A stretch of 64,000 nt of DNA from Mucilaginibacter arboris (GTDB lineage Bacteria; Bacteroidota; Bacteroidia; Sphingobacteriales; Sphingobacteriaceae): positions 1 through 64,000 of the forward strand of contig NZ_WPIK01000014.1 in the NCBI RefSeq assembly GCF_009754915.1. The letters are read 5' to 3'. How positions within the stretch are numbered: the first letter of the stretch is position 1; each line of letters begins with the position of its first letter. The translations under genes and the position numbers were made by a program. Shown in pieces: positions 1 to 64,000 of the stretch. Under the pieces are notes generated by a model. That model had not been told where the DNA came from. It saw only the letters and a program-made list of their open reading frames with translations, and made no database searches.

Positions 1-505
1 AAAATAGAATTAAAATATAAAAAGTCCGATGAAATTATTGAGCTAATACTTTCAGTCGAACTAAACAGCCTATTTAATAAAATATTAAAAAAAATAAGTC
101 AACTTGAAGACTTATTTTTTCATAAGGAGCTTAAAATAATTATAAAAAAAGGAACTCTCTACGAGTTAAGTTTTAACAACTTAGATATTGGGAAACTTAT
201 AAGTAAAGTTAAAGAAGATGACTTATATTATGCTAATTATTTTGATCCTACCCAAGAAGAAAGAACATATTCGTTTATAACTTTAGATATTAATCTGAAG
301 GAATTTAAAAATTTAAGTAATAAATTTAGTGTATCAGACAATAATAAGTGTAGTATTCAACGAATATGGCTATAGCATTAATAATCACAGTTCGAACATT
401 ATGATTAGTAAACTATATCATGAAAGCTTAACTCAAGAAGATGAAATTATAATAATAAAACATATCATTTCTACTCTTAAAAATAATATTCAAAAAAACC
501 TCTGA
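1..505 (+). pseudogene. 3' part of an AT-rich gene of unknown function, apparently frameshifted
   Basis: An open frame runs in from the left edge and stops with TAG at 373-375, giving about 124 residues rich in Lys, Ile, Asn and Leu. The +2 frame across the same place is open without a stop from about 341 to TGA at 503-505. It reads on sensibly through NEYGYSINNHSSNI and a helical tail, so the two frames look like one protein of about 165 visible residues interrupted by a one-base shift near 345-360. The family is not recognised and no domain is visible. Base composition is much poorer in G+C than rmuC next door, which suggests acquired DNA. The shift could be a real mutation or a sequencing error in an A/T-rich stretch; a downstream ATG at 401 could also start a separate 34-codon ORF. 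Confidence 0.5.
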
Positions 506-510
506 TCTGT

Positions 511-550
511 CATTTACTAAAATTACTTTTGATAAAATTTTTAGTAAATG
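511..550. terminator. Perfect 12-bp inverted repeat overlapping the rmuC start codon
   Basis: CATTTACTAAAA at 511-522 is matched by its exact reverse complement at 539-550, with a 16-nt loop. The right arm contains the rmuC ATG (548-550). It may be the terminator of the upstream AT-rich gene, or a structure that hides the rmuC start in read-through transcripts. There is no clear T-run after it. Confidence 0.4.
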
Positions 551-1927
551 AATACCATTCTCCTCGTTGCGGTTCTCGTTATTTTGCTCGTTACTGTTTT
601 TATCCTGCTAAAAACAGCATCGCCCAAAATGGGTTTTTCTGCGGAGGATTTGAAGCGTTTGCAGGAGGAGAATATCCAGCTTAAAATCAGTTTGGGAAAG
701 GCAGAAGAACGTGCTGCAAATTTGCATCAGGAGAAAGAAAACATCAGCATTTTATTACGGGAAGAACAGGACCGTTTAATTGCTGATCTGGCCGAGGAAC
801 GCGATTTACACAACGAAACCAAACAGCATTTAGAACGAAGCAATGCTTTTTTTACCGCCCAAAAAGAGCAATTGGAACAGCAGAAAATAGAAGTGGAGCA
901 AACACGCCAGCATTTTCAGCGGGAATTTGAAAATGTAGCCAATAAAATCCTCGAAGAAAAAACACAGAAATTTACAGAATCCAACCGCAGCAATATGGAT
1001 TTGCTGCTTCATCCGCTGAAAGAAAACATCAAAGCTTTTGAAGAAAAAGTGGATAAAGTTTACAAAGAGGAATCTAACGAACGGTTTACATTAAAAGGCA
1101 CGATTGATGAGTTGATCAAGCAAACCAAGATCATTCAGGATGATGCCACCAATCTTACCAAAGCGTTAAAAGGCGATACCAAAATGCAGGGAAACTGGGG
1201 CGAAGTTATTTTAGACCGCGTGCTGGAAGCTTCCGGCTTGAAACAAGGCGAAAGTTATACCAAACAAGGCAAAAACATGAACCTTTTTGATGAAGCAGGA
1301 AACCGTTTCCAGCCGGATGTGATCGTTCATCTGCCGGAAAATAAACACCTGATCATCGATTCCAAAGTATCTTTGATCGCTTATGAACGGCTGGTTAATT
1401 CCATCACCGAAGAAGAAAAATTAAGGCATTTAAAATCACATGTCGATTCCGTAAAAAATCATATTGCCGGACTTAGTTCAAAAAGTTACCAGAACCTTGC
1501 CGGCCTAACTTCTCCTGAATTTGTTCTGCTTTTTGTGCCGATAGAATCTTCTTTTTCCATCGCTATTCAGCACGACCTGGAACTGTTTGATTTTGCCTGG
1601 AAAAAGCGTGTGGTGCTGGTTACGCCTTCTACGCTGCTGGCTACTTTAAAAACCATCGCTTCGGTTTGGAAACAGGAACAGCAAACCAAAAACGCAGTAG
1701 ATATTGCTACCAAAGCCGGCGCTTTGTACGATAAATTTGTTGGCTTTACAGAAGATATGAAAAAGATTGGCCAGCACATAGACCGCAGCAAAGAGGTTTA
1801 TAACGATGCCTACAGCAAATTAACTTCCGGCAGCGGAAACCTGGCCAGCCGCGCAGAAACACTTCGAAAATTAGGCGCTAAAAACAGCAAGCAACTTGAC
1901 CAGAAATTATTATCTGATGAAGAATAA
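548..1927 (+). CDS. rmuC: DNA recombination protein RmuC
   Basis: The 459-residue product has one N-terminal membrane helix (about residues 3-22). A long charged coiled coil rich in Glu, Lys and Gln follows (about 30-150), and then the conserved RmuC domain (about 170-440). That domain includes the segments GNWGEVILDRVLEASGL and HLIIDSKVSLIAYERLV, which are typical of the family. RmuC proteins limit recombination at inverted repeats and carry a predicted nuclease-like fold; the biochemical activity is not well settled. Length fits the family. The ATG at 548 gives the expected membrane anchor, although it lies inside an inverted repeat. The neighbour thiL converges on it 39 bp downstream, so the gene is probably transcribed alone. 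Confidence 0.92.
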   Translation: MNTILLVAVLVILLVTVFILLKTASPKMGFSAEDLKRLQEENIQLKISLGKAEERAANLHQEKENISILLREEQDRLIADLAEERDLHNETKQHLERSNAFFTAQKEQLEQQKIEVEQTRQHFQREFENVANKILEEKTQKFTESNRSNMDLLLHPLKENIKAFEEKVDKVYKEESNERFTLKGTIDELIKQTKIIQDDATNLTKALKGDTKMQGNWGEVILDRVLEASGLKQGESYTKQGKNMNLFDEAGNRFQPDVIVHLPENKHLIIDSKVSLIAYERLVNSITEEEKLRHLKSHVDSVKNHIAGLSSKSYQNLAGLTSPEFVLLFVPIESSFSIAIQHDLELFDFAWKKRVVLVTPSTLLATLKTIASVWKQEQQTKNAVDIATKAGALYDKFVGFTEDMKKIGQHIDRSKEVYNDAYSKLTSGSGNLASRAETLRKLGAKNSKQLDQKLLSDEE

Positions 1928-1933
1928 TTGCTG

Positions 1934-1946
1934 ATGCTTCTTTTAC
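1934..1946. repeat. Interspersed motif copy, 9 bp after the rmuC stop
   Basis: ATGCTTCTTTTAC lies between the convergent rmuC and thiL genes. It is one of the exact copies of the window-wide motif (core GCTTCTTTTA, 1936-1945). Confidence 0.75.
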
Positions 1947-1966
1947 GGGTACTTTTTAGATAAACC

Positions 1967-3007
1967 TTACTTCATAAAAGCGTTCCAGCCCTGCGCTTTC
2001 AGTTCATGCACATTCCCGGATTTAGAAACTAAATTACAGCCTGCAGAAGCTTCTGTAATATGTCCGATGATACTAATGTCAGCATTGTACCTGATCTTCT
2101 CGTAATCGTCTTGTTTAATGGTAAAAAGGAGTTCATAATCTTCTCCTCCACTTAAAGCACAAACGGTAGGATCGAGGCCGAACTCGCGCGCCGTTTCATA
2201 AGTCATCGGATCGATCGGGATTTTTTCCTCGTAAAGAGAGCATCCTTTGTTACTTTGCGTGCATATGTGCAGGATTTCGGAAGCCAGACCATCAGAAACA
2301 TCGATCATGGAAGTTGGCTTGATTTTCAATTCTTTTAAAATATCAATAATATCTCCACGGGCTTCCGGTTTTAACTGGCGTTCTACAATGTAATCTTTGC
2401 CTTCCAAGTCAGGCTGAATATTTGGATTTGAGAGATAAACCTGTTTTTCCCGTTCCAGCAGCTGCAAGCCAACATAAGCGCCGCCCAGATCGCCGGAAAC
2501 ACAGATTAAATCGCCTTCTCCGGCTGTGTTACGGTAAACAACATCCGCTTCATCTGCATAACCAATGCTCGTTACACTAATTACCAAACCTTGCTTGGAA
2601 GCAGAAGTATCGCCGCCAACCAGATCTACCTTGTATTGCTGACAGGCCAACATCACGCCCTGGTACAATTCTTCAACTGCTTCTAAAGGAAATTTACTGG
2701 AAATCCCGATAGAAAAAGTGATCTGGCTGGTCGTGCCATTCATCGCATAAATATCGCTTAAATTTACTTGTACTGCTTTGAAACCTAAGTGTTTAAGCGG
2801 AACATAAGCCAGATCGAAGTGGACGCCTTCCAGCAATAGATCTGTAGAAATCAATGTTTTTTTACCGGCAAAATCCATTACGGCAGCATCATCACCAATT
2901 CCTTTTACAGAAGTATGATCCAGCAATTTAAAATTTTTGGTAAGATGACTGATCAAGCCAAATTCGCCCAAAGCCGCTATCTCTGTTTTTTCTTTATTAT
3001 CGAACAT
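1967..3007 (-). CDS. thiL: Thiamine-monophosphate kinase
   Basis: ThiL phosphorylates thiamine monophosphate with ATP to give thiamine diphosphate, the last step of the pathway, in the cytoplasm. The 346-residue protein has the AIR-synthase/PurM-like layout of the family. It carries GIGDDAAV (36-43), the metal-binding GGDTSAS (131-137), DVSDG (236-240) and SGGEDYELLF (286-295). All key acidic motifs are present and the length is normal. It is transcribed toward rmuC and is separated from nadA upstream by a repeat-filled spacer of about 200 bp, so it is probably monocistronic. No other thiamine genes and no TPP riboswitch are seen nearby. Confidence 0.95.
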   Translation of the reverse strand: MFDNKEKTEIAALGEFGLISHLTKNFKLLDHTSVKGIGDDAAVMDFAGKKTLISTDLLLEGVHFDLAYVPLKHLGFKAVQVNLSDIYAMNGTTSQITFSIGISSKFPLEAVEELYQGVMLACQQYKVDLVGGDTSASKQGLVISVTSIGYADEADVVYRNTAGEGDLICVSGDLGGAYVGLQLLEREKQVYLSNPNIQPDLEGKDYIVERQLKPEARGDIIDILKELKIKPTSMIDVSDGLASEILHICTQSNKGCSLYEEKIPIDPMTYETAREFGLDPTVCALSGGEDYELLFTIKQDDYEKIRYNADISIIGHITEASAGCNLVSKSGNVHELKAQGWNAFMK

Positions 3008-3020
3008 TGTTTTTTTATTT

Positions 3021-3197
3021 GATTACACCGATTTTTTGAGTTGATTTCACAGATTTGGATAAGATTGTACTGATTTTAAATTATATTTTTGATGCTTCTT
3101 TTATCACCTAAAAATCTATAAAATCTTCTTTAAAATCTTTTCATAATCAATTGTAATCACGTAAAAATCGGTGTAATCCTTTCTAATCTGTGAAATC
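3021..3197. repeat. Intergenic repeat cluster between thiL and nadA
   Basis: GATTACACCGATTTTT (3021-3036) reappears as its reverse complement at 3163-3178, and GATTTCACAGATT (3043-3055) reappears inverted at 3185-3197. The order is A-B then A'-B', so it is not one simple hairpin. Related 'aatctgtgaaatc' words fill the spacer, and a long-form copy of the interspersed motif sits at 3091-3115. Confidence 0.6.
3091..3115. repeat. Interspersed motif, long form
   Basis: This copy shows the full version: GATGCTTCTTTTATC followed by ACCTAAAAAT. The same extended sequence recurs near 43812, 59805 and 63557. Confidence 0.8.
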
Positions 3198-3203
3198 TTT
3201 CTC

Positions 3204-4196
3204 CTATAACCCTAAACGCGCCGAAATTTCCAGCATTCTTTCAATCGGTTTTACAGCTTTTACAATAATATCTTCCGGTACAAAAATTTCCGGCTGCTCA
3301 TTTTTCATACATAAATAAAGCTTCTCCAATGTATTTCTTCTCATGTGCGGACAATCGTTACAAGCACAGGTATTATTGGGCGGCGCCGGGATGAATTTTT
3401 TTCCCGGGTTTGCCCTTTCCATCTGGTGCAAAATTCCTGATTCTGTAGCCACGATAAACTCGGTTGCTGCATTTTTGCTCGTATAATTCAGCAATCCGGT
3501 TGTTGAACCGATGTAATCGGCCATCTCCAAAATTGCGTCTTCACATTCCGGGTGCGCAATAAATTTTGCAGCCGGGTAACGCTCTTTTAGCTTAGTAATT
3601 TTTTCTCTCGAAAAAATTTCGTGGACCATACAGGCACCGTTCCATAAAACCAGATTACGTCCAGTTTTTTTCGCTACATATTTTCCCAGATTTCGATCTG
3701 GCCCAAAGATAATTTCTTGTTCCGGCGGCAAACTTTTTACAATTTGTACCGCATTGCTCGATGTACAAACAATATCGCTCATCGCTTTTAATTCAGCCGT
3801 ACAGTTCACATAAGTAATCACTAAATGGTCCGGATATTGCTCTTTAAACTTCTTAAACAAATGCGGCGGGCAACTATCAGCCAGCGAACAACCTGCTTTT
3901 AAATCCGGAAGCAATACTTTTTTCTTTGGCGACAAAATTTTGGCTGTTTCTGCCATAAAATGTACGCCTGCAAAAACGATTATATCCGCATCTGTTTTCG
4001 CTGCCTGCTGCGAAAGCCCCAAACTGTCTCCAATATAATCTGCAATATCCTGAATATCATTTTCCTGGTAGTAATGCGCTAATAAAACGGCATTTTTTTC
4101 TTTTTTTAATTTTTCAATCTCCGTAAAAAGATCGAGCGACGGATCGATGTATTCGTCAGCAAATCCTTTAACTTGTATTTCTTCAAAAGTATCCAT
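3204..4196 (-). CDS. nadA: Quinolinate synthase A
   Basis: NadA condenses iminoaspartate (made by NadB) with dihydroxyacetone phosphate to form quinolinate for NAD synthesis, using an oxygen-sensitive [4Fe-4S] cluster. The 330-residue protein shows [18 protein letters not shown] near residue 41 and the conserved cysteines C103 ([12 protein letters not shown]), C189 (NGAC) and the CACNDC group (277-282). It also has GPDRNLG and HPEC. It is divergent from nadB across a 407-bp spacer, so the two NAD genes are paired but not in one operon. nadC is not in the window. A TACTTTTG element on the minus strand about 100 bp upstream may be its promoter. Confidence 0.95.
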
Positions 4197-4603
4197 TTTT
4201 AACAGTTCAATAAAAACAACTTATTCTTTAAAAAATAAAACTATCATTTGTTAGTGTGTTAATTTCGTTTAAAAATCGGTATTAAAATATTTGCAAAAGT
4301 AGTTGATGTATTGTTATCAACATCTTTTAAACAAAATGTTTACTTTATTATGCTGATTTACTGCTTCTTTTATCTGCCAAAGAAAATTCGAGAAGTTTTA
4401 CTGTGCATTATTTGCTTTCCTTGCACTGTTAACAATGTAAGTAAATTATGTTGGTAATTGCTTAGTAATAATACCGGCTTAAAGTGTTATCCACACTAAT
4501 TCGAACTAAAATATATTTGCTACTTTTTTATCACCGCCAAATTAACATCTTTACTGGTGTTATAAACAATGTGTTGAATAGGTTGGTTTTTCACTAAAAA
4601 AGC
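4197..4603. promoter_or_regulatory. Divergent nadA-nadB control region
   Basis: This 407-bp AT-rich spacer must hold promoters for both genes. On the minus strand TACTTTTG (plus-strand 4294-4301) fits the Bacteroidetes -7 element TAnnTTTG for nadA. Directly next to it is the dyad GTTGAT-N8-ATCAAC (4302-4321), placed where an operator would act. On the plus strand TATATTTG at 4512-4519 fits a -7 element for nadB. No convincing -33 box accompanies either. A motif copy (CTGCTTCTTTTATC, 4361-4374) is also present. No extra gene is seen. Confidence 0.4.
4361..4374. repeat. Interspersed motif copy in the nadA-nadB spacer
   Basis: CTGCTTCTTTTATC contains the exact core at 4363-4372. The usual 'AT' before the core is 'CT' here. 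Confidence 0.65.
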
Positions 4604-6196
4604 ATGAGTAAAATTGTTGATTACCTGGTTATCGGTTCTGGTATTGCCGGACTTAGTTTTGCCCTTAAGGCCGCGCAATATGGTAAGGTACTGATTGTTA
4701 CAAAGTCGAATGAAGATGAATCGAACACGAAGTACGCCCAGGGAGGTGTTGCGGTAGTTGTGGATAAAGAGGAAGATTCGTTTGAAAAACATATTGAAGA
4801 TACGCTGATTGCCGGCGATGGTTTATGCAATGAAGAAGTGGTGAAGATTGTGGTAGAAGAAGGCCCGCCGAGAATTAAAGAAATTATTGATTACGGAACG
4901 AACTTTGATAAAACCCAGCAAGGCGTTTTTGATCTGGCAAAAGAAGGCGGGCACTCTGAAAGCCGTGTGCTGCATTATAAAGATATTACCGGTTTTGAAA
5001 TTGAACGTGCTTTGCTGGAGCAGATCCACCAGCATAAAAACATTGAAATTTTAACACATTATTTTGCCATAGACCTGATTACGCAGCATCATTTAGGGGA
5101 ATTTGTAGATCGTTCGAGCACTGATATTACCTGTTTTGGTATTTATGCTTTAAATAATAATACGAAAAAAGTTGAAAAATTCCTGTCTAAAGTAACGGTG
5201 ATGGCTTCCGGAGGTGCCGGCCATATTTACTCAATTACCACCAATCCAACTATTGCAACCGGCGATGGTGTGGCAATGGTTTATCGTGCAAAAGGAAAAG
5301 TGCGTGATATGGAGTTTATCCAGTTCCATCCGACAGCTTTGTACAATCCGGGCGATTATCCTTCTTTTTTAATTTCTGAAGCCGTTCGTGGTTTTGGCGG
5401 TATTCTAAAGCGAAGGAACGGGGAGGAGTTTATGCAGGAATACGACCCGCGGAAATCTTTGGCACCGAGAGATATTGTAGCACGTGCGATTGATGCAGAA
5501 ATGAAAAAATCTGGAGATGATTTTGTTTATCTGGATATCCGGCACCGCAGTAAAGAAGATTTACTGAACCATTTTCCAAATATTTACGCCAAATGTTTGT
5601 CTATCGGTATTGATATGACAAAGGATATGATTCCTGTTTCTCCAGCCAGTCATTATATGTGTGGAGGGATTATGGTTGATACACACGGGCGATCTTCTAT
5701 TTTAAACTTATATGCCTGCGGCGAATGTTCTTCTACTGGTTTACATGGCGCTAACCGGCTGGCTTCCAATTCGCTTTTAGAAGCCTTGGTTTTTGCCCAT
5801 CGTATTTTTGAAGATGCCGTACCAAAAGCTGATGCTTCTTTTATGCCACAAAATATCCCGGACTGGAATGAGTTTGGTGTTGCCCAGCAAAACGAGGATA
5901 TCCTGGTAACGCATAATATCCGCGAAATGCAGAAAATTATGAACGATTATGTAGGAATTGTACGATCAGATTTTCGGTCGGAAAGGGCATTGCGAAGATT
6001 GCGTTTGCTGTATGAAGAAACGGAAGATTTCTACAAAAAGACAAAATTATCGGTTAAATTATGTGAGTTGCGAAACCTAATTCAGGTTGCCTATTTGGTT
6101 GTTAAATCTGCCATGGCAAGAAAAGAGAGTAGAGGATTACATTACACAACGGATTATCCAAACCATGCAAAAGAATTATACAATACAATTATGTAA
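4604..6196 (+). CDS. nadB: L-aspartate oxidase
   Basis: NadB oxidises L-aspartate to iminoaspartate with FAD and passes it to NadA. The 530-residue protein starts with the dinucleotide-binding GSGIAG (11-16), then KYAQGGVAVV, and has GLHGANRLASNSLLEALVF near residues 380-395. These are hallmarks of the succinate dehydrogenase/aspartate oxidase flavoprotein family. A C-terminal helical domain completes a normal length. It is separate from the respiratory SdhA at 23.3 kb, which carries the SdhA-type N-terminus and subunit context. The interspersed motif occurs within the gene (5834-5843, reading D-A-S-F), and another copy follows the stop by 11 bp. Confidence 0.95.
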   Translation: MSKIVDYLVIGSGIAGLSFALKAAQYGKVLIVTKSNEDESNTKYAQGGVAVVVDKEEDSFEKHIEDTLIAGDGLCNEEVVKIVVEEGPPRIKEIIDYGTNFDKTQQGVFDLAKEGGHSESRVLHYKDITGFEIERALLEQIHQHKNIEILTHYFAIDLITQHHLGEFVDRSSTDITCFGIYALNNNTKKVEKFLSKVTVMASGGAGHIYSITTNPTIATGDGVAMVYRAKGKVRDMEFIQFHPTALYNPGDYPSFLISEAVRGFGGILKRRNGEEFMQEYDPRKSLAPRDIVARAIDAEMKKSGDDFVYLDIRHRSKEDLLNHFPNIYAKCLSIGIDMTKDMIPVSPASHYMCGGIMVDTHGRSSILNLYACGECSSTGLHGANRLASNSLLEALVFAHRIFEDAVPKADASFMPQNIPDWNEFGVAQQNEDILVTHNIREMQKIMNDYVGIVRSDFRSERALRRLRLLYEETEDFYKKTKLSVKLCELRNLIQVAYLVVKSAMARKESRGLHYTTDYPNHAKELYNTIM

Positions 6197-6198
6197 AA

Positions 6199-6219
6199 AT
6201 AGGTGATAAAAGAAGCATC
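6199..6219. repeat. Interspersed motif, reverse orientation, after nadB
   Basis: ATAGGTGATAAAAGAAGCAT begins a few bases after the nadB stop; the exact core is at 6207-6216. Confidence 0.78.
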
Positions 6220-6269
6220 AAATAAAACACAAGACCGAAAAACGAGATTCGAACAAAAAACTTATAGAC

Positions 6270-6596
6270 ATGTCTTTTCACATTATTTCTGTAATAGCAT
6301 TAATTATAATCATTCTTTATTTACGCAAAATTCAAGATGTTTTAATCGATATCCGAACTGATTTATTTGATTTTAAATCTGAAAAAGCTGAAGTAGAATA
6401 TTGGATTAGCAAAGCTAAAGGAAACAGAGAGTTAGAATATGAAGCGCTGTTGAAAATTGTTTTTAGCGCATTGCTTAATCCTTTAATAAAACCTGAAAAC
6501 AGAAGAAAAAGATATGATGAATTAAAGGAATTGTATCAGGAGAACTTTGAACAAGCTGGATTTAAATTTCCGGAGTATTTGTTTTTGAATGAATAA
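6270..6596 (+). CDS. Small membrane-anchored protein of unknown function
   Basis: The 108-residue product starts with a hydrophobic helix (about residues 4-20). A charged, helical soluble part follows, with many Lys and Glu (KSEKAEVEYWISKAKGN), and it ends in FPEYLFLNE. I do not recognise the family. Base composition is more AT-rich than the flanking genes. It sits between nadB and a tRNA on the other strand, with no operon partner. The clean N-terminal anchor and amphipathic C-terminal half support a real gene. Confidence 0.6.
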   Translation: MSFHIISVIALIIIILYLRKIQDVLIDIRTDLFDFKSEKAEVEYWISKAKGNRELEYEALLKIVFSALLNPLIKPENRRKRYDELKELYQENFEQAGFKFPEYLFLNE

Positions 6597-6609
6597 AATC
6601 AGGTTGAGA

Positions 6610-6685
6610 TGGAGCGGAAAACGGGATTCGAACCCGCGGCCTTCAGTTTGGGAAACTGATGCTCTACCGGCTGAGCTATTTCCGC
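6610..6685 (-). tRNA. tRNA-Gly, anticodon CCC
   Basis: On the minus strand the 76-nt sequence folds as a full cloverleaf. The acceptor GCGGAAA pairs with TTTCCGC, and the D-stem is GCTC/GAGC. The anticodon stem is TCAGT/ACTGA with loop TTCCCAA, so the anticodon is CCC (reads GGG). The T-arm GCGGG/CCCGT carries loop TTCGAAT. The discriminator base is U73, as expected for bacterial tRNA-Gly, and CCA is encoded. Confidence 0.95.
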
Positions 6686-6717
6686 TTATTAAAAGCTAAA
6701 TTATAAAATTTATTGAT

Positions 6718-7236
6718 ATGCCACCACTTCTTTTACCGGTAAAAAATAAGTATCCGGTTATCGGTCAGGATTGTTTTATTGCTGAAAATGCCACTATTGT
6801 TGGCGATGTAACCATCGGGAACCAATGTTCTGTTTGGTTTAATACGGTTATCCGTGGCGATGTAAATTCAATTACAATTGGCAATCAAACCAATATTCAG
6901 GATGGCGTAATTGTTCATTGTACATACCAAAAAGCAGCAACCGTTATTGGCCATCATGTTTCTGTTGGCCACAATGCTATTATCCACGGCTGTACGCTTA
7001 ATAATTATATTTTAGTAGGAATGGGGTCCATTATTATGGACCATGCCATTGTAGAAGACTATTGTATTATTGCAGCAGGTGCTGTTGTATTGGAAAATAC
7101 AAAATGTGAGTCAGGTTTTATTTATGCCGGAACGCCTGCTAAAAAAGTAAAAGCTGTTTCAGAAGTGCAAATGCAACGACTGAAACAGCTTCCGTTAAAT
7201 TATATTTTGTATTCGAGCTGGTTTACGGACTTGTAG
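6718..7236 (+). CDS. Gamma-carbonic anhydrase-like left-handed beta-helix protein
   Basis: The 172-residue protein shows the hexapeptide-repeat pattern of a left-handed beta helix (for example ATIVGDVTIGNQCSVW and TTIG-type turns). It has the three zinc-ligand histidines of the gamma-carbonic anhydrase/YrdA/PaaY family at H67, H85 and H90 (IVHCTY, VGHNAIIHG). Family members are trimeric; many are annotated as carbonic anhydrases or acyltransferase-like, and the activity here is not proven. It starts 32 bp beyond the tRNA. Its last 14 bp overlap the end of the convergent lipoprotein gene. Confidence 0.88.
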   Translation: MPPLLLPVKNKYPVIGQDCFIAENATIVGDVTIGNQCSVWFNTVIRGDVNSITIGNQTNIQDGVIVHCTYQKAATVIGHHVSVGHNAIIHGCTLNNYILVGMGSIIMDHAIVEDYCIIAAGAVVLENTKCESGFIYAGTPAKKVKAVSEVQMQRLKQLPLNYILYSSWFTDL

Positions 7237-8866
7237 GCGTTCTTGGAACACTGATATTTTCAGTCATATCCCAGTTTGCCCGTAAGCTAATCTCTTTATT
7301 ATAATACCAAATGGGTTCGGGCAGCGTTCTGTTTTTTACATTTCCGGTGTCCCATTTCCCGTTTCTATTTATATCATAAATAATCCTGATCCGGTACTTT
7401 CCAACAGAGTAATCACTAAAAACCAGGTTACCGTTCCGATGGAAAGGTACGCTTTTAATCACCTTTTTATCTGCGTTTAAGAGTTCGAGAATGTAAGATT
7501 TTGAAGTGTCTGGCAAAGTAACGTTGAAAGTCATGCTGCCATAATTTTCCTCTTTGTTCAACTGAAACGAAATCGTCGTTTTCTTGTTTTTGTTACCATA
7601 AATATCTATCAATGCACCTTCATTCAGTAAAACGTCGTAATGTTTTCCTGCTTTCCACGCGTATTTCAATGTATATCTTCTTAAGCTTGAAGTGTCTTTT
7701 TCGAGGCTAAAACCATATTTAGCAACAGAATCTTCGTTTATAATAATTTGTGCTTCATTGGTTGATTCTATCGGCAAATTAGAAATGAGCTGTAAAGTAG
7801 TTTTGGGTTTTAAAGTTCCTCCGCTTAAATTATTGCTGATATTAAGGGTTCTTTTATACGTTTCTTTTTTTCCTCTTCTCAAGGTTACCGTATCTAAAGC
7901 TTTATTGGCAGCTAAAACAGCTACTTTAACAGAATCAAAATCCATCTTACGAAGGTATAACCTCGCAGTATCCGCTTCTTTATTAAACTCTACAATTTTC
8001 TGACTGTTTAAATCATCGTTTTGTATAATGCGCAAAGCAGGCTGGTTTATGCCTTTATTAAAAGTAAAAAACAGTTTTCCATCCGGGTCTATTCTTCTAT
8101 CAACAACCCTAAACTTTTGAGGGATTTGTTTAAACAACTCTAATCTTATTCCTGCTGTATCTTTTTTTAGGTTGATGTCTTTTGGCAATATAGCAATCGA
8201 TTCATTATCGTTATCGTAAATCCTGTTAGGCGATGCTTCTTTTAAGGCATAAATTCTGTAACTATCTGAATGTAAGTTACTTAACTTAAAATTACCTGCA
8301 GTATCAGTTGTGGTAAAGTAGGCAGGTTTCTTTTTACCAAACAAAGCAGGATCCTGTTTACTTGTGAAAATAAAAACGGTAGCTTCTTTTTCTGCTTCCT
8401 GCGTTTCAGAATTAATGACCTTTCCGGCAATTGTTAAAGAATCAATTTCATTTCCGGTTGTAAAAGCATAAGTAAAGTTTTTCAGGATATTGTTTTCGTT
8501 AACATCTCCAATTGCTTTTCCAAAGTTAATTACATACGTTGTATTCTTTTGCAGCGTATCTTTTAAAGTAATTACCAGGCTTTTTTGCTTGATGTGATAT
8601 TCGGGCAATTTTTCCTGGGTAGGAGAGATGCTGATTTCCTGGTACTGGTTGTTTAGTTTAAAATATTCGTCGAACGTTAATACAATTTGTTTTGCGTTAA
8701 ACCTTTTTGTTTTATTTGCTGGCGTTGCGCTTAAAAGTTTAGGTGGCGTTTTGTCTCTCGGCCCGCCTTGTGGTTTTTGAATGCTTGCACAACCAAATAT
8801 AGTAACTATACCTACAAAAACAGCTATTTGCCGTAGGTTAAACATAGATGTCTTTTTAAAGGCCAT
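7223..8866 (-). CDS. Ig-like domain lipoprotein (SbsA/Big_5-type)
   Basis: The 547-residue protein has a lipoprotein signal ending in the lipobox TIFGC (Cys26). It then has a conserved Bacteroidetes start, QKPQGGPRDKTPPKLLSATP. An SbsA/Big_5-like Ig domain follows (about residues 40-135: IVLTFDEYF, TYVINFGKAIGDVNENN). Next comes a carboxypeptidase-regulatory-like segment, and near the end an EF-hand-like DINRNGKWDTG stretch. It is probably anchored to the outer membrane. The substrate or partner is unknown; such proteins are widespread single-copy genes in Bacteroidetes. A second ATG at codon 8 would also leave a complete signal. The interspersed motif lies in it at 8235-8244, reading K-E-A-S. 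Confidence 0.82.
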   Translation of the reverse strand: MAFKKTSMFNLRQIAVFVGIVTIFGCASIQKPQGGPRDKTPPKLLSATPANKTKRFNAKQIVLTFDEYFKLNNQYQEISISPTQEKLPEYHIKQKSLVITLKDTLQKNTTYVINFGKAIGDVNENNILKNFTYAFTTGNEIDSLTIAGKVINSETQEAEKEATVFIFTSKQDPALFGKKKPAYFTTTDTAGNFKLSNLHSDSYRIYALKEASPNRIYDNDNESIAILPKDINLKKDTAGIRLELFKQIPQKFRVVDRRIDPDGKLFFTFNKGINQPALRIIQNDDLNSQKIVEFNKEADTARLYLRKMDFDSVKVAVLAANKALDTVTLRRGKKETYKRTLNISNNLSGGTLKPKTTLQLISNLPIESTNEAQIIINEDSVAKYGFSLEKDTSSLRRYTLKYAWKAGKHYDVLLNEGALIDIYGNKNKKTTISFQLNKEENYGSMTFNVTLPDTSKSYILELLNADKKVIKSVPFHRNGNLVFSDYSVGKYRIRIIYDINRNGKWDTGNVKNRTLPEPIWYYNKEISLRANWDMTENISVPRTPTSP

Positions 8867-8986
8867 TTAGATGCGTTATAATCGAATATTTATTTTTGAT
8901 GAAGATTAACATTAAAAAAATAAAATCTTCTTTTATAAACAATTATTTTTTAGGGTGAAGAATGCTAATTATTATAAATTTTTTAT

Positions 8987-10849
8987 TTATCTGCTGATGT
9001 GAACCATTAATACAGAAACATCTGAAGGAGAAACGCCTGAAATTCTGGAAGCCTGGCCTAATGTTCGTGGTTTAATTTTGATTAGTTTTTCCCGTGCTTC
9101 TTTTGACAGAGAAATTATTTCATTGTAGTTAAAGTCCTGATAAATTTCTTTGTCCTCCATTTTTTTCATCTTGTTTACAATCTCCAGTTCTTTTTCAAAA
9201 TACGATTCATATTTTATTTTGATCTCGGCCTGTTCAATTGTTTCCTGATTGTATGGAGAAAGAAATTCTTTTAGCGAAGCACTTGCTTCTTTTAGCATAC
9301 TAAAATTGATTTGCGGGCGGCCAATAATTGCAGATAGCTTAACATTCTGGCTGATGGTACTTGTTCCAGCTTCTTCCAGTAAACCATTTACTTCTTCCGG
9401 TTTGATAGAAACTGATTTTACAAACTTTACAATAGCATCCGCGTTTTTAACTTTATTATTAACAGTTTGCATCCGTTCTTCTTTAATTAACCCAAGCTTG
9501 TAACCAAGAGGTGTAAGGCGAATATCAGCATTGTCCTGGCGTAGCAATAAACGATGTTCAGCCCTGGAGGTAAACATACGATAGGGTTCTTCTGTTCCTT
9601 TTGTTACCAGGTCATCTATCAAAACACCGATGTACGATTCGGATCGTTTCATAATCAATGCCTCTTTTACAGCCACATTATTATGTGCATTTATACCAGC
9701 AATAAAGCCTTGGCAGGCAGCTTCTTCGTAACCTGTTGTTCCGTTAATTTGTCCTGCAAAAAATAGGTTATCGATAAATTTTGTTTCCAGGGTTAATTTT
9801 AATTGGGTAGGAGGAAAGTAATCATACTCAATTGCATAACCCGGACGAAACATCTTTACATTTTCAAATCCTTGGATTTGTTTTAATGCTTTATATTGAA
9901 CATCTTCGGGCAACGAAGTCGAAAAACCATTAACATATATTTCTATTGTATTCCAGCCTTCCGGCTCTACAAAAATCTGATGGCGGTCGCGTTCTGCAAA
10001 CCTGTTGATCTTATCTTCAATTGAAGGACAGTAACGAGGGCCAAGTCCTTTAATCCTTCCTGTAAACATTGGGGATTTTTCAAACCCTTCTTTTAAAGTT
10101 TCATGGACTTGCGTATTGGTATAAGTGATCCAGCAGCAGCGTTGTTCTGTTGGTTTTGGTACTTCTGTATACGAAAACTCTCCCCGCTCATCATCTCCCC
10201 ATTGCTCTTCCATTTTTGTATAATCCAGGCTTCGTCCGTCAACCCTTGGTGGCGTTCCTGTTTTCATTCGGCCAGCTTCAAAGCCTAATCCTACTAATTG
10301 CTCTGTAATGCCATGGGCCGCTTTTTCTGCTGTCCTTCCTCCGCCAAACTTTTTCTCGCCTATATGTATTAATCCGTTTAAAAAAGTTCCGTTAGTTAAT
10401 ACAACAGCTTCAGCTTCGATTTCTATTCCAAGCGAAGTGATAACACCGCAAACTTTTCCACCTTTTATAATTAAACTGTTTACAGTATCCTGCCAAAAAT
10501 CAACATTAGCGATTCTTTCAAGCATTAACCGCCATTCTTCTGCAAATCGCATCCGATCAACTTGTGCACGCGGGCTCCACATAGCCGGGCCTTTTGAACG
10601 GTTAAGCATTCTAAACTGAATGCTTGTTTTATCGGTAATAATTCCGGAACCACCACCCATTGCATCTATCTCTCGTACAATTTGTCCTTTAGCTACGCCG
10701 CCCATCGCTGGGTTACAACTCATTTGGGCTATAGTTGCCATATTCATGGTAACTAATAATACCGATGAACCTAAGTTTCCTGCTGCTGCTGCTGCTTCGC
10801 ATCCTGCATGTCCGCCGCCTACAACAATTACATCATATTTTTTAAACAT
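8987..10849 (-). CDS. mnmG: tRNA uridine-34 carboxymethylaminomethyl modification enzyme MnmG (GidA)
   Basis: MnmG works with MnmE to install the cmnm5 group at U34 of certain tRNAs, using FAD, NADH and a folate one-carbon donor. The 620-residue protein has VVGGGHAGCEAA (9-20), the family signature around residues 45-66 (SCNPAMGGVAKGQIVREIDA) and the C-terminal ISGVSPSDVSVLMVHI. Length and motifs are complete. The gene lies 43 bp downstream of the ABC-F gene with a parS site in the gap; gidA near parS is a common origin-proximal arrangement. It contains one motif copy (9285-9294). Confidence 0.97.
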   Translation of the reverse strand: MFKKYDVIVVGGGHAGCEAAAAAGNLGSSVLLVTMNMATIAQMSCNPAMGGVAKGQIVREIDAMGGGSGIITDKTSIQFRMLNRSKGPAMWSPRAQVDRMRFAEEWRLMLERIANVDFWQDTVNSLIIKGGKVCGVITSLGIEIEAEAVVLTNGTFLNGLIHIGEKKFGGGRTAEKAAHGITEQLVGLGFEAGRMKTGTPPRVDGRSLDYTKMEEQWGDDERGEFSYTEVPKPTEQRCCWITYTNTQVHETLKEGFEKSPMFTGRIKGLGPRYCPSIEDKINRFAERDRHQIFVEPEGWNTIEIYVNGFSTSLPEDVQYKALKQIQGFENVKMFRPGYAIEYDYFPPTQLKLTLETKFIDNLFFAGQINGTTGYEEAACQGFIAGINAHNNVAVKEALIMKRSESYIGVLIDDLVTKGTEEPYRMFTSRAEHRLLLRQDNADIRLTPLGYKLGLIKEERMQTVNNKVKNADAIVKFVKSVSIKPEEVNGLLEEAGTSTISQNVKLSAIIGRPQINFSMLKEASASLKEFLSPYNQETIEQAEIKIKYESYFEKELEIVNKMKKMEDKEIYQDFNYNEIISLSKEAREKLIKIKPRTLGQASRISGVSPSDVSVLMVHISR

Positions 10850-10861
10850 TGTTTTTTCTAA

Positions 10862-10877
10862 AGTTTCACGTGAAACA
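10862..10877. other. parS: parS centromere site (ParB binding)
   Basis: AGTTTCACGTGAAACA matches the near-universal bacterial parS 16-mer TGTTTCACGTGAAACA at 15 of 16 positions, and the inner 14 bp are a perfect palindrome. It lies in the 43-bp gap between the ABC-F gene and mnmG. ParB would load here for chromosome segregation; such sites cluster near the origin. Confidence 0.85.
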
Positions 10878-10892
10878 TTAATAAGGTTATGA

Positions 10893-12755
10893 TTAGCTTT
10901 CTTTTAATTCGGATAAATTCATCCATTTGTTCAAAAAAGCATCTAATTCGATTTGATAAGTTTGAACGTTTTTAGAGGCTAAAATAATATCTTCGGTTTT
11001 AGAGGAAGGATTATTAAGGATTAAATTCAATTCAGCTATTTTACTTTCAACAGAAGCAATATCCATTTCAACTTCCAGAAGTTCTTTTTCCTGTTTATAA
11101 TTAGATGGTTTTTTAATTTCAGGAACAGAAGCTTTTAAAGGCTTATCTTGTGTTTTCGTTTTTTGTTTAACAACAGTTTCCTCTAACCGATAGTCTGTAT
11201 AATTACCATTATAAATTTGTAAGTGGCCTTCTCCAGTAAAGATAAACAACTGTTCTGTAAGCTTATCAATTAAATACCTATCGTGAGAAACAAGCATAAT
11301 TACGCCACCAAAATTGGTAAGAAATTCTTCTAAAACATTTAAGGTATCTGTATCTAAATCATTTGTTGGCTCATCCAGAATTAAAAAGTTTGGGTTTTTA
11401 ATCAAAATGGTAAGCAATTGCAACCTTTTCTTTTCGCCACCACTTAAATTACTGATGAACCCGTGTTGCTTTTTAGGAGGAAACAGAAATTGGGTAAGCA
11501 GTTGAGAGGCAGAAAGAAGTTTGCCATCTGCCATGGTAATAAATTCTGCAACATTTTTTATTACGTCAATTACCCTTTCTGCCTCATTAAAATTTAATCC
11601 GGATTGACGATAGTAACCAATTGTAGTAGTTTCGCCAACGTCAATAGCACCAGAATCAGGCGGAGTTTGTCCTGTTAAAATATTTAATAAAGTCGATTTT
11701 CCGCTACCATTTTTACCTGCCAAACCAATCCTGTCGCCTTTTTTAAACACATAATTAAAGTCTTTAATTATCGTAATGTTGTTAAAGGATTTACTAAGGT
11801 GTTTAATTTCTAAAACCTTATTACCTTGCCGGGCAGATTTGATAGTTAAATCCAATTGCTCTTTATGCCCATTGTTTTGGGTTTTACTTTGAAGGTCATA
11901 AAAAGCATCAATACGCGATTTAGATTTGGTACTTCTGGCCTGAGGCATTCTCCGCATCCATTCTAATTCCTTTTTTAACAGGTTAGAATTCTTCTGGTAA
12001 CGAACCTGATCGGCCGCTTCCCGTTCCGCTCTTTTTTCTAAATAATAGCTATAATTGCCATTGTAAGGAAATATCTTTTGCTGATCAATTTCCAAAATCT
12101 CATTACAAACATTATCTAAAAAGTAACGGTCGTGCGTTACCAATAGAATAGTTTTGTTACCGGATGTTAAAAAGCTTTCCAGCCATTCTATTGTTTCTAT
12201 ATCTAAATGATTGGTTGGCTCATCTAATACAAATAATTCCGGGTCGCTAATCAGTAATTCTGCCAGTGCCAAACGCTTCTTTTGTCCACCAGAAAGTGTT
12301 TTTATCTGTTGGTCTAAATGACGAACATCCAAACGGTCTAAAATATTCTTAATTTTATATTCATACTCCCAGGCTTCAAGTTCTGTAATTTTATTAGTCA
12401 GGATTTCAATCTGCTCATAATTCTCAGGATCGTTTTCCAGCAACAACTCGTAGGCTTTAATTAACTGTTGTTGTTCGTTATCGGCTTTAAAAATAAAATC
12501 ATTGATCGTTTCTTCCGGATTAAAAGAAGGGTCTTGTTCTAAATATCCCATAGAAAGAAACTTACTTTTAACTACTTTTCCTTCAGTTGGCTTTAGTTTT
12601 TCTGCAAGTATTTTTAATAAGGTAGATTTTCCGGCGCCATTCGCACCCACGAGCGCAATACGCCGGCCGGAATTAATGCCGAAAGTTTGCTGTTTAAACA
12701 GCCAGTTATCATGAAAGGAGTGGCCTAAGTTCTCGGCCGAAATTAAAGTACTCAC
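10893..12755 (-). CDS. ABC-F family ATPase (Uup-like)
   Basis: The 620-residue protein has two ABC ATPase domains and no membrane segments. The first has GANGAGKST, LSGGQKKRLALAELL and VLDEPTNHLD. The second has GKNGSGKST, LSGGEKKRLQLL and LDEPTNDLD. Between them lies the charged ABC-F linker, including EWMRRMPQARSTKSKSRIDA. A C-terminal coiled coil (about 545-615) points to the Uup branch. ABC-F proteins act on ribosomes or branched nucleic acid structures rather than in transport. Its start overlaps the end of the SDR gene by 4 bp, so the two are probably translationally coupled. Confidence 0.93.
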   Translation of the reverse strand: MSTLISAENLGHSFHDNWLFKQQTFGINSGRRIALVGANGAGKSTLLKILAEKLKPTEGKVVKSKFLSMGYLEQDPSFNPEETINDFIFKADNEQQQLIKAYELLLENDPENYEQIEILTNKITELEAWEYEYKIKNILDRLDVRHLDQQIKTLSGGQKKRLALAELLISDPELFVLDEPTNHLDIETIEWLESFLTSGNKTILLVTHDRYFLDNVCNEILEIDQQKIFPYNGNYSYYLEKRAEREAADQVRYQKNSNLLKKELEWMRRMPQARSTKSKSRIDAFYDLQSKTQNNGHKEQLDLTIKSARQGNKVLEIKHLSKSFNNITIIKDFNYVFKKGDRIGLAGKNGSGKSTLLNILTGQTPPDSGAIDVGETTTIGYYRQSGLNFNEAERVIDVIKNVAEFITMADGKLLSASQLLTQFLFPPKKQHGFISNLSGGEKKRLQLLTILIKNPNFLILDEPTNDLDTDTLNVLEEFLTNFGGVIMLVSHDRYLIDKLTEQLFIFTGEGHLQIYNGNYTDYRLEETVVKQKTKTQDKPLKASVPEIKKPSNYKQEKELLEVEMDIASVESKIAELNLILNNPSSKTEDIILASKNVQTYQIELDAFLNKWMNLSELKES

Positions 12756-13408
12756 GCTAATTTTTTTATTTGATCTGATGTATAAGTAAAGATACCAGGA
12801 TTGCTTTTTAAGGATTCATTGAGCATTGCCAAAGCAACAGTATTGGCAGGAATGCTTCGATATTTTTGTAGTTTTCCGATAAGAAACGGATTAATAATTT
12901 TCATTATAACTGTTGCAAATTGTTCTGTAATCCGCTTTTCTTGCCTGTTTCCAGTTAATAGAGATGGCTGAGAAATACAAATCCGCCTTAACTTAACCTG
13001 TTTAACATCCGCTTCTGTTTCACCTTTTAATTTAATATAAAAAGTAGTCGAGTTAATATTTGCGCCAAGGGCAGAAACTAAATGAAACTGCTGCATACTG
13101 TTTTTAGCACCTATTTTTGCTAATTGAACAGGATAATCATGGTCTATTTTTCTATAAATGCTTAAATCGGGCGTTTTGCTTTTGGTTGAACCTAAGCAGC
13201 AAAATAAGGCATGTCCGTTAATATCCTGTTCGTAATGCTCTAAACGATCAAAATCTACAATTAATTGCTTTAATTTTTGATGACGGAAGTTTAATTCCTT
13301 TCGCACTAAAACAACAACCTCGTCATAATCATGATGATCCAGCAAATGTTTAAGCAGCAAACCGCCAATTAAACCGCTTGCACCGGCAATAACCGCCTTG
13401 TACTGCAT
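12752..13408 (-). CDS. Atypical short-chain dehydrogenase, NAD(P)-binding (TIP30/HTATIP2-like)
   Basis: The 218-residue Rossmann protein has the N-terminal AGASGLIGGLLLKHLL nucleotide-binding loop. FCCLGSTKSKT and VSALGANINSTTFYIKLKGETE follow, the latter carrying a YxxxK-like catalytic pattern. This fits the atypical SDR family related to human TIP30 and to short NAD(P)H-binding oxidoreductases. The substrate is unknown. It is the first gene of a short minus-strand unit with the ABC-F gene. A TACTTTTG element lies about 17 bp before the start. Confidence 0.82.
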   Translation of the reverse strand: MQYKAVIAGASGLIGGLLLKHLLDHHDYDEVVVLVRKELNFRHQKLKQLIVDFDRLEHYEQDINGHALFCCLGSTKSKTPDLSIYRKIDHDYPVQLAKIGAKNSMQQFHLVSALGANINSTTFYIKLKGETEADVKQVKLRRICISQPSLLTGNRQEKRITEQFATVIMKIINPFLIGKLQKYRSIPANTVALAMLNESLKSNPGIFTYTSDQIKKLA

Positions 13409-13424
13409 GGTAACTTATTTATTG

Positions 13425-13432
13425 CAAAAGTA
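13425..13432 (-). promoter_or_regulatory. Candidate promoter -7 element for the SDR/ABC-F unit
   Basis: On the minus strand the sequence is TACTTTTG, matching the Bacteroidetes TAnnTTTG element, 17 bp before the SDR start codon. No clear -33 TTG was found. Confidence 0.4.
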
Positions 13433-13585
13433 CGTATTATCAGCCTGTTCTGGTAGTTAGCAAGAAGTAATATATTCAGGCACAAAACAATTCAGAAAAA
13501 ATTGACAAGCGCGTCAACATTTACAAAAAAAAACCGTTAAAGGAATTATTCCAATCACAACATATTAAAATATCTTTTCAATTAT

Positions 13586-14362
13586 ATGGCAGAACAAGCG
13601 TTACCTGCATGGAAAAGAACCTTTGAAGAAGCAGGATCGCAGATACTGTTTTTAGGGGCCTTTTTTAAGAATATATTTAAATCCGGATTTGAATGGTCTG
13701 AATTCATCCGTCAGTGTTACGAAATTGGTTATAAATCCTTAACCCTTGTTGGGCTTACTGGTTTTATCATGGGCCTGGTCCTTACTTTACAATCAAGGCC
13801 TACGCTGGCAGATTTTGGGGCAGAAAGCTGGCTGCCGGGAATGGTATCGCTATCTGTAATACGAGAAATCGGGCCGGTAATTACAGCCATTATCTGCGCA
13901 GGCAGGGTAGCTTCGAGTATTGGGGCTGAATTGGGCAGCATGAACGTAACGGAACAAGTTGATGCAATGGAAGTATCTGGTGCAAACCCGATGCAGTATT
14001 TAGTTGTAACACGCATTCTGGCAACCACCATCATGATTCCTATCCTTACTTTTATATCAGATGCCATCGCCTTATTTGGAGGCTTTTTAGCAGTAAATAT
14101 TGACGGAAAAGTAAGCTTTTACCTGTATTTTACTAAATCAATTTCTGTTTTGGGTTTCAGCGATATTTTTCCGGCAACCATCAAAACCATATTTTTTGGC
14201 CTGGCTATTGGCTTTATTGGTTGTTATAAAGGCATCAATTCTAACAAAGGAACAGAAAGCGTTGGCTTGGCAGCCAATTCTGCCGTGGTTACATCTTCCC
14301 TCTGGATTTTTGTAATCGATGCCATCGCAGTTCAGCTTACTAACATATTAGCTTATCATTAA
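13586..14362 (+). CDS. MlaE-family ABC permease
   Basis: This is the inner-membrane permease of an MCE-type lipid transporter of the Mla class, which moves phospholipids between the inner and outer membrane. The 258-residue protein has the MlaE fold, with about five membrane helices. It includes the family stretch SVIREIGPVITAIICAGRVASSIGAELGSM (split over residues 88-118) and EQVDAMEVSGANP. It overlaps the ATPase gene by one base (TAATG), and the MCE protein follows, giving a compact three-gene operon. mlaA, mlaB and mlaC are not seen, which is normal for Bacteroidetes. Confidence 0.93.
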   Translation: MAEQALPAWKRTFEEAGSQILFLGAFFKNIFKSGFEWSEFIRQCYEIGYKSLTLVGLTGFIMGLVLTLQSRPTLADFGAESWLPGMVSLSVIREIGPVITAIICAGRVASSIGAELGSMNVTEQVDAMEVSGANPMQYLVVTRILATTIMIPILTFISDAIALFGGFLAVNIDGKVSFYLYFTKSISVLGFSDIFPATIKTIFFGLAIGFIGCYKGINSNKGTESVGLAANSAVVTSSLWIFVIDAIAVQLTNILAYH

Positions 14363-15144
14363 TGGAAACTACTGTAGAAAACCAGCAAGACCAGGCAACA
14401 GCTTCTTTTGAAAAAGATGAGCTTGTTGTACAAATTAGGGGGCTAAAAAAAGCATTCAATGGTTTTGAAGTGCTAAAAAATATCAACCTGGATTTAAAGC
14501 GGGGAGAAAACCTGGTGGTTTTAGGCAAATCCGGACAAGGTAAATCGGTAACCATCAAATGTATTGTTGGCCTGCTAAAAAAAGACGAAGGATCTGTAAA
14601 AGTTTTTAACGAAGAAGTTGCAGATTTAAACGATGATGAATTAAAGCAGTTAAGAACGAGGATTGGCTTCCTCTTCCAAAACTCTGCTTTGTATGATTCT
14701 ATGACTGTTCGCGATAACCTTGAATTTCCTTTAACCAGAGTTTTAAAGCTGAAAGATGAGGCAGAAATTAATTCAAGAGTAGAGGAAGTTTTAGAAGGCG
14801 TTGGTTTGCTGGATGCTATTGATAAAATGCCTTCCGATCTTTCCGGCGGGATGCGTAAACGTATTGGCTTGGCCAGAACATTAATTATGAAGCCGGAAAT
14901 TATGTTGTACGATGAACCAACAACAGGTTTGGACCCGATCACTTCAAAAGAAATCAGCGACTTAATTTTAGCCATGCAAAAGAAGTATCAAACCTCTTCA
15001 ATCATCATTACGCATGATATGGCCTGTGCTAAAATAACGGCAGACAGGCTTGTGGTAATGAACGACGGAGAATATATAGCTGAAGGAAATTACGAGGAAC
15101 TTGAAAATTCGGACAATGAATTGGTAAAGTCTTTTTTTAAATAA
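14362..15144 (+). CDS. MlaF-family ABC transporter ATP-binding protein
   Basis: This is the ATPase partner of the preceding permease. The 260-residue protein has Walker A GKSGQGKSV, a Q-loop (FLFQNSALYDSMTVRDNL), the signature LSGGMRKRIGLARTL and Walker B IMLYDEPTTGLD. 'LSGGMRKR' in place of 'LSGGQ' is characteristic of MlaF/TTG2-type ATPases. It begins within the stop codon of the permease gene and ends 6 bp before the MCE gene, so all three should be coexpressed. Confidence 0.94.
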   Translation: METTVENQQDQATASFEKDELVVQIRGLKKAFNGFEVLKNINLDLKRGENLVVLGKSGQGKSVTIKCIVGLLKKDEGSVKVFNEEVADLNDDELKQLRTRIGFLFQNSALYDSMTVRDNLEFPLTRVLKLKDEAEINSRVEEVLEGVGLLDAIDKMPSDLSGGMRKRIGLARTLIMKPEIMLYDEPTTGLDPITSKEISDLILAMQKKYQTSSIIITHDMACAKITADRLVVMNDGEYIAEGNYEELENSDNELVKSFFK

Positions 15145-15150
15145 CAAAAT

Positions 15151-15891
15151 ATGAAAACCAGTAGCGGACAAAAATTAAAATTAGGATTATTCACTTTTAT
15201 CGGAATACTGATATTAGTAATGGCAATTTTTTTCATTGGAAAATCTAAAAGCTTATTCAATACTACCTTTAATGTTTATGGTATATTTAAAAACGTAAAT
15301 GGTTTGCAGGTAGGCAATAATGTGCGTTTTGCCGGTATTAATATTGGTGTGATACAAAACATCAGGATTGTATCAGACACGGCAGTTCGGGTTGATTTAA
15401 CATTAAATAAAAGCGTGCAAAAGTTTTTGCGAAAAGATGTTAAGGCAGCTATTGGAAGCGATGGTTTAATGGGCGATAAACTGATTGTAATTAACCCGGG
15501 AACGGAAGCTACGGGAGAGCTAAATAATGGCGACAAGGTAAATACTGTAAATCCGATAGATGTAGATAAGATAATTGGCAGGGTAACAAAAGTGGCAGAC
15601 AATGCAGAGGTTTTAACTTCTAACCTTTCTGAAATTGTTTATAAAATTAACCATGGTAAAGGAAGCATTGGAAAATTATTATCAAGCGATAAGCTTGCAA
15701 ATGATTTGGAAGGAACAGTTAAACAAGCTAAAAGTACTTTAAAAACCGTTAAAAAAGGTACAGAAGGTTTCAGCGAAAACATGGAAGCAGCAAAGCATAA
15801 TTTTTTGCTTCGCGGATTTTTTAACAAAAAGAAAAAGGAAGCCAAAAGAAAACAGGATTCTATCAAAAACGCAAAAAATCCGGTACAATAA
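15151..15891 (+). CDS. MCE (MlaD-family) lipid-binding protein
   Basis: The 246-residue protein has a short cytoplasmic N-terminus and one membrane helix (about residues 12-29). A single MCE domain follows (about 35-115: VYGIFKNVNGLQVGNNVRFAG, GSDGLMGDKLIVINPG). A helical, low-complexity Lys-rich C-terminus ends the protein. Such proteins form hexameric rings that carry lipids across the periplasm together with the MlaE/MlaF pair encoded just upstream. The Lys/Arg-rich tail (about 215-240) is unusual for a periplasmic domain but common in Bacteroidetes homologs. It converges with the SNF2 gene 14 bp downstream. Confidence 0.92.
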   Translation: MKTSSGQKLKLGLFTFIGILILVMAIFFIGKSKSLFNTTFNVYGIFKNVNGLQVGNNVRFAGINIGVIQNIRIVSDTAVRVDLTLNKSVQKFLRKDVKAAIGSDGLMGDKLIVINPGTEATGELNNGDKVNTVNPIDVDKIIGRVTKVADNAEVLTSNLSEIVYKINHGKGSIGKLLSSDKLANDLEGTVKQAKSTLKTVKKGTEGFSENMEAAKHNFLLRGFFNKKKKEAKRKQDSIKNAKNPVQ

Positions 15892-15905
15892 CAGTAAAAT
15901 GCTGG

Positions 15906-18839
15906 TTACATCAACAAGTCGCGGATATCTTCCGGTGTCAGTGATTTTATAAAGTTTCCTTCTGTTGTAATCAGCGTATTAGCTACGTGCATTTTTTGTT
16001 GCTGTAAAAGAAGTATCTTTTCTTCGATACTGTTTTTAGTAATGAATTTATAGATAATTACTTTTTTAGTTTGCCCAATGCGGTGCGTACGGTCAATTGC
16101 CTGTTGTTCTACTGCTGGGTTCCACCACGGATCTAAAATAAAAACGTAATCAGCTTCAGTTAAATTTAAACCAACACCGCCAGCTTTAATAGAGATCAGG
16201 AAAATCCGTAATAATTCATTATTCTGAAACTTGTTAATTTCCTCCTCGCGATTTTTAGTTTTTCCGTCCAAATAAGTATAAGAAATACCCTGATCTTCTA
16301 ACTGGTTTCTGAAAATTGTTAACTGACGTACGAACTGCGAAAAAACCAAAACCTTATGCCCGCTTTCAAGCGCATTGATTAGCATTTCCCACACATCATC
16401 AAATTTGCCAGAACTTCCTTCGTAGCTTTCATCAATCAAACGCGGATGGTTTGCAATTTGCCGCAACTTAATTAAACCTTGTAAAACATGCAATTTTGCT
16501 TGTGCAAACGTACCTTCTTCAATGCTTTTTAAAAGAGCGTTCCGGTATTCGGATTTTACTTTTTCGTACTCGTCGGCCTGTTCATCGCACATCTCAGAAT
16601 AAAATAACTTTTCTGTTTTTGATGGCAGTTCTGTAGCAACCTGTTCTTTAGTTCTTCTCAGGATAAAAGGCTTGATCAAAACCTGCAAACGATGAGCTTT
16701 GTCTTCGTCTTTTTTCTTCTCGATAGGAATAACAAAATTGTTTTGAAAGTAAGCCTGATTTCCCAACAAACCAGGATTGATAAAAGACATTTGCGTCCAT
16801 AAATCATTAACAGAATTTTCTACTGGCGTTCCGCTTAATATCAGTTTAAAGCGCGATTTTAATTCGGTTACTGCCTGAAAAGATTTGGAAGCAGCATTTT
16901 TGATATTCTGGCTTTCATCCAAAATAATATATTCAAAAAAGAAATCTTTTAGCAAATTTATATCGATCCGTGTAATGCCATAAGTAGTAATTATCAAATC
17001 ATAATTGCTGAAAACTGCCGCATTCCGGGAACGTAAACTGCCTGTATGTGCCAGGATTTGTATTTCCGGCGCAAACCTTTTTGCTTCGTTTACCCAATTA
17101 TAAATAAGCGAGGTTGGCATAATAATCAACGAAGTAACTTTACCGTTTGCGGCGTTATCTTCCTTGTTTTTTTGTAGCAAGGCAAGTGTTTGGATAGTTT
17201 TGCCCAAACCCATATCATCTGCCAGGCAACCGCCAAAATGATATTTTTTTAAAAAGTGAAACCAGTCATAACCGGCTTTTTGATAAGCGCGCAATTCGCC
17301 GTTAAAATGTTGCGGCAGCGGGATTTCTTCCAGGCTTTCAAAATTGTTGAGTTGCTGTAATTTCCGGTTCATGGTAACTTCGGCATAATCGCTTGTAGCC
17401 AACTCGTTTACCAAACCGATATGGTGTTTTTTAAGCTGAAGTTTATCACTATGATCACTAAAATAAAGCAGGTTACTGTATTGCGAAAACCATTTTTCCG
17501 GAATGACAGCAATCTCTCCGGAAGGCAAAACAAATTCGCGCCTTTTATTTAAAATATGCTGTTTTAGCTCAATAAACGGAATGGCGTAACTGCCAAAGTA
17601 AACGATGGCATAAATATCAAACCAATCATTTCCTTCCCTAATTTCCAAATTGATTTTAGGGCTGGCATAAAAAAATCGTTTTTCGCCTTCAGGTTGTTCA
17701 ATTTCAAAACCGCTTTCTATTAACTCATCGTGGTGCTCGTTCAGCCAGTTAAAAACAGATAAAGAAGTATCTTCATCTTCTTCCATTTGCGCAACTTCCA
17801 GGTTTTGAAAAAGATTAGATACTGTTTTTAGCCCTAAATTTTCCAGTTCTAAAAACTTCTTTTTCTCCCAGGCCATGCTTCTTTTAATGCGGTAAAAGAA
17901 GTATTGGTCGTCTTTGTTTTCAATTCTTACAGAAACCTGCCGTCCATCTCCATAAGGAAAAACAGCTTCGCCATAACGAAAAAACAGCTGGATCTGAGAA
18001 ATGCCGCCTTCTGTATAAACCGGTTTTAAAATTGGTCCTGCATTATATCTTTCGCTAATGATTTCAAACCCTTGTGCATAAACCGGGTATTTTTCAATCA
18101 ATGGCGCAACAAATTTTTCGTAATAAGTTTTTTCGGATGATTTAGGAATGGAGATGTAACGTTTATCTAAAAACGGAAGCAGTTTTTTGCCTTCAATACC
18201 TTTTTCAAAATAATAAAGTACGTCTTCAAGCAATAAATAAGCCGGCTGGTTGCAAATGATTTCTGCGCCTTTAAACATAAACTCAATCCGTTGGCCTTTG
18301 TATTTTATGGTTGGATAATAGCGTGTTTCGTTTTCGTTTCTGCGGAAATGAAATAAAACAGTTGCCGGTTCTGTTGCAAATTGTACAATACGCTCTGCCG
18401 GATAACCTTCGCGGCTCATTACGCATAATTCTTTTCCGGGAAGCAAGGTTAAGGCTTCGGCCAGTTTTTTTTCGATTTTAGGCCGAAGTTTTTCAAACGC
18501 TTCTTCTGTATAAATTCTGGAAAAGAATTCCAGCGGCCTGATCGGCTTTTTATAGTATTTTAAAATGAGGTGGCTTTGCTCGGTTTCCTGCAAAATCCGG
18601 ATCAGTTTTCGGTCGGTATCGTCTAAACAAGCAGTAAATTCCTCGGCAGTATTAACAAATAAACGTTGGTGCGTGAGCGAGTATTCGCCATTTGGATTAA
18701 GCTGAACAACGTGCGGCTCGATTAGGTACGATAAATATTCATGCTTACAGATAGCATAAATAATTTTACAGGGTTTGCTGCTGTCAACTCTTAACATTGC
18801 TTGTAGGATAGCTGCCTTAAGGCTTTTATGATCAGGCAA
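15906..18839 (-). CDS. SNF2/RAD54-family DEAD-like helicase
   Basis: The 977-residue protein has a long N-terminal region of unknown function (about 1-500). An SNF2 ATPase core follows, with the nucleotide loop DDMGLGKTIQTLALL, motif Ia LIIMPTSLIYNW, motif II ILDESQNIKN (DESQ rather than DEAH) and LSGTPVEN. The C-terminal helicase lobe has LVFSQFVRQL, IKAGGVGLNLTEADYVFILDPWWNPAVEQQAIDRTHRIGQ. Bacterial SNF2 proteins translocate on double-stranded DNA; RapA-like and restriction-linked roles are known, but nothing nearby suggests defence. An inverted pair of the interspersed motif is built into the coding sequence at 17875-17904. Confidence 0.92.
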   Translation of the reverse strand: MPDHKSLKAAILQAMLRVDSSKPCKIIYAICKHEYLSYLIEPHVVQLNPNGEYSLTHQRLFVNTAEEFTACLDDTDRKLIRILQETEQSHLILKYYKKPIRPLEFFSRIYTEEAFEKLRPKIEKKLAEALTLLPGKELCVMSREGYPAERIVQFATEPATVLFHFRRNENETRYYPTIKYKGQRIEFMFKGAEIICNQPAYLLLEDVLYYFEKGIEGKKLLPFLDKRYISIPKSSEKTYYEKFVAPLIEKYPVYAQGFEIISERYNAGPILKPVYTEGGISQIQLFFRYGEAVFPYGDGRQVSVRIENKDDQYFFYRIKRSMAWEKKKFLELENLGLKTVSNLFQNLEVAQMEEDEDTSLSVFNWLNEHHDELIESGFEIEQPEGEKRFFYASPKINLEIREGNDWFDIYAIVYFGSYAIPFIELKQHILNKRREFVLPSGEIAVIPEKWFSQYSNLLYFSDHSDKLQLKKHHIGLVNELATSDYAEVTMNRKLQQLNNFESLEEIPLPQHFNGELRAYQKAGYDWFHFLKKYHFGGCLADDMGLGKTIQTLALLQKNKEDNAANGKVTSLIIMPTSLIYNWVNEAKRFAPEIQILAHTGSLRSRNAAVFSNYDLIITTYGITRIDINLLKDFFFEYIILDESQNIKNAASKSFQAVTELKSRFKLILSGTPVENSVNDLWTQMSFINPGLLGNQAYFQNNFVIPIEKKKDEDKAHRLQVLIKPFILRRTKEQVATELPSKTEKLFYSEMCDEQADEYEKVKSEYRNALLKSIEEGTFAQAKLHVLQGLIKLRQIANHPRLIDESYEGSSGKFDDVWEMLINALESGHKVLVFSQFVRQLTIFRNQLEDQGISYTYLDGKTKNREEEINKFQNNELLRIFLISIKAGGVGLNLTEADYVFILDPWWNPAVEQQAIDRTHRIGQTKKVIIYKFITKNSIEEKILLLQQQKMHVANTLITTEGNFIKSLTPEDIRDLLM
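17875..17904. repeat. Inverted pair of the interspersed motif inside the SNF2 gene
   Basis: ATGCTTCTTTTA (17875-17886), six bases, then TAAAAGAAGTAT (17893-17904). The arms pair over 12 positions with a single G-T wobble. It is translated as part of YFFYRIKRSM, so the hairpin is accommodated in protein code. Confidence 0.7.
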
Positions 18840-18891
18840 AGTTTCAAACGTAGGCAGAATTACCTTAAAAGAAAAATTCTTTTTATAGAAA

Positions 18892-18913
18892 TTTAGGTGA
18901 TAAAAAAAGCATG
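18892..18913. repeat. Degenerate interspersed motif copy
   Basis: TTAGGTGATAAAAAAAGCAT has the extended left half but A in place of G within the core. It lies between the SNF2 gene and dapF. Confidence 0.55.
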
Positions 18914-18966
18914 GGCTGAGAAGAGCGAGGGGTTAAGATCAAAGAGCGGGGAAATTACAAACTTAT

Positions 18967-19761
18967 TTAGATTTCAATTTCTCCCGAAAAAACCTGAACT
19001 GCCGGTCCTTCTAAAAATATATCGGTAAAAACAGTACCATCGTAATTAAATTTTACGCTTAAATCTCCGCCTAAAACTTTTATAGGCGTAAAAACAGCAC
19101 CGGTTTGGTTTTTATGTTTTGCCATAGCTAAGGCAACCGCAGTTACGCCGGTTCCGCAGGCATACGTTTCGTCTTCAACGCCGCGTTCAAAAGTGCGGAC
19201 GAAATAACCATCATTTAAAGGTTCAACAAAATTAATGTTGATGCCATCTTTCTGATAAACAGCATTATTACGGATGGTATAACCATTCTGGTACACATTT
19301 TTGTGTTCCAGATCTTTCACCAGTTCTACATAATGCGGCGAGCCGGTGTTCAGCACATAAGCATTTCCATCACGGTTGATCGTATCAACATTAATCATTT
19401 GTAAACTAACCCAATCACCAGAACCGGAAATTGTGGCATAATGCGGCCCATCAACTGCCAGAAAGTTAGTTTCCTTTTCAATCAATCCTAAAAATTTGGC
19501 AAAGGCTACAATACAACGTCCGCCATTACCGCACATACTGCTTGGTTTTCCATCGGCATTGTAATAGATCATTTCAAAATCGAATGCTTCTTTTACCTGC
19601 AAAAACATGATACCGTCGCCTCCAACCCCAAACCTCCTGTTGCATAAACGGGCAATTAGTTCGGGTTGATGATGGTTAAATTGCTGTAAACGGTTGTCAA
19701 TCAGTATAAAGTCGTTTCCTGCGCCCTGGTATTTGTAAAAAATCTGCTTCACGTTTTTCAA
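18967..19761 (-). CDS. dapF: Diaminopimelate epimerase
   Basis: DapF interconverts LL- and meso-diaminopimelate for lysine and peptidoglycan synthesis by a cofactor-free two-base mechanism. The 264-residue protein has both catalytic cysteines: C77 in MCGNGGRC and C202 in ACGTG. It also has the N-terminal KYQGAGNDFILIDNR. Length is normal. It is divergent from the HtrA gene and is not in a lysine operon. One motif copy is inside (19586-19595, K-E-A-F). Confidence 0.96.
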   Translation of the reverse strand: MKNVKQIFYKYQGAGNDFILIDNRLQQFNHHQPELIARLCNRRFGVGGDGIMFLQVKEAFDFEMIYYNADGKPSSMCGNGGRCIVAFAKFLGLIEKETNFLAVDGPHYATISGSGDWVSLQMINVDTINRDGNAYVLNTGSPHYVELVKDLEHKNVYQNGYTIRNNAVYQKDGININFVEPLNDGYFVRTFERGVEDETYACGTGVTAVALAMAKHKNQTGAVFTPIKVLGGDLSVKFNYDGTVFTDIFLEGPAVQVFSGEIEI

Positions 19762-19876
19762 TTCAAGTATTTAGCACAAATCTTGCTAACATTAGTTTTA
19801 TTAACAACAATTATAAGCAGCTATTATTGATTTTTACACTTTAACACTTTTTAACACTGTTTAAGGTAACTTTAGG

Positions 19877-19908
19877 TTGATTATAAAGTCAATAAGGCAT
19901 TAAATTTG
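19877..19908 (+). promoter_or_regulatory. Candidate promoter of the HtrA gene
   Basis: TTG (19877-19879), 21 bp, then TAAATTTG (19901-19908) fits the Bacteroidetes -33/-7 pattern. It ends 40 bp before the start codon. The 21-bp spacing is the same as in the two PUL promoters. Confidence 0.5.
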
Positions 19909-19948
19909 AATAATAAATTTCAAAATTAGCAAGGGACAAAAATTAAAT

Positions 19949-21508
19949 ATGAAAAAGATAGGTTTATCATTAATGACGGCCATTTTAGGAGGCGCTATTG
20001 CCGTAGGTGCCTATAAAATGGTTGAAACTAAAACAACAGAAGTTGGAACGTTTGAAGACCGGCAAAAAGTTTATTTCGCAAGCAACCATATTGCACCGCT
20101 GGTATCATCTGCCGGAACGGTAGATTTTACACAAGCTGCGGCTGCAGTAACGCCGGCAGTGGTTTACATCCGTACCACTTATTCCTCTTCGCAAAGCGGA
20201 GGCGGACAAGACCAAATGGAGCAAATGTTTGGTGATATGTTTGGTATGCGCCGCAGGCAGCAGTCTAATACGCCGCAACGTGCTTCCGGTTCTGGTGTAA
20301 TAATATCAACCGATGGTTATATCGTAACCAATAATCACGTGGTAGAAAAGGCAGACAAAATTGAAGTTACCACAAACGACAAACGTACTTTTTTAGCTAA
20401 AGTAATTGGCACAGACCCAAATACAGATTTAGCTTTAATTAAAGTAAGTACAGCAGGACTGCCAATTGTTAAGTTTGGTAATTCTGATGAAGCTAAAGTA
20501 GGCGAATGGGTTTTGGCCGTTGGTAACCCTTTTAACTTAACTTCTACCGTAACTGCTGGTATTGTTAGCGCAAAAGGCCGCTCTGTAGGTATTATCGGAA
20601 GTCAGGATAACGATGATGACACAAATCCTTTCTCCAGCCCTAATTTAGACCGTTCTCAAGCACAAACACCCGTTTTAAACAGAGGAATAGAATCCTTTAT
20701 TCAAACTGATGCTGTAATTAATCCGGGAAATAGTGGCGGAGCCTTGGTTAACACAAAAGGCGAATTGATTGGTATTAACTCTGCTATTTTATCTCACACC
20801 GGTTCTTACGAAGGTTACGGTTTTGCAATTCCAATTAACCTGGCTAAAAAAGTGTTGAACGATATTGAGAAATTTGGTAAAGTAAAACGCGGCTATGTTG
20901 GTGTCCAGTTCAGAGAATTAAACCCTGATGCTGCACAGGAGCTGAATGTTAAAACCACAAACGGATTGTATGTAAACGAATTGGTTCAAGGCGGTGGCGC
21001 TCAACAGGCTGGCATCCGTAAAGGTGATATCATTACTAAAGTTGACGGCAATACAGTTTATGAATCATCAGATTTGCAGGAAAAAGTTGCCCGTTTACAA
21101 CCTGGCGATAAAATTAACTTAACTGTTTTACGCGATGGAAAAGAGCAAACATTTGCAGTTACGTTAAAAGCCGATAACAGCAATGTTTTAGCTGGTGGTG
21201 GCAGAACAAAATCTGCAGAAGAAATTTATAATAATTTGGGCGCAAGTTTTGCTCCGCTAAGCAGTGCCCAAAAACAAAAATACAATATGAAGAGCGGCGT
21301 ATTGGTAACACAAGTTCGTCCGGGCAGAATGTTCGATCAGTTAGGAATTGAAGAAGGGTCTGTTATTACAAGCATCAATAAAGTGCCTGTAAACTCTCCT
21401 GAAGCAATTGATAAAGCAATTTCTAATGTAAAAGATGGTATCTTAATTATCACCGGCGTTAGCCCTGATGGTAGTTCATTTACTAACCGTTACAAAATGG
21501 ACAGATAA
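19949..21508 (+). CDS. Do-family periplasmic serine protease/chaperone (HtrA/DegP)
   Basis: The 519-residue protein has an N-terminal membrane/signal segment (about 5-23). A trypsin-like domain with the triad H130 (TNNHVV), D160 (NTDLALIKV) and S262 (NPGNSGGALVN) follows, and then two PDZ domains (about 305-400 and 420-510). It degrades or refolds misfolded envelope proteins. Length and order match DegP/DegQ. It is transcribed alone, with its own promoter candidate and a strong terminator at 21534-21564. Confidence 0.95.
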   Translation: MKKIGLSLMTAILGGAIAVGAYKMVETKTTEVGTFEDRQKVYFASNHIAPLVSSAGTVDFTQAAAAVTPAVVYIRTTYSSSQSGGGQDQMEQMFGDMFGMRRRQQSNTPQRASGSGVIISTDGYIVTNNHVVEKADKIEVTTNDKRTFLAKVIGTDPNTDLALIKVSTAGLPIVKFGNSDEAKVGEWVLAVGNPFNLTSTVTAGIVSAKGRSVGIIGSQDNDDDTNPFSSPNLDRSQAQTPVLNRGIESFIQTDAVINPGNSGGALVNTKGELIGINSAILSHTGSYEGYGFAIPINLAKKVLNDIEKFGKVKRGYVGVQFRELNPDAAQELNVKTTNGLYVNELVQGGGAQQAGIRKGDIITKVDGNTVYESSDLQEKVARLQPGDKINLTVLRDGKEQTFAVTLKADNSNVLAGGGRTKSAEEIYNNLGASFAPLSSAQKQKYNMKSGVLVTQVRPGRMFDQLGIEEGSVITSINKVPVNSPEAIDKAISNVKDGILIITGVSPDGSSFTNRYKMDR

Positions 21509-21518
21509 AAAACAGTGC

Positions 21519-21530
21519 TAAAAGAAGCAT
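21519..21530. repeat. Interspersed motif copy 10 bp after the HtrA stop
   Basis: TAAAAGAAGCAT, reverse orientation, sits between the stop codon and the terminator hairpin. Confidence 0.75.
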
Positions 21531-21533
21531 CGA

Positions 21534-21564
21534 AACCTGCAAAGTAAAATTTGCAGGTTTTTTT
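21534..21564 (+). terminator. Rho-independent terminator of the HtrA gene
   Basis: AACCTGCAAA (21534-21543), a six-base loop, TTTGCAGGTT (21550-21559), then a T-tract. The pdeM start codon follows within a few bases. Confidence 0.85.
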
Positions 21565-21569
21565 GTTTT

Positions 21570-22247
21570 ATGGCTATTTTTGCAGAGATGACTTGTGATG
21601 GAATAGAATTTTTTTTTAAACAGCAAACACTTCTTTTACTGCCCCAAAAAGCGATTTACTGGAAAGACCGGAAAACACTGATTATTGCTGATGTACACTT
21701 AGGCAAAACAGCTCATTTTAGAAAATCCGGAATTGCTATCCCGCAGGAACTTGCCAGAAAAGACCTGGAAGTACTTTCTGCTCTGATTGATGGGCATCAG
21801 CCTGAAACCCTGATTTTTTTGGGCGATTTATTTCACAGCGATAAAAACAGCGATTGGGGACATTTTGCTTTATGGCGAAAAAAGTATGCTAAAAGAAGCA
21901 TGATTTTGATTAAAGGGAATCATGATATAATAGAAGAAGAACATTTTACCAAATTAGATATTTCAGTTCAGGAAGAAATGCTGGTAGGTCCTTTTCGAAT
22001 GGCACATCATCCTTTAAAAATGGAAGAAGCAGAAAAGCTCGAAGTTTATAGTTTGTGCGGCCATATTCACCCTGGCGTACATTTACGCGGAAAAGGGCGT
22101 GATGCAGTTACTTTGTCTTGTTTTTCTTTTGGCCGTAATCAGGCAATTTTACCTTCATTTGGAAAATTTACAGGCCGAATTGCTGTTCAACACCAGGAAA
22201 CAGACCGCGTTTTTGGCATTTTGAATGATAAAGTGGTTGCTTTTTAA
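21570..22247 (+). CDS. pdeM: Ligase-associated DNA damage response phosphoesterase PdeM
   Basis: The 225-residue metallophosphoesterase has its metal-binding motifs in order: LIIADVHLGKTAHFRKSGIA, FLGDLFHS, IKGNHD, AHHP and CGHIHPG. The DVHLGK-AHFRKSGI stretch is typical of PdeM, usually found with a DNA ligase, an Lhr-like helicase and an exonuclease in a DNA repair cluster. None of those partners is adjacent here. The ATG at 21570 lies directly after the upstream terminator; an ATG six codons later (21588) is an alternative start. It carries an exact motif copy at 21890-21899 (K-R-S-M). Confidence 0.85.
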   Translation: MAIFAEMTCDGIEFFFKQQTLLLLPQKAIYWKDRKTLIIADVHLGKTAHFRKSGIAIPQELARKDLEVLSALIDGHQPETLIFLGDLFHSDKNSDWGHFALWRKKYAKRSMILIKGNHDIIEEEHFTKLDISVQEEMLVGPFRMAHHPLKMEEAEKLEVYSLCGHIHPGVHLRGKGRDAVTLSCFSFGRNQAILPSFGKFTGRIAVQHQETDRVFGILNDKVVAF

Positions 22248-22351
22248 GCAAAAGGAACAAAATTTAACAGGTTAAAAGTTTAGATTGTTTCTAAATAGAT
22301 AATGGAACTGATATTGGTACTCAGCTTTATTATCTTTTCAGGTTTAATAAA

Positions 22352-22359
22352 TACTTTTG
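22352..22359 (+). promoter_or_regulatory. Candidate -7 element of the sdh operon
   Basis: TACTTTTG fits TAnnTTTG and ends 31 bp before the sdhC start codon. The -33 box is weak. Confidence 0.4.
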
Positions 22360-22390
22360 CAGTAATAATAATCCTAAAATCAAATAATCG

Positions 22391-23197
22391 ATGAGTGGTT
22401 CTACACAGACTCTTTCTTCTTCAATAGGAAAAAAACTGATCATGTCTTTAACAGGTTTATTTTTATGCCTGTTTCTGATCGTGCATTTAAGCGGAAATTT
22501 TCAGTTGTTTAAAGATGACGAAGGCCTTGCCTTTAATGATTACTCTCATTTTATGACACATTTTCCGCCGATAAAAGTAGTTTCTTACCTGCTTTATTTG
22601 TCTATCATTATCCATTCTGTTTATGCTTTAATCCTAACCATAAACAACCGTAAAGCACGCCCGGTTAATTATGTTGTTCAGCCTAAATCGCCCAGCATCT
22701 GGTCTTCCCGAAATATGGGGATTCTGGGTTCGTTCCTGCTATTGTTTATCGTGATCCACATGGGGAACTTCTGGTTCAGCTACCACAAAGATGAGTGGTT
22801 TAAAAACCACGAAGGGCCAAAAATGCCGTTTAAAGAATACCGGACAGACCTTAAAACAGGTAAATTGATTTCTGCAAAACAGTTGCCGCAGGGAGAATAT
22901 GAGTACGCAAAATATGTAGATGTGAGCAAACAGCAGGAAGTAACCGTAGCAAAAGATCTGCAGGCGCAGGTTATCTTCTCTTTCAGTTCGCCGTTATATG
23001 TTGTATTTTATGTAATTGCAATGGCTGCCTTGTCGTTCCATTTGCTGCATGGCTTTCAAAGTAGCTGGCAAACTTTAGGCATGAACCATCGTAAATATAA
23101 ACCAATTGTTAACCAGATAGGTATATGGCTTTTTGCTGTAATTATCCCAATCGGGTTTGCTATTATGCCAATTGTTTATTATTTCACCAAAAGATAA
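22391..23197 (+). CDS. sdhC: Succinate dehydrogenase/fumarate reductase cytochrome b subunit
   Basis: The 268-residue integral membrane protein has about five helices. They include SIGKKLIMSLTGLFLCLFLIVHLSGN and later VFYVIAMAALSFHLLHGFQSSWQTLG, with histidines placed for heme ligation as in the single-subunit (type B) anchors. It anchors SdhA and SdhB and passes electrons to or from menaquinone. First gene of the sdhCAB operon. The gap to sdhA is 58 bp and contains an interspersed motif copy. Confidence 0.94.
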   Translation: MSGSTQTLSSSIGKKLIMSLTGLFLCLFLIVHLSGNFQLFKDDEGLAFNDYSHFMTHFPPIKVVSYLLYLSIIIHSVYALILTINNRKARPVNYVVQPKSPSIWSSRNMGILGSFLLLFIVIHMGNFWFSYHKDEWFKNHEGPKMPFKEYRTDLKTGKLISAKQLPQGEYEYAKYVDVSKQQEVTVAKDLQAQVIFSFSSPLYVVFYVIAMAALSFHLLHGFQSSWQTLGMNHRKYKPIVNQIGIWLFAVIIPIGFAIMPIVYYFTKR

Positions 23198-23223
23198 ATC
23201 AGCATTAATAAGCTTAAAAGCCT

Positions 23224-23238
23224 GATGCTTCTTTTATA
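23224..23238. repeat. Interspersed motif copy inside the sdhC-sdhA gap
   Basis: GATGCTTCTTTTATA is about 27 bp before the sdhA start and within the operon transcript. Confidence 0.72.
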
Positions 23239-23255
23239 AGATAAAAATTTGTAAA

Positions 23256-25193
23256 ATGGAATTAAATGCCAAACTGCCTGAAGGTCCATTAGCCGAAAAG
23301 TGGAACAAGCAAAAGTTTAACCTGAAACTGGTTAACCCTTCTAACAAGCGGAAATATAATATCATTATTGTAGGTACAGGATTGGCTGGCGCTTCTGCTG
23401 CTGCATCACTGGCCGAATTAGGTTATAATGTTACTGCCTTTTGCTTTCAGGATAGCCCACGCCGTGCACATTCTATTGCTGCACAAGGTGGAATTAATGC
23501 TGCAAAAAATTATCAGAATGATGGCGATAGCGTTTATCGTTTGTTTTATGATACTATAAAAGGCGGCGATTACCGTGCACGTGAAGCAAACGTTTACCGT
23601 TTAGCAGAAGTTTCCGTAAATATTATCGACCAATGTGTAGCACAAGGTGTTCCTTTTGCCCGGGAATATGGTGGTTTATTAGATAACCGTTCTTTTGGTG
23701 GTGCCCAGGTTTCCAGGACTTTTTATGCCCGCGGACAAACCGGGCAACAACTTCTTTTAGGCGCATATTCTGCTTTAAACCGTCAGATTCATTTAGGAAA
23801 AGTAAAAATGTACACCCGTACAGAAATGCTTGACGTAGTTGTTGCTGATGGAAAAGCACAGGGAATTGTTACCCGTAATTTAAGGACTGGTGCTATTGAA
23901 ACCCATGCCGGACATGCGGTTTTACTTTGTACAGGTGGTTACAGCAATGTTTTCTACTTATCAACCAATGCAATTGGTTCTAACGTAACCGCTGCATGGC
24001 GTGCACATAAGCGCGGTGCTTATTTTGCAAACCCTTGTTTTACTCAAATTCACCCAACATGTATCCCTGTTTCCGGGGACCATCAGTCTAAACTGACTTT
24101 GATGTCTGAGTCTTTACGAAATGACGGACGTGTTTGGGCGCCAAAAACGGTTGAAACAGCACAAAAACTGCAAAAAGGTGAAATCAAGGTAACTGATATT
24201 AAAGAAGAAGACCGCGATTACTTTTTAGAGCGTAAATATCCATCTTTTGGTAACCTCGTTCCACGGGATGTAGCTTCCAGAAACGCAAAAGAAATGGCCG
24301 ATGAAGGCCGTGGTGTAGGTGCTTCCGGAAAAGCAGTTTTCCTGGATTTTGCTGAAGCGATCAGCCGTTTAGGTGAAGAAACTGTTGCTGCCAAATACGG
24401 TAACTTGTTTGATATGTATTATCAGATCACAGACGAAAACCCATACAAACAACCTATGCGTATTTATCCGGCAGTACACTATACAATGGGTGGTTTATGG
24501 GTTGATTATAACCTGATGACCACCATTCCGGGTTGTTATGCTTTAGGTGAAGCTAATTTTTCTGATCACGGCGCAAATCGTTTAGGTGCTTCAGCTTTAA
24601 TGCAAGGTTTAGCAGATGGCTATTTTGTAATTCCTTACACTTTAGGGGATTACTTGGCTACCATCGGCCCGAAACCAATCGATCCAAATCATCCTGCTTT
24701 TGCTCAAACTAAAAAAGACGTAGAAGCGCGTGTTGCTAAGTTTCTTTCCATGAAAAAAGGAACTAAAACGGTTAACGAGTATCACCGGGATTTAGGCCAT
24801 ATTATGTGGGAATATTGCGGAATGGCACGTAACGAAGCAGGTTTAATCAAGGCAAAAGGATTAATCCAGGCATTAAAAGCTGATTTCTGGGAAAATGCAA
24901 TAGTAGCTGGCGAAAATGAAGAAATTAATTTTTCTTTAGAACGTGCTGGTAGGGTTGCAGATTTTATCGAATTGGGAGAATTAATGGTGGATGATGCTTT
25001 AATGCGCCGCGAATCATGCGGAGGGCACTTTCGGGAAGAATCTCAGACAGAAGAAGGCGAAGCAAAACGGGATGACGAAAATTTCTCTTTTGTTGCTGCC
25101 TGGGAATATCAGGGCGAAAATCAACCCGAAAAACTGAACAAGGAAGATTTGATTTTTGAAAACGTTAAATTAACACAACGGAGCTATAAATAA
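23256..25193 (+). CDS. sdhA: Succinate dehydrogenase/fumarate reductase flavoprotein subunit
   Basis: The 645-residue flavoprotein has [18 protein letters not shown] for FAD binding and [24 protein letters not shown], whose His is the usual covalent FAD attachment site. It also has the active-site region [13 protein letters not shown] and [16 protein letters not shown]. It oxidises succinate to fumarate in the TCA cycle, or the reverse in anaerobic metabolism. Length fits the type B enzymes of Bacteroidetes. A variant of the interspersed motif (ACTTCTTTTA) is at 23750-23759. Confidence 0.96.
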
Positions 25194-25199
25194 CAGTTG

Positions 25200-25330
25200 T
25201 AGGTTTTCGGTTGCGGGTTGCCAGTTACAACTCACAACGGGCAACCCGCAACATACGTTCGAATAATATAAACAACAGTTTTCGGTTGCCGGTTTCAACT
25301 TACAACTGTCAACTTACAACTCACAACTGA
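25200..25330. repeat. Repeat-rich spacer between sdhA and sdhB with a strong hairpin
   Basis: GTTGCGGGTTGCC (25210-25222) and its perfect complement (25240-25252) form a 13-bp stem. Then come tandem words of the type CAACTTACAACTG/CTCACAACTG up to the sdhB ribosome binding region. The stem lies within the operon and could tune the ratio of SdhA to SdhB message. Confidence 0.6.
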
Positions 25331-25335
25331 TCAAT

Positions 25336-26112
25336 ATGAGTAATGGAAATATGAACCTGACGCTGAAGGTATGGCGCCAGAAAGATGCAAAAACAGCTGG
25401 TAAAGTTGTAACTTACCAGGCAAAAGATATTTCTCCGGACATGTCCTTTCTGGAAATGCTGGATGTTGTGAATGAAGGGTTGATCCTTAAAGGAGAAGAC
25501 CCGATTTATTTTGACCATGATTGCCGCGAAGGTATTTGCGGAATGTGTTCGTTATATATTAATGGCCGCCCGCATGGCCCGAAACAAGGAATCACTTCCT
25601 GCCAGTTGCACATGCGCAGCTTTTACGATGGACAAACGATTACGATTGAACCATGGAGGGCAGCAGCTTTTCCGGTAGTTAAAGATCTGGCTACAGACCG
25701 TTCTGCTTTTGATCGTATTCAGCATGCCGGTGGTTATGTTTCTGTAAATACAGGCGGTGTGCCGGATGCGAATGAAATCCCGATCCCGAAACCAATTGCT
25801 GATGAAGCTTTTAACTCTGCAACTTGTATTCAATGCGGCGCTTGTGTAGCGGCTTGTAAAAATGCTTCTGCTATGCTGTTTGTATCGGCAAAAATTTCGC
25901 AATTGGCTTTATTGCCGCAAGGCCAGCCGGAGCGTTACAGCCGTGTGCAAAATATGGTTGCGCAAATGGACGAAGAAGGTTTTGGTAACTGTACCAATAC
26001 AGGTGCCTGCGAAGCAGAATGCCCGAAAGAAATCAAGTTAACTAATATTGCCAGAATGAACGGTGACTTTTTGACGGCTAAAATCTTTAAATCAGACGAA
26101 GCGCACGTTTAA
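25336..26112 (+). CDS. sdhB: Succinate dehydrogenase/fumarate reductase iron-sulfur subunit
   Basis: The 258-residue protein carries the [2Fe-2S] motif CREGICGMC, then [11 protein letters not shown] and [12 protein letters not shown] for the [4Fe-4S] and [3Fe-4S] clusters. It links the flavin in SdhA to quinone at SdhC. It is the last gene of the operon, 142 bp after sdhA, and is followed by a strong terminator. Confidence 0.96.
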
Positions 26113-26135
26113 CCGAAAAAGTATAAGTTTTAAAA

Positions 26136-26170
26136 GAAAGCCCTGTCAGGTTCTGGCAGGGCTTTCTTTA
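26136..26170 (+). terminator. Terminator of the sdh operon
   Basis: GAAAGCCCTG (26136-26145) and CAGGGCTTTC (26157-26166) form a 10-bp stem with an 11-nt loop, followed by a short T-rich tail. Confidence 0.85.
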
Positions 26171-26183
26171 TGGTGATTGGGGC

Positions 26184-26198
26184 AATGCTTCTTTTATC
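26184..26198. repeat. Interspersed motif copy after the sdh terminator
   Basis: AATGCTTCTTTTATC has the exact core at 26187-26196. Confidence 0.72.
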
Positions 26199-26311
26199 GA
26201 CTAAATTTCAGTAAAGTTTCTGGTAAGCAGGCAATATGACAAATGCTAAACTTGTATCTTCCCGATATGTACTACTTTTATCCTGCAAAAAATTAGTAAA
26301 ATTTATTCTAA

Positions 26312-28012
26312 ATGCAGCCTGCGTTCAACCTAAAAAAAATCTTCTTCTTTCTAATCATGCTATGCTTTCTGTTGGGTTTCAATAGTAAAAGTGAAGCGAT
26401 GCAAAGCACCGGAAACGATACAATTTCTACCAGCGATGTGCAATTTTCGCCTTTACCTACTGATACTGAAACGGTAAAAACAACAGCAGTGCCGGTTAAA
26501 AAGGAGGTTGTTAAACAAAAAGCGAAGGCGATAGAAGCAAAGGAAACGAAGCAATCCTTATGGGCAATATTTTTAGCTGGCTTATTGGGCGGCTTTGCTG
26601 CGCTGCTTATGCCTTGTATTTTCCCGATGCTTCCTTTAACGGTAAGTTATTTTACCAAAACAGCACAATCAAGGGGAAGTGCCATTACAAAAGCAATTAT
26701 CTATGGCCTTTCTATCATTGTTATTTATGTTGCTTTAGGATTGCTGATTACAGTGATCTTTGGTGCGGATGCCTTAAATGATCTGGCAACAAACGGAATA
26801 TTTAACATCGTCTTTTTTTTGTTGCTGGTTGTATTTGCCATTTCCTTTTTCGGTGCTTTTGAACTGACCTTGCCTTCTTCCTGGGCAAACAAAATGGATG
26901 AGCAGTCGGACAAAGGCGGTTTTATCGGCCTGTTTTTTATGGCTGCAACCCTGGCTTTGGTTTCATTCTCTTGTACCGGCCCAATCATTGGAACATTGCT
27001 GGTTCAGGCAGCAACAATGGGCGCTTTATTAGGGCCGGCAGTTGGTATGTTTGGGTTTTCCCTGGCACTGGCTATTCCTTTTGCTTTGTTTGCCTTATTT
27101 CCTTCCTGGTTAAAATCGTTGCCAAAATCTGGCGGTTGGTTAAATAGTGTAAAGGTTGTGTTGGGTTTTTTAGAATTGGCTTTAGCGTTAAAATTTCTAT
27201 CCAATGTTGATCTGGCTTACCATTGGGAATGGTTTGACCGCGAAATATTCCTGGTTTTATGGATTGTTATTTTTGGATTAATGGGTCTATATCTTTTAGG
27301 AAAATTAAAATTTTCTCATGATTCTCCTGTTGATTATATTTCTATTCCCCGGCTGTTTCTCGCCATTATTGTACTTGCTTTTACCATATATATGGTTCCC
27401 GGGTTGTGGGGTGCACCGTTAAAATCAATATCAGCATTTTTGCCTCCGCTGCAAACGCAGGATTTTGATTTATATACGCCAAGCCTCACTGCAGGTAATC
27501 GTACTGCAAATACTTCAACCCAAAACAGCGAAGAAACACTACATAAATATGCTTCCATTTTTAAAGCACCTTTGGGTTTAAACGCTTTTTTTGATTATGA
27601 TGAAGCTTTAGCTTACGCAAAGAAAAACCATAAGCCTGTTATGATTGATTTTACCGGTCATGCTTGTGTTAACTGCCGCAAAATGGAAGCAAGTGTTTGG
27701 ACTGATAAAAACGTTTACAGCACGATCAGCAATGATTTTGTACTGCTGCAATTGTATGTAGATGATAAAACAGATTTGGGACCAAACGAGCAATTTGTTA
27801 CAGCGCAAGGTAAAAAAATCAGGACGATAGGCAATAAATGGAGCGAGTTCCAGGCGTCCAGGTTTAAAGCTAATTCTCAGCCTTTTTATGTTTTGCTGGA
27901 TGATGAAGGCAATTTATTGGTTCCGCCGCAAGGGGCAGATTACAATCCAAAGAGCTACGAAAACTTTTTGCAAAGCGGATTAAGGGCATTCGGCAAAACA
28001 GCGGTAAAATAA
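26312..28012 (+). CDS. DsbD-like thiol:disulfide reductase with thioredoxin domain
   Basis: The 566-residue protein has a signal or first membrane helix (about 8-28) and a short periplasmic linker. A CcdA/DsbD-type transmembrane domain of about eight helices follows (about 88-370); its two redox cysteines lie in LLMPCIFPMLPLTVSYF and FSCTGPIIGTLL. The C-terminal thioredoxin-like domain has the active-site CVNC (about residue 450, FTGHACVNCRKME). Such proteins carry electrons from cytoplasmic thioredoxin to the periplasm for disulfide reduction and cytochrome maturation. The N-terminal immunoglobulin-like alpha domain of E. coli DsbD is missing, which is common in Bacteroidetes. A motif copy begins 8 bp after the stop. 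Confidence 0.9.
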   Translation: MQPAFNLKKIFFFLIMLCFLLGFNSKSEAMQSTGNDTISTSDVQFSPLPTDTETVKTTAVPVKKEVVKQKAKAIEAKETKQSLWAIFLAGLLGGFAALLMPCIFPMLPLTVSYFTKTAQSRGSAITKAIIYGLSIIVIYVALGLLITVIFGADALNDLATNGIFNIVFFLLLVVFAISFFGAFELTLPSSWANKMDEQSDKGGFIGLFFMAATLALVSFSCTGPIIGTLLVQAATMGALLGPAVGMFGFSLALAIPFALFALFPSWLKSLPKSGGWLNSVKVVLGFLELALALKFLSNVDLAYHWEWFDREIFLVLWIVIFGLMGLYLLGKLKFSHDSPVDYISIPRLFLAIIVLAFTIYMVPGLWGAPLKSISAFLPPLQTQDFDLYTPSLTAGNRTANTSTQNSEETLHKYASIFKAPLGLNAFFDYDEALAYAKKNHKPVMIDFTGHACVNCRKMEASVWTDKNVYSTISNDFVLLQLYVDDKTDLGPNEQFVTAQGKKIRTIGNKWSEFQASRFKANSQPFYVLLDDEGNLLVPPQGADYNPKSYENFLQSGLRAFGKTAVK

Positions 28013-28016
28013 TCCT

Positions 28017-28038
28017 GATGCTTCTTTTATGCACCTAA
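28017..28038. repeat. Interspersed motif copy after the DsbD-like gene
   Basis: GATGCTTCTTTTATGCACC followed by TAAAAAC; a near full-length copy with one inserted G. Confidence 0.72.
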
Positions 28039-28129
28039 AAACAGTATTTGTTTTGAAAATACAAATTATTGAAAACTATTAAGTTATAACAGTGTTAGCT
28101 TCAAAATCACTTACATTAAATTATTAGTT

Positions 28130-28483
28130 ATGAAAAGTTCTGTTGAAACCTTAGGCGTATTTCTGTTAGGAACAGCGGTTGGTGCTGCTTTAGGTATATT
28201 GTTTGCACCGGAAGCCGGAGAAGAAACCCGTAATACATTGGTTGAAACTGCAACCAATAGCTGGGATTCGATCAAAGAAAAAATAAAAACTGGCGAAGAT
28301 GAACTGAATCAATATAAAGACCAGGCAGTAGAATACAAAGACCAGGTAGTTGACCAGGCAAAATCAAAAGTTAAAGAGTACAAAGACCAGGCTACAGGAT
28401 ACAAAGACCAGGTAGTTGACCAGGCAAAATCAAAAGTTAAGGACGAAGCCGCAGGTTTAAACGATAAAATACAGCAAGCATAA
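28130..28483 (+). CDS. YtxH-domain protein with internal repeat
   Basis: The 117-residue protein has the YtxH-type N-terminus: a glycine/alanine-rich hydrophobic helix ending in GILFAPEAGEETR. A charged amphipathic tail follows. In the tail the unit YKDQVVDQAKSKVK occurs twice; at DNA level 41 bp at 28334-28374 are identical to 28400-28440, 66 bp apart. YtxH proteins are small envelope-associated stress proteins of unclear function, and the tail resembles LEA-like repeats. Transcribed alone, with a terminator at 28512-28556. Confidence 0.82.
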   Translation: MKSSVETLGVFLLGTAVGAALGILFAPEAGEETRNTLVETATNSWDSIKEKIKTGEDELNQYKDQAVEYKDQVVDQAKSKVKEYKDQATGYKDQVVDQAKSKVKDEAAGLNDKIQQA

Positions 28484-28511
28484 GCTGGTTTATTTTTCTC
28501 TGTTTTAAAAT

Positions 28512-28556
28512 CCTGAATATGAGGGGCAATTTGCTTCTGGTATTCAGGTTTTTTTT
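28512..28556 (+). terminator. Terminator after the YtxH gene
   Basis: CCTGAATA (28512-28519) and TATTCAGG (28541-28548) enclose a 21-nt loop and are followed by eight T. Confidence 0.7.
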
Positions 28557-28920
28557 GCTTTAATGAGATTTATATTTTAACCAGTGAAGTTTGCAAAAAA
28601 AGGGTGATAAAAACAGTATTTCCTATGGGCATAAAAATGCTGTACAATAATATCAGAACAATTCATTAAAAAATGAGTAAAATAGAGGAAGTTAGTGTAA
28701 AACGCAAAGCCGAAAAAGGCTGCGTTAGCAGTAAATAATCAAATTGTTACATCCTGAAAAAAGAAGAATAAAAGCCTTTCTACTGTTAAAAAGCCATCTT
28801 TTATTCAATCACACAAATGTTACAGCTACAGGAATTAAACCTTGTGAAACTTTCGCGAATTTGCGCTGTCAATAGCAATCAAACTACAAAATAGCTGATT
28901 TATTACTTCGACCTTAAAAT
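28557..28920. other. Gene-poor spacer upstream of the outer-membrane barrel gene
   Basis: This 364-bp AT-rich stretch holds no convincing gene. A 22-codon reading frame at 28673-28738 contains an imperfect hairpin (AACGCAAAGCC paired with GGCTGCGTT) but has no other support. No TAnnTTTG promoter was recognised before 28921. Confidence 0.4.
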
Positions 28921-31902
28921 ATGAAACGTACCTTACTCTGCTTTATAATTTTTTTGCTGACAGCACACGTTCTGCGCGCACAAACCTTACACGAAGTGCG
29001 TGGCATAATACAGGACACAAGCGGTGCCTCTTTACCCGGTACCATTGTAAAATTAGTTTCAGCTTCGGATACTCTGACTACCGCAGCGACTGATAACGGA
29101 TCGTTTGTTTTTCCAAGGGTGAAATCAGCAGAATTTAGGTTAACCATTGATTTGATCGGATTTCAAACCATTAACAGGCGGTTTCTGCCACAACCACACA
29201 ACCCTAACACCATTAATGTGGGTATTATCAAAATGAGGACAGCAGCTACGCAGTTAAAAGGTGTAACTATTGTTGGTATTAATGCGGTAAAGGTAAAAGA
29301 AGATACGGTAGAGTTTAATGCTAACGCCTATAAAGTGAGGGCTAATGCACCCACAGAAGATATGATTAAAAAGCTGCCTGGTGTTGATGTTGATGCAAAC
29401 GGAAATGTAACGGCGCAAGGCAAACAGGTTACTAAGATCAGGATCAACGGAAAGGATTTTATGGGAGGAGATGTACAATCAATCACTAAAAACCTGCCGG
29501 CTGACGTAATTGAAAACATTCAAATGATTGATGATTATGGAGATCAGGCTAATTTAACCGGCGTAAAAACCGGAGAACCAGATAAGATCATGAACATTAA
29601 TATCCGGCCGGACAGGAATACGGGCTATTCTTTGCAGGCAACCGCTGGTGATGGCCGTGATGCTTTACCTAAAGTAAGCAGTAGTACCGATCCAACAAGC
29701 CCTTCGGCAATTACCAATAATAATGATCAGAACCGTTATTTAGGAACAGTTAATTATTTCAATTTTAAAGGTGACCGTCAGATTTCTATCCTCGGAAATA
29801 TTAACAATACGAACATCAATACATTTACCTATGGTGGCGGAGGCGTTGCCCGAGGTGGTGGAGGTGGCTTTGGCGGCGGCGGTGGCGGCCGTGGAAATGC
29901 GTTACAAGGTGCAAATAGTGGAAGTACAACATCAACAGCAAATGGTATTACAGATGCCCATGCAATCGGATTTAATTACAGAGACCAGTGGGGGAAAAAA
30001 TTATCTGTTTATGGTAGTTATAGTTTTTCGGATAATACCACACATACCATTAGTGATGTGTTTCAACAAACTACCAATGCTGGCATCAGCAGCACCAATA
30101 CTCAAAACAGTACCCAACAAACCCAGAATATAAACCACCGGGTAACCTGGAATATGGAATATAAACCAGATACGGTTAATTATCTAAAAATTACCCCAAC
30201 TTTTTCTTACGCTGGTGTAAATACTAATTATGCTGGTAATGTCAACAATATTACGAGCCAATCAGACCAAACTACTTATAATCAAACAACCACTGATAAT
30301 TCAAAGTCGCCTACTTATGGCATCAATGTTTTATTTAACCATCGCTTCCGTGCCACACGCCGTAATTTAAGTATTTATGTAAATGCGAGTTCGGCTTCAA
30401 CTAACGAGTCTGATGACCCAACAACAATTTATACAGCAGGAGCTCCATCTGCACCTAAATATCAGTTAATCAATACAAATAGTCATACAAGCTCTATAGG
30501 AACTACGGTTTCTTATTTAGAACCAATAGGAAAGCTTTCTTACCTGGAACTGAATTACGCCTTAAATCATTCTTATACTACCAGTGATAAAGAAACAGAC
30601 ACGCTTACAACAACCATGGACCGCGTTTTTTATCCAAGATACAGCAACAACTTTAACTATACTTTTACAACCAATCGTTTCGGACTGAATTATCGTTTTA
30701 TAGAAAAAAAATATAATTATACCTTAGGTTTAGGTGTACAACCTGCCGTTTTAGATGGTTACTCTCCAACTACCGGACAAGCTACACATGTTTCTACGTT
30801 TAATTTCTCTCCGGCAGCACATTTTGTTTACAACTTCTCTAGAAGTCAGGCTCTAAATTTTAACTATAACGGAACGAGCAACCAGCCTAATTTTAATTAT
30901 TTGCAACCTGTTATAGATTTTTCTAATGCTTTATACCCGGTACAAGGAAATCCAAACTTAAAACCAACATTCAGTAACAATTTTACGCTTCGTTATAACA
31001 AATTCAGTTTTGCAACTGGCGATATTTTGTTTACAAATTTAACATTCAATCAAACGGATAATATGATTGTAACAAATTCCATAAAATATCCAAAGATTGA
31101 TCCTTTACATCCAACTTTAGCAGGAACATATCTCACCAATTATTTAAACACTGATGGCTATTACACTTCTTCACTAAATGCAACTTATGCTAAGCCCTGG
31201 GCACAACGAAGGTACACACTGATGTTTAATGCGAACGCAACATATACTAACAATATTGGTTACAGCAGTAGTGTAGCTTATGATGCAGTAAGTAATACTG
31301 AAACAACAACCACGGATAGAAATATTGCAAAAACACTGTTAATTACGCCAGGTATTCGTTTTCGTACTGATATTACCGATGTTATTGATGCAGAATTACG
31401 TACCAGTTATAGCATAAACACGATCAATAACTCCATCTTATCAACCAGTTTTCAAAACTCAGCAGCTAAAACATTAAACTTAGGTTTAAGTGGTAAAAAC
31501 TACCTTTGGAAGAATTATACAGTTAGCTACGATTATACCAAATTAATATATAGTGGTTTTACGGGTGTAACGCAAAAAAACCCAAATCTGCTTAATGCTT
31601 ATGTAGAACGCCGGTTTTTAAAAAATAATGCTGCTACAATACGTATAGCTGCTTATGATTTATTTAACCAAAACACGGGTTATACTTATACGCCAAGCGG
31701 ACAAGGTTATACTGTTTCTAACGTTAACCGGTTAGGCCGTTATTATTTGCTTTCCTTTAGTTTACGTTTGCAAAAATTTGCTGGTAAGGCACCTTCGCAG
31801 CAAGATGATTTTAGAGGAGGTGGCCGAAGAGAGGGCGGTGGTTTTGGTGGTGGAAGGCCAGGCGGCGGAGGCCCTCCGGGAGGCGGTTCACCAAGGGACT
31901 AA
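28921..31902 (+). CDS. Outer-membrane beta-barrel protein with carboxypeptidase-regulatory domain (TonB-receptor-like)
   Basis: The 993-residue protein starts with a signal peptide ending near LRAQ. A carboxypeptidase-regulatory-like domain follows (about 25-100: EVRGIIQDTSGASLPGTIVKL), then a plug-like domain (APTEDMIKKLPGVDVDANGNVTAQGKQVTKIRINGKDF) and a long barrel rich in aromatic and Asn/Thr strands. This is the Bacteroidetes 'outer membrane beta-barrel family' related to TonB-dependent receptors, not a SusC with a paired SusD. Two glycine-rich stretches stand out, at about residue 305-325 and at the C-terminus (about 965-993). Substrate unknown. It stands alone and ends with a terminator. 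Confidence 0.87.
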   Translation: MKRTLLCFIIFLLTAHVLRAQTLHEVRGIIQDTSGASLPGTIVKLVSASDTLTTAATDNGSFVFPRVKSAEFRLTIDLIGFQTINRRFLPQPHNPNTINVGIIKMRTAATQLKGVTIVGINAVKVKEDTVEFNANAYKVRANAPTEDMIKKLPGVDVDANGNVTAQGKQVTKIRINGKDFMGGDVQSITKNLPADVIENIQMIDDYGDQANLTGVKTGEPDKIMNINIRPDRNTGYSLQATAGDGRDALPKVSSSTDPTSPSAITNNNDQNRYLGTVNYFNFKGDRQISILGNINNTNINTFTYGGGGVARGGGGGFGGGGGGRGNALQGANSGSTTSTANGITDAHAIGFNYRDQWGKKLSVYGSYSFSDNTTHTISDVFQQTTNAGISSTNTQNSTQQTQNINHRVTWNMEYKPDTVNYLKITPTFSYAGVNTNYAGNVNNITSQSDQTTYNQTTTDNSKSPTYGINVLFNHRFRATRRNLSIYVNASSASTNESDDPTTIYTAGAPSAPKYQLINTNSHTSSIGTTVSYLEPIGKLSYLELNYALNHSYTTSDKETDTLTTTMDRVFYPRYSNNFNYTFTTNRFGLNYRFIEKKYNYTLGLGVQPAVLDGYSPTTGQATHVSTFNFSPAAHFVYNFSRSQALNFNYNGTSNQPNFNYLQPVIDFSNALYPVQGNPNLKPTFSNNFTLRYNKFSFATGDILFTNLTFNQTDNMIVTNSIKYPKIDPLHPTLAGTYLTNYLNTDGYYTSSLNATYAKPWAQRRYTLMFNANATYTNNIGYSSSVAYDAVSNTETTTTDRNIAKTLLITPGIRFRTDITDVIDAELRTSYSINTINNSILSTSFQNSAAKTLNLGLSGKNYLWKNYTVSYDYTKLIYSGFTGVTQKNPNLLNAYVERRFLKNNAATIRIAAYDLFNQNTGYTYTPSGQGYTVSNVNRLGRYYLLSFSLRLQKFAGKAPSQQDDFRGGGRREGGGFGGGRPGGGGPPGGGSPRD

Positions 31903-31915
31903 AAAAACAGGTCAT

Positions 31916-31950
31916 AAAAAGAGCACCGGAAAAATTCTCGTGCTCTTTTT
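31916..31950 (+). terminator. Terminator after the beta-barrel gene
   Basis: AAAAAGAGCAC (31916-31926) pairs with GTGCTCTTTTT (31940-31950); loop of 13 nt. The A/T-flanked stem could work in both directions. Confidence 0.8.
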
Positions 31951-32065
31951 GCTGATATAGAAGCTTTTTCTTCAAGCAAAAACTAAATGAATTTAAACAG
32001 GTTAAGTAAACTGTAGCCAAATTATTAAACTGGGTTACGCTTCGCTTACTCAATTAATCTCAGTT

Positions 32066-32347
32066 ATGAAAGCCGAATGGAACAACCAGGTAATCGCCGA
32101 AAGTAATGATACAATCATTGTGGAAAACAACCATTATTTTCCTTTACAGACAGTTAAACGCGAGTTTTTAAAACCATCTTCTACGCATACAACCTGCCCC
32201 TGGAAAGGCCTCGCCTCCTATTATACCTTAGATGTAGATGGTAAACAAAATGCAGACGCGGCCTGGTTTTATCCACAACCAAAAGATGCAGCAGCACAAA
32301 TTAAAGATTATGTTGCCTTTTGGAAAGGTGTAAAAATTACTCAATAA
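32066..32347 (+). CDS. DUF427-family protein
   Basis: The 93-residue protein matches the DUF427 fold throughout. It begins KAEWNNQVIAESNDTIIVENNHYFP and contains the conserved CPWKGLASYYTLDVDG, followed by a Trp/Tyr-rich end (AAWFYPQPKDAAAQIKDYVAFWKG). The biochemical role of DUF427 is not established. It is the first gene of a six-gene unit: only 12 bp separate it from the flavin disulfide reductase, and egt genes follow, so a link to thiol/thione metabolism is suggested by context only. Confidence 0.85.
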   Translation: MKAEWNNQVIAESNDTIIVENNHYFPLQTVKREFLKPSSTHTTCPWKGLASYYTLDVDGKQNADAAWFYPQPKDAAAQIKDYVAFWKGVKITQ

Positions 32348-32359
32348 CCTTGCTGCTAA

Positions 32360-33745
32360 ATGAAAATTTATGATGCAATTGTAATCGGTTCCGGCCAGGC
32401 TGGTACACCGCTGGCCAAAAAACTAGCTAAAGCAGGCAAAAAAACAGCTTTAATTGAGAAACGGTTTGTAGGTGGGACCTGCGTAAATGATGGTTGTACA
32501 CCTACTAAAACCCTTGTTGCTTCTGCACGGGCAGCTTTTATGGCAAAGCGCAAGGATTTAGGTATTGATGTAAGTGCTTATAAAGTTGATTTTCCTGCTA
32601 TCATGCAGCGTAAAAATGATATTGTAGAAAAATCCCGAGATGGCGGCCAGAAAGGTTTGGAGGAAACAGAAAACCTGGACCTGGTTTTTGGCGATGCTTC
32701 TTTTACCGGCAAAAAAACGTTAACCGTAAAGCTGAATGCGGGCGGAGAAGAAGAATTTTCTGCAGAATTGATCTTTATTGATACCGGCGCAAAAACAAGC
32801 ATTCCCAAAATTGAAGGGCTGGAAACGGTTTCTTATCTCACTTCAACCACAATTCTGGATTTAAAGGAAGTCCCCGAAAGTATGATCATCATCGGCGGTA
32901 ATTATATTGGATTAGAGTTCGGGCAAATGTTTTCCCGCTTCGGCAGCAAAATAACCATACTGGAAAAAGGTAAAACAATTATGTCCAGGGAAGATGCAGA
33001 TGTAAGTGAAGCCGTAACCCAATTTTTAACGGAAGAAGGAATTAACATTATTTGCGGCGCAGAAACAACCAAAGCTGAAAAAACAGCAGATGGGAAAATT
33101 ACTTTAACTATTAAAAAAGAGGATAACCAACAACAGATTACCGCTTCACATTTGCTGATTGCAGCTGGCCGTTCTCCTCAAACCGAAGCGCTAAATTTAG
33201 AACAAACAGGTGTTGAAGTGGATGAAAAAGGCTATATCAAAGTAAACGATAAACTTGAAACTACAGCAGCAGGGATTTATGCTTTAGGCGATGTTAAACC
33301 CGGCCCTGCTTTTACCCATATCGCTTACAACGATCATTTAATTGTGCTTAAAAACTTGTTGGAAAATGCTGATCTTTCCATAAAAGGCCGCCCAGTCCCA
33401 TATTGTATGTTTACTGATCCGCAGTTAGGACGAATTGGTTTATCAGAAAACGAAGTACGTAAACAGGGTTTGGATATTAAAGTTGCCAAACTTCAGATGC
33501 AACACGTAGCCCGAGCCAACGAAATCAACGAAAAAAAAGGCTTTATGAAAGCGGTTGTAGATGCTAAAACAGATCAGATTTTGGGTGCAACGGTTTTAGG
33601 TTACGAAGGCGGCGAAGTAATGGCTGTTTTACAAATGGCCATGCAAGGCAAAATAACGGCGCACCAACTCCGTGAAAATATTTTTGCGCATCCAACCCTA
33701 TCAGAATCGATCAATAATCTTTTTATGTCGATAGAAGAAGCTTAA
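32360..33745 (+). CDS. Pyridine nucleotide-disulfide oxidoreductase (mercuric/mycothione reductase-like)
   Basis: The 461-residue flavoenzyme has the FAD motif IGSGQAG, the redox-active pair C41/C46 (GTCVNDGCTPTK), an NAD(P)H-binding region (IIIGGNYIGLEFGQMFSRFG) and the second FAD motif (GIYALGDV). It ends in the dimerization domain with the catalytic His-Glu pair (FAHPTLSES). It lacks the extra C-terminal cysteines and N-terminal HMA domain of true MerA, so mercuric reductase is unlikely. Position between DUF427 and an ABC importer/egtB/egtD set, with 9-12 bp gaps, makes reduction of an ergothioneine-related disulfide a reasonable guess. This is inference. One motif copy (32696-32705, D-A-S-F). 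Confidence 0.85.
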   Translation: MKIYDAIVIGSGQAGTPLAKKLAKAGKKTALIEKRFVGGTCVNDGCTPTKTLVASARAAFMAKRKDLGIDVSAYKVDFPAIMQRKNDIVEKSRDGGQKGLEETENLDLVFGDASFTGKKTLTVKLNAGGEEEFSAELIFIDTGAKTSIPKIEGLETVSYLTSTTILDLKEVPESMIIIGGNYIGLEFGQMFSRFGSKITILEKGKTIMSREDADVSEAVTQFLTEEGINIICGAETTKAEKTADGKITLTIKKEDNQQQITASHLLIAAGRSPQTEALNLEQTGVEVDEKGYIKVNDKLETTAAGIYALGDVKPGPAFTHIAYNDHLIVLKNLLENADLSIKGRPVPYCMFTDPQLGRIGLSENEVRKQGLDIKVAKLQMQHVARANEINEKKGFMKAVVDAKTDQILGATVLGYEGGEVMAVLQMAMQGKITAHQLRENIFAHPTLSESINNLFMSIEEA

Positions 33746-33754
33746 CTTACTTCC

Positions 33755-34711
33755 ATGATTGTAGTCGAGCACCTCAGTAAACATTTTGGTAAAACTGCTG
33801 CTGTTGATGATATTTCTTTTGAAGTAAAAGAAGGCGAAACGCTGGTGCTTTTAGGAACCAGCGGCTGCGGCAAAACTACTACGCTGAAGATGATCAACCG
33901 TCTAACCGAACCTTCTGGTGGCAGGATCAGTGTAAACGGCAAAGATGTTTTAGCACAAAACCCGGACCGGTTGCGAAGAGGGATTGGTTATGTTTTGCAG
34001 AATAACGGCCTGTTTCCACACTATTCTGTTGCCGAAACTATGGCTATCGTTCCAAAATTATTAAAATGGGGGCAGACAAAAATCAACGAGCGAACCAAAA
34101 TCTTACTTGAAAAACTACATCTGCCAGAAAGCTATTTGTCGTTATATCCAAATGAATTAAGCGGCGGACAGCAGCAACGTGTCGGTTTAGCGCGCGCTTT
34201 AATGGCCGATCCTCCGGTTTTATTAATGGATGAAGCTTTTGGCGCTTTAGACCCTATTACACGCGCTTCCATCCGTAGAGAATTTAAAAACCTGGACGAG
34301 CTGAAACGCAAAACCATCGTGATGGTAACGCACGATGTACAGGAAGCTTTTGAAATGGCAGACCGGATTTGTTTAATGGACGCCGGAAAAATTAAACAAA
34401 TTGGAACGCCGGCCGAATTGCTTTTTAATCCTGCCGATGCTTTTGTTGCTTCTTTTCTGGATGACCAGCGGTTGCAACTCGAACTGAAAACTGTTTCTTT
34501 AAATGATCTATGGGATGATGCTTCTTTTACCGGTGAAAAATCAGTGCCGGAAATTTCTGCAGCAAGCAGCATTTGGGAAGCTGTTTCCTTCCTTCAAAAA
34601 AACAATTTAAAGCAGGTTTGCATTCATCAACCTAAAACCAATAGCTGGAAACTGGTTAACGCAGAAGAGTTGATGCATGCTTTTTTTACCCATAAAAAAT
34701 TCGGATCATGA
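33755..34711 (+). CDS. ABC importer ATPase, OpuCA/EgtV-like
   Basis: The 318-residue ATPase has Walker A GTSGCGKTT, signature LSGGQQQRVGLARAL, Walker B PVLLMDEAFGALDP and an H-loop VTHDVQEAF. The C-terminal extension (about 255-318) resembles a single degenerate CBS-type regulatory unit. Sequence type is that of the osmolyte importers OpuCA/ProV, a group that also includes the ergothioneine importer ATPase EgtV. The gene overlaps the permease gene by 4 bp (ATGA). The following egtB and egtD favour ergothioneine, or a related trimethylated betaine such as hercynine, as substrate over choline or glycine betaine. Confidence 0.85.
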   Translation: MIVVEHLSKHFGKTAAVDDISFEVKEGETLVLLGTSGCGKTTTLKMINRLTEPSGGRISVNGKDVLAQNPDRLRRGIGYVLQNNGLFPHYSVAETMAIVPKLLKWGQTKINERTKILLEKLHLPESYLSLYPNELSGGQQQRVGLARALMADPPVLLMDEAFGALDPITRASIRREFKNLDELKRKTIVMVTHDVQEAFEMADRICLMDAGKIKQIGTPAELLFNPADAFVASFLDDQRLQLELKTVSLNDLWDDASFTGEKSVPEISAASSIWEAVSFLQKNNLKQVCIHQPKTNSWKLVNAEELMHAFFTHKKFGS

Positions 34712-36276
34712 ACAATCAGCAGAGTTTATGGGATTTTATGCGCCAGGAACACGAAAAGCTGCTGACACAAACGCTGGAACATCTCGGTTTAACATTTATT
34801 TCTTTGCTGCTCGCTATTGTAATTGGTTTGCCGCTCGGAATTTGGATTGCCAGGAAAAAGCAATTTGCAGGAAGCGTATTGGGTTTTGCCGGCGTTTTAC
34901 AAACTATTCCAAGTATTGCATTACTTGGTTTCATGATCCCGCTGCTTGGTATTGGGCCAAAACCAGCCATTGTTGCTTTGTTTTTATATGCCTTGCTGCC
35001 CATTATCCGCAATACTTTTACCGGCATAAACGAAGTAAATGCAACGGTAAAAGAAGCAGCGCGCGGAATGGGCATGAGTAACTGGCAGGTTCTTTTTAAG
35101 GTAGAATTGCCCCTGGCGATGCCGGTTTTATTGGCCGGGATCCGTACGGCAACCGTAATTAATGTTGGCGTGGCAACTTTAGCTGCTTTTATTGCTGCCG
35201 GCGGTTTAGGCGAATTTATCTTTGGCGGCATTTCTCTCAACAATACCAACATGATTTTAGCCGGAGCAATTCCGGCAGCTTTGTTAGCCATTATTTTAGA
35301 TTTTTTGCTGTCGCGGATACAGCATCTCAGCATCAAAAAAATGAAGGTTTTTCTGTGGCTGGTCCCGGCAGGCATGCTTCTTTTATCGTCCTTTTATTTT
35401 GTTCCGATAACCGGTAAAAGCAAATTATTAGCTGGTTTTACGCCGGAATTTATGGGCAGAAGAGATGGCGATTTAGGTTTACGGGAGGTTTATGGACTGA
35501 AAATTAAAACGGTGGTGATTAGCGATGCAATAATGTATAAAGCAGTTTATGAGAAGCATTTGGATGTCATCAGCGGTTATAGTACCGACGGGCGTTTAAA
35601 AGCGTTTGGTTTAACGATCTTAGAAGATGATAAACATATTTTTCCGCCTTATTATTGTGCGCCGGTTGTACGGAAAGATGCGCTGCAAAAATTTCCGGAA
35701 CTGGAAAAAACCTTAAATTTATTATCAGGAACAATTAGCGATTCCGTAATGACGGATTTGAATTATAAAGTGGATTACCTCAAGCAATCGCCAGAAAAAA
35801 CAGCCCGTGATTTTCTGGTGCAGAAAAAGCTCTTCCGCCCGGCAAATAACGGAAATAACGGAACTGTCCGTATCGGCTCCAAAATATTTGGAGAACAGTA
35901 CATTTTAGCAGCGATGTATGCCGATTTGATAAAAGGTTATACGGATTATGCTGTTTCTACGAAAACAGGTTTAGGCGGCACAAAAATATGTTTTGATGCA
36001 CTTACCAATAACCAAATCGATTTTTATCCTGAATACACAGGGACCGGTTTGCTGGTAATTTTGCAGGCCCCGCAAAAAGTAACAGATTCTATCGGCAGCA
36101 GCAAACTCAAAGTATATGATTTTGTTAAAAAGAAGTTTGAACAGCAATTTGCATTAGAATGGCTAAACCCTATCGGTTTTAATAACGCTTATGCGCTGAT
36201 GATGAGAAGTAAACAGGCCAAAGCGTTGCATTTAAAAAATATTTCCGATCTGAAAACATATCTCGAAAAAGAGTAA
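34708..36276 (+). CDS. ABC importer permease fused to substrate-binding domain, OpuC/EgtU-like
   Basis: The 522-residue protein has a permease domain with about six helices (about 15-235), including EAARGMGMSNWQVLFKVELPLAMPVLLAGIRTA, which carries the ATPase-coupling loop. A periplasmic binding domain of the glycine betaine/choline/ergothioneine type is fused to it. The binding domain appears to start with the half that normally comes second (AGFTPEFMGRRDGDLG, STDGR, LEDDKHIFPPYY). It finishes with the half that normally comes first (VRIGSKIFGEQYIL, GLGGTKICFDAL, DFYPEYTGTG, FNNAYAL). Fused permease-binding proteins are the EgtU architecture in Firmicutes and Helicobacter. It is 2 bp from egtB. 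Confidence 0.85.
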   Translation: MNNQQSLWDFMRQEHEKLLTQTLEHLGLTFISLLLAIVIGLPLGIWIARKKQFAGSVLGFAGVLQTIPSIALLGFMIPLLGIGPKPAIVALFLYALLPIIRNTFTGINEVNATVKEAARGMGMSNWQVLFKVELPLAMPVLLAGIRTATVINVGVATLAAFIAAGGLGEFIFGGISLNNTNMILAGAIPAALLAIILDFLLSRIQHLSIKKMKVFLWLVPAGMLLLSSFYFVPITGKSKLLAGFTPEFMGRRDGDLGLREVYGLKIKTVVISDAIMYKAVYEKHLDVISGYSTDGRLKAFGLTILEDDKHIFPPYYCAPVVRKDALQKFPELEKTLNLLSGTISDSVMTDLNYKVDYLKQSPEKTARDFLVQKKLFRPANNGNNGTVRIGSKIFGEQYILAAMYADLIKGYTDYAVSTKTGLGGTKICFDALTNNQIDFYPEYTGTGLLVILQAPQKVTDSIGSSKLKVYDFVKKKFEQQFALEWLNPIGFNNAYALMMRSKQAKALHLKNISDLKTYLEKE

Positions 36277-36278
36277 AA

Positions 36279-37427
36279 ATGAATTTATTACAAGTTTATG
36301 AAGCCGTTCGGCAACGATCAGAACAGATTTGCCAGCCCCTGCAAACGGAAGATTATGTTGTTCAGCCTATTCCTGATGTTAGTCCGCCGAAATGGCATTT
36401 AGGCCATACAAGTTGGTTTTTTGAAACTTTTATTCTCAAACCAAATATTATCGGTTACAAAGAGTTTAACCCAGAATACAATTACGTTTTCAACAGCTAT
36501 TACGAAGCGGTTGGCGCACGGGTGATCCGTACCAATCGCGGCAATTTAAGCCGCCCAACCGTACAGGACGTTTATGCGTACCGGGATTATGTAGATACAG
36601 CAATGGAAGGCTTGCTTTCAGGGCCTGTTTCTGCAGAATTACAGGAATTATTAACCTTGGGTTTTTATCACGAAGAACAGCATCAGGAATTATTGTGGAC
36701 GGATATTAAGTATATTCTTGGCCATAACCCGCTTTTTCCGGCTTATGCAGAACATTTTCCGCAAGGAGAAAAGCTTACTGGTGATACTGTTTTTATCCCT
36801 GTAAAATCTGGATTGTACCATATTGGCCATGAAGGCGAAGGTTTTTATTTTGATAACGAACTGGGCCGCCATACTGTTTTTCTGCATGATTTTGCGATCA
36901 GCAGTTCACCGGTTACCAATGCAGAATATTTAGAATTTATGGAGGACGGCGGTTACCAAAACTTTCGTTTCTGGCATGCAGAAGCCTGGGATTGGGTAAA
37001 AAACAACCAAATAAAAGCGCCGCTTTACTGGTATCAAATCCATAACCAATGGTTTAATTATACTTTAGGCGGATTAAAGCTTGTTGATGCAGCCGAACCA
37101 GTTTGCCACGTTAGTTTTTACGAAGCTGCTGCTTTTGCAAGCTGGAAAGGTTTACGCCTGCCAACAGAGTTTGAATGGGAGGTTGCTGCTAAAAACTTTA
37201 ACTGGGGCCGCCGCTGGGAGTGGACAAACAGCGCTTATTTGCCTTATCCCGGTTTTATTACCGCTCCGGGCGCTATCGGCGAGTACAACGGCAAATTCAT
37301 GGTGAACCAGATGGTACTGCGCGGTGCTTCTGATGTTACTTCTCCAAATCATAGTCGTTGCACTTACCGCAATTTTTTTCACCCGCATTTGCGCTGGCAA
37401 TATACCGGCATCCGTTTAGCCCGATAA
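36279..37427 (+). CDS. egtB: Ergothioneine biosynthesis sulfoxide synthase EgtB
   Basis: EgtB is a non-heme iron enzyme that joins a thiol (cysteine or gamma-glutamylcysteine) to C2 of hercynine with O2. The 382-residue protein has an N-terminal DinB-like domain with the iron-binding histidines H43 (LGHTSWFFE) and H131/H135 (HEEQH). The C-terminal formylglycine-generating/sulfatase-modifying-like domain (about 165-382) includes SSPVTNAEYLEF, LPTEFEWEVAA, WEWTNSAY and WQYTGIRLAR. Length fits the family. It is followed after 31 bp by egtD. Genes for EgtA, EgtC and the lyase EgtE are not in the window. Confidence 0.93.
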   Translation: MNLLQVYEAVRQRSEQICQPLQTEDYVVQPIPDVSPPKWHLGHTSWFFETFILKPNIIGYKEFNPEYNYVFNSYYEAVGARVIRTNRGNLSRPTVQDVYAYRDYVDTAMEGLLSGPVSAELQELLTLGFYHEEQHQELLWTDIKYILGHNPLFPAYAEHFPQGEKLTGDTVFIPVKSGLYHIGHEGEGFYFDNELGRHTVFLHDFAISSSPVTNAEYLEFMEDGGYQNFRFWHAEAWDWVKNNQIKAPLYWYQIHNQWFNYTLGGLKLVDAAEPVCHVSFYEAAAFASWKGLRLPTEFEWEVAAKNFNWGRRWEWTNSAYLPYPGFITAPGAIGEYNGKFMVNQMVLRGASDVTSPNHSRCTYRNFFHPHLRWQYTGIRLAR

Positions 37428-37458
37428 AATCAATCAACATCAATTCCCTTACCACCTT

Positions 37459-38433
37459 ATGCCAACTCAATTAACGGCCGAAATCAATCAAAGCAGTACA
37501 TTTTTACAAGATGTATTGGCTGGGTTAACCTCTTCTCCCAAAAAACTTCAATCTAAGTATTTTTACGATGCGGCAGGAGATATTTTGTTCCAGGAGATCA
37601 TGAACTGCCCGGAATATTACCTCACCAACTGCGAAATGGAAATATTTTCTGAACAAACCGCAGGATTGGCAGAAGTGGTTTTAAACGGGTTTAGGGAATT
37701 TGACCTGATCGAATTAGGCGCTGGTGATGCAACCAAATCCACCCATCTGCTCAGGCATTTGCTCGAAATTAAGGCTGATTTTACTTATCTCCCTATCGAT
37801 ATTTCATCGCATGTGATTGAAGAACTGGAACAAACGCTTCCGGCAAAACTTCCCGGCTTAAAACTGCAGGGTTTGAATGGTGATTATTTTGATATGCTAA
37901 AAGAAGCACGCGTAATGTCTGACAGGCCGAAAGTGGTTTTACTTATGGGTTCGAACATCGGAAATATGCCGGTAAAAGAAGCCTATATGTTTTGTGCAGC
38001 TTTACGCCAACAGCTTTCGCCCGGGGACCTGGCTTTAATTGGTTTCGACCTGAAAAAAAATCCGAAAACAATTTTAGCTGCTTATGACGATGCGGCGGGA
38101 ATCACTAAAAATTTCAACCTCAATTTATTAAAAAGGATCAATAATGAATTGAATGTCAACTTCAAATTAAATCAGTTTGATCATTACGCCACTTATGATC
38201 CTGAAAGCGGTTCCTGTAAAAGTTATCTGATCAGTTTAGTAAAACAGGAAGTTCAAATCGGAGAATCAGAATTAATTCAGTTTGAAGAAAACGAGTTTAT
38301 CGATATGGAAATCTCGCAGAAATACACGTTACAGCAAACAGACGATATGGCCCTAAATGCAGGATTTGAACCGGTAAAGCATTTTTTCGACAGTAAAAAC
38401 TGGTTTGTTGATGTGGTTTGGAAGGCTGTATAA
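37459..38433 (+). CDS. egtD: L-histidine N-alpha-methyltransferase EgtD
   Basis: EgtD trimethylates histidine with three S-adenosylmethionine molecules to form hercynine, the first step to ergothioneine. The 324-residue protein has KYFYDAAGDILFQEIMNCPEYYLTNCE at the substrate-binding N-terminus. It also has the SAM motif LIELGAGDATKS (84-95), YLPIDIS and LLMGSNIGNM. These are the hallmarks of the DUF2260/EgtD family. It is the last gene of the operon. One motif copy lies inside (37898-37907, K-E-A-R). Just beyond it is the scar-like repeat at 38500. Confidence 0.93.
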   Translation: MPTQLTAEINQSSTFLQDVLAGLTSSPKKLQSKYFYDAAGDILFQEIMNCPEYYLTNCEMEIFSEQTAGLAEVVLNGFREFDLIELGAGDATKSTHLLRHLLEIKADFTYLPIDISSHVIEELEQTLPAKLPGLKLQGLNGDYFDMLKEARVMSDRPKVVLLMGSNIGNMPVKEAYMFCAALRQQLSPGDLALIGFDLKKNPKTILAAYDDAAGITKNFNLNLLKRINNELNVNFKLNQFDHYATYDPESGSCKSYLISLVKQEVQIGESELIQFEENEFIDMEISQKYTLQQTDDMALNAGFEPVKHFFDSKNWFVDVVWKAV

Positions 38434-38448
38434 GCAAATTTTTTGCCG

Positions 38449-38461
38449 GTAAAACAAGCAT
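38449..38461. repeat. Degenerate interspersed motif after egtD
   Basis: CCGGTAAAACAAGCATC differs from the usual core at one base (C for G). It follows the egtD stop by about 15 bp. Confidence 0.45.
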
Positions 38462-38499
38462 CAGTTTATACCGTTTTCACTAAAAACAAAGCGATTTGT

Positions 38500-38556
38500 A
38501 TGAAAACCTACGCTACCTCCAGCCGCAATTTCCTCCGTCAACTATTTCTGCATTGA
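38500..38556 (+). pseudogene. Orphan duplicate of the 5' end of the Tat oxidoreductase gene
   Basis: A short frame reads MKTYATSSRNFLRQLFLH and stops. Its first 41 bp match the start of the Gfo/Idh gene at 60019-60059 at 38 positions, including the twin-arginine-type NFLRQL codons. Nothing else of that gene is present here. It therefore looks like a duplicated gene end left on the left border of the PUL, facing the same way as the intact copy on the right border. Confidence 0.7.
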
Positions 38557-38846
38557 TGCTTAATGCCAGTACTTTTAGCTGCTTAACCCGAACTTATGTT
38601 TCTTTAATAATAGGTTTTTAACAATAGGGTTGAACATTATATCTTTCTTCTCCTGCTTGTCTTTTATTCTGAAGGCATAATAATCGTTCAATTTTAATAG
38701 GATTATACCGTATTAGGTATTTGAAATAATGATCTCTAAAACCCTATAGAGGTTTAATTATCACTGTAAAACTTAATTTTAATATTTTCATAAAGCGTAT
38801 TAAGATTTTTGTAATGTGCTTATTTTCAAATAATTGTGAATTTTAT
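38557..38846. other. Non-coding spacer at the left edge of the PUL
   Basis: AT-rich, with stops in all frames and no gene seen. It contains a small dyad around 38742-38757 (AAACCCTATAGAGGTTT-like) and no IS or tRNA sequence. Confidence 0.4.
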
Positions 38847-38879
38847 TTTGTTTTATTGATACTTATTTTAATAATTTTG
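38847..38879 (+). promoter_or_regulatory. Candidate promoter of the susC gene
   Basis: TTTG (38847-38850), 21 bp, then TAATTTTG (38872-38879). The 5' part of the spacer (TTTTATTGA) and its 3' end (ATTTTAA) are shared with the promoter candidate of the GH3 gene at 54012-54044. It lies 183 bp before susC, giving a long leader. Confidence 0.6.
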
Positions 38880-39062
38880 ACAACACTTAATATTGTTGCC
38901 TCTCCGGTAAATAAGATTAGGCAAAACCAATTTAAACAACATGTATAAACCTATTTGCTATCCTACAGCCTATGGCTAATGTAGCTTTTATCTATCAGTA
39001 TTAATTAGCAGAAAACCAACTGCAAACTTTAAACCTATGTAAGTATTTAAAAAATTAATGTT

Positions 39063-42000
39063 ATGAGAAAAAAGTTTACTTTATTTATTCTTTTGCTTTT
39101 TGTATGCTATTCAATGACAATGGCACAAACAAACACCATCAAAGGTAAAGTTACTGACAATACCGGGCAGACACTTCCGGGGGTAACTGTAAAAGCAAAC
39201 GGAACTACGAACACAGCAGTTACCGATGTAAATGGTAACTATACCATCAAGGTACCCCCTAATGCTACCTTAGCCTTTTCATACGTAGGTTTTGCTACAC
39301 AAAACGTACCGGTTGGCAGTCAGGATATTATTAACGTAACGCTTACCACAAGCCCTAATAACCTAAACGAAGTAGTGGTAGTAGGTTATGGCACCCAAAA
39401 GAAAAGCCTGGTAACAGGCTCTATTTCAAGTGTTACTGCTCAAGATCTGGAAAACCAACCCATTAACCGTGTAGAGCAGGCTTTGCAAGGCCGCACTTCA
39501 GGTTTAATGATCCAGCAAAATTCTGGCCAGCCCGGTTCTGCTTCAACTGTACGTATCCGCGGTGTAAGTACTTTTTCAAACACAGGTAGCAATGATCCTC
39601 TATGGGTAATAGACGGTGCAATTGTAGATAACGGTGGTATTGGTTTTTTAAATGAAAATGACATTCAGTCAATCGAAGTACTAAAAGATGCTGCTTCAAC
39701 GGCTATATACGGTACTCGCGCTGCTAACGGTGTTATCCTCGTTACCACTAAAAAAGGTAAGGCTGGCCCAATCAGAGTAAATTACAATGGCTTTTACGGA
39801 ACATCTGCGCCGGCACATAAATTAGACTTGTTGAATGCACAACAGTATATAATGATTAGAAATGAATCTGCCATTAATGCAGGTAAAGCAGCACCATTTA
39901 CCAATCCTTCTGCTTATGGTAACGGTACCGACTGGCAATCATTAATTTTTAATAATGATGCCCGCAGACAGGAGCATAATGTAAGCATTAGTGGAGGAAG
40001 TGATAGATCTACCTTCTTCTCATCATTTGGTTACATTACTCAGGATGGTATTGTTGCTTCTGCAATTTCTAAATGGAACCGTGCAAATATCCGTTTAAAT
40101 TCAACCTACAACATCACAAAATTTATTACTATAGGAGAAAATTTAGGTTATAGTCACTCTGTATCCAGCAGTCTTGGTAATACTAATAGTGAATTTGGCG
40201 GTCCGCTTTCTGATGCGATTAACCTTGACCCGCTTACACCTGCTGTTGAAACTGATCCTGCAAAAATTGCAGCTTCTCCTTATTCGACTCAACCTACTGC
40301 TGTCAAAAACAGCGACGGCTTACCTTATGGTATATCAAATCAGGTGGGCCAGGAAATTGTAAACCCATTAGCCTACATTCAAAACAGAGTTGGTAATTAT
40401 AACTGGGACCATAATATTGTAGGTAACGTATATGCAACTATTGAGCCAATTAAAAACTTAAAATTTAATTCGAATTTAAGTACCAAAATGGCTTTCTATG
40501 GTACAGAATCATATTCTCCGCTCTACTACCTCAATTCCTCTAATATTGGTACAAGAACCAACGCTCATCGGGAAATGAACCAAACACTTAATCATAATTT
40601 TGAAAACACTTTAAGCTATAACAGAAGCTTTGGTAAACATACTGCAAGTGTTTTATTGGGTGAGGGTAGTTATTTGGATAATAACACCAGAGGTACAACA
40701 ATAGATTTTTATAATGTTATAGCCCAAGATTTTTACCAGCAAAACTTTAACTACAAGCCCGTTGCCGGTGACATTGTAGGCGGCGCATATGATAATACTC
40801 TCCATAAGTTGAATTCCTTATTTGCGCGCCTTGATTATAACTATGATGAAAAATACCTGCTAACCGGAAATATACGACGAGATGGCTCTTCAAGGTTTGG
40901 CGACAATTATAAATATGGTACATTTCCTGGTTTGTCTATAGGTTGGGTGCCAACACGTGAAGCTTTCTTTCCTAAAACTAATGCTATCAACAACCTTAAA
41001 ATAAGGGCAACTTATGGTGTTGTAGGTAATGATGCCATTGGTGATTTTCAATATGTTTCTACAGTTGGCAGTGGTCGTAACTATACCTTCGGGACTAATG
41101 ACGCGAGTACTATTGGCTGGAGCCCTAACGCACCGTCTAATCCTAGCCTACATTGGGAACAAACTAAATCAACAGATATAGGTTTTGATGCCATTTTGCT
41201 TAATGATTTTACCTTGACTGTTAATTTTTATCATAAGAAAACAGATGGAATTTTATACCAGCCCCCGATACCCGGATATTTGGGATATGCTGCCGCTCCA
41301 TATAGAAACTTAGGTAGTATGGAAAACAAGGGTATGGAATATGAATTAGGCTATCACAAGAAAATTGGTGAGTTTGATTTAGGCATCAATGCTAATGCAA
41401 CATTTAATAAAACTACTGTGCTTAGCATTGCACCCGGTCAGAATTTCGTTGAAAACCAGGCAGCTACTTTTCAAAATCTTGGAAATATCACCCGGTCAAC
41501 CGTTGGTGGCCCATATAATGCATTCTACGGTTATACCATGTTAGGAATTTTCCAAACCCAAGCCGAAGTTGATAGCTATACTTTAAATGGTACCAAAATA
41601 CAACCTAATGCAAAGCCGGGTGACGTAAAATTTGCCGACTTAAATAAAGATGGTAAAATTACAGCTGATGACAGGTCTAACATAGGGAATCCATACCCCA
41701 AATTAACGTATGGTCTAACATTTAGTTTAAAGTACAAAAACTTTGATTTGGTTGCTTTTGGTAACGGACAGGGAGGAAGCCAGATTTTCCAGGGATTACA
41801 CCGTTTAGATATAACCAATGCAAATTATTCAACTTCTATTTTAGATCGATGGACACCAAGCAATCCATCTAATACAATGCCAAGGGTTAATGACAATGAC
41901 CCGAATAGGAATTATCTAAACTTTAGTAAATTATACCTGGAAAGCGGTAACTTTTTCAGGCTGAAAACTTTGCAGGTAGGTTATACTTTCCCTAAAGCTA

Positions 42001-42176
42001 TATCAGGTAAAGTAGGTTTGAACACTTTACGTGTATTTGTATTAAGTGAGAATTTAGCTACAATAACCAAATATGACGGGTATGATCCTGAAGCTGGAGG
42101 TAATGTTTTCGGTATTGACAGGGGGGTGTACCCTCAGGCACGTTCGTTTATGTTGGGCTTAAATGTTGGATTTTAA
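39063..42176 (+). CDS. SusC/RagA-family TonB-linked outer-membrane transporter
   Basis: The 1037-residue protein has a signal peptide ending MTMAQ and a carboxypeptidase-regulatory-like domain (about 25-100: IKGKVTDNTGQTLPGVTVK). The TonB box/SusC signature NEVVVVGYGTQKK follows, then a plug domain (ALQGRTSGLMIQQ, VRIRGVSTF, VLKDAASTAIYGTRAANGVILVTTKKG) and a large barrel ending in RSFMLGLNVGF. It imports oligosaccharides delivered by the SusD partner encoded 15 bp downstream. No N-terminal STN signalling domain is present, which agrees with the absence of an ECF/anti-sigma pair. Confidence 0.95.
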   Translation: MRKKFTLFILLLFVCYSMTMAQTNTIKGKVTDNTGQTLPGVTVKANGTTNTAVTDVNGNYTIKVPPNATLAFSYVGFATQNVPVGSQDIINVTLTTSPNNLNEVVVVGYGTQKKSLVTGSISSVTAQDLENQPINRVEQALQGRTSGLMIQQNSGQPGSASTVRIRGVSTFSNTGSNDPLWVIDGAIVDNGGIGFLNENDIQSIEVLKDAASTAIYGTRAANGVILVTTKKGKAGPIRVNYNGFYGTSAPAHKLDLLNAQQYIMIRNESAINAGKAAPFTNPSAYGNGTDWQSLIFNNDARRQEHNVSISGGSDRSTFFSSFGYITQDGIVASAISKWNRANIRLNSTYNITKFITIGENLGYSHSVSSSLGNTNSEFGGPLSDAINLDPLTPAVETDPAKIAASPYSTQPTAVKNSDGLPYGISNQVGQEIVNPLAYIQNRVGNYNWDHNIVGNVYATIEPIKNLKFNSNLSTKMAFYGTESYSPLYYLNSSNIGTRTNAHREMNQTLNHNFENTLSYNRSFGKHTASVLLGEGSYLDNNTRGTTIDFYNVIAQDFYQQNFNYKPVAGDIVGGAYDNTLHKLNSLFARLDYNYDEKYLLTGNIRRDGSSRFGDNYKYGTFPGLSIGWVPTREAFFPKTNAINNLKIRATYGVVGNDAIGDFQYVSTVGSGRNYTFGTNDASTIGWSPNAPSNPSLHWEQTKSTDIGFDAILLNDFTLTVNFYHKKTDGILYQPPIPGYLGYAAAPYRNLGSMENKGMEYELGYHKKIGEFDLGINANATFNKTTVLSIAPGQNFVENQAATFQNLGNITRSTVGGPYNAFYGYTMLGIFQTQAEVDSYTLNGTKIQPNAKPGDVKFADLNKDGKITADDRSNIGNPYPKLTYGLTFSLKYKNFDLVAFGNGQGGSQIFQGLHRLDITNANYSTSILDRWTPSNPSNTMPRVNDNDPNRNYLNFSKLYLESGNFFRLKTLQVGYTFPKAISGKVGLNTLRVFVLSENLATITKYDGYDPEAGGNVFGIDRGVYPQARSFMLGLNVGF

Positions 42177-42191
42177 TTAAAAAAATTAAAG

Positions 42192-43733
42192 ATGAGAAGA
42201 AAAATTACTTTTGTAGTTGTGTTAGCCACTGGCATACAGCTACTTGGGGCTTGTAAAAAAGACTTGAATGTAAATCCGCAACAACGGGTTTTAGAAACAG
42301 ACTTTTATGCAACCCCTACTCAGGCATATCAATCATTAGTTTCTGTTTATGATATAGTTGGTAATCAATCAAGCGGTTACATGCTTAAAACTGCTATTAT
42401 GAACGTAGCCAGTGATGACCATTGGGCGGGAGGTGCATCAGCATCAGACCTTGGCGATTTGCAATCAGTGGCTACGTACACTATGACTCCTTCATCTCAA
42501 AATGGAGCAGCCGGGCATCTATGGAATAAGGGTTTTACAGGTGTTTACAGGGCCGATGTGTTTTTAGCAAAAATTGGTAACATAGCGGGTTTGGACGACG
42601 CTACCAAAAACAGATATATTGCAGAAGCAAAATTCTTACGAGCTTATTTTTACTTTGATCTGGTTCGTTTCTTTAGGGCTGTGCCATTGATGTTAACACC
42701 TACTAGCCCTGATGATATGTATAATATTGTTCAAGCTAATCCAGATAATGTATATGCACAAATCCTCAAAGACCTGACTGAAGCTCTTCCTAACCTTCCG
42801 GTTACCGTTCCGATAGCTACAGAAGGCGGACGTGTTACCCAAGGTACCGCACATGCTTTACTGGGCAGGATTTATATGTGGCAAAAAAAATACGCTCAAG
42901 CTGCTACAGAACTTGCTGAGGTTAATGGTACTGCACCTGGTGTTTCGCCAAGTAAATATGGTTATCAATTAATGAAAAACTTTAAAGACTTGTGGAGCCC
43001 TAAGAACAAATTTAACAGCGAATCTGTGTTTGAAGTAGTTTTTAACTCTACATCTCAGGGTGGCTGGAATAGCATAGGTTCGACTGAGGGAAATATTGAA
43101 TGTATATTGGTGGGGCCCAGGAGCTATACTACAAAAACTGCTAATGCTCCTGATTATGTTTCCGGATGGAGCGGCCAACCTTATACAGACGAGTTTTTTA
43201 ACCTGATACATAATGATCCGCGTAAAAATGCTACTGTGGCAGATTTGGACAGCCTCGAAAAAAATAATATTGCTACTTATTTACATGCATATCAAAACAC
43301 AGGGCACTTTATCGAGAAATTTGCAGGACGCGTTTCTACCAAAGCAGCAAATGGGCAATTGGAGCTTAATTTTCCGCTTGATATCTACGAAATTAGATTA
43401 GCTGATACTTATTTGCTTGAAGCAGAAGCATTATTACAAAATCAAGCAGGCGTAGGTGCAGGCACACGTGCATATCAGCTTTTAAATGCTGTAAGGGCAC
43501 GTGTAGGATTGGAGCCGGTTGCAGTAACCATGGATAATATCATGAAGGAAAGACGCCTTGAACTTGCAGGCGAAGGCCAACGCTGGTTAGATCTTGTACG
43601 CTGGGGCATTGCCGGTACTGCATTAAAAAGTAAAGGCTTTGTAACAGGTAAAAATGAAATATTTCCTATTCCGATTGCTGAAACTTATAATACTAAAATT
43701 GAACAAACCAAAGAGTGGGGTGGTAGTAAATAA
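42192..43733 (+). CDS. SusD/RagB-family glycan-binding lipoprotein
   Basis: The 513-residue protein has a lipoprotein signal with lipobox LLGAC. It then has the SusD TPR-like helical core (RYIAEAKFLRAYFYFDLVRFFRAVPL, TAHALLGRIYMWQKKYAQAA) and the conserved C-terminal IMKERRLELAGEGQRWLDLVRWG. It caps the SusC barrel and captures glycans at the cell surface. Co-transcribed with susC. A MITE-like element begins about 33 bp after the stop and separates the pair from the enzyme genes. Confidence 0.95.
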   Translation: MRRKITFVVVLATGIQLLGACKKDLNVNPQQRVLETDFYATPTQAYQSLVSVYDIVGNQSSGYMLKTAIMNVASDDHWAGGASASDLGDLQSVATYTMTPSSQNGAAGHLWNKGFTGVYRADVFLAKIGNIAGLDDATKNRYIAEAKFLRAYFYFDLVRFFRAVPLMLTPTSPDDMYNIVQANPDNVYAQILKDLTEALPNLPVTVPIATEGGRVTQGTAHALLGRIYMWQKKYAQAATELAEVNGTAPGVSPSKYGYQLMKNFKDLWSPKNKFNSESVFEVVFNSTSQGGWNSIGSTEGNIECILVGPRSYTTKTANAPDYVSGWSGQPYTDEFFNLIHNDPRKNATVADLDSLEKNNIATYLHAYQNTGHFIEKFAGRVSTKAANGQLELNFPLDIYEIRLADTYLLEAEALLQNQAGVGAGTRAYQLLNAVRARVGLEPVAVTMDNIMKERRLELAGEGQRWLDLVRWGIAGTALKSKGFVTGKNEIFPIPIAETYNTKIEQTKEWGGSK

Positions 43734-43765
43734 TATCAAAGCCTGCTTTGTTAATTGTTAGTATA

Positions 43766-44046
43766 AATGAAGTTGTTTAAACTTTTTTTCTGGCCCTCTT
43801 TTTTTAAGGTCGATGCTTCTTTTATCACCTAAAAATGCTGGTCATTGTTTTTTTTATCGATTAAGTGTAAACACCAATTTTTATTTGATAAATCACTACC
43901 TGACCTATAAGGTTTTCAAAACCTTATAGGTCAGGTAGTCAATACAAACACCATTTTTACCTGGTAAAAGAAGCATGCATACCAAACCTGAGCATGCCGA
44001 AGGATTAAATTTAAATTGGTACGAAAAGTTTAAACAAACTCAATAA
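43766..44046 (-). mobile_element. MITE-like element, copy 1 (inverted relative to copy 2)
   Basis: A non-coding element of about 281 bp ends in GTTGTTTAAACTTTTT and its inverted counterpart AAAAGTTTAAACAA. The centre is a perfect 22-bp inverted repeat with a one-base loop (43895-43939). Two interspersed motif copies, in opposite directions, lie inside (43815-43824 and 43965-43974). Read on the minus strand it aligns over its whole length with copy 2 at 59587-59925. No transposase is encoded, so it would move only with help from elsewhere. It could also act as a bidirectional terminator. Confidence 0.72.
43895..43939. repeat. Perfect 45-bp palindrome in MITE copy 1
   Basis: The arms ACTACCTGACCTATAAGG..TTTT (22 bp each) pair perfectly around a single C at 43917. 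In copy 2 the inner 15 bp of each arm are conserved around C59722. Confidence 0.85.
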
Positions 44047-44105
44047 CACATTATAAAACAGAAAGTGATAACAACAATTTCTGTTTTACGCTTTTACCCA
44101 TACTA

Positions 44106-45350
44106 ATGAAAAGTAAAACCGGCAAAATTCTTATTTTTTCCAGTGCCCTTGTTTTCATATTTGCAATGTTTTTATCACATTGTATATTTAATAACCATGG
44201 TTATGGTGATATAAGAGGTGAAGCTTATGCTGATCAAAAATCGTGTACAAAATGCCATAAAGATATTTATCAGTCTTACCTGCAAACCGGGCATTATCAT
44301 ACATCAACGCCTATTACAGATAATAAGTTACAAAATGATATTCGCCCGGATACTAATGTATTTATCTATAATGACAGCTTACAGATCAGGATAGAGAAAC
44401 TAAAAACGGGTTTATATCAGACAGCGTATTTTAAAAACAAGCTTAAAGTGAGGCAAGAGCGGTTTGACATAGCTTTTGGTTCTGCCGAAAGGGCGCAAAG
44501 TTACGGATATTGGAAAGGGGAGAGTTTATACGAACTGCCTTTATCTTATTTTAGCGATATACATAACTGGGCCATCAGTCCTGGCTTTCCGGCTAACTTA
44601 GTCTATTATAACAGGGCAATTGTAACCAGGTGCCTGGAATGTCATGCATCATTTGCTGAAAGTCATTATATAAAGGGCAAGTCAGCTTTAACGGTAAGTG
44701 AAGCATTTAACAAAAACTCAATAGTTTATGGTATAGATTGCCAGCGGTGTCATGGCCCGGCAGCAGAGCATGTAAATTATCATCTTGATAATCCTGAGGA
44801 TAAGCATGCAAGGTTCATTAAAACTTATCAATCATTAACCCGACAGGGTAAGGTGGAAATGTGCGCTGTATGCCATTCGGGCAACGACCAAAAGATAGAA
44901 AGATCAACTTTTTTATATAAGCCTGGTGATACGCTTTCCAGATTTATTGAACCTGATTTTGGAGGAGAAATACATGAACCAGATGTTCATGGGAACCAGG
45001 CAAAGTTGTTAGCAAGGAGTAAATGTTATGCAAGCAATGTAACGATGACTTGTACCACATGCCATAATAGCCATACTAAAGAAAGCAATAATCTTAATGC
45101 ATATAATGCAAAATGTTTTACATGCCACAATATCGAAACGCATAATTTTTGTAAAATGGCCCCTCAATTAGGTAATACAATTAATACTAAATGCATTGAT
45201 TGCCACATGCCTGCAATCTCATCCAAAATAATTTCTTATAAAATAGCTGGAGCCACAAAAGCCTCCTCTTACCAATTGCATACGCATCAAATAGCAGTTT
45301 ATCCACAAAAAACGCAGGAGATACTGCAAATGATAAAAAAAATTCAGTAA
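44106..45350 (+). CDS. Seven-heme c-type cytochrome (cytochrome c554-like)
   Basis: The 414-residue exported protein has an N-terminal hydrophobic segment (about 7-27, possibly a lipobox at FLSHC). Seven heme-binding motifs follow in order: CTKCH, CLECH, CQRCH, CAVCH, CTTCH, CFTCH and CIDCH. Between the first two lies a conserved non-heme stretch (FGSAERAQSYGYWKGESLYELPLSYF) found in large multiheme proteins. It should transfer electrons in the periplasm or at the cell surface; donor and acceptor are unknown. It heads a tight unit with three GH30 genes (4, 7 and 6 bp gaps), which is unusual for a glycan locus. Confidence 0.87.
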   Translation: MKSKTGKILIFSSALVFIFAMFLSHCIFNNHGYGDIRGEAYADQKSCTKCHKDIYQSYLQTGHYHTSTPITDNKLQNDIRPDTNVFIYNDSLQIRIEKLKTGLYQTAYFKNKLKVRQERFDIAFGSAERAQSYGYWKGESLYELPLSYFSDIHNWAISPGFPANLVYYNRAIVTRCLECHASFAESHYIKGKSALTVSEAFNKNSIVYGIDCQRCHGPAAEHVNYHLDNPEDKHARFIKTYQSLTRQGKVEMCAVCHSGNDQKIERSTFLYKPGDTLSRFIEPDFGGEIHEPDVHGNQAKLLARSKCYASNVTMTCTTCHNSHTKESNNLNAYNAKCFTCHNIETHNFCKMAPQLGNTINTKCIDCHMPAISSKIISYKIAGATKASSYQLHTHQIAVYPQKTQEILQMIKKIQ

Positions 45351-45354
45351 AAAC

Positions 45355-46821
45355 ATGCTTACAAAAATTAAATCAATAATAATAATAGGACTTGCAAGTG
45401 CAGGAATTGTAAGCGGAGGGGTTATGAGTTGTAAGAAGGAAAAACCAGGATTAGGCACAATTGAAACTCCACCTGTTCAGCCGGTAACATCTGTTAAAAC
45501 CGATGTTACCATGTGGTTAACATCGGTAGATGAAGCTGCCTATTTAAAAAAGCAGAATATTAGTTTAATGTTTACCAGTAGCACCAATCAAAATGCAACT
45601 ATTGAGGTAGATACTACCCAAACCTATCAGCCTATTGATGGATTTGGCTTTACGCTTACAGGCGGTAGTGCAACGTTAATAAATAACTTACCTATTGTGC
45701 AAAAAGACGATTTACTAAAAGAACTTTTTTTAACAGATGATACTAAAATTGGTATCAGCTACCTGCGTATTAGCCTCGGCGCTTCCGACTTGAGCGCTGC
45801 TCCCTTTACTTATGATGAAGTATTAGGTACTACAGATATAAACCTACAGAGCTTTAGTATTGACCAGGAGCGAACAGATATGATCCCTATCCTTAAAAAG
45901 ATCATTGCATTAAATCCATCTATTAAAATATTGGCCTGTCCATGGACTGCACCAATTTGGATGAAAAGCAACAATGCCTTTAAAGGAGGTAGCTTGAAAT
46001 CGGAATATTATGATGCTTATGCCCGCTATTTCATAAAGTACATTAATGCAATGAAAGCAGAAGGCATAACTATCGATGCCATAACACCACAAAACGAACC
46101 ATTAAATGCTAATAATAACCCAAGTTTGGTGATGCAGGCATCAGAGCAGGCGGCATTTATAAAAAACTTTTTAGGCCCTCAATTTAAAGCGGCTAATATC
46201 ACTACAAAAATTATTGCTTATGACCATAATGCAGATGTGCCCGATTATCCTGTAGCTGTACTAAGCGACCCTGCTGCTAAACCTTATGTAGATGGTTCGG
46301 CCTTTCATTTATATGCAGGAAATATTAGTGCATTATCAACGGTACATAATGCATTTCCAGACAAAAATATTTATTTTACAGAGCAATGGGTAGGCGCGCC
46401 GAGCAACTTTAACGGTGATTTGCAATGGCATATTAATAATCTGATTATTGGCGCTACCCGAAACTGGAGTCGTAATGTGCTGGAATGGAATTTAGCAGCC
46501 GATCCAAATTATGGCCCACATACCAGTGGTGGCTGCAGTACCTGTTTAGGTGCTTTAACCATTGCTGGCTCTTCTGTAACACGTAATGTGTCATATTATA
46601 TTATTGCTCATGCCTCCAAATTTGTAAGGCCAGGTTCGGTACGGATAAGTTCCAATAACATTGATAAGCTTCAAAATGTAGCTTTTAAAACGCCTGATGG
46701 CAAAAAAGTGCTGATTGTATTAAACAGCGGCAGTAGTGCTCAAACTTTCAATATAAAATTCAACGGGAAAATAACTACGGCTAGCTTAAATAACGGAGCA
46801 GCTGCAACTTTTATATGGTAA
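45355..46821 (+). CDS. GH30 family glycoside hydrolase (lipoprotein), copy 1
   Basis: The 488-residue protein has a lipoprotein signal (GVMSCKK). The GH30 fold opens with QPIDGFGFTLTGGSA. The catalytic acid/base Glu is in TPQNEPLNANN and the nucleophile Glu is in YFTEQWVG. WTAPIWMKSNNAFKGGSL and the C-terminal beta-sandwich (VRPGSVRISSNN to the end) complete it. GH30 enzymes of this type in Bacteroidetes loci commonly cut beta-1,6-glucan. Closest to copy 3 in this cluster (many long identical stretches), less so to copy 2. Confidence 0.92.
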   Translation: MLTKIKSIIIIGLASAGIVSGGVMSCKKEKPGLGTIETPPVQPVTSVKTDVTMWLTSVDEAAYLKKQNISLMFTSSTNQNATIEVDTTQTYQPIDGFGFTLTGGSATLINNLPIVQKDDLLKELFLTDDTKIGISYLRISLGASDLSAAPFTYDEVLGTTDINLQSFSIDQERTDMIPILKKIIALNPSIKILACPWTAPIWMKSNNAFKGGSLKSEYYDAYARYFIKYINAMKAEGITIDAITPQNEPLNANNNPSLVMQASEQAAFIKNFLGPQFKAANITTKIIAYDHNADVPDYPVAVLSDPAAKPYVDGSAFHLYAGNISALSTVHNAFPDKNIYFTEQWVGAPSNFNGDLQWHINNLIIGATRNWSRNVLEWNLAADPNYGPHTSGGCSTCLGALTIAGSSVTRNVSYYIIAHASKFVRPGSVRISSNNIDKLQNVAFKTPDGKKVLIVLNSGSSAQTFNIKFNGKITTASLNNGAAATFIW

Positions 46822-46828
46822 AAACAGC

Positions 46829-48274
46829 ATGAGAAAAAACTTCATATCATCGATATTAATTAGCTGTTCGTTTGTAACTGCTGCGCAACAAAAAACTGGC
46901 CAAGCCTCCGGTGGCCAGGTTAATGTTTATGTTACAGCACAAAATACTGATTTAAGGTTTTCCTCAACAGCAACCCTTAGACTTACGGATAAACCACAGC
47001 CTATTGAAACAGAGACAGCCATATTTGTAGATCCATCTAAAACTTTTCAGACAATGGTAGGAATAGGCGGTGCTTTAACAGATGCTGCAGCTGAAACTTT
47101 TTACAAATTGCCTGCAAGCAAGCAAAAGGAACTGCTTACTGCCTATTATGATAGAGACAAAGGTATTGGCTATACTTTTGCCCGGACCAATATCCAAAGC
47201 TGCGATTTTTCGAGTGATACATACAGCTATGTAGGCGATAACGACGCGGAATTAAAAACTTTCGACATCAGCCATGATAAAAAGTACAGAATTCCCTTTA
47301 TAAAAGAAGCTCAAAAAGCAGCAGGAGGCAACTTAAACCTTTTTGTTTCCCCCTGGAGTCCGCCTGCATGGATGAAGAGTAATAATGATGTTTTGCATGG
47401 CGGTAAGCTGAAACCCGAATTCAGACAAAGCTGGGCGAGCTTCTATGTTAAATTTATCAAAACTTATGAGAAAGAAGGTATTCCTATTTGGGGGCTTTCG
47501 GTGCAAAATGAACCAATGGCTACGCAAAAATGGGAATCATGTATTTATACAGCCGAAGAAGAGCGTGATTTTGTAAAGAATTTTTTAGGGCCAACCTTAC
47601 GTAAAGAAGGTTTAGGCAGCAAAAAGCTCATTATATGGGACCACAACCGCGATTTGCTATATCAACGCGCAAGTATAGTTTTAGAAGATGCAGATGCTGC
47701 ACAATTTGTTTGGGGGATTGGCTTTCACTGGTATGAAACCTGGACAGGCGGCGGTATGCAATTTGAAAGTACTAAACGTGTAAGCGAAGCATTTCCAGGA
47801 AAAAACCTTGTTTTTACAGAAGGATGTATAGAAAAATTTGATTTTGAAAGGTTGAACGACTGGGCACTTGGAGAAAGATATGGCTTATCTATGATCAACG
47901 ATTTTAACAGCGGAACGGTTGCCTGGACAGACTGGAACATACTGTTAGACGAAAAAGGCGGGCCAAATCACGTTGGTAATTTTTGTTTTGCCCCAATACA
48001 TGCCAATACCAGAGATGGAAGTTTACATTATACCAACGAGTATTATTACATCGGCCATTTCTCTAAATATATTAAGCCAGGGGCAAGACGCATCATCAGT
48101 TCTGCCAGCAGGGATAAACTGTTAACTACCGCATATCTTAATCCGGATGGTAAAATTGTGGTAGTGGTTATGAATGCTACGGATGCCAGCGTACCCTATT
48201 CTTTATGGATTAAGGGTAAAGCAGCAGCCACAACCAGCCTTCCGCATTCTATAGCTACTTTAATAATTGATTAA
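46829..48274 (+). CDS. GH30 family glycoside hydrolase, copy 2
   Basis: The 481-residue enzyme has a signal peptide (SCSFVTAAQQ). GIGGALTDAAAETFYKLP is the typical glucosylceramidase-like start, followed by FARTNIQSCDFS and WSPPAWMKSNNDVLHGGKL. The acid/base Glu is in SVQNEPMATQ and the nucleophile Glu is in VFTEGCIEKF. The C-terminal beta-sandwich ends in HSIATLIID. It belongs to a different GH30 branch from copies 1 and 3, probably with different linkage or chain-end preference. It has an exact motif copy at 47301-47310 (K-E-A-Q). Confidence 0.92.
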   Translation: MRKNFISSILISCSFVTAAQQKTGQASGGQVNVYVTAQNTDLRFSSTATLRLTDKPQPIETETAIFVDPSKTFQTMVGIGGALTDAAAETFYKLPASKQKELLTAYYDRDKGIGYTFARTNIQSCDFSSDTYSYVGDNDAELKTFDISHDKKYRIPFIKEAQKAAGGNLNLFVSPWSPPAWMKSNNDVLHGGKLKPEFRQSWASFYVKFIKTYEKEGIPIWGLSVQNEPMATQKWESCIYTAEEERDFVKNFLGPTLRKEGLGSKKLIIWDHNRDLLYQRASIVLEDADAAQFVWGIGFHWYETWTGGGMQFESTKRVSEAFPGKNLVFTEGCIEKFDFERLNDWALGERYGLSMINDFNSGTVAWTDWNILLDEKGGPNHVGNFCFAPIHANTRDGSLHYTNEYYYIGHFSKYIKPGARRIISSASRDKLLTTAYLNPDGKIVVVVMNATDASVPYSLWIKGKAAATTSLPHSIATLIID

Positions 48275-48280
48275 GCGGGG

Positions 48281-49681
48281 ATGAAACAAATTTTTTTAAC
48301 ATCAGCAATGCTGATCATGGTAAATGTATCTTTTGGACAAAAAAAAGGAACTGCTGATGTTTGGTTAACCAATGCTGACCAGTCTGCGTTATTTGAAAAA
48401 CAAAAACAAGCCCTGGTTTTTAAAAAAGCCACCAGTCAAGATTCTGTAATTGAGGTGAACGATCAAAAATCCTATCAGTCTATTGATGGTTTTGGCTTTG
48501 CTTTAACCGGTGGCAGCGCCCAATTAATGATGAAAATGACATCAGCTAATAGGGCGGCTTTAATCAAGGAGCTGTTTGCTACTAACGATAAAAATATAGG
48601 AATCAGTTACCTGCGTATAAGTGTCGGTGCTTCTGATTTAAATGAGTTTGTTTTCTCATACGATGATTTGCCGGATGGGCAAACAGATATGAGCTTATCT
48701 AAATTTAATTTATCACAAGACAAAACAGATGTGGTTCCGGTGCTAAAAGAAGTTTTAGCTATTAATCCAAAGATTAAAATACTTGCCTCACCCTGGTCTG
48801 CACCGGCTTGGATGAAAACCAATAATGATACCCGCGGCGGGAGTTTAAAACCAGAGTGTTTTGACGTTTATGCCCGTTATTTAGTTAAATACATTCAAGC
48901 CATGAAAGCTGAGGGTATAACCATTGATGCTATTACAGTACAAAACGAGCCATTGCACCCTGGCAATAACCCAAGTATGTTAATGATAGCCCCTGACCAG
49001 GCTAATTTTGTAAAGACAAATTTAGGCCCTGCGTTTAAGGCTGCCCATATCACTACTAAGATCATTATTTACGATCATAATGCCGACAGGCCCGATTATC
49101 CCATTTCCATCCTGAATGATGCTGAAGCTAAAAAATATATTGATGGTTCAGCATTTCACTTATACGCAGGTAAAATTGAAGCTTTATCTGAAGTACATGA
49201 GGCCCATCCTGACAAAAACCTGTACTTCACAGAGCAGTGGATGGGTGCGCCTGGAAATTTTAAAAGAGATATTGCAGATCACATTACTAAATTAACCATA
49301 GGTGCTACCCGAAATTGGAGCCGAAGTGTTATAGAATGGAACCTGGCTGCTGATCCTAACAATAACCCTCATACGGATAGGGGCGGATGTAACAGATGCA
49401 TGGGAGGTATTACCATTGATCAGGATAGCATAACTCGTAATCCTGCTTACTATGTTGTAGCCCATGCCGCTAAATTTGTAAGGCCTGGTTCTGTTCGTAT
49501 AAGTTCAAGCTTAGTAGGCTCACTTCATAATGTGGCTTTTAAAACCCCCGACAATAAAATTGTGCTTATCGTAATTAACAATAGTCCTGGTATTCAAAAA
49601 TTTAATATCAGGTACAAAGGTTGTAAAGCTAACACTCAGTTAAACAGCGGTTCTGTTGCTACTTTTGTTTGGGATAATTAG
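48281..49681 (+). CDS. GH30 family glycoside hydrolase, copy 3
   Basis: The 466-residue enzyme has a signal peptide ending VSFGQ. It has YQSIDGFGFALTGGSA, WSAPAWMKTNNDTRGGSL, the acid/base Glu in TVQNEPLHPGNN, the nucleophile Glu in YFTEQWMG, and the C-terminal sandwich. It shares long identical blocks with copy 1 (MKAEGITIDAIT, TTKII-YDHNAD, GATRNWSR), so the two arose by duplication. Copy 1 is a lipoprotein and copy 3 is not, so they may act in different compartments. Last gene of the cytochrome-GH30 unit. Confidence 0.92.
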   Translation: MKQIFLTSAMLIMVNVSFGQKKGTADVWLTNADQSALFEKQKQALVFKKATSQDSVIEVNDQKSYQSIDGFGFALTGGSAQLMMKMTSANRAALIKELFATNDKNIGISYLRISVGASDLNEFVFSYDDLPDGQTDMSLSKFNLSQDKTDVVPVLKEVLAINPKIKILASPWSAPAWMKTNNDTRGGSLKPECFDVYARYLVKYIQAMKAEGITIDAITVQNEPLHPGNNPSMLMIAPDQANFVKTNLGPAFKAAHITTKIIIYDHNADRPDYPISILNDAEAKKYIDGSAFHLYAGKIEALSEVHEAHPDKNLYFTEQWMGAPGNFKRDIADHITKLTIGATRNWSRSVIEWNLAADPNNNPHTDRGGCNRCMGGITIDQDSITRNPAYYVVAHAAKFVRPGSVRISSSLVGSLHNVAFKTPDNKIVLIVINNSPGIQKFNIRYKGCKANTQLNSGSVATFVWDN

Positions 49682-49730
49682 AGAAGATAAATTAAATAAA
49701 AAGCATGTTAAAATTATGTTCATGAATTTA

Positions 49731-49819
49731 CGTGCTTCTTTTATCCTATAAAAATAGTGTTATAAAAGTTATATGCGGAAGTTGTGTCAATGGTAATTTG
49801 TAGTGATAAAAGAAGCATT
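49731..49819. repeat. Inverted pair of the interspersed motif between GH30 copy 3 and GH5
   Basis: TGCTTCTTTTATC (49733-49745) and GATAAAAGAAGCA (49805-49817) are perfect complements 59 bp apart. They follow the last GH30 gene and precede the GH5 gene, as a long stem-loop or terminator might. Confidence 0.72.
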
Positions 49820-49896
49820 TAAAAAAGATCGGCAGCGAAAGGATTTTCAAATATTAAACTAAACAAGCTATTATAATTCTTCCTAAATCTACTTAA

Positions 49897-51654
49897 ATGA
49901 TGCATCAACAAATTATTGTTCATAGCAAAAATATCATAATTTCCTTAATCCTATTGTTGTCAGTTCCTGCTTATAGTCAGGGATTTTTAAAAGCAAACGG
50001 CAGACTAATTGTAGATAGCAAAGGGAATAAAGTTATTTTAAGAGGAATGGGTTTGGGTGGATGGATGTTGCAGGAAGGTTATATGTTTCGTTTGGCCAAC
50101 ATGGGCCAGCAATACAAAATAAAATCATGTATAGAAGAAGTTGCCGGCCCGGAATATGCAAGCAAATTTTATGAAAGCTGGCTAACTAACCACACTCGTA
50201 AAATTGATGTTGATTCTATGGCTGCTTGGGGTTTTAATTCTATTAGGCTGCCTATGCATTACCAGTTATTTACGCTTCCGGTTGATCTGGAACCTGTTGC
50301 CGGCCAAAATACCTGGCTCGAAAAAGGATTTACCTTAACAGACAGTCTTTTAAAATGGTGCAAAGCAAATAAGATGTATCTGATATTGGATTTACATGCT
50401 GCTCCCGGAGGTCAGGGAAATGATTTACCTATTTCAGATCGTGACCCCAGTAAACCCTCTCTTTGGGAAAGTAAAGCAAATCAGCAAAAAATGATTGCTT
50501 TGTGGAAAAAACTAGCTCAGCGTTATGCGAATGAACCCGCTATTGCTGGCTATGATATTATCAATGAGCCCAACTGGGGATTTGAAAAACCGGAGGATAA
50601 AAGAGGAACTGAAGAAACAAAGAATGAACCTCTGAGACAATTGATGATGGATATTACTAAGGCTATCCGTGAAGTTGATAAAAACCATATTGTGATTATT
50701 GAAGGTAATGGCTTTGGTAATAATTATCGGGGTATTTTCCCGCTTTGGGACCAGAACATGGTTTTGAGTTTTCATAAGTATGGCAATTTTAACAATCCAA
50801 GTGCTATACAGAATTTTTTGAATCTGAGCCAGCAATATCAAGTACCGCTTTGGATGGGTGAATCTGGCGAAAACTCTAATACTTGGTTTACAGAAGCTAT
50901 CCGTTTAGCAGAAAGCAATAACATTGGTTGGTGCTGGTGGCAGTTGAAAAAAATCGGCATTAATAATCCTCTTGAAATCAAATTGACACCATCTTATCAA
51001 AAATTATTGGATTACTGGAACGGAAAAAGTTCAAAACTACCAAAAAATCAGGCGATTGCAGCTCTTGATGAATTTTTAGACAATATCAAATTAGAAAATA
51101 CAATTTATCATAAGGATGTTACGGATGCGATGTTCAGGCAAATTAATACTCAAGCAACTTTGCCTTTTAATAGAAATATAATTGGAGGTAATACTACTAT
51201 TAACGCCATTGATTATGATTTAGGAGGCCAGCGATCAGCTTATTTTGATAAGGATACTGCAAGCTACCAGTACACACCTGGGGTAAAAACAATAGGAAAC
51301 CGTGGACATGCCTATCGTAATGATGGGGTTGATATTCAAGCTGATGATAATAATTACTATGTTTTTAGTATAGAAGATGGCGAATGGTTGCAATACACAA
51401 TCAATGTAAATAGCAAGGGAACCTATACTGTTAGATTTATAGTATCATCTGATGCCGGAAAAGGAACATTTTCCTTAATCCTAAACAATAACCGATTGCC
51501 AGATAGTGTTGCTGTAACTGGTTCCAGGGGCGCTAAAAATTGGTCTACATTCGAATTAAAAAATATTAAACTGCCTAAAGGAAACAACAAAATAAGAGTT
51601 TATGCTGATGAAGGCGGATTTAATCTAAAGGCTATTACTTTTATTAAAAATTAG
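49897..51654 (+). CDS. GH5 family glycoside hydrolase with C-terminal CBM6-like domain
   Basis: The 585-residue enzyme has a signal peptide ending PAYSQ. A GH5 (beta/alpha)8 domain follows (about 25-370), with LRGMGLGGWMLQEGY, the acid/base Glu near residue 224 (DIINEPNWGF) and the nucleophile Glu near residue 325 (WMGESGEN). A carbohydrate-binding module of CBM6 type (about 425-585: VDIQADDNNYYVFSIEDGEWLQYTINV) completes it. Such GH5-CBM6 enzymes include endo- or exo-beta-glucanases acting on beta-1,3/1,6-glucans. Exact linkage cannot be read from sequence. It is followed by the convergent sensor gene. Confidence 0.9.
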   Translation: MMHQQIIVHSKNIIISLILLLSVPAYSQGFLKANGRLIVDSKGNKVILRGMGLGGWMLQEGYMFRLANMGQQYKIKSCIEEVAGPEYASKFYESWLTNHTRKIDVDSMAAWGFNSIRLPMHYQLFTLPVDLEPVAGQNTWLEKGFTLTDSLLKWCKANKMYLILDLHAAPGGQGNDLPISDRDPSKPSLWESKANQQKMIALWKKLAQRYANEPAIAGYDIINEPNWGFEKPEDKRGTEETKNEPLRQLMMDITKAIREVDKNHIVIIEGNGFGNNYRGIFPLWDQNMVLSFHKYGNFNNPSAIQNFLNLSQQYQVPLWMGESGENSNTWFTEAIRLAESNNIGWCWWQLKKIGINNPLEIKLTPSYQKLLDYWNGKSSKLPKNQAIAALDEFLDNIKLENTIYHKDVTDAMFRQINTQATLPFNRNIIGGNTTINAIDYDLGGQRSAYFDKDTASYQYTPGVKTIGNRGHAYRNDGVDIQADDNNYYVFSIEDGEWLQYTINVNSKGTYTVRFIVSSDAGKGTFSLILNNNRLPDSVAVTGSRGAKNWSTFELKNIKLPKGNNKIRVYADEGGFNLKAITFIKN

Positions 51655-51705
51655 ATTAACTATTAAACAAGGGATAGTTAATGTAGCATTTATAGAATGA
51701 AGGGC

Positions 51706-53634
51706 TTAATCAATGTTAAGGTGTTTTTTGTTTTCGGGTATTTCAAGAATTAATTTACTCCAACCCTGATTGCTGTTTTTCCTGCCTTTTGTTTTCTTTT
51801 CTTCCATTATTCTTTTTACTCGAATAGCGTATTGCCAGCAGGTGCTTTGCCGTATATCTAACCTTTCTGAAAGCTGGTAGGATGAGATAGTACCTTTAGT
51901 AGTGTACATTAAGTAAACCAGATAAAAAGCTTTATTGATTGGGATCCGGCTGTTTTGAAAAATGGTGTTAAACAATACTGATTCTTCATAATTGCAACTG
52001 GTACATCTCCGGCTGTATGGCGCTCGGCCATTTTTATAAATATAACTGCCGCATTTTATACAGCTAAAGCCATTCTTCCACTTAATTTCAGCTAAAAATT
52101 TATTACATTTTTCCTGATCGGTATATTTAGCGCTAAATTCTTCGAAAGAAAGCTCGGTCGATAGAATGCGTGCATCAGTAACCTTTTCAATATTACTTTT
52201 CAATTCAATGTTATCGTGCTCCAGCAAAATATTCATTCTGGATATATCAGCCGCTTGTAACTCTAGCTGTTTGTTAATAGCAATAAGCTCTTCATTTTGA
52301 GTTTCGATAATAACCGCCTGTTTCAATAATTCCTCTGATTTCTCGGTTACCTCTTTGGTACGCAGCCTTACCTTAACCTCTAATTCTTTATTTAAAGAGT
52401 CTTTTAATTTAATTGTTTCATCATGTGCTTCTTCCTTCTCTTTGCGTAGCAGGCGAATTTGATCTCCTATTGAAAAGGATAAAAAGGTCATTTCTAAAAT
52501 AAAGCATCCGCTTAAACTATAGTTGGTAATAATGCCCGTTATAGCATGTGCATAACCCAAAACAGTGAGTGCTTTAATAACAAAACCTATAGTTAAAAAC
52601 GTGTAGCCTAATACAAAAAACCGGGCTGGTTTAAAACCGTGGGCCCAAATAGTAATACCTGTTATAAAAGCAATGGAAAGCGGAATAAATTCGATGAACT
52701 TGTAATAAAACAAGCTATTGTCAAATACCAAGCAATAAATAAAATATACTGATCTGATTATAATAATGTAGTTTATAAGCTTATAAAGCTTTGGTGCTGT
52801 AACACGAACATGTAATAATGCTTTAGTAAATACTAAAGCAAAAAGGCTAACACTATATAGGGCAAATCCATAAGCATATTGGTTCCAATGAGGAGCGTTT
52901 GGCCAAACATATTGAAAAGCAATACCATCAATGCTCATTTCGTAAAGGCCAACACTTAGGATGTAAAGTACATAATAAAGGTACTGGCGTTTTTTAACCG
53001 CTATAAACATTAATAAATTATGGAAGCTGAAAATTAATATAATACCATAAAAAAGGCCATAAGTAAAATATTCTGTTAAAGCATAGTAAACAAAGTATTT
53101 CGTTTGTCTGTAAACCATAATGATGTTAACCGCATCTTTAGATTGTACCTTAAAATAACAGGCATATTCTCCTTTAGGTAGTTTACTGATCTGAAATTCA
53201 AAATTTTTGTGTTTATATAACCTATTATCAAAATTAAAGTTAGATCCTGTTTTACTTTCAATGTAATGACCATTGAAATCGGGCAGGTACGCAGTGATAC
53301 TATTGGTTGTTTGATCAAAAAACTCAATTATCGATGCCTGATCTGGTATGTCTTCAGTAAATTTAAATTTTATCCTATACCAACAGGTGGTATTAGAAAG
53401 ATGTTTAGGATAGTAGCCGGTATATAATTTAAATCGGCTGCTATACAAATTGCTTTTTACATCAATTATGGACAGCTTGTTCTGGTTGTCAGCCAAAAAT
53501 TCAATTTCCTGTCCAGTGAAAAAATGTTGTTTAACCTGGCTGTTTATTGAAACCGCTTTTTGAGCCAGTACATTTTGTACCAGTACATATAACAGGAAAA
53601 TAAGACCAGTACTGATCTTTTTAATCATTATCAA
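51706..53634 (-). CDS. 7TMR-DISM membrane sensor fused to IS1595-type zinc ribbon and helix-turn-helix-like domain
   Basis: The 642-residue protein has a signal peptide (about 1-24), an extracytoplasmic 7TMR-DISMED2-like domain (about 30-170) and seven membrane helices (about 185-390). A coiled coil follows (about 390-490). The C-terminal region (495-642) reads like the zinc ribbon found at the N-terminus of IS1595-family transposases: EEFSAKYTDQEKCNKFLAEIKW, C525/C528 (CIKC), C544/C547 (CTSC), NTIFQNSRIPINKAFYLVYLM. A helix-turn-helix-like segment comes next (about 582-612, SYQLSERLDIRQSTCWQYAIRVKRI). There is no DDE nuclease domain. I infer a one-component, membrane-bound DNA-binding regulator for this locus. 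Confidence 0.8.
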   Translation of the reverse strand: MIMIKKISTGLIFLLYVLVQNVLAQKAVSINSQVKQHFFTGQEIEFLADNQNKLSIIDVKSNLYSSRFKLYTGYYPKHLSNTTCWYRIKFKFTEDIPDQASIIEFFDQTTNSITAYLPDFNGHYIESKTGSNFNFDNRLYKHKNFEFQISKLPKGEYACYFKVQSKDAVNIIMVYRQTKYFVYYALTEYFTYGLFYGIILIFSFHNLLMFIAVKKRQYLYYVLYILSVGLYEMSIDGIAFQYVWPNAPHWNQYAYGFALYSVSLFALVFTKALLHVRVTAPKLYKLINYIIIIRSVYFIYCLVFDNSLFYYKFIEFIPLSIAFITGITIWAHGFKPARFFVLGYTFLTIGFVIKALTVLGYAHAITGIITNYSLSGCFILEMTFLSFSIGDQIRLLRKEKEEAHDETIKLKDSLNKELEVKVRLRTKEVTEKSEELLKQAVIIETQNEELIAINKQLELQAADISRMNILLEHDNIELKSNIEKVTDARILSTELSFEEFSAKYTDQEKCNKFLAEIKWKNGFSCIKCGSYIYKNGRAPYSRRCTSCNYEESVLFNTIFQNSRIPINKAFYLVYLMYTTKGTISSYQLSERLDIRQSTCWQYAIRVKRIMEEKKTKGRKNSNQGWSKLILEIPENKKHLNID

Positions 53635-54011
53635 AGGTTTAAATGAGGTTAACTGCTAAATTGGTTTACAAGGGTAACGCCTTGCAGAAGCAAGGCTAAA
53701 AATAGTAATAACTACCTAAATATTATATAAAGTGCAATCTGTTTTTAATAAGTTTTGACTAAAACCGCTCTCTATAAAAGTAAAGGAATGAATACCAAGA
53801 TTATATTTGGTAACAGAACATGCAAACTTCCTGATAAAAATCTCAAACGAAACTTTTTTACTGGATTTAACCGTATTGCTTGTTCCTTGCTGATATATTA
53901 AAAATCTTTTTATAACCTTAATTATCAATATTAATCCATTTTTTACTGTTTTCATTAAACGTATTAAATAATTACCAAAGTATTAATTGTCAATGTTTTA
54001 AATAAGAATAA
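53635..54011. other. Spacer between the sensor gene and the GH3 promoter
   Basis: No gene is supported here. A perfect hairpin GCCTTGC-AGAA-GCAAGGC at 53679-53696 lies about 45-60 bp before the sensor start codon and could be an operator or a 5' UTR structure. A 79-codon minus-strand frame (53716-53955) has no recognisable features. Confidence 0.45.
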
Positions 54012-54044
54012 TTTGTTTTATTGAAATGAAATTTAATAATTTTG
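54012..54044 (+). promoter_or_regulatory. Candidate promoter of the GH3 gene
   Basis: TTTG (54012-54015), 21 bp, TAATTTTG (54037-54044). The spacer starts TTTTATTGA and ends ATTTAA like the susC promoter. It lies 218 bp before the GH3 start, so again a long leader. Confidence 0.6.
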
Positions 54045-54134
54045 GCTTCGCTTGATGCTGGTTAAAATTTAAAAAACCAAGTACCCATTTAAAAAACTAT
54101 TATCATTACTCAACAGGTTGTATCATCTATAATG

Positions 54135-54213
54135 ATACTTCTTTTAATATGGTAATTTATGTGTTTATGTCAATAATAAAAGTATATAAAGATTAATGCG
54201 ATAAAAGAAGTAG
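54135..54213. repeat. Variant inverted pair of the interspersed motif before GH3
   Basis: ACTTCTTTTA (54137-54146) and TAAAAGAAGT (54202-54211) are perfect complements. Both arms carry the same change from the usual core (G to A, C to T), so pairing is preserved. The pair lies in the GH3 5' leader. Confidence 0.6.
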
Positions 54214-54262
54214 GTTAAAGCATAGCTATTTCCTTAGTAGCTTTAACGAGCTTATATAAATT

Positions 54263-56677
54263 ATGATAAAAATAAACAGGTTATTGATAGCTTTTAGTTT
54301 ATGTGCTTTTGTCCAGGCCGCATCGGCACAAAACAAAAGCATCTATCAAAAGGGCTGGATAGATTTTAACAAGAACGGTAAAAAAGATGTATTTGAAGAC
54401 CCGGCAGAACCAGTAGAAAAACGTGTGGCAGATTTGTTATCGCAAATGACCTTAGAAGAAAAAACCTGTCAGACGGCAACGCTTTACGGTTATAAACGCG
54501 TTTTAAAAGAGGAAATGCCAGCGCCGTCCTGGAAAAATGAAGTCTGGAAGGACGGCATTGCCAATATTGATGAAGAGCTGAATAACCTTGCTTCTACAAC
54601 AGATGATGCCCCAACGCAATACAGCTATCCGTACAGCAAACATGCGTCTGCCATCAATACCATACAGAAATGGTTTATAGAACAAACCCGCCTTGGTATC
54701 CCGGTTGATTTTACAAATGAAGGGATACACGGGCTGAACCACGACAGGGCAACTTCTTTACCTGCACCAATTGCAATCGGCAGTACCTGGAACAAAGCAC
54801 TGGTCCGAAGGGCAGGCCAAACGGTTGGCCTTGAAGCAAAAGCATTAGGTTATACCAATATTTATGCGCCCATATTAGACCCTGCGCGCGACCAACGCTG
54901 GGGAAGGGTGGTAGAATGTTACGGGGAAGACCCTTTTCTGATTGGAGAACTGGGAACACAAATGGCACTAGGGATACAGGAGGAAGGCGTGGCTTCTACC
55001 CTGAAACATTTTGCTGTTTATAGCGTGCCAAAAGGCGGCCGGGATGGCAATGCCCGTACTGATCCACATGTAGCGCCGAGGGAAATGTACCAGCTTTACC
55101 TCTATCCATTTAAAAAGGTGATAAAAGAAGCACAGCCGATGGGCGTGATGAGCAGTTATAACGATTGGGACGGCATGCCGATAACGGGCAGCTATTTCTT
55201 TTTAACCGAACTGCTTCGCCAAAAATTTGGGTTTACAGGTTATGTGGTATCTGATAGTGAAGCTGTTGAATATCTTTATAGCAAACATCACGTAGCGGCT
55301 GACATAAAAGGTGCGGTAAAGCAAGCCATTGAAGCAGGCCTGAACGTGCGTACCAATTTTACCATGCCCCAAACTTATATCATGCCTTTAAGGGAACTGG
55401 TTAAAGAAGGCAGTGTAAACATGAAAACGCTGGATTCGCGTGTTGCCGATGTACTGCGTGTGAAGTTTAAATTGGGTTTGTTTGACCATCCTTATGTGCA
55501 AAACCCCGCTGCTGCCAATAAATTGGTGCATAATCAGACATCTACAGAAATGGCTTTACAAATGAACCGCGAAGCAATGGTATTGTTAAAAAATGACAAC
55601 AATCTCCTTCCACTCAATAAAAGCAAGATAAAAAGAGTATTGGTTACTGGTCCGTTAGCTGCCGAAACCAATTATGCAACCAGCCGTTACGGCCCGTCAC
55701 ATAATCCGGTAACGAGTGTGCTGAAAGGGATCCAGGATTATTTAGGCAACAGTGCTTCGGTAACCTACGCGAAGGGCTGCGATATTATTGATGCCACCTG
55801 GCCGGAAAGCGAAATTATAGAAACACCGCTTACAGATAAAGAACAAGCAGAAATTAATAACGCGGTAAACCAGGCCAAAAATGTAGATGTAATTATTGCC
55901 GTAGTAGGCGAAGACGTTAAACGTGTTGGTGAGAGCTTGTCAAGAACGGGATTAAATTTACCAGGCCGGCAATTGAAATTGATACAGGCATTGCAGGCAA
56001 CCGGTAAACCAGTTGTAATGGTGATGATTAACGGACAACCGCTAACCATCAATTGGGAAAACCGGTATGTGCCGGCAATTTTGGAAGCCTGGTTTCCCGG
56101 ACCGGAGTCAGGAAAAGTTATTGCCGAAACTTTGTTTGGGGATAATAATCCTGGAGGAAAACTTTCTATCACCTTTCCAAAAACAACCGGACAAATAGAG
56201 CTGAATTTCCCATTTAAGCCTGCTTCTCAGGCAAACCAACCTACAAGCGGTCCAAATGGTTACGGAAAAACCAGTGTAAACGGTGCCTTGTACCCGTTCG
56301 GTTATGGATTGAGTTATACCACTTTTGAATATAGCAATTTAACTATTAGTCAGCCTGTTATTCGTAGTCAGGCAGATGTTACCGTTACCGTTGATGTTAC
56401 CAATACCGGCAAAGTAAAAGGTGATGATGTGGTACAATTGTATTTAAAAGATGAAATAAGCAGTGTTACCACTTATGATTCTGATTTAAGAGGATTTGAA
56501 CGTGTGCCACTTATGCCAGGAGAAAAGAAAACGGTTAAGTTCACACTTCATCCGGATGACCTCGCCTTGTTAGACAAGAACATGAACTGGACTGTTGAAC
56601 CGGGAAAATTCCTGGTAATGATCGGCAGTTCATCCGAAGACATTAAATTAAAAGCAGAGTTTGAAGTGAAAGATTAA
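54263..56677 (+). CDS. GH3 family beta-glucosidase, copy 1
   Basis: The 804-residue exported enzyme has a signal peptide ending AASAQ and an N-terminal GH3 barrel. Its motifs are LGIPVDFTNEGIHGLNHDRATSLPAPIAIGSTWN, RWGRVVECYGEDPF, TLKHFAVY, and the nucleophile Asp near residue 330 in VVSDSEAVEYL. The second alpha/beta domain follows (LLKNDNNLLPL, AVVGEDVKRVGESLSRTGLNLPG). A fibronectin-III-like domain closes it (FGYGLSYTTFEY to the end). It would hydrolyse oligosaccharides to glucose in the periplasm. It carries an exact motif copy (55122-55131). Confidence 0.94.
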   Translation: MIKINRLLIAFSLCAFVQAASAQNKSIYQKGWIDFNKNGKKDVFEDPAEPVEKRVADLLSQMTLEEKTCQTATLYGYKRVLKEEMPAPSWKNEVWKDGIANIDEELNNLASTTDDAPTQYSYPYSKHASAINTIQKWFIEQTRLGIPVDFTNEGIHGLNHDRATSLPAPIAIGSTWNKALVRRAGQTVGLEAKALGYTNIYAPILDPARDQRWGRVVECYGEDPFLIGELGTQMALGIQEEGVASTLKHFAVYSVPKGGRDGNARTDPHVAPREMYQLYLYPFKKVIKEAQPMGVMSSYNDWDGMPITGSYFFLTELLRQKFGFTGYVVSDSEAVEYLYSKHHVAADIKGAVKQAIEAGLNVRTNFTMPQTYIMPLRELVKEGSVNMKTLDSRVADVLRVKFKLGLFDHPYVQNPAAANKLVHNQTSTEMALQMNREAMVLLKNDNNLLPLNKSKIKRVLVTGPLAAETNYATSRYGPSHNPVTSVLKGIQDYLGNSASVTYAKGCDIIDATWPESEIIETPLTDKEQAEINNAVNQAKNVDVIIAVVGEDVKRVGESLSRTGLNLPGRQLKLIQALQATGKPVVMVMINGQPLTINWENRYVPAILEAWFPGPESGKVIAETLFGDNNPGGKLSITFPKTTGQIELNFPFKPASQANQPTSGPNGYGKTSVNGALYPFGYGLSYTTFEYSNLTISQPVIRSQADVTVTVDVTNTGKVKGDDVVQLYLKDEISSVTTYDSDLRGFERVPLMPGEKKTVKFTLHPDDLALLDKNMNWTVEPGKFLVMIGSSSEDIKLKAEFEVKD

Positions 56678-56899
56678 ATAGGTGTAACGAAATCGACAAA
56701 ATTCGAAGGTTATTCAACAGCTTTAAATCCAAGTTACCGTTTCCTTCATAAAATAGAAAGGGGAATATAAGGGTAAAGAGAACCTTTTGCGATTGAAGTA
56801 ATAATCTATGATTTTACACAATGAGATATTTTGCATGGTGTTTTTTCTACTCTGATATTTGTGATTACATTCAGTTTCCAAATTATAGACTATATTATT

Positions 56900-59299
56900 A
56901 TGAGCTTCTTTAAAAGATACGCCGTTGTTCTGTTTGCTGTACTTATTACCGGTGCTTTAGATGTTGAGGCACAATCGGCCATCGTGCCCCAACTGGGCAA
57001 GAGTACGGTTAAAGAAGTTATTGCCGCTATGACACTGGAAGAAAAAGCGACATTATTAGTAGGAACAGGCCGTGCACCAAGGCCAAAACCTGCCCCGGGA
57101 GCAAAACCTGGAGTTAGCAATGGTTTTGTTCCTGCACCGCCAATGATCGGCCAAACCGAAGTTAAAGTACCGGGTGCAGCAGGAAATACAGCAGCCATAC
57201 CACGCTTAGGCATACCTTCCATGGTATTGAGTGATGGTCCTGCTGGTGTAAGAATATCTCCCATTCGTAACAGGGATAGCTCAGTTACTTATTATGCTAC
57301 TGCATTTCCGGTTGGTACCTTACTGGCATCAACCTGGGATCCTGCGGTCGTAAATGCTGTAGGTAAAGCCTTCGGTAACGAAGTGAAGGAATATGGTGTA
57401 GATATTCTATTAGCTCCAGGTGTAAATATTCATCGTAACCCATTAAACGGCCGTAATTTTGAATATTATTCTGAAGATCCGTTAGTAGCCGGTACTATGG
57501 CTGGTGCTATAATCAATGGTATACAATCTAATGGCGTTGGTACCTCTATTAAACATTTTATAGCTAACAATCAGGAAACCAGCCGTAACTTCGTAAACTC
57601 TATAGTAAGTGAACGTGCATTACGCGAGTTGTATCTGAAGGTATTTCGGATTGCTATTGCATCATCTAATCCTTGGACAGTAATGTCATCCTACAATAAA
57701 CTGAACGGTACTTACACGGCACAAAGGTATGACCTATTAACTACAGTTCTGCGCAATGAATGGAATTTTAAAGGTTTTGTTATGACCGACTGGGGCGGCG
57801 GGTATGATTGGATTGCTGAAATGAATGCAGGTAATGATTTGATTATGCCAGGAAGACCGGATCAAATTGAAACATTGGTTAATGCAGTTAAACACGACTC
57901 ATTAAACGTGAAAGTGTTGGATCAAAATGTTGAGCACATGCTTAACATCATTTTAAAATCGCCTGCATTTTCAAAATATCCTTATAGTAATAAACCAGAC
58001 TTGAAAGCACATGCCGAAGTATCGCGCAAAGCGGCAACCGAAGGTATGATATTGCTAAAAAACCAGGACAGTGCGCTGCCTATTAGTAAATCAGTAAAAA
58101 CAGTGGCTGCTTTTGGCAATGCTTCATATAATACTATCGCAGGCGGTACAGGTAGCGGCGATGTAAATAAAGCATATACTATTTCTGTTTACCAAGGGCT
58201 TGCCAATGCAGGTTATGTGCCTAACGAAAGCTTGAAAAACAGCTATACTAAATTCTTCCAGGATACCAGGGCGCACCAAATGCAACAGTTTCAGCAACAG
58301 CAGCAAACACAACAGCCAAATTCCCAAAGAAGGTTCTTTGGAGGGCTGGTACCTGAAATGGCTGTAAGCGACAGTCTGATCAATGAAACTGCTAAAAAAG
58401 CAGATCTTGCCATTATAACTATAGGTAGAAATGCTGGAGAAGGTTCAGACCGTAAGTTAGAAACAAACTATAACCTTACTTCGGAAGAAAAACAGCAATT
58501 TAAAAAAATTGCCGATGTTTTCCATGCTAAAGGCAAAAAAGTAATTGCCGTGCTTAACATAGGTGGCGTTATTGACATGAACGAGTGGCAGGATTATGCC
58601 AATGCTATCTTATTGTCCTGGCAGCCTGGCCAGGAAGCTGGTAATGCAATAGCAGATGTGTTAAGTGGCAAAGTAAACCCATCAGGTAAGTTGGCTACCA
58701 CTTTCCCTGTAAAATATGCAGATGTGCCATCTGCAAAAAACTTTCCAGGTACACCAGTTGATAAGCCTGAGCAGGTAATTTATCAGGAGGGAATTTATGT
58801 TGGCTATCGGTATTACGACAGCTTTAATGTTAAGCCAATGTATGAATTTGGCTACGGATTGTCTTATACAAACTTTGCTATTAGTAATTTAAAGATAAAT
58901 TCACCATTATTTAACGGGATGATTACAGCTACGGTAAATATAAAGAATACTGGAAAAATTGCCGGAAAAGAAGTAGTTCAAATTTATGTGAGTGCACCAA
59001 CAAAAACCATAGAAAAACCTATGCAGGAATTAAAAACATTTGGCAAAACCCGTTTATTGCAACCAGGCGAATCACAGACGTTAACATTCACACTTCATGC
59101 TGCGGATTTGGCTTCCTACCATACAGATAGTTCTGAATGGATAACCGATGCTGGAAAATATGTGCTGAAAGCTGGCGTATCATCCCGGGATATCAAACAA
59201 ACAACCTCTTTTAGTATCCCAAAAACCATTAGGGTTGAAAAGGTCCATAAAGTACTGCAACCAGAAGTAAGGATCGAAGAATTTAAGGTGGGGAAATAA
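56900..59299 (+). CDS. GH3 family beta-glucosidase, copy 2
   Basis: An upstream in-frame ATG at 56831 exists, but ATG 56900 gives a clean signal peptide (MSFFKRYAVVLFAVLITG, ending VEAQ), so I choose it; the product is then 799 residues. The GH3 barrel has VLSDGPAGVRI, VNIHRNPLNGRNFEYYSEDP, SIKHFIANNQETSR and the nucleophile Asp near residue 297 in VMTDWGGGYDW. The second domain (GMILLKNQDSALPI, TIGRNAGEGSDR) and the FnIII-like domain (FGYGLSYTNFAIS) follow. A Gln-rich insert (about 460-480, QQFQQQQQTQQP) is unusual. Different subfamily from copy 1. Confidence 0.93.
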   Translation: MSFFKRYAVVLFAVLITGALDVEAQSAIVPQLGKSTVKEVIAAMTLEEKATLLVGTGRAPRPKPAPGAKPGVSNGFVPAPPMIGQTEVKVPGAAGNTAAIPRLGIPSMVLSDGPAGVRISPIRNRDSSVTYYATAFPVGTLLASTWDPAVVNAVGKAFGNEVKEYGVDILLAPGVNIHRNPLNGRNFEYYSEDPLVAGTMAGAIINGIQSNGVGTSIKHFIANNQETSRNFVNSIVSERALRELYLKVFRIAIASSNPWTVMSSYNKLNGTYTAQRYDLLTTVLRNEWNFKGFVMTDWGGGYDWIAEMNAGNDLIMPGRPDQIETLVNAVKHDSLNVKVLDQNVEHMLNIILKSPAFSKYPYSNKPDLKAHAEVSRKAATEGMILLKNQDSALPISKSVKTVAAFGNASYNTIAGGTGSGDVNKAYTISVYQGLANAGYVPNESLKNSYTKFFQDTRAHQMQQFQQQQQTQQPNSQRRFFGGLVPEMAVSDSLINETAKKADLAIITIGRNAGEGSDRKLETNYNLTSEEKQQFKKIADVFHAKGKKVIAVLNIGGVIDMNEWQDYANAILLSWQPGQEAGNAIADVLSGKVNPSGKLATTFPVKYADVPSAKNFPGTPVDKPEQVIYQEGIYVGYRYYDSFNVKPMYEFGYGLSYTNFAISNLKINSPLFNGMITATVNIKNTGKIAGKEVVQIYVSAPTKTIEKPMQELKTFGKTRLLQPGESQTLTFTLHAADLASYHTDSSEWITDAGKYVLKAGVSSRDIKQTTSFSIPKTIRVEKVHKVLQPEVRIEEFKVGK

Positions 59300-59307
59300 T
59301 ATTTCTT

Positions 59308-59487
59308 GTGTTTGATAGAATAGGCTTCAAGGGTAAAGGTGATGGTTATTTCTACTTATTATGCCAATTCAATATTGACAATATTCAAAAAATTGTAAAA
59401 GGAAGTAAATACCTTTGGCAAACCTATCATAAAAATAAAGAAGCGACTATTACTGGCATTAATAGTGATAATGCTAAAAAGGCTTAA
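59308..59487 (+). pseudogene. Orphan 60-codon reading frame after the GH3 gene
   Basis: A frame open from GTG 59308 to TAA 59485-59487 reads DRIGFKGKGDGYFYLLCQF and then NIDNIQKIVKGSKYLWQTYH, ending NSDNAKKA. Composition looks protein-like, but there is no good ribosome binding site and no ATG. It may be the decayed end of a larger gene. Family not recognised. Confidence 0.3.
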
Positions 59488-59586
59488 TGGGCAATTTAAC
59501 TTGGTGTAACGAGGCACTTTCTTTATTTTCACTTTAAATTAAAATGGTAATAATGATTTTTTGACTTTTGGTATTTTTAACACCTT

Positions 59587-59925
59587 TTATTGAGGTTGTT
59601 TAAACTTTTTGGTACCAATTAAATTTGATCCTCTCGGGATGCCTAGGTTTGGTGCCCATGCTTCTTTTACCGGGTAAAATTGGTGTTTGTATTTAATCAC
59701 TAACTGGACCTATAAGGTTTTCAAAACCTTATAGGTCTTTAGTGATTTACCGAGTAAAATTGGTGTTTACATTTAATCGATCAAAAAAACAATGGTTAAC
59801 ATTTTTTAGGTGATAAAAGAAGCATCAACCTAAAAAATCAAAATTTAATGGCCAGCATTTTTAGGTGATAAAGGAAGCATCGGCCCCAAAAAAGAGGGCC
59901 AGAAAAAAGTTTAAACAACTTCATT
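59587..59925 (+). mobile_element. MITE-like element, copy 2
   Basis: A non-coding element of about 339 bp with the ends TTATTGAGGTTGTTTAAAC... and ...GTTTAAACAACTTCATT. It aligns with the reverse complement of 43766-44046. It carries two exact motif copies (59660-59669, 59814-59823) and one variant (59869-59878, TAAAGGAAGC). About 60 bp more than copy 1 come from an extra motif-containing segment (59820-59880). The palindrome centred at C59722 keeps 15-bp perfect arms. Confidence 0.72.
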
Positions 59926-60018
59926 ATCAAACAAAGAAACAAAGAAATTTTAATAAGCAAGTTTTTGTTAAAACAAGTGAGCTTTGACTAAAGTTTAACA
60001 TCAGTAAAGCTAAAAGCT
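59926..60018. other. Leader of the Tat oxidoreductase gene
   Basis: AT-rich, no gene. The last bases before the ATG (ATCAGTAAAGCTAAAAGCT) show only loose similarity to the sequence before the duplicate at 38500. Confidence 0.35.
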
Positions 60019-61125
60019 ATGAAAACCCCCGCTACCTCCCGCCGCAATTTCCTCCGTCAGCTTTCTATTGGCGCTGGCGCCCTGACTTTAGGTTCTTCGC
60101 TGTCTTCTTTCGATGAGCTTCTTTTAGCAGATAAAAAACTTGGTATTGCTTTGGTTGGGTTAGGAAATTACGCAGGCGGACAATTGGCGCCGGCGCTGCA
60201 GCATACCCAAAACTGTTACCTGGCAGGAATTGTAACCGGAACGCCAGAAAAAGCAAAAACATGGTCTGCCAAATACAACATTCCGCAGAAGAACATTTAC
60301 AACTACCAGAACTTCGATTCCATCGCCCAAAACCCGGATATTGATATTGTTTACGTGGTGCTTCCGGTTTCCATGCATAAAGAATATACGATCCGTGCAG
60401 CTAAAGCAGGCAAACATGTAATTTGCGAAAAACCAATGGCGTTAAACGCAGCAGATTGCAGGGAAATGATCGATGCATGTAAACAAGCAAACCGCATGCT
60501 TTCCATCGGTTACCGCTTGCATTTCGAGCCGCACCATATAGAAGTGATGCGTTTAGGCCAGCAGCAGGTTTTAGGGAAAGTAAAGCAACTGGAAACAGCA
60601 AACGGTTTTGTTTACGGTGGTGACCCGAACGCCTGGCGGTTAAAAAAATCGCTTTCAGGCGGCGGCGCTTTAATGGATATGGGCATTTACGCCATACAAG
60701 GTTCGCGTTATACGTTAGGACAAGAGCCCATTGCCGTAAAAGCAAGGCAGGAAAAAACCAAACCGGATCTATTTAAAGAGGTTGACGAAACGATTTTCTG
60801 GGAACTCGAATTTCGGGGGAATTTTATTGCACATGGAAAATCAAGCTATAACAACAACTGGGGTTATTTGAAGGCAAAAACAGCAAACGGGTTTTTTGAA
60901 CTGGAACCTGCTTATGGTTATGGCGGCATCGATGGCAAAACATCCAGCGGGCCGATGAACATTCCGAACGTTAGGCAGCAGGCCTTGCAAATGGATGATT
61001 TTGCCAGTTGCGTTATCAACAAAAAACCAACCCGCGTTCCGGGAGAAGAAGGGTTGAAAGATATGAAAGTGATTGATGCGATTTACCGCAGCCTGGATTC
61101 TGGCAAACAGGAAAAGATCGGTTAA
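60019..61125 (+). CDS. Tat-exported Gfo/Idh/MocA-family oxidoreductase
   Basis: The 368-residue protein begins with a twin-arginine signal (SRRNFLRQLSIGAGALTLGSS). It then has an NAD(P)-binding Rossmann domain (LGIALVGLGNYAGGQLAPAL; DIDIVYVVLPVSMHKEYTIRAAKAGKHVICEKPMALN) with the family EKP motif. The C-terminal substrate domain (GGGALMDMGIYAIQGSRY) is glucose-fructose oxidoreductase-like. The Tat signal suggests it is folded with cofactor before export. Similar exported enzymes act on sugars or their derivatives. Its first 41 bp are duplicated at 38500. One motif copy (60117-60126, reading L-L-L). Confidence 0.9.
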   Translation: MKTPATSRRNFLRQLSIGAGALTLGSSLSSFDELLLADKKLGIALVGLGNYAGGQLAPALQHTQNCYLAGIVTGTPEKAKTWSAKYNIPQKNIYNYQNFDSIAQNPDIDIVYVVLPVSMHKEYTIRAAKAGKHVICEKPMALNAADCREMIDACKQANRMLSIGYRLHFEPHHIEVMRLGQQQVLGKVKQLETANGFVYGGDPNAWRLKKSLSGGGALMDMGIYAIQGSRYTLGQEPIAVKARQEKTKPDLFKEVDETIFWELEFRGNFIAHGKSSYNNNWGYLKAKTANGFFELEPAYGYGGIDGKTSSGPMNIPNVRQQALQMDDFASCVINKKPTRVPGEEGLKDMKVIDAIYRSLDSGKQEKIG

Positions 61126-61126
61126 A

Positions 61127-61954
61127 TCAATATGCTTCTTTTATCGCCCATTTTTTTAATACCGAGTCTTTTTGTGCTGCTTTTAACTGGTATTTGTATT
61201 GATACAGCACGCTTTCCCAGTCGCCGTAAGCCGGATTGGGCAACACAATAAACTTTTTACCAAATTCTGCTGCCTGCCGCTGCGTGTTTTGCAAACGGTC
61301 TTCATAATTTTTATGCTCAAATAAAGCCGAAAAGTCAGCCAGGTTATCCCCTAAAAGCATCACAATTTCATGGGTTTGCAGCACCTGGTTGCGGCGTGTT
61401 TCTTTGCTGGATGTGGCTTGCTTTAACAGCAAATGTTCGTTATCCGCATTAGGTAAATTAAATTTCTGCAGGTTTTTTAACGTTCCTGCCCGTTCGCTTT
61501 CTTCGCGGTTGGTAATGTAAAATACTTCCACGCCTTTAGAGGCTGCATATTTTAGAAAAGATGCTGCGCCTGCAAGGGTGTCTGCCGCTGCTTTTGCCGT
61601 CCATTCTTTCCAGGTTTTAAGGTCGAAGTCTTTTCCTTCTAAAGCTTCGCTCATATCATGCGGACTGTTATCTAAAACCGTTTCATCAATATCCGTAACA
61701 ATTGCTTTTGGTTTTGCTGAAGTTTGTGCCAAGGATTGATCTAAGCGTAAATGAGCAAGATTATAAGCCTGAAAACACAACGCTTTGTATTCTGCGGAAC
61801 GTTGCATCCAGATGTTTGCCATTACTTTTCCGTTAACTGCGATTGGAGTTGTTGCCGGAGCAATTGTTCTGGCATTATAAGAAGCTGCTTGTTTTTTAAC
61901 AGAACACGAATAAAATGCAGCTAAAAACAGTATTGGCAAAAAGTATCGTTTCAT
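61127..61954 (-). CDS. 5'-nucleotidase, lipoprotein e(P4)/acid phosphatase family (HAD)
   Basis: The 275-residue lipoprotein has lipobox AFYSC (Cys17) and the class B/C acid phosphatase motifs of the HAD superfamily: AIVTDIDETVLDNSPHD with the catalytic DxDxT, VFYITNREE, and LLLGDNLADFS. Members such as Haemophilus e(P4) dephosphorylate nucleoside monophosphates, including NMN, at the outer membrane. It converges with the oxidoreductase gene, leaving one base between stop codons. The C-terminal KEAY plus stop is encoded by an interspersed motif copy (61134-61143). Confidence 0.9.
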   Translation of the reverse strand: MKRYFLPILFLAAFYSCSVKKQAASYNARTIAPATTPIAVNGKVMANIWMQRSAEYKALCFQAYNLAHLRLDQSLAQTSAKPKAIVTDIDETVLDNSPHDMSEALEGKDFDLKTWKEWTAKAAADTLAGAASFLKYAASKGVEVFYITNREESERAGTLKNLQKFNLPNADNEHLLLKQATSSKETRRNQVLQTHEIVMLLGDNLADFSALFEHKNYEDRLQNTQRQAAEFGKKFIVLPNPAYGDWESVLYQYKYQLKAAQKDSVLKKWAIKEAY

Positions 61955-62019
61955 TAATCCTAAACTTAATCAGCAAAATTAATGCTTTGTCTGATATAAG
62001 CTTTGGTTTTAAACAACAA

Positions 62020-62045
62020 AAGGGATGCAGTTTCTTGCATCCCTT
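62020..62045 (-). terminator. Terminator of the baeRF3 gene
   Basis: AAGGGATGCA (62020-62029), a six-base loop and TGCATCCCTT (62036-62045). On the minus strand a T-rich stretch follows, which suits the leftward gene ending at 62073. Confidence 0.8.
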
Positions 62046-62072
62046 CCGTCCAGATAAAAAAATGAAGCTGGA

Positions 62073-63227
62073 TTAAAAGCGCATAAAAGCAGCAATAACG
62101 CTTTCTTTAGGCATTTTTTCTGCTTCCAGTATGTGTACAGCTCCGCCGTTTAATACTGTTTTTACCACCGCTTTATTGATGAGGCATTCATCGCCTTCCT
62201 GCTTTTCCTGGTGGATGTTTAATTTGTTATCCTTTTCATTAAATGTTCCCCAAATGTGGACATCTTTTTGAACGAACAGATCAGAAATTCGGCTGTAATA
62301 GCTTGCTGGTATTACCGTTTCCGGAATAGAGGAAGTAAGCGGCGTTGCTATCTGGTTATAATAGTTTTGAAGTGCACCGTTATGAACGGCCTTAAAGTAC
62401 GGGGCAAGTTTTTCTCTCGCTTTTTCCCACAAAGCCAGTTTGTCTTCCCGCTCGTAATTGCCAATAACGGCTTCTTCTGCAATGTGTTTATAATGAGAGT
62501 TTTGTCGATATAAACCTATCAGATTATCTACCGCAGCAAGTATTAATGGTTTATGTTCATTGGCTAAAACTTCCGTCCATAAAGTCTGGTCCAGTTCTTT
62601 GATGTACTGCGTAAGGTATTCCTTATCATCTGCCAATCCCGAATCATGTCCGTGTAAGCTTGCTGCTTGTCCCGGCGCAGTTCCGCCAGCCCGGAACAAC
62701 TGGTTTTTATCCTTTTCCTCAAAATGGATGACATCACCTACCCCTTGCGGCAAACCAGCTATTTCCAGTTCCTGCATGCCAAAAGCATCGCCCAAATAAA
62801 AATGCGAAACATGTTTGCTGAAAACCAGCATATAAAATTGCTCGTTGCTGGTTAAAACAGGCATTAACGGGCTGATATAAAACGAAGTGTTGATAAACAA
62901 TTCCTGTTTAACGGTTAGCGGCAGGGTCAATGTTTTAACATAATCTTTAGCGATAAACAAAGCAAGGCCTTCTAACTGATTGTTCCAGAAAGTTTCGTGG
63001 TTTAACAAATCAAAGCCTTGCCGTAAAAACTGTGCGGCTTCATCTTTGGCCATACCTTTTTGATGAAGCTGTTTTTGCGCCTCCTGCAACTGATTTTTTA
63101 AAACGATAATATCCTGTTTTTCATTTACCTCTACGCCAGAACGATGTGTTGGGATAAAAATGGAAACGCAAGGTTCTGATTGATAATTTGCCAGTTCTGC
63201 AAATTCTTCTTTTGATAATAATTCCAT
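62073..63227 (-). CDS. baeRF3-domain protein (archaeo-eukaryotic release factor-like)
   Basis: The 384-residue soluble protein begins LSKEEFAELANYQSEPCVSIFIPTHRSG, typical of the bacterial eRF1-like family 3. It continues with VSHFYLGDAFGMQELEIAGLP, the DKEYLTQYIKELDQTLW segment, PLILAAVDNLIGLYRQNSHY and a C-terminal KEDVHIWGTF-like stretch. These proteins share the eRF1 fold; a role at ribosomes has been proposed from genome context but is not proven. Probably co-transcribed with the small gene upstream (10 bp gap). Confidence 0.8.
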   Translation of the reverse strand: MELLSKEEFAELANYQSEPCVSIFIPTHRSGVEVNEKQDIIVLKNQLQEAQKQLHQKGMAKDEAAQFLRQGFDLLNHETFWNNQLEGLALFIAKDYVKTLTLPLTVKQELFINTSFYISPLMPVLTSNEQFYMLVFSKHVSHFYLGDAFGMQELEIAGLPQGVGDVIHFEEKDKNQLFRAGGTAPGQAASLHGHDSGLADDKEYLTQYIKELDQTLWTEVLANEHKPLILAAVDNLIGLYRQNSHYKHIAEEAVIGNYEREDKLALWEKAREKLAPYFKAVHNGALQNYYNQIATPLTSSIPETVIPASYYSRISDLFVQKDVHIWGTFNEKDNKLNIHQEKQEGDECLINKAVVKTVLNGGAVHILEAEKMPKESVIAAFMRF

Positions 63228-63237
63228 GCTTTACAGT

Positions 63238-63471
63238 TTAGGTGTTATCACGATCAGTTGTATCTTCACCTTTATTTACATTACGGTTAACATGCCGCAA
63301 CGGCACATTGGCCGCAGGAGTGTCTGGCCCGTCCATGTATTTTTCGGTTAACGTTTCATCTGTTTCCGGGTCTGTTCCTGCAAAAGCATCTCTTAAACCG
63401 TCTGTATTTTTGTCGGAACCCGAAGGTTTTCCTTTTTGTGGGGTAAATTTCCCCTCTCTATCCTTTGCCAT
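63238..63471 (-). CDS. Small hydrophilic protein of unknown function
   Basis: The 77-residue product is very polar and likely disordered (GKFTPQKGKPSGSDKNTDGL, DETLTEKYMDGPDTP), with no membrane segment. Family not recognised; similar short Asp/Thr-rich proteins occur in Sphingobacteriaceae. It ends 10 bp before the baeRF3 gene on the same strand, so the two probably form an operon. A plus-strand frame over the same bases is a shadow. Confidence 0.6.
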   Translation of the reverse strand: MAKDREGKFTPQKGKPSGSDKNTDGLRDAFAGTDPETDETLTEKYMDGPDTPAANVPLRHVNRNVNKGEDTTDRDNT

Positions 63472-63556
63472 AACCTTATCTAATTAGTAGTTAAAAGCAA
63501 CAGCCTTTAAAGGTCAAGGGTTTTGATAATTTTAAATAAGTTTTAAAGCACTCATT

Positions 63557-63579
63557 TTTTAGGTGATAAAAGAAGCATG
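63557..63579. repeat. Interspersed motif, long form
   Basis: TTTTTAGGTGATAAAAGAAG continuing CATGGG, between the small gene and the UvrD-like gene; exact core at 63567-63576. Confidence 0.8.
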
Positions 63580-63633
63580 GGTTATTTGCTAATATTTATA
63601 GGAAAAATTAAAAATAATCGTTAATATAGCATA

Positions 63634-64000
63634 GTGAATTTCAATCCCGTTTTACAAAAACCGCTCAAAATATTACAAGCTTCGGCTGGCTCCGGCAAAA
63701 CTTTCAGTTTAACTGCTCATTACCTTACGCTTTTGTTTGATAACGAGCTGAAATACCGCGAAGTGCTTGCCGTAACTTTCACCAACAAAGCTACAGAAGA
63801 AATGAAAAGCCGTATTTTAAGCGTGCTGTGTTCTTTAGCTTTAGGTGAGGAAAGTGTGGCGGTTTTCCGGAAAATCATCCAGGAAGCTCACCCTTTCCTC
63901 AATCCAAAAGCTTTGCAGGAGCGGGCGCACCAGATTTACCGTCGCATTTTGCACGATTACAGCCGCTTTGCCATTAATACCATTGATGGTTTTGTACAGC
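63634..64000 (+). CDS. UvrD/AddA-like ATP-dependent nuclease-helicase (5' part)
   Basis: The frame starts at GTG 63634 and runs off the right edge. The visible 122 residues show the superfamily 1 helicase start: ILQASAGSGKTFSLTAHYL (Walker A), then REVLAVTFTNKATEEMKSRIL (motif Ia) and DYSRFAINTIDGFVQ. This is the N-terminus of the large RecB/AddA-type subunit of Bacteroidetes used in recombinational repair of double-strand breaks. The start is supported by the position of the Walker A loop about 15 residues in. Product beyond 64000 is unseen. Confidence 0.85.
   Translation, partial: MNFNPVLQKPLKILQASAGSGKTFSLTAHYLTLLFDNELKYREVLAVTFTNKATEEMKSRILSVLCSLALGEESVAVFRKIIQEAHPFLNPKALQERAHQIYRRILHDYSRFAINTIDGFVQ

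Follow-up and report, generated by a model that had tools for sequence, protein, structure and literature searches.

The analysed stretch, referred to here as the window, comprises 64,000 nucleotides of the Mucilaginibacter arboris genome (contig NZ_WPIK01000014.1, positions 1 to 64,000) and contains a polysaccharide utilization locus (PUL) of the SusCD type, with a SusC/SusD pair and linked CAZymes on one strand. A SusC-like TonB-dependent receptor (39063–42176, + strand; Pfam Plug, CarbopepD_reg_2 and TonB barrel) is followed by a SusD-like lipoprotein (42192–43733, +; Pfam SusD_RagB and SusD-like_3, GACKKD lipobox) and, after 372 bp, by an open reading frame for a heptahaem c-type cytochrome (44106–45350, +), which starts with ATG and encodes 414 amino acids. 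Three GH30 genes come next, separated from the cytochrome and from each other by 4, 7 and 6 bp: a lipoprotein (45355–46821, +; PF02055 at 153.4 bits, signal GVMSCKKEK), a protein that resembled 2WNW and glucosylceramidases in a PDB search (46829–48274, +; PF02055 at 248.7 bits) and a 5NGK-like protein (48281–49681, +). Beyond a further 215 bp lies a GH5 enzyme with a C-terminal CBM6 (49897–51654, +; PF00150 and PF03422). Downstream are two GH3 genes (54263–56677 and 56831–59299, both +; PF00933 and PF01915), the first of which may encode a periplasmic β-glucosidase of the same pathway, and a GFO/IDH/MocA oxidoreductase with the twin-arginine (Tat) signal RRNFLRQL (60019–61125, +).

Between the GH5 and GH3 genes, on the opposite strand, lies a probable regulator (51706–53634, −), a 7TMR-DISM receptor whose C-terminal stretch resembles an IS1595-type zinc ribbon/HTH by Pfam (PF12760, 21.2 bits, under the cut-off of 25.4). 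The cluster to which this protein belongs occurs in 20 of the neighbourhoods compared below, and the C-terminal stretch is alike in all 20; the protein could regulate the PUL from the membrane, with a DNA-binding part derived from a transposase. Upstream of the PUL, at 36279–38433, an FGE-sulfatase/DinB protein is followed by a histidine-specific methyltransferase, a pair that looks to be of the EgtB/EgtD type, for ergothioneine or a relative.

The stop codon of the cytochrome gene stands 4 bp before the ATG (45355) of the first GH30 gene, as an earlier note on this DNA had reported. That note also placed the cytochrome at the head of the GH30 unit, which is a fair description given the 372 bp gap to SusD and the palindrome within it, although it is from the spacing that we infer co-transcription, and hence production of the cytochrome together with the GH30 enzymes. 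The palindrome (20 pairs, 43896–43938) recurs across the genome: its half-site has 19 matches at two mismatches or fewer, and the reversed control none. This dispersed REP-like element may have a terminator or attenuator role.

Exactly seven CxxCH motifs were found in the cytochrome frame, at residues 47, 176, 212, 253, 316, 337 and 363, confirming the count given before. Among 20,000 shuffled versions of the protein the mean was 0.03 motifs and none had more than 2; every other frame of the window holds one at most. By motif count the predicted product is a multihaem c-type cytochrome, and it is encoded once in the M. arboris genome. Its remaining cysteines are Cys26, Cys307 and Cys349. Several Pfam multihaem models score above their cut-offs, namely MtrC/MtrF domain II/IV (40.3 bits, cut-off 30), Cytochrome_C554 (29.5, curated cut-off 20.8), Cytochrome_C7 (30.0, curated cut-off 24.8), Paired_CXXCH_1 and Cytochrom_c3_2. 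The profile similarity to the decahaem MtrA/DmsE and OmcA/MtrC cytochromes is weak: the protein has seven haem motifs rather than ten and falls far under both family cut-offs, with 24.6 against 209.3 bits for OmcA/MtrC (TIGR03507) and 42.1 against 192.2 for DmsE/MtrA (TIGR03508). The NrfH quinol dehydrogenase model TIGR03153 gave 17.2 against 134.2. A PDB sequence search returned weak multihaem matches only, and AlphaFold, run on two sequences, gave a model of the cytochrome with a mean pLDDT of 30.9, which is not usable.

Relatives of the cytochrome extend well beyond PULs. A profile search found them in 195 of the 395 class genomes covered and in 44 of 296 genomes drawn from the phylum, most of the distant ones having open frames of about 600–750 residues. 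We aligned 104 short forms with 16 long forms from other Bacteroidia (L157–L172), the latter of 613–696 residues with seven CxxCH each and with C-terminal TPR repeats in all three that were scanned with Pfam. All seven CxxCH positions are conserved across the alignment; counted over 101 aligned homologues, 100 have seven motifs and one has six. Short and long forms also share Cys307, His222, His323, His394 and a W155/P159/G160 motif, while the long forms differ in their TPR repeats, their length, a Met at position 63 and neighbourhoods that are not PUL-like. The PUL cytochrome is thus related to a widespread heptahaem-TPR protein and is the shorter of the two. Most genomes with a long form gave one match in the class search, and some long forms lie between genes that by eye resemble dapF, a GNAT protein gene and MltG.

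Among the candidate distal haem ligands, His222, His323 and His394 are present in all 120 sequences. Position 63 is His in 104/104 short forms and Met in 16/16 long forms, His295 of all short forms is matched by His298 in all long forms, and His346 is found in 98/104 short and 2/16 long forms. For the seven haems of the short forms there are thus six well-conserved histidines that could serve as distal ligands. Cys307 lies outside any CxxCH and is conserved in 120/120 sequences; it may be a haem ligand, the disulfide partner of Cys349 (present in 68/104 short and 15/16 long forms) or catalytic. The absence of a seventh such histidine and the invariant Cys307 would suit a protein that is itself an enzyme, perhaps a peroxidase, or a reductase of some small molecule encountered on the fungal wall, with an active site formed by Cys307 and the haem that lacks a conserved distal His. 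Ligand assignment from sequence is weak, however, the low-pLDDT model does not help, and Cys307 could simply pair with Cys349, so we regard a catalytic role of this kind as quite improbable.

A hydrophobic stretch of 19 residues at the N-terminus of the cytochrome averages 2.25 in hydropathy, against 0.69 at most elsewhere, as expected of an export signal. Just after it, Cys26 is conserved in 96/104 short and 16/16 long forms. In the short forms the residue preceding Cys26 (lipobox −1) is Q (75) or R (18), together 93/104, and in the window cytochrome it is H, whereas the SusD proteins of the same loci have S, A or G at that position in 66 of 70 scored, by a simple lipobox rule that chose the wrong cysteine in some cytochromes. 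The small residue at −1 seen in surface lipoproteins is therefore lacking from the cytochrome, and its sorting is probably unlike theirs. Because its lipobox differs from that of the neighbouring SusD, we judge a periplasm-facing tether likelier than surface display; the protein is predicted to be exported and is probably tethered by its N-terminus, facing the periplasm.

The gene position and part of the sequence would nevertheless suit display at the cell surface beside SusD and GH30, where the cytochrome would pass electrons to Fe(III), O2 or peroxide and the fungal wall would be loosened oxidatively. Surface glycan-binding proteins are often encoded between SusD and the first enzyme gene, and the cytochrome occupies that place between SusD and the first GH30 in the window and in L033–L038; the conserved Cys26, the MtrC/MtrF domain score and the location of some copies beside CRTAC1/PAP2 genes or near multicopper oxidase genes fit the same picture. 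The Q or R at lipobox −1 speaks against it, as do the low score with the OmcA/MtrC model, the lack of any porin–cytochrome partner recognised by Pfam in the window PUL and the distribution of LPMOs described below. We consider surface display doubtful.

The association with GH30 was examined across genomes. Homologues of the cytochrome (E value of 1e-10 or better) are present in 149 of the 399 family genomes and in 156 of 400 genomes of a draw from the order that overlaps the family set; Mucilaginibacter pallidiroseus was the sole relative found under a species name. We compared 101 neighbourhoods of about 17 kb, consisting of the window and 100 of the listed family matches picked by hand down the ranking; near-duplicates were thinned, many of those skipped belonging to one genus (g13), and L003 was left out as lying on the same contig as L083 (length 369560 for both). 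Within this sample SusD is present in 75 neighbourhoods, SusC in 56, GH30 in 44, GH5-CBM6 in 35, a CRTAC1-type protein in 21 and GH16 in 19; PAP2 proteins and CxxCH-bearing FG-GAP proteins each occur in 13. In 44/44 of the GH30 neighbourhoods a GH30 gene lies inside the same-strand run of the cytochrome (gaps of 400 bp or less), and in 43/101 an immediate same-strand neighbour of the cytochrome is a GH30 or GH5 gene. From the abundance of GH30 (58 matches in about 103 Mb, 20 genomes) a GH30 gene is expected by chance in 0.9% of 16 kb stretches, against the 44/101 observed, and chance co-location was rejected; a binomial probability worked out on this basis counts related genomes as independent and is not to be read at face value. 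In a second, independent count among the matches listed, a BT3312-like GH30 lies no more than 8 kb from 50 of 150 cytochromes, and a cytochrome accompanies 50 of 150 such GH30 genes.

At least four gene orders occur: SusCD-cytochrome-GH30, SusCD-GH30-GH5-cytochrome, SusD-GH16-GH30-GH30-cytochrome-GH5 and FecR-SusCD-GH30-cytochrome. As the order differs between groups, the GH30 partners have been kept through rearrangement. A quick tree was built from 120 rows, leaving out L119 (263 residues); support is below 80 for 28 of its 117 inner branches. The GH30-context cytochromes fall in several deep clades on it, the label changing 9 times where shuffling gave a mean of 36.2, and the CRTAC1-context cytochromes stand nearly together. 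Because the order varies and GH30 contexts fall in several clades, inheritance of a single frozen operon in one lineage was rejected. The first branch among the short forms is L155, from another family, with the order FecI-FecR-SusC-SusD-x-cytochrome-CRTAC1-GH30-GH30; of the other short forms outside the family, L153 lies near a SusC-like gene and L156 near a CRTAC1-like one, and L154 has no PUL-like neighbours. The earlier note had made recurrence in other genomes, as against occurrence in this genome only, the test of the pairing, and with GH30 in 44/101 neighbourhoods the pairing is real, conserved and old. It follows that a role for the cytochrome in glycan use, as that note had supposed, is likely. 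Gene mobility could in principle carry the cytochrome in PULs with no such role, and the existence of equivalent PULs without it and the variety of its neighbourhoods would suit a passenger; the unbroken record of same-strand GH30 runs (44/44) and the retention of partners through repeated re-ordering make this highly improbable.

The cytochrome is an accessory part of GH30 PULs. When GH30 loci were picked for lacking a nearby cytochrome, SusC or SusD was present in 11 of 20, and three loci (L173, L178 and L180) come close to the complete SusCD-GH30-GH5 arrangement of the window; as such equivalent loci exist, some PULs can do without the cytochrome. In PULs that lack it, SusD is commonly followed by a lipoprotein with a PKD domain (cluster 50). 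The idea that the cytochrome replaces a surface glycan-binding protein in a clean swap was rejected because three cytochrome loci (L070, L079 and L111) carry the PKD lipoprotein as well.

Conversely, 57 of the 101 cytochromes have no GH30 nearby and lie in other SusCD clusters, in CRTAC1/PAP2 clusters or in no cluster. In some loci FecI-FecR-SusC-SusD is the only company, in others CRTAC1/PAP2/SusD genes lie alongside, mostly on the opposite strand, and in others again there is no PUL. The second of these contexts combines an FG-GAP protein with CxxCH, a haloperoxidase-like PAP2 protein and a CRTAC1-type UnbV_ASPIC protein with SusD on the other strand (L087, L093, L103, L107, L115, L116, L121, L123, L125, L127 and L128), and is a second recurrent, redox-looking SusCD cluster. 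In L082, L095 and L077 a multicopper oxidase gene (cluster 61) adjoins the cytochrome on the opposite strand.

The wider association with SusD (75 neighbourhoods, against 44 for GH30) and the FecI-FecR-SusCD-cytochrome loci without GH30 would also fit a more general carrier, linked to quinol or to another cytochrome, that accompanies high-flux uptake systems and is used when sugar outruns oxygen, the link to GH30 then reflecting shared regulation. The single N-terminal hydrophobic segment and the housekeeping-type neighbourhoods of the long form in several lineages agree with such a respiratory valve. It leaves unexplained why GH30, GH5 and GH16 remain next to the cytochrome in deeply separated branches and despite changes in gene order, and the NrfH model scores far below its cut-off; we think a valve of this sort rather unlikely.

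The earlier note had called the GH30 enzymes glucanases. This fits the third enzyme (48281–49681), whose first-listed PDB match, at 291 bits, is 5NGK, that is, BT3312, which PMC5481569 describes as an endo-1,6-β-glucanase from a PUL with which Bacteroides uses fungal 1,6-β-glucan; it suits the second (46829–48274) less well, as that enzyme has 2WNW as its first-listed match, followed by glucosylceramidases. Related loci add a GH16 with a SKN1/KRE6 match. On account of this match, of the GH3 genes and of the similarity to 5NGK, the substrate of the window PUL is likely a fungal-type β-1,6/1,3-glucan, as judged from similarity alone. For two hallmarks of 1,6-β-glucan PULs, a BT3312-like endo-1,6-β-glucanase and GH3, the window offers candidates by sequence similarity. 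With the B. thetaiotaomicron 1,6-β-glucan PUL BT3309–BT3314, as described in PMC5481569, the window locus shares SusCD, a GH30 close to BT3312 and nearby GH3 genes, and it differs in having three GH30 genes, GH5-CBM6 and the heptahaem cytochrome; the word cytochrome is absent from that paper. Among the window PUL genes we recognised no counterpart of the surface glycan-binding protein BT3313.

For the oxidative step on the glycan that was suggested earlier, an LPMO as the driver is not supported. LPMO_10 (PF03067) has no match in the M. arboris genome or in 20/20 other genomes with cytochrome homologues, which makes electron donation to an LPMO unlikely; on PF03067 this partner was rejected, and its absence from 21/21 genomes also counts against the surface-displayed redox partner considered above. 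The proposed link to the Tat-exported oxidoreductase concerns the twin-arginine protein at 60019–61125. It lies about 15 kb from the cytochrome, with a gene on the opposite strand and two GH3 genes in between, and a similar GFO/IDH/MocA-type cluster occurs in five of the 101 cytochrome neighbourhoods, all of another group, and in none of the GH30 ones. The local protein is outside any conserved unit with the cytochrome, and the link is weak. We found no dehydrogenase or oxidase conserved across the 44 GH30 neighbourhoods. A GSDH-type sugar dehydrogenase has two matches in the M. arboris genome, both on other contigs.

Our preferred reading, which we put forward tentatively, is that the exported heptahaem cytochrome, N-terminally tethered and likely facing the periplasm, transfers electrons as an accessory component of a PUL for fungal-type β-1,6/1,3-glucan. 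The cytochrome would be produced together with the glucanases; β-glucan oligosaccharides would be imported to the periplasm and undergo a redox reaction there, and the cytochrome would pass electrons between that reaction and the respiratory chain. The likeliest direction would be away from the sugar, the cytochrome accepting electrons from a glycoside dehydrogenase that works in the periplasm and whose genes lie elsewhere. The lactose/glycoside 3-dehydrogenase LacABC, which includes a c-type cytochrome subunit, offers a parallel. A periplasmic redox step on glycosides is reported, and a LacABC-like periplasmic dehydrogenase is reported to matter for glycoside use by a Pedobacter strain (PMC9007349), and on this analogy the acceptor role is plausible. 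No Lac-type dehydrogenase genes were recognised next to the cytochrome, either in the window or among the neighbourhood clusters scanned with Pfam. The secure part of the preferred reading is the predicted tethered heptahaem electron-transfer protein from, or next to, a β-glucan PUL.

PULs are understood as machines for binding, cutting and import, and the association of a multihaem cytochrome with GH30 is surprising as well as conserved beyond the M. arboris genome. A search of open-licence literature, by titles and the beginnings of abstracts, found no report of a multihaem cytochrome in a Bacteroidota PUL, which is weak evidence of novelty as only open-licence papers were covered. Multihaem cytochromes have been little studied in Mucilaginibacter and its relatives. 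The recurrence of this one in dozens of related species suggests an unrecognised redox step that accompanies β-glucan digestion, and if the heptahaem cytochrome is a true PUL member, electron transfer belongs to some PULs. It is also a candidate for an oxidative route on β-glucan that does without LPMOs. In the boldest form of this idea, which we consider unlikely, the PULs would be redox-assisted, with one haem of the cytochrome cysteine-ligated or open and the protein directly oxidising or reducing β-glucan or its oligosaccharides. Were such a direct reaction to take place, soil Bacteroidota would have PULs that couple digestion outside the cell with respiration by means of a multihaem protein dedicated to the task.

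Follow-up and report, generated by a model that had tools for sequence, protein, structure and literature searches.

A candidate one-component PUL regulator joining a 7TMR-DISM sensor to an IS1595 transposase-type DNA-binding domain, and its predicted operator

In Mucilaginibacter arboris we identified a gene for a 640-amino-acid protein (51706-53628, minus strand) that joins a 7TMR-DISM membrane sensor to the zinc ribbon and helix-turn-helix (HTH) of an IS1595-type transposase. The gene lies within a polysaccharide utilisation locus (PUL) on the 64,000-nucleotide stretch of DNA analysed here (the window). Judging from sequence comparisons, we consider it quite likely that this protein acts as a membrane-tethered one-component transcription factor devoted to the PUL beside it, with a transposase-derived zinc ribbon-HTH that binds tandem repeats and activates transcription. 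PULs are the main route of complex-glycan uptake in Bacteroidota, and only a few types of regulator are known for them: SusR, HTCS and ECF/anti-sigma systems. The sensor family would add a further class. A large proportion of the genomes sampled from one family carry it, as do genomes of other families, and its predicted operator makes PUL regulation testable in Sphingobacteriaceae and relatives. It would also be a case in which a transmembrane receptor has recruited its output, a DNA-binding domain, from a bacterial transposase. We searched the full-text open-access literature on IS1595 zinc ribbons, domesticated bacterial transposases, PUL regulators and the domain names themselves and found no account of this family there; the architecture may already be listed, uncommented, in automatic domain databases.

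The open reading frame occupies 51706-53634 on the minus strand, with its stop at 51706. The likelier start is the ATG at 53628 (MIKK...), two residues inside the TTG start proposed earlier, so the cysteines first numbered C525, C528, C544 and C547 are C523, C526, C542 and C545 here. A signal peptide is followed by a 7TMR-DISMED2 periplasmic sensor domain (residues 39-169; 53122-53514, minus strand; Pfam, 1.1e-18) and a 7TMR-DISM_7TM membrane domain (residues 186-389; 52462-53073, minus strand; Pfam, 7.9e-43, 147 bits against a cut-off of 29). Next come a coiled-coil or signalling-helix linker (about residues 391-490; 52159-52458, minus strand), an IS1595-type zinc ribbon containing the four cysteines (residues 504-547; 51988-52119, minus strand; Pfam) and an IS1595-type HTH with the recognition-helix motif IRQSTCW (residues 559-612; 51793-51954, minus strand; NCBIfam). 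The original prediction that one frame carries both the sensor and the zinc ribbon is thus borne out by Pfam matches to DISMED2, the 7TM domain and Zn_ribbon_IS1595. A Pfam scan of the protein found no HisKA/HATPase, receiver or AraC HTH domain.

The zinc ribbon scores 21.2 bits (2.9e-4) in the single-protein Pfam search, under the 25.4 cut-off, and reaches 27.0 bits, above the cut-off, in the whole-genome search. Independently of Pfam, the NCBIfam model transpos_IS1595 matches residues 559-612 through its profile positions 1-55 of 215, as expected from the HTH-like region that had been proposed to follow the ribbon. Taken together, the Pfam and NCBIfam matches define a segment in which the zinc ribbon precedes the HTH, the order seen in the transposases. 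All 14 representative homologues match both models, with best E-values of 2.8e-11 and 4.7e-8; the models are PF12760 for the zinc ribbon and NF033547 for the HTH, and the first of these members covers NF033547 positions 1-54. A chance zinc-ribbon pattern was ruled out, as the two profiles match in all 14 members. The DDE catalytic domain is absent, as predicted: positions 56-215 of NF033547 are unmatched and the frame ends 28 residues past the HTH.

AlphaFold2 gave models of moderate confidence (pLDDT 65.6 for the full length, 74.8 for the C-terminus), with a beta-rich N-terminal domain, a membrane helix bundle, a single long helix (H367-480, at the linker) and a zinc-ribbon/HTH-like end. The best Foldseek match of the DISMED2 region is the periplasmic domain of RetS (3jyb_A, E=1.5e-5); this fold and the DISMED2 match together identify the extracellular domain that is typical of 7TMR-DISM receptors. 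The C-terminal model had no Foldseek match in the PDB below E=1, and PDB sequence searches with the C-terminus gave nothing.

Across Sphingobacteriaceae (401 family genomes searched) there are full-length homologues with 47-69% identity; among named genomes the first matches are Mucilaginibacter, together with Flammeovirga at 28-32% identity. A phylum-wide profile search with the C-terminus found the same fusion in further Bacteroidia families, along with IS1595 transposases that carry the domain N-terminally, stand-alone copies and proteins of about 310 amino acids. The zinc ribbon and HTH columns are the best-conserved part of the sensor protein, and C508 and the four zinc-ribbon cysteines are invariant in 51 homologues. 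Since the fusion has been kept full-length in many genomes, a frame error or pseudogene fusion is excluded. The same conservation already refutes the notion that a functionless transposase fragment became joined to a 7TMR-DISM gene by chance. The single-protein zinc-ribbon score under the Pfam cut-off would be compatible with such a fragment, but the full-length fusion recurs in many genomes of several families, and its DNA-binding residues are invariant even though the catalytic domain is gone; we regard a chance fusion as extremely improbable. In a domain tree the 34 sensor zinc ribbon-HTH rows form one clade nested among IS1595 transposases, with support of 91/84 in an incompletely resolved tree, and the simplest reading of these sequences would be a single fusion event.

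Other variants of the domain were seen alongside the sensors. Genome G557 encodes at least 10 diverged IS1595-like proteins of roughly 310 amino acids (L115-L124, L249, L256, L260) that lack the VDE..GG catalytic motif, conserve the zinc ribbon-HTH and fall near the sensors on the domain tree; they are possibly another domesticated lineage. Family f4 (L131-L134, L153) is a stand-alone zinc ribbon-HTH protein of 154-178 amino acids whose neighbourhood is conserved in four of five loci. At L061 and L062, two sensor genes stand in tandem, adjoining PUL genes.

The sensor genes are closely associated with PULs. SusC and SusD are encoded near 47 of the 61 sensor loci, compared with only 2 of 14 loci of histidine-kinase 7TMR-DISM proteins in the same genomes (Fisher p=2e-5), in keeping with the glycan sensor originally proposed; 14 sensor loci have no SusC nearby. 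The other 7TMR-DISM proteins of these genomes end in histidine kinases. The phylum-wide search likewise found SusC and SusD near 10 of 10 sensor loci, nine of them from other families. Across 49 loci the main neighbours are SusC, SusD, GH30, GH5-like, GH3, GH2, GH16 and GH88 proteins and alginate-lyase- or chondroitinase-B-like lyases.

In the window, all on the plus strand, the PUL comprises susC (39063-42176) and susD (42192-43733), three GH30 genes (45355-49681), a Cellulase/GH5-like gene with a CBM6/35 match (49897-51654) and, beyond the sensor, two GH3 genes (54263-59299). Because of the GH30 and GH3 set, the substrate is likely a beta-glucan, possibly 1,6-linked. This set resembles the GH30_3/GH3 PUL for 1,6-beta-glucan in Bacteroides, where the SusR-type regulator BT3309 (SusR3) is located (PMC5481569). 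No HTCS, ECF/anti-sigma, AraC or LacI gene is present among the annotated ORFs of the window PUL (38.4-59.3 kb). The original statement that this PUL lacks a standard regulator therefore holds for its annotated ORFs; some homologues (L057, L074, L077) adjoin PULs that also have an HTCS. Between susD and the GH30 genes lies a gene (44106-45350, plus strand) for a multihaem c-type cytochrome-like protein, a probable lipoprotein of 414 amino acids with seven CxxCH haem motifs; its family was found in 9 of 49 sensor loci. The window also contains two inverted copies, 85% identical, of a palindromic intergenic repeat (43761-44049 and 59588-59926), an element that matches 115 times across the genome, with over 30 of these matches being long.

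The candidate operator is a pair of (A)AGCGTATYR direct repeats, separated by 78-79 or 86-92 bp, that lies ahead of the Bacteroidetes promoter serving the neighbouring susC, GH3, GH2 or GH30 operon. Two such pairs are present in the window, both on the plus strand. Upstream of susC, box A (38697-38716; CGTATT at 38709) is followed by box B, an extended 54-bp conserved element (38784-38837; core at 38796, 87 bp from box A; score 46.2), and by the promoter TTTG-N21-TAATTTTG (38847-38879). Between the sensor gene and the GH3 operon, box A (53860-53879; CGTATT at 53872) and box B (53948-54001; core at 53960, 88 bp from box A; score 36.4) precede the promoter TTTG-N21-TAATTTTG at 54012-54044. An alignment of the two regions spans 207 bp with 64% identity (E=5e-17); they share the same TTTG-N21-TAATTTTG promoter pattern, and the extended element occurs exactly twice in the window. 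The shared promoters at 38847 and 54012, picked out in the original prediction, are thus accompanied by paired boxes that recur at homologous loci, including upstream of susC in related loci. Box B is the more conserved box and reaches TTATCAG about 30 bp downstream; the promoter, where recognisable, has its -33 at about +53 and its -7 at about +77 from the core. The geometry of box B, TTATCAG and promoter is constant across loci, and the box B element ends upstream of -33 without overlapping the promoter. Within the spacer between the boxes (38717-38783 and 53880-53947 in the window, and in related loci) about 20 of 47 sites have an ATCA(G) element 36-39 bp ahead of box B, as if it were a weaker third site.

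An unbiased search for 6-mers recurring at a distance of 55-115 bp also recovered AGCGTAT-type repeats in four separate groups of loci, mostly 79 or 87-92 bp apart. In a leave-one-out matrix scan, 42 of 59 sensor loci had a pair that outscored every one of the 30 control loci and 59 shuffles, a count to be read with the motif having been learnt from the same loci as most of our counts and with the loci sharing ancestry. The pair was found in the held-out loci as well, in sets that are smaller (3 of 3 in one, 8 of 12 in another, with 240 shuffles below 18). At the 17 control loci, drawn from around other 7TMR-DISM genes, no score exceeded 12.7 bits. When 60 genomes were searched for the exact pattern, it occurred within 2.5 kb of the sensor gene in 26 of the 30 sensor genomes, and 27 of its 82 matches were near a sensor against 0.14 expected; a single conserved coding sequence, which sensor-less genomes also have, makes up much of the remaining background. 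Loci in which GH2, GH30 or GH16 takes the place of SusC as the target likewise have the operator with the sensor. The motif was seen with one recognition helix only: 45 of 49 loci whose sensor has the RQSTCW helix carry the motif, versus 0 of 13 with other helices (p=3e-10), and one of the four RQSTCW loci lacking the pair has a strong single element. For the f8, f9 and Flammeovirga groups the RQST-type matrix had no matches in the sensor loci and the pair-spacing search found no repeated motif.

The closest functional parallel is with SusR (BT3705) and SusR3 (BT3309), which are likewise membrane proteins with a periplasmic sensor and a cytoplasmic DNA-binding end, encoded beside susC/susD. 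For SusR, too, the predicted operators are direct repeats set very far apart, with spacers of either 67 or 77 bp, a difference of 10 bp (PMC3878776). The DNA-binding domain of SusR reportedly does not significantly resemble that of any other known factor, whereas the protein described here has an IS1595-type zinc ribbon-HTH behind a 7TMR-DISM half, and a box of its own that is repeated at a spacing of 79 or 87-92 bp. Sequence and context thus reproduce the SusR-type layout of a membrane sensor with a cytoplasmic DNA-binding end next to a PUL, a likeness that is a functional analogy only, and the best reading is that the sensor would work like SusR with a DNA-binding domain of differently described origin. 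HTCS perform the same job at PULs with direct-repeat operators; the sensor differs from them in having no kinase, receiver or AraC domain, and the predicted HTCS repeats are about 21 bp apart. The 7TMR-DISM histidine kinases (RetS/LadS-like; 14 in the same genomes) share the DISM 7TM input half but have a kinase output and rarely adjoin PULs. In IS1595-family transposases the zinc ribbon and HTH are homologous; in the sensor they are C-terminal, lack a DDE domain and are attached to a membrane sensor. The original prediction set the transposase-type output against the kinase, cyclase or LytTR-type outputs usual in 7TMR-DISM proteins. However, 7TMR-DISM sensors fused to a C-terminal ChiS-type DNA-binding domain are already on record (PMC8092284), in Proteobacteria and without a transposase zinc ribbon, and the C-terminus here is accounted for by the IS1595 domains. 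Because of this precedent the family ranks within the membrane-tethered one-component regulators and is not a separate kind.

These features support the one-component reading of the original prediction, with DNA binding and glycan sensing as predicted activities. The periplasmic DISMED2 domain and 7TM bundle may respond to a product of glycan breakdown or to a partner in the periplasm, and the signal would travel along a presumably dimeric coiled coil to the cytoplasmic zinc-ribbon/HTH domain, exapted, we infer, from an IS1595-type transposase. This domain would bind the tandem direct repeats, whose AAGCGTATYR cores are separated by about 79 or 89 bp and of which the proximal one reaches on to TTATCAG, and so activate susCD and the enzyme operon, as would be expected from a proximal element that ends just upstream of -33.

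The boxes could instead be bound by another cytoplasmic factor, with the sensor modulating that factor or RNA polymerase. Such a factor might suit the sensor loci without SusC, and boxes 79-92 bp apart are unusual for one small DNA-binding domain; long-spaced direct repeats are, however, also predicted for SusR, likewise a membrane-bound regulator. Moreover, the annotated ORFs of the window PUL include no further regulator gene, and across genera the operator goes together with the sensor gene and with the recognition helix of its product, which makes a separate binder unlikely. A sensor that binds the operator but mainly represses, to be released on glycan sensing, is also improbable. Position relative to the promoter is not strictly decisive for the sign of regulation, yet the conserved element stops short of the -33 box, and SusR is reported as an activator (PMC3878776). 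Dedicated binding by the sensor is our preferred reading, and it is probably an activator rather than a repressor.

The operator itself may have a transposon connection. The nearest active IS1595 relatives (L126, L236, L237 and L247) have the helix LRQKTCW and ends with GGCGT(T/A)T: TAGAATAAGGCGTTT at both ends of L236 and the left end of L126, GAAATAGGCGTTTA at the right end of L237, and GTAGGCGTATTGA on the left side only of L247, where the left end would be; a right end of L247 was looked for and not found. The ends of more distant transposases, with other helices, are unlike the operator. Compared with the operator (A)AGCGTATYRA, the ends of the LRQKTCW transposases resemble its core, with p-values per position of 1.8e-4 (L236 left), 4e-5 (L247 left) and 0.004-0.005 (L126 and L237 right), which are suggestive only because the registers were free and the rows are related. 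Descent of the operator from a transposon end is a hypothesis that we hold tentatively. It is conceivable, if somewhat doubtful, that both halves of the switch came from a transposon, namely the end-binding domain of the transposase and an operator that descended from, or converged on, the transposon end it recognised. The likeness of the ends hints that the target site kept the transposon-end core.
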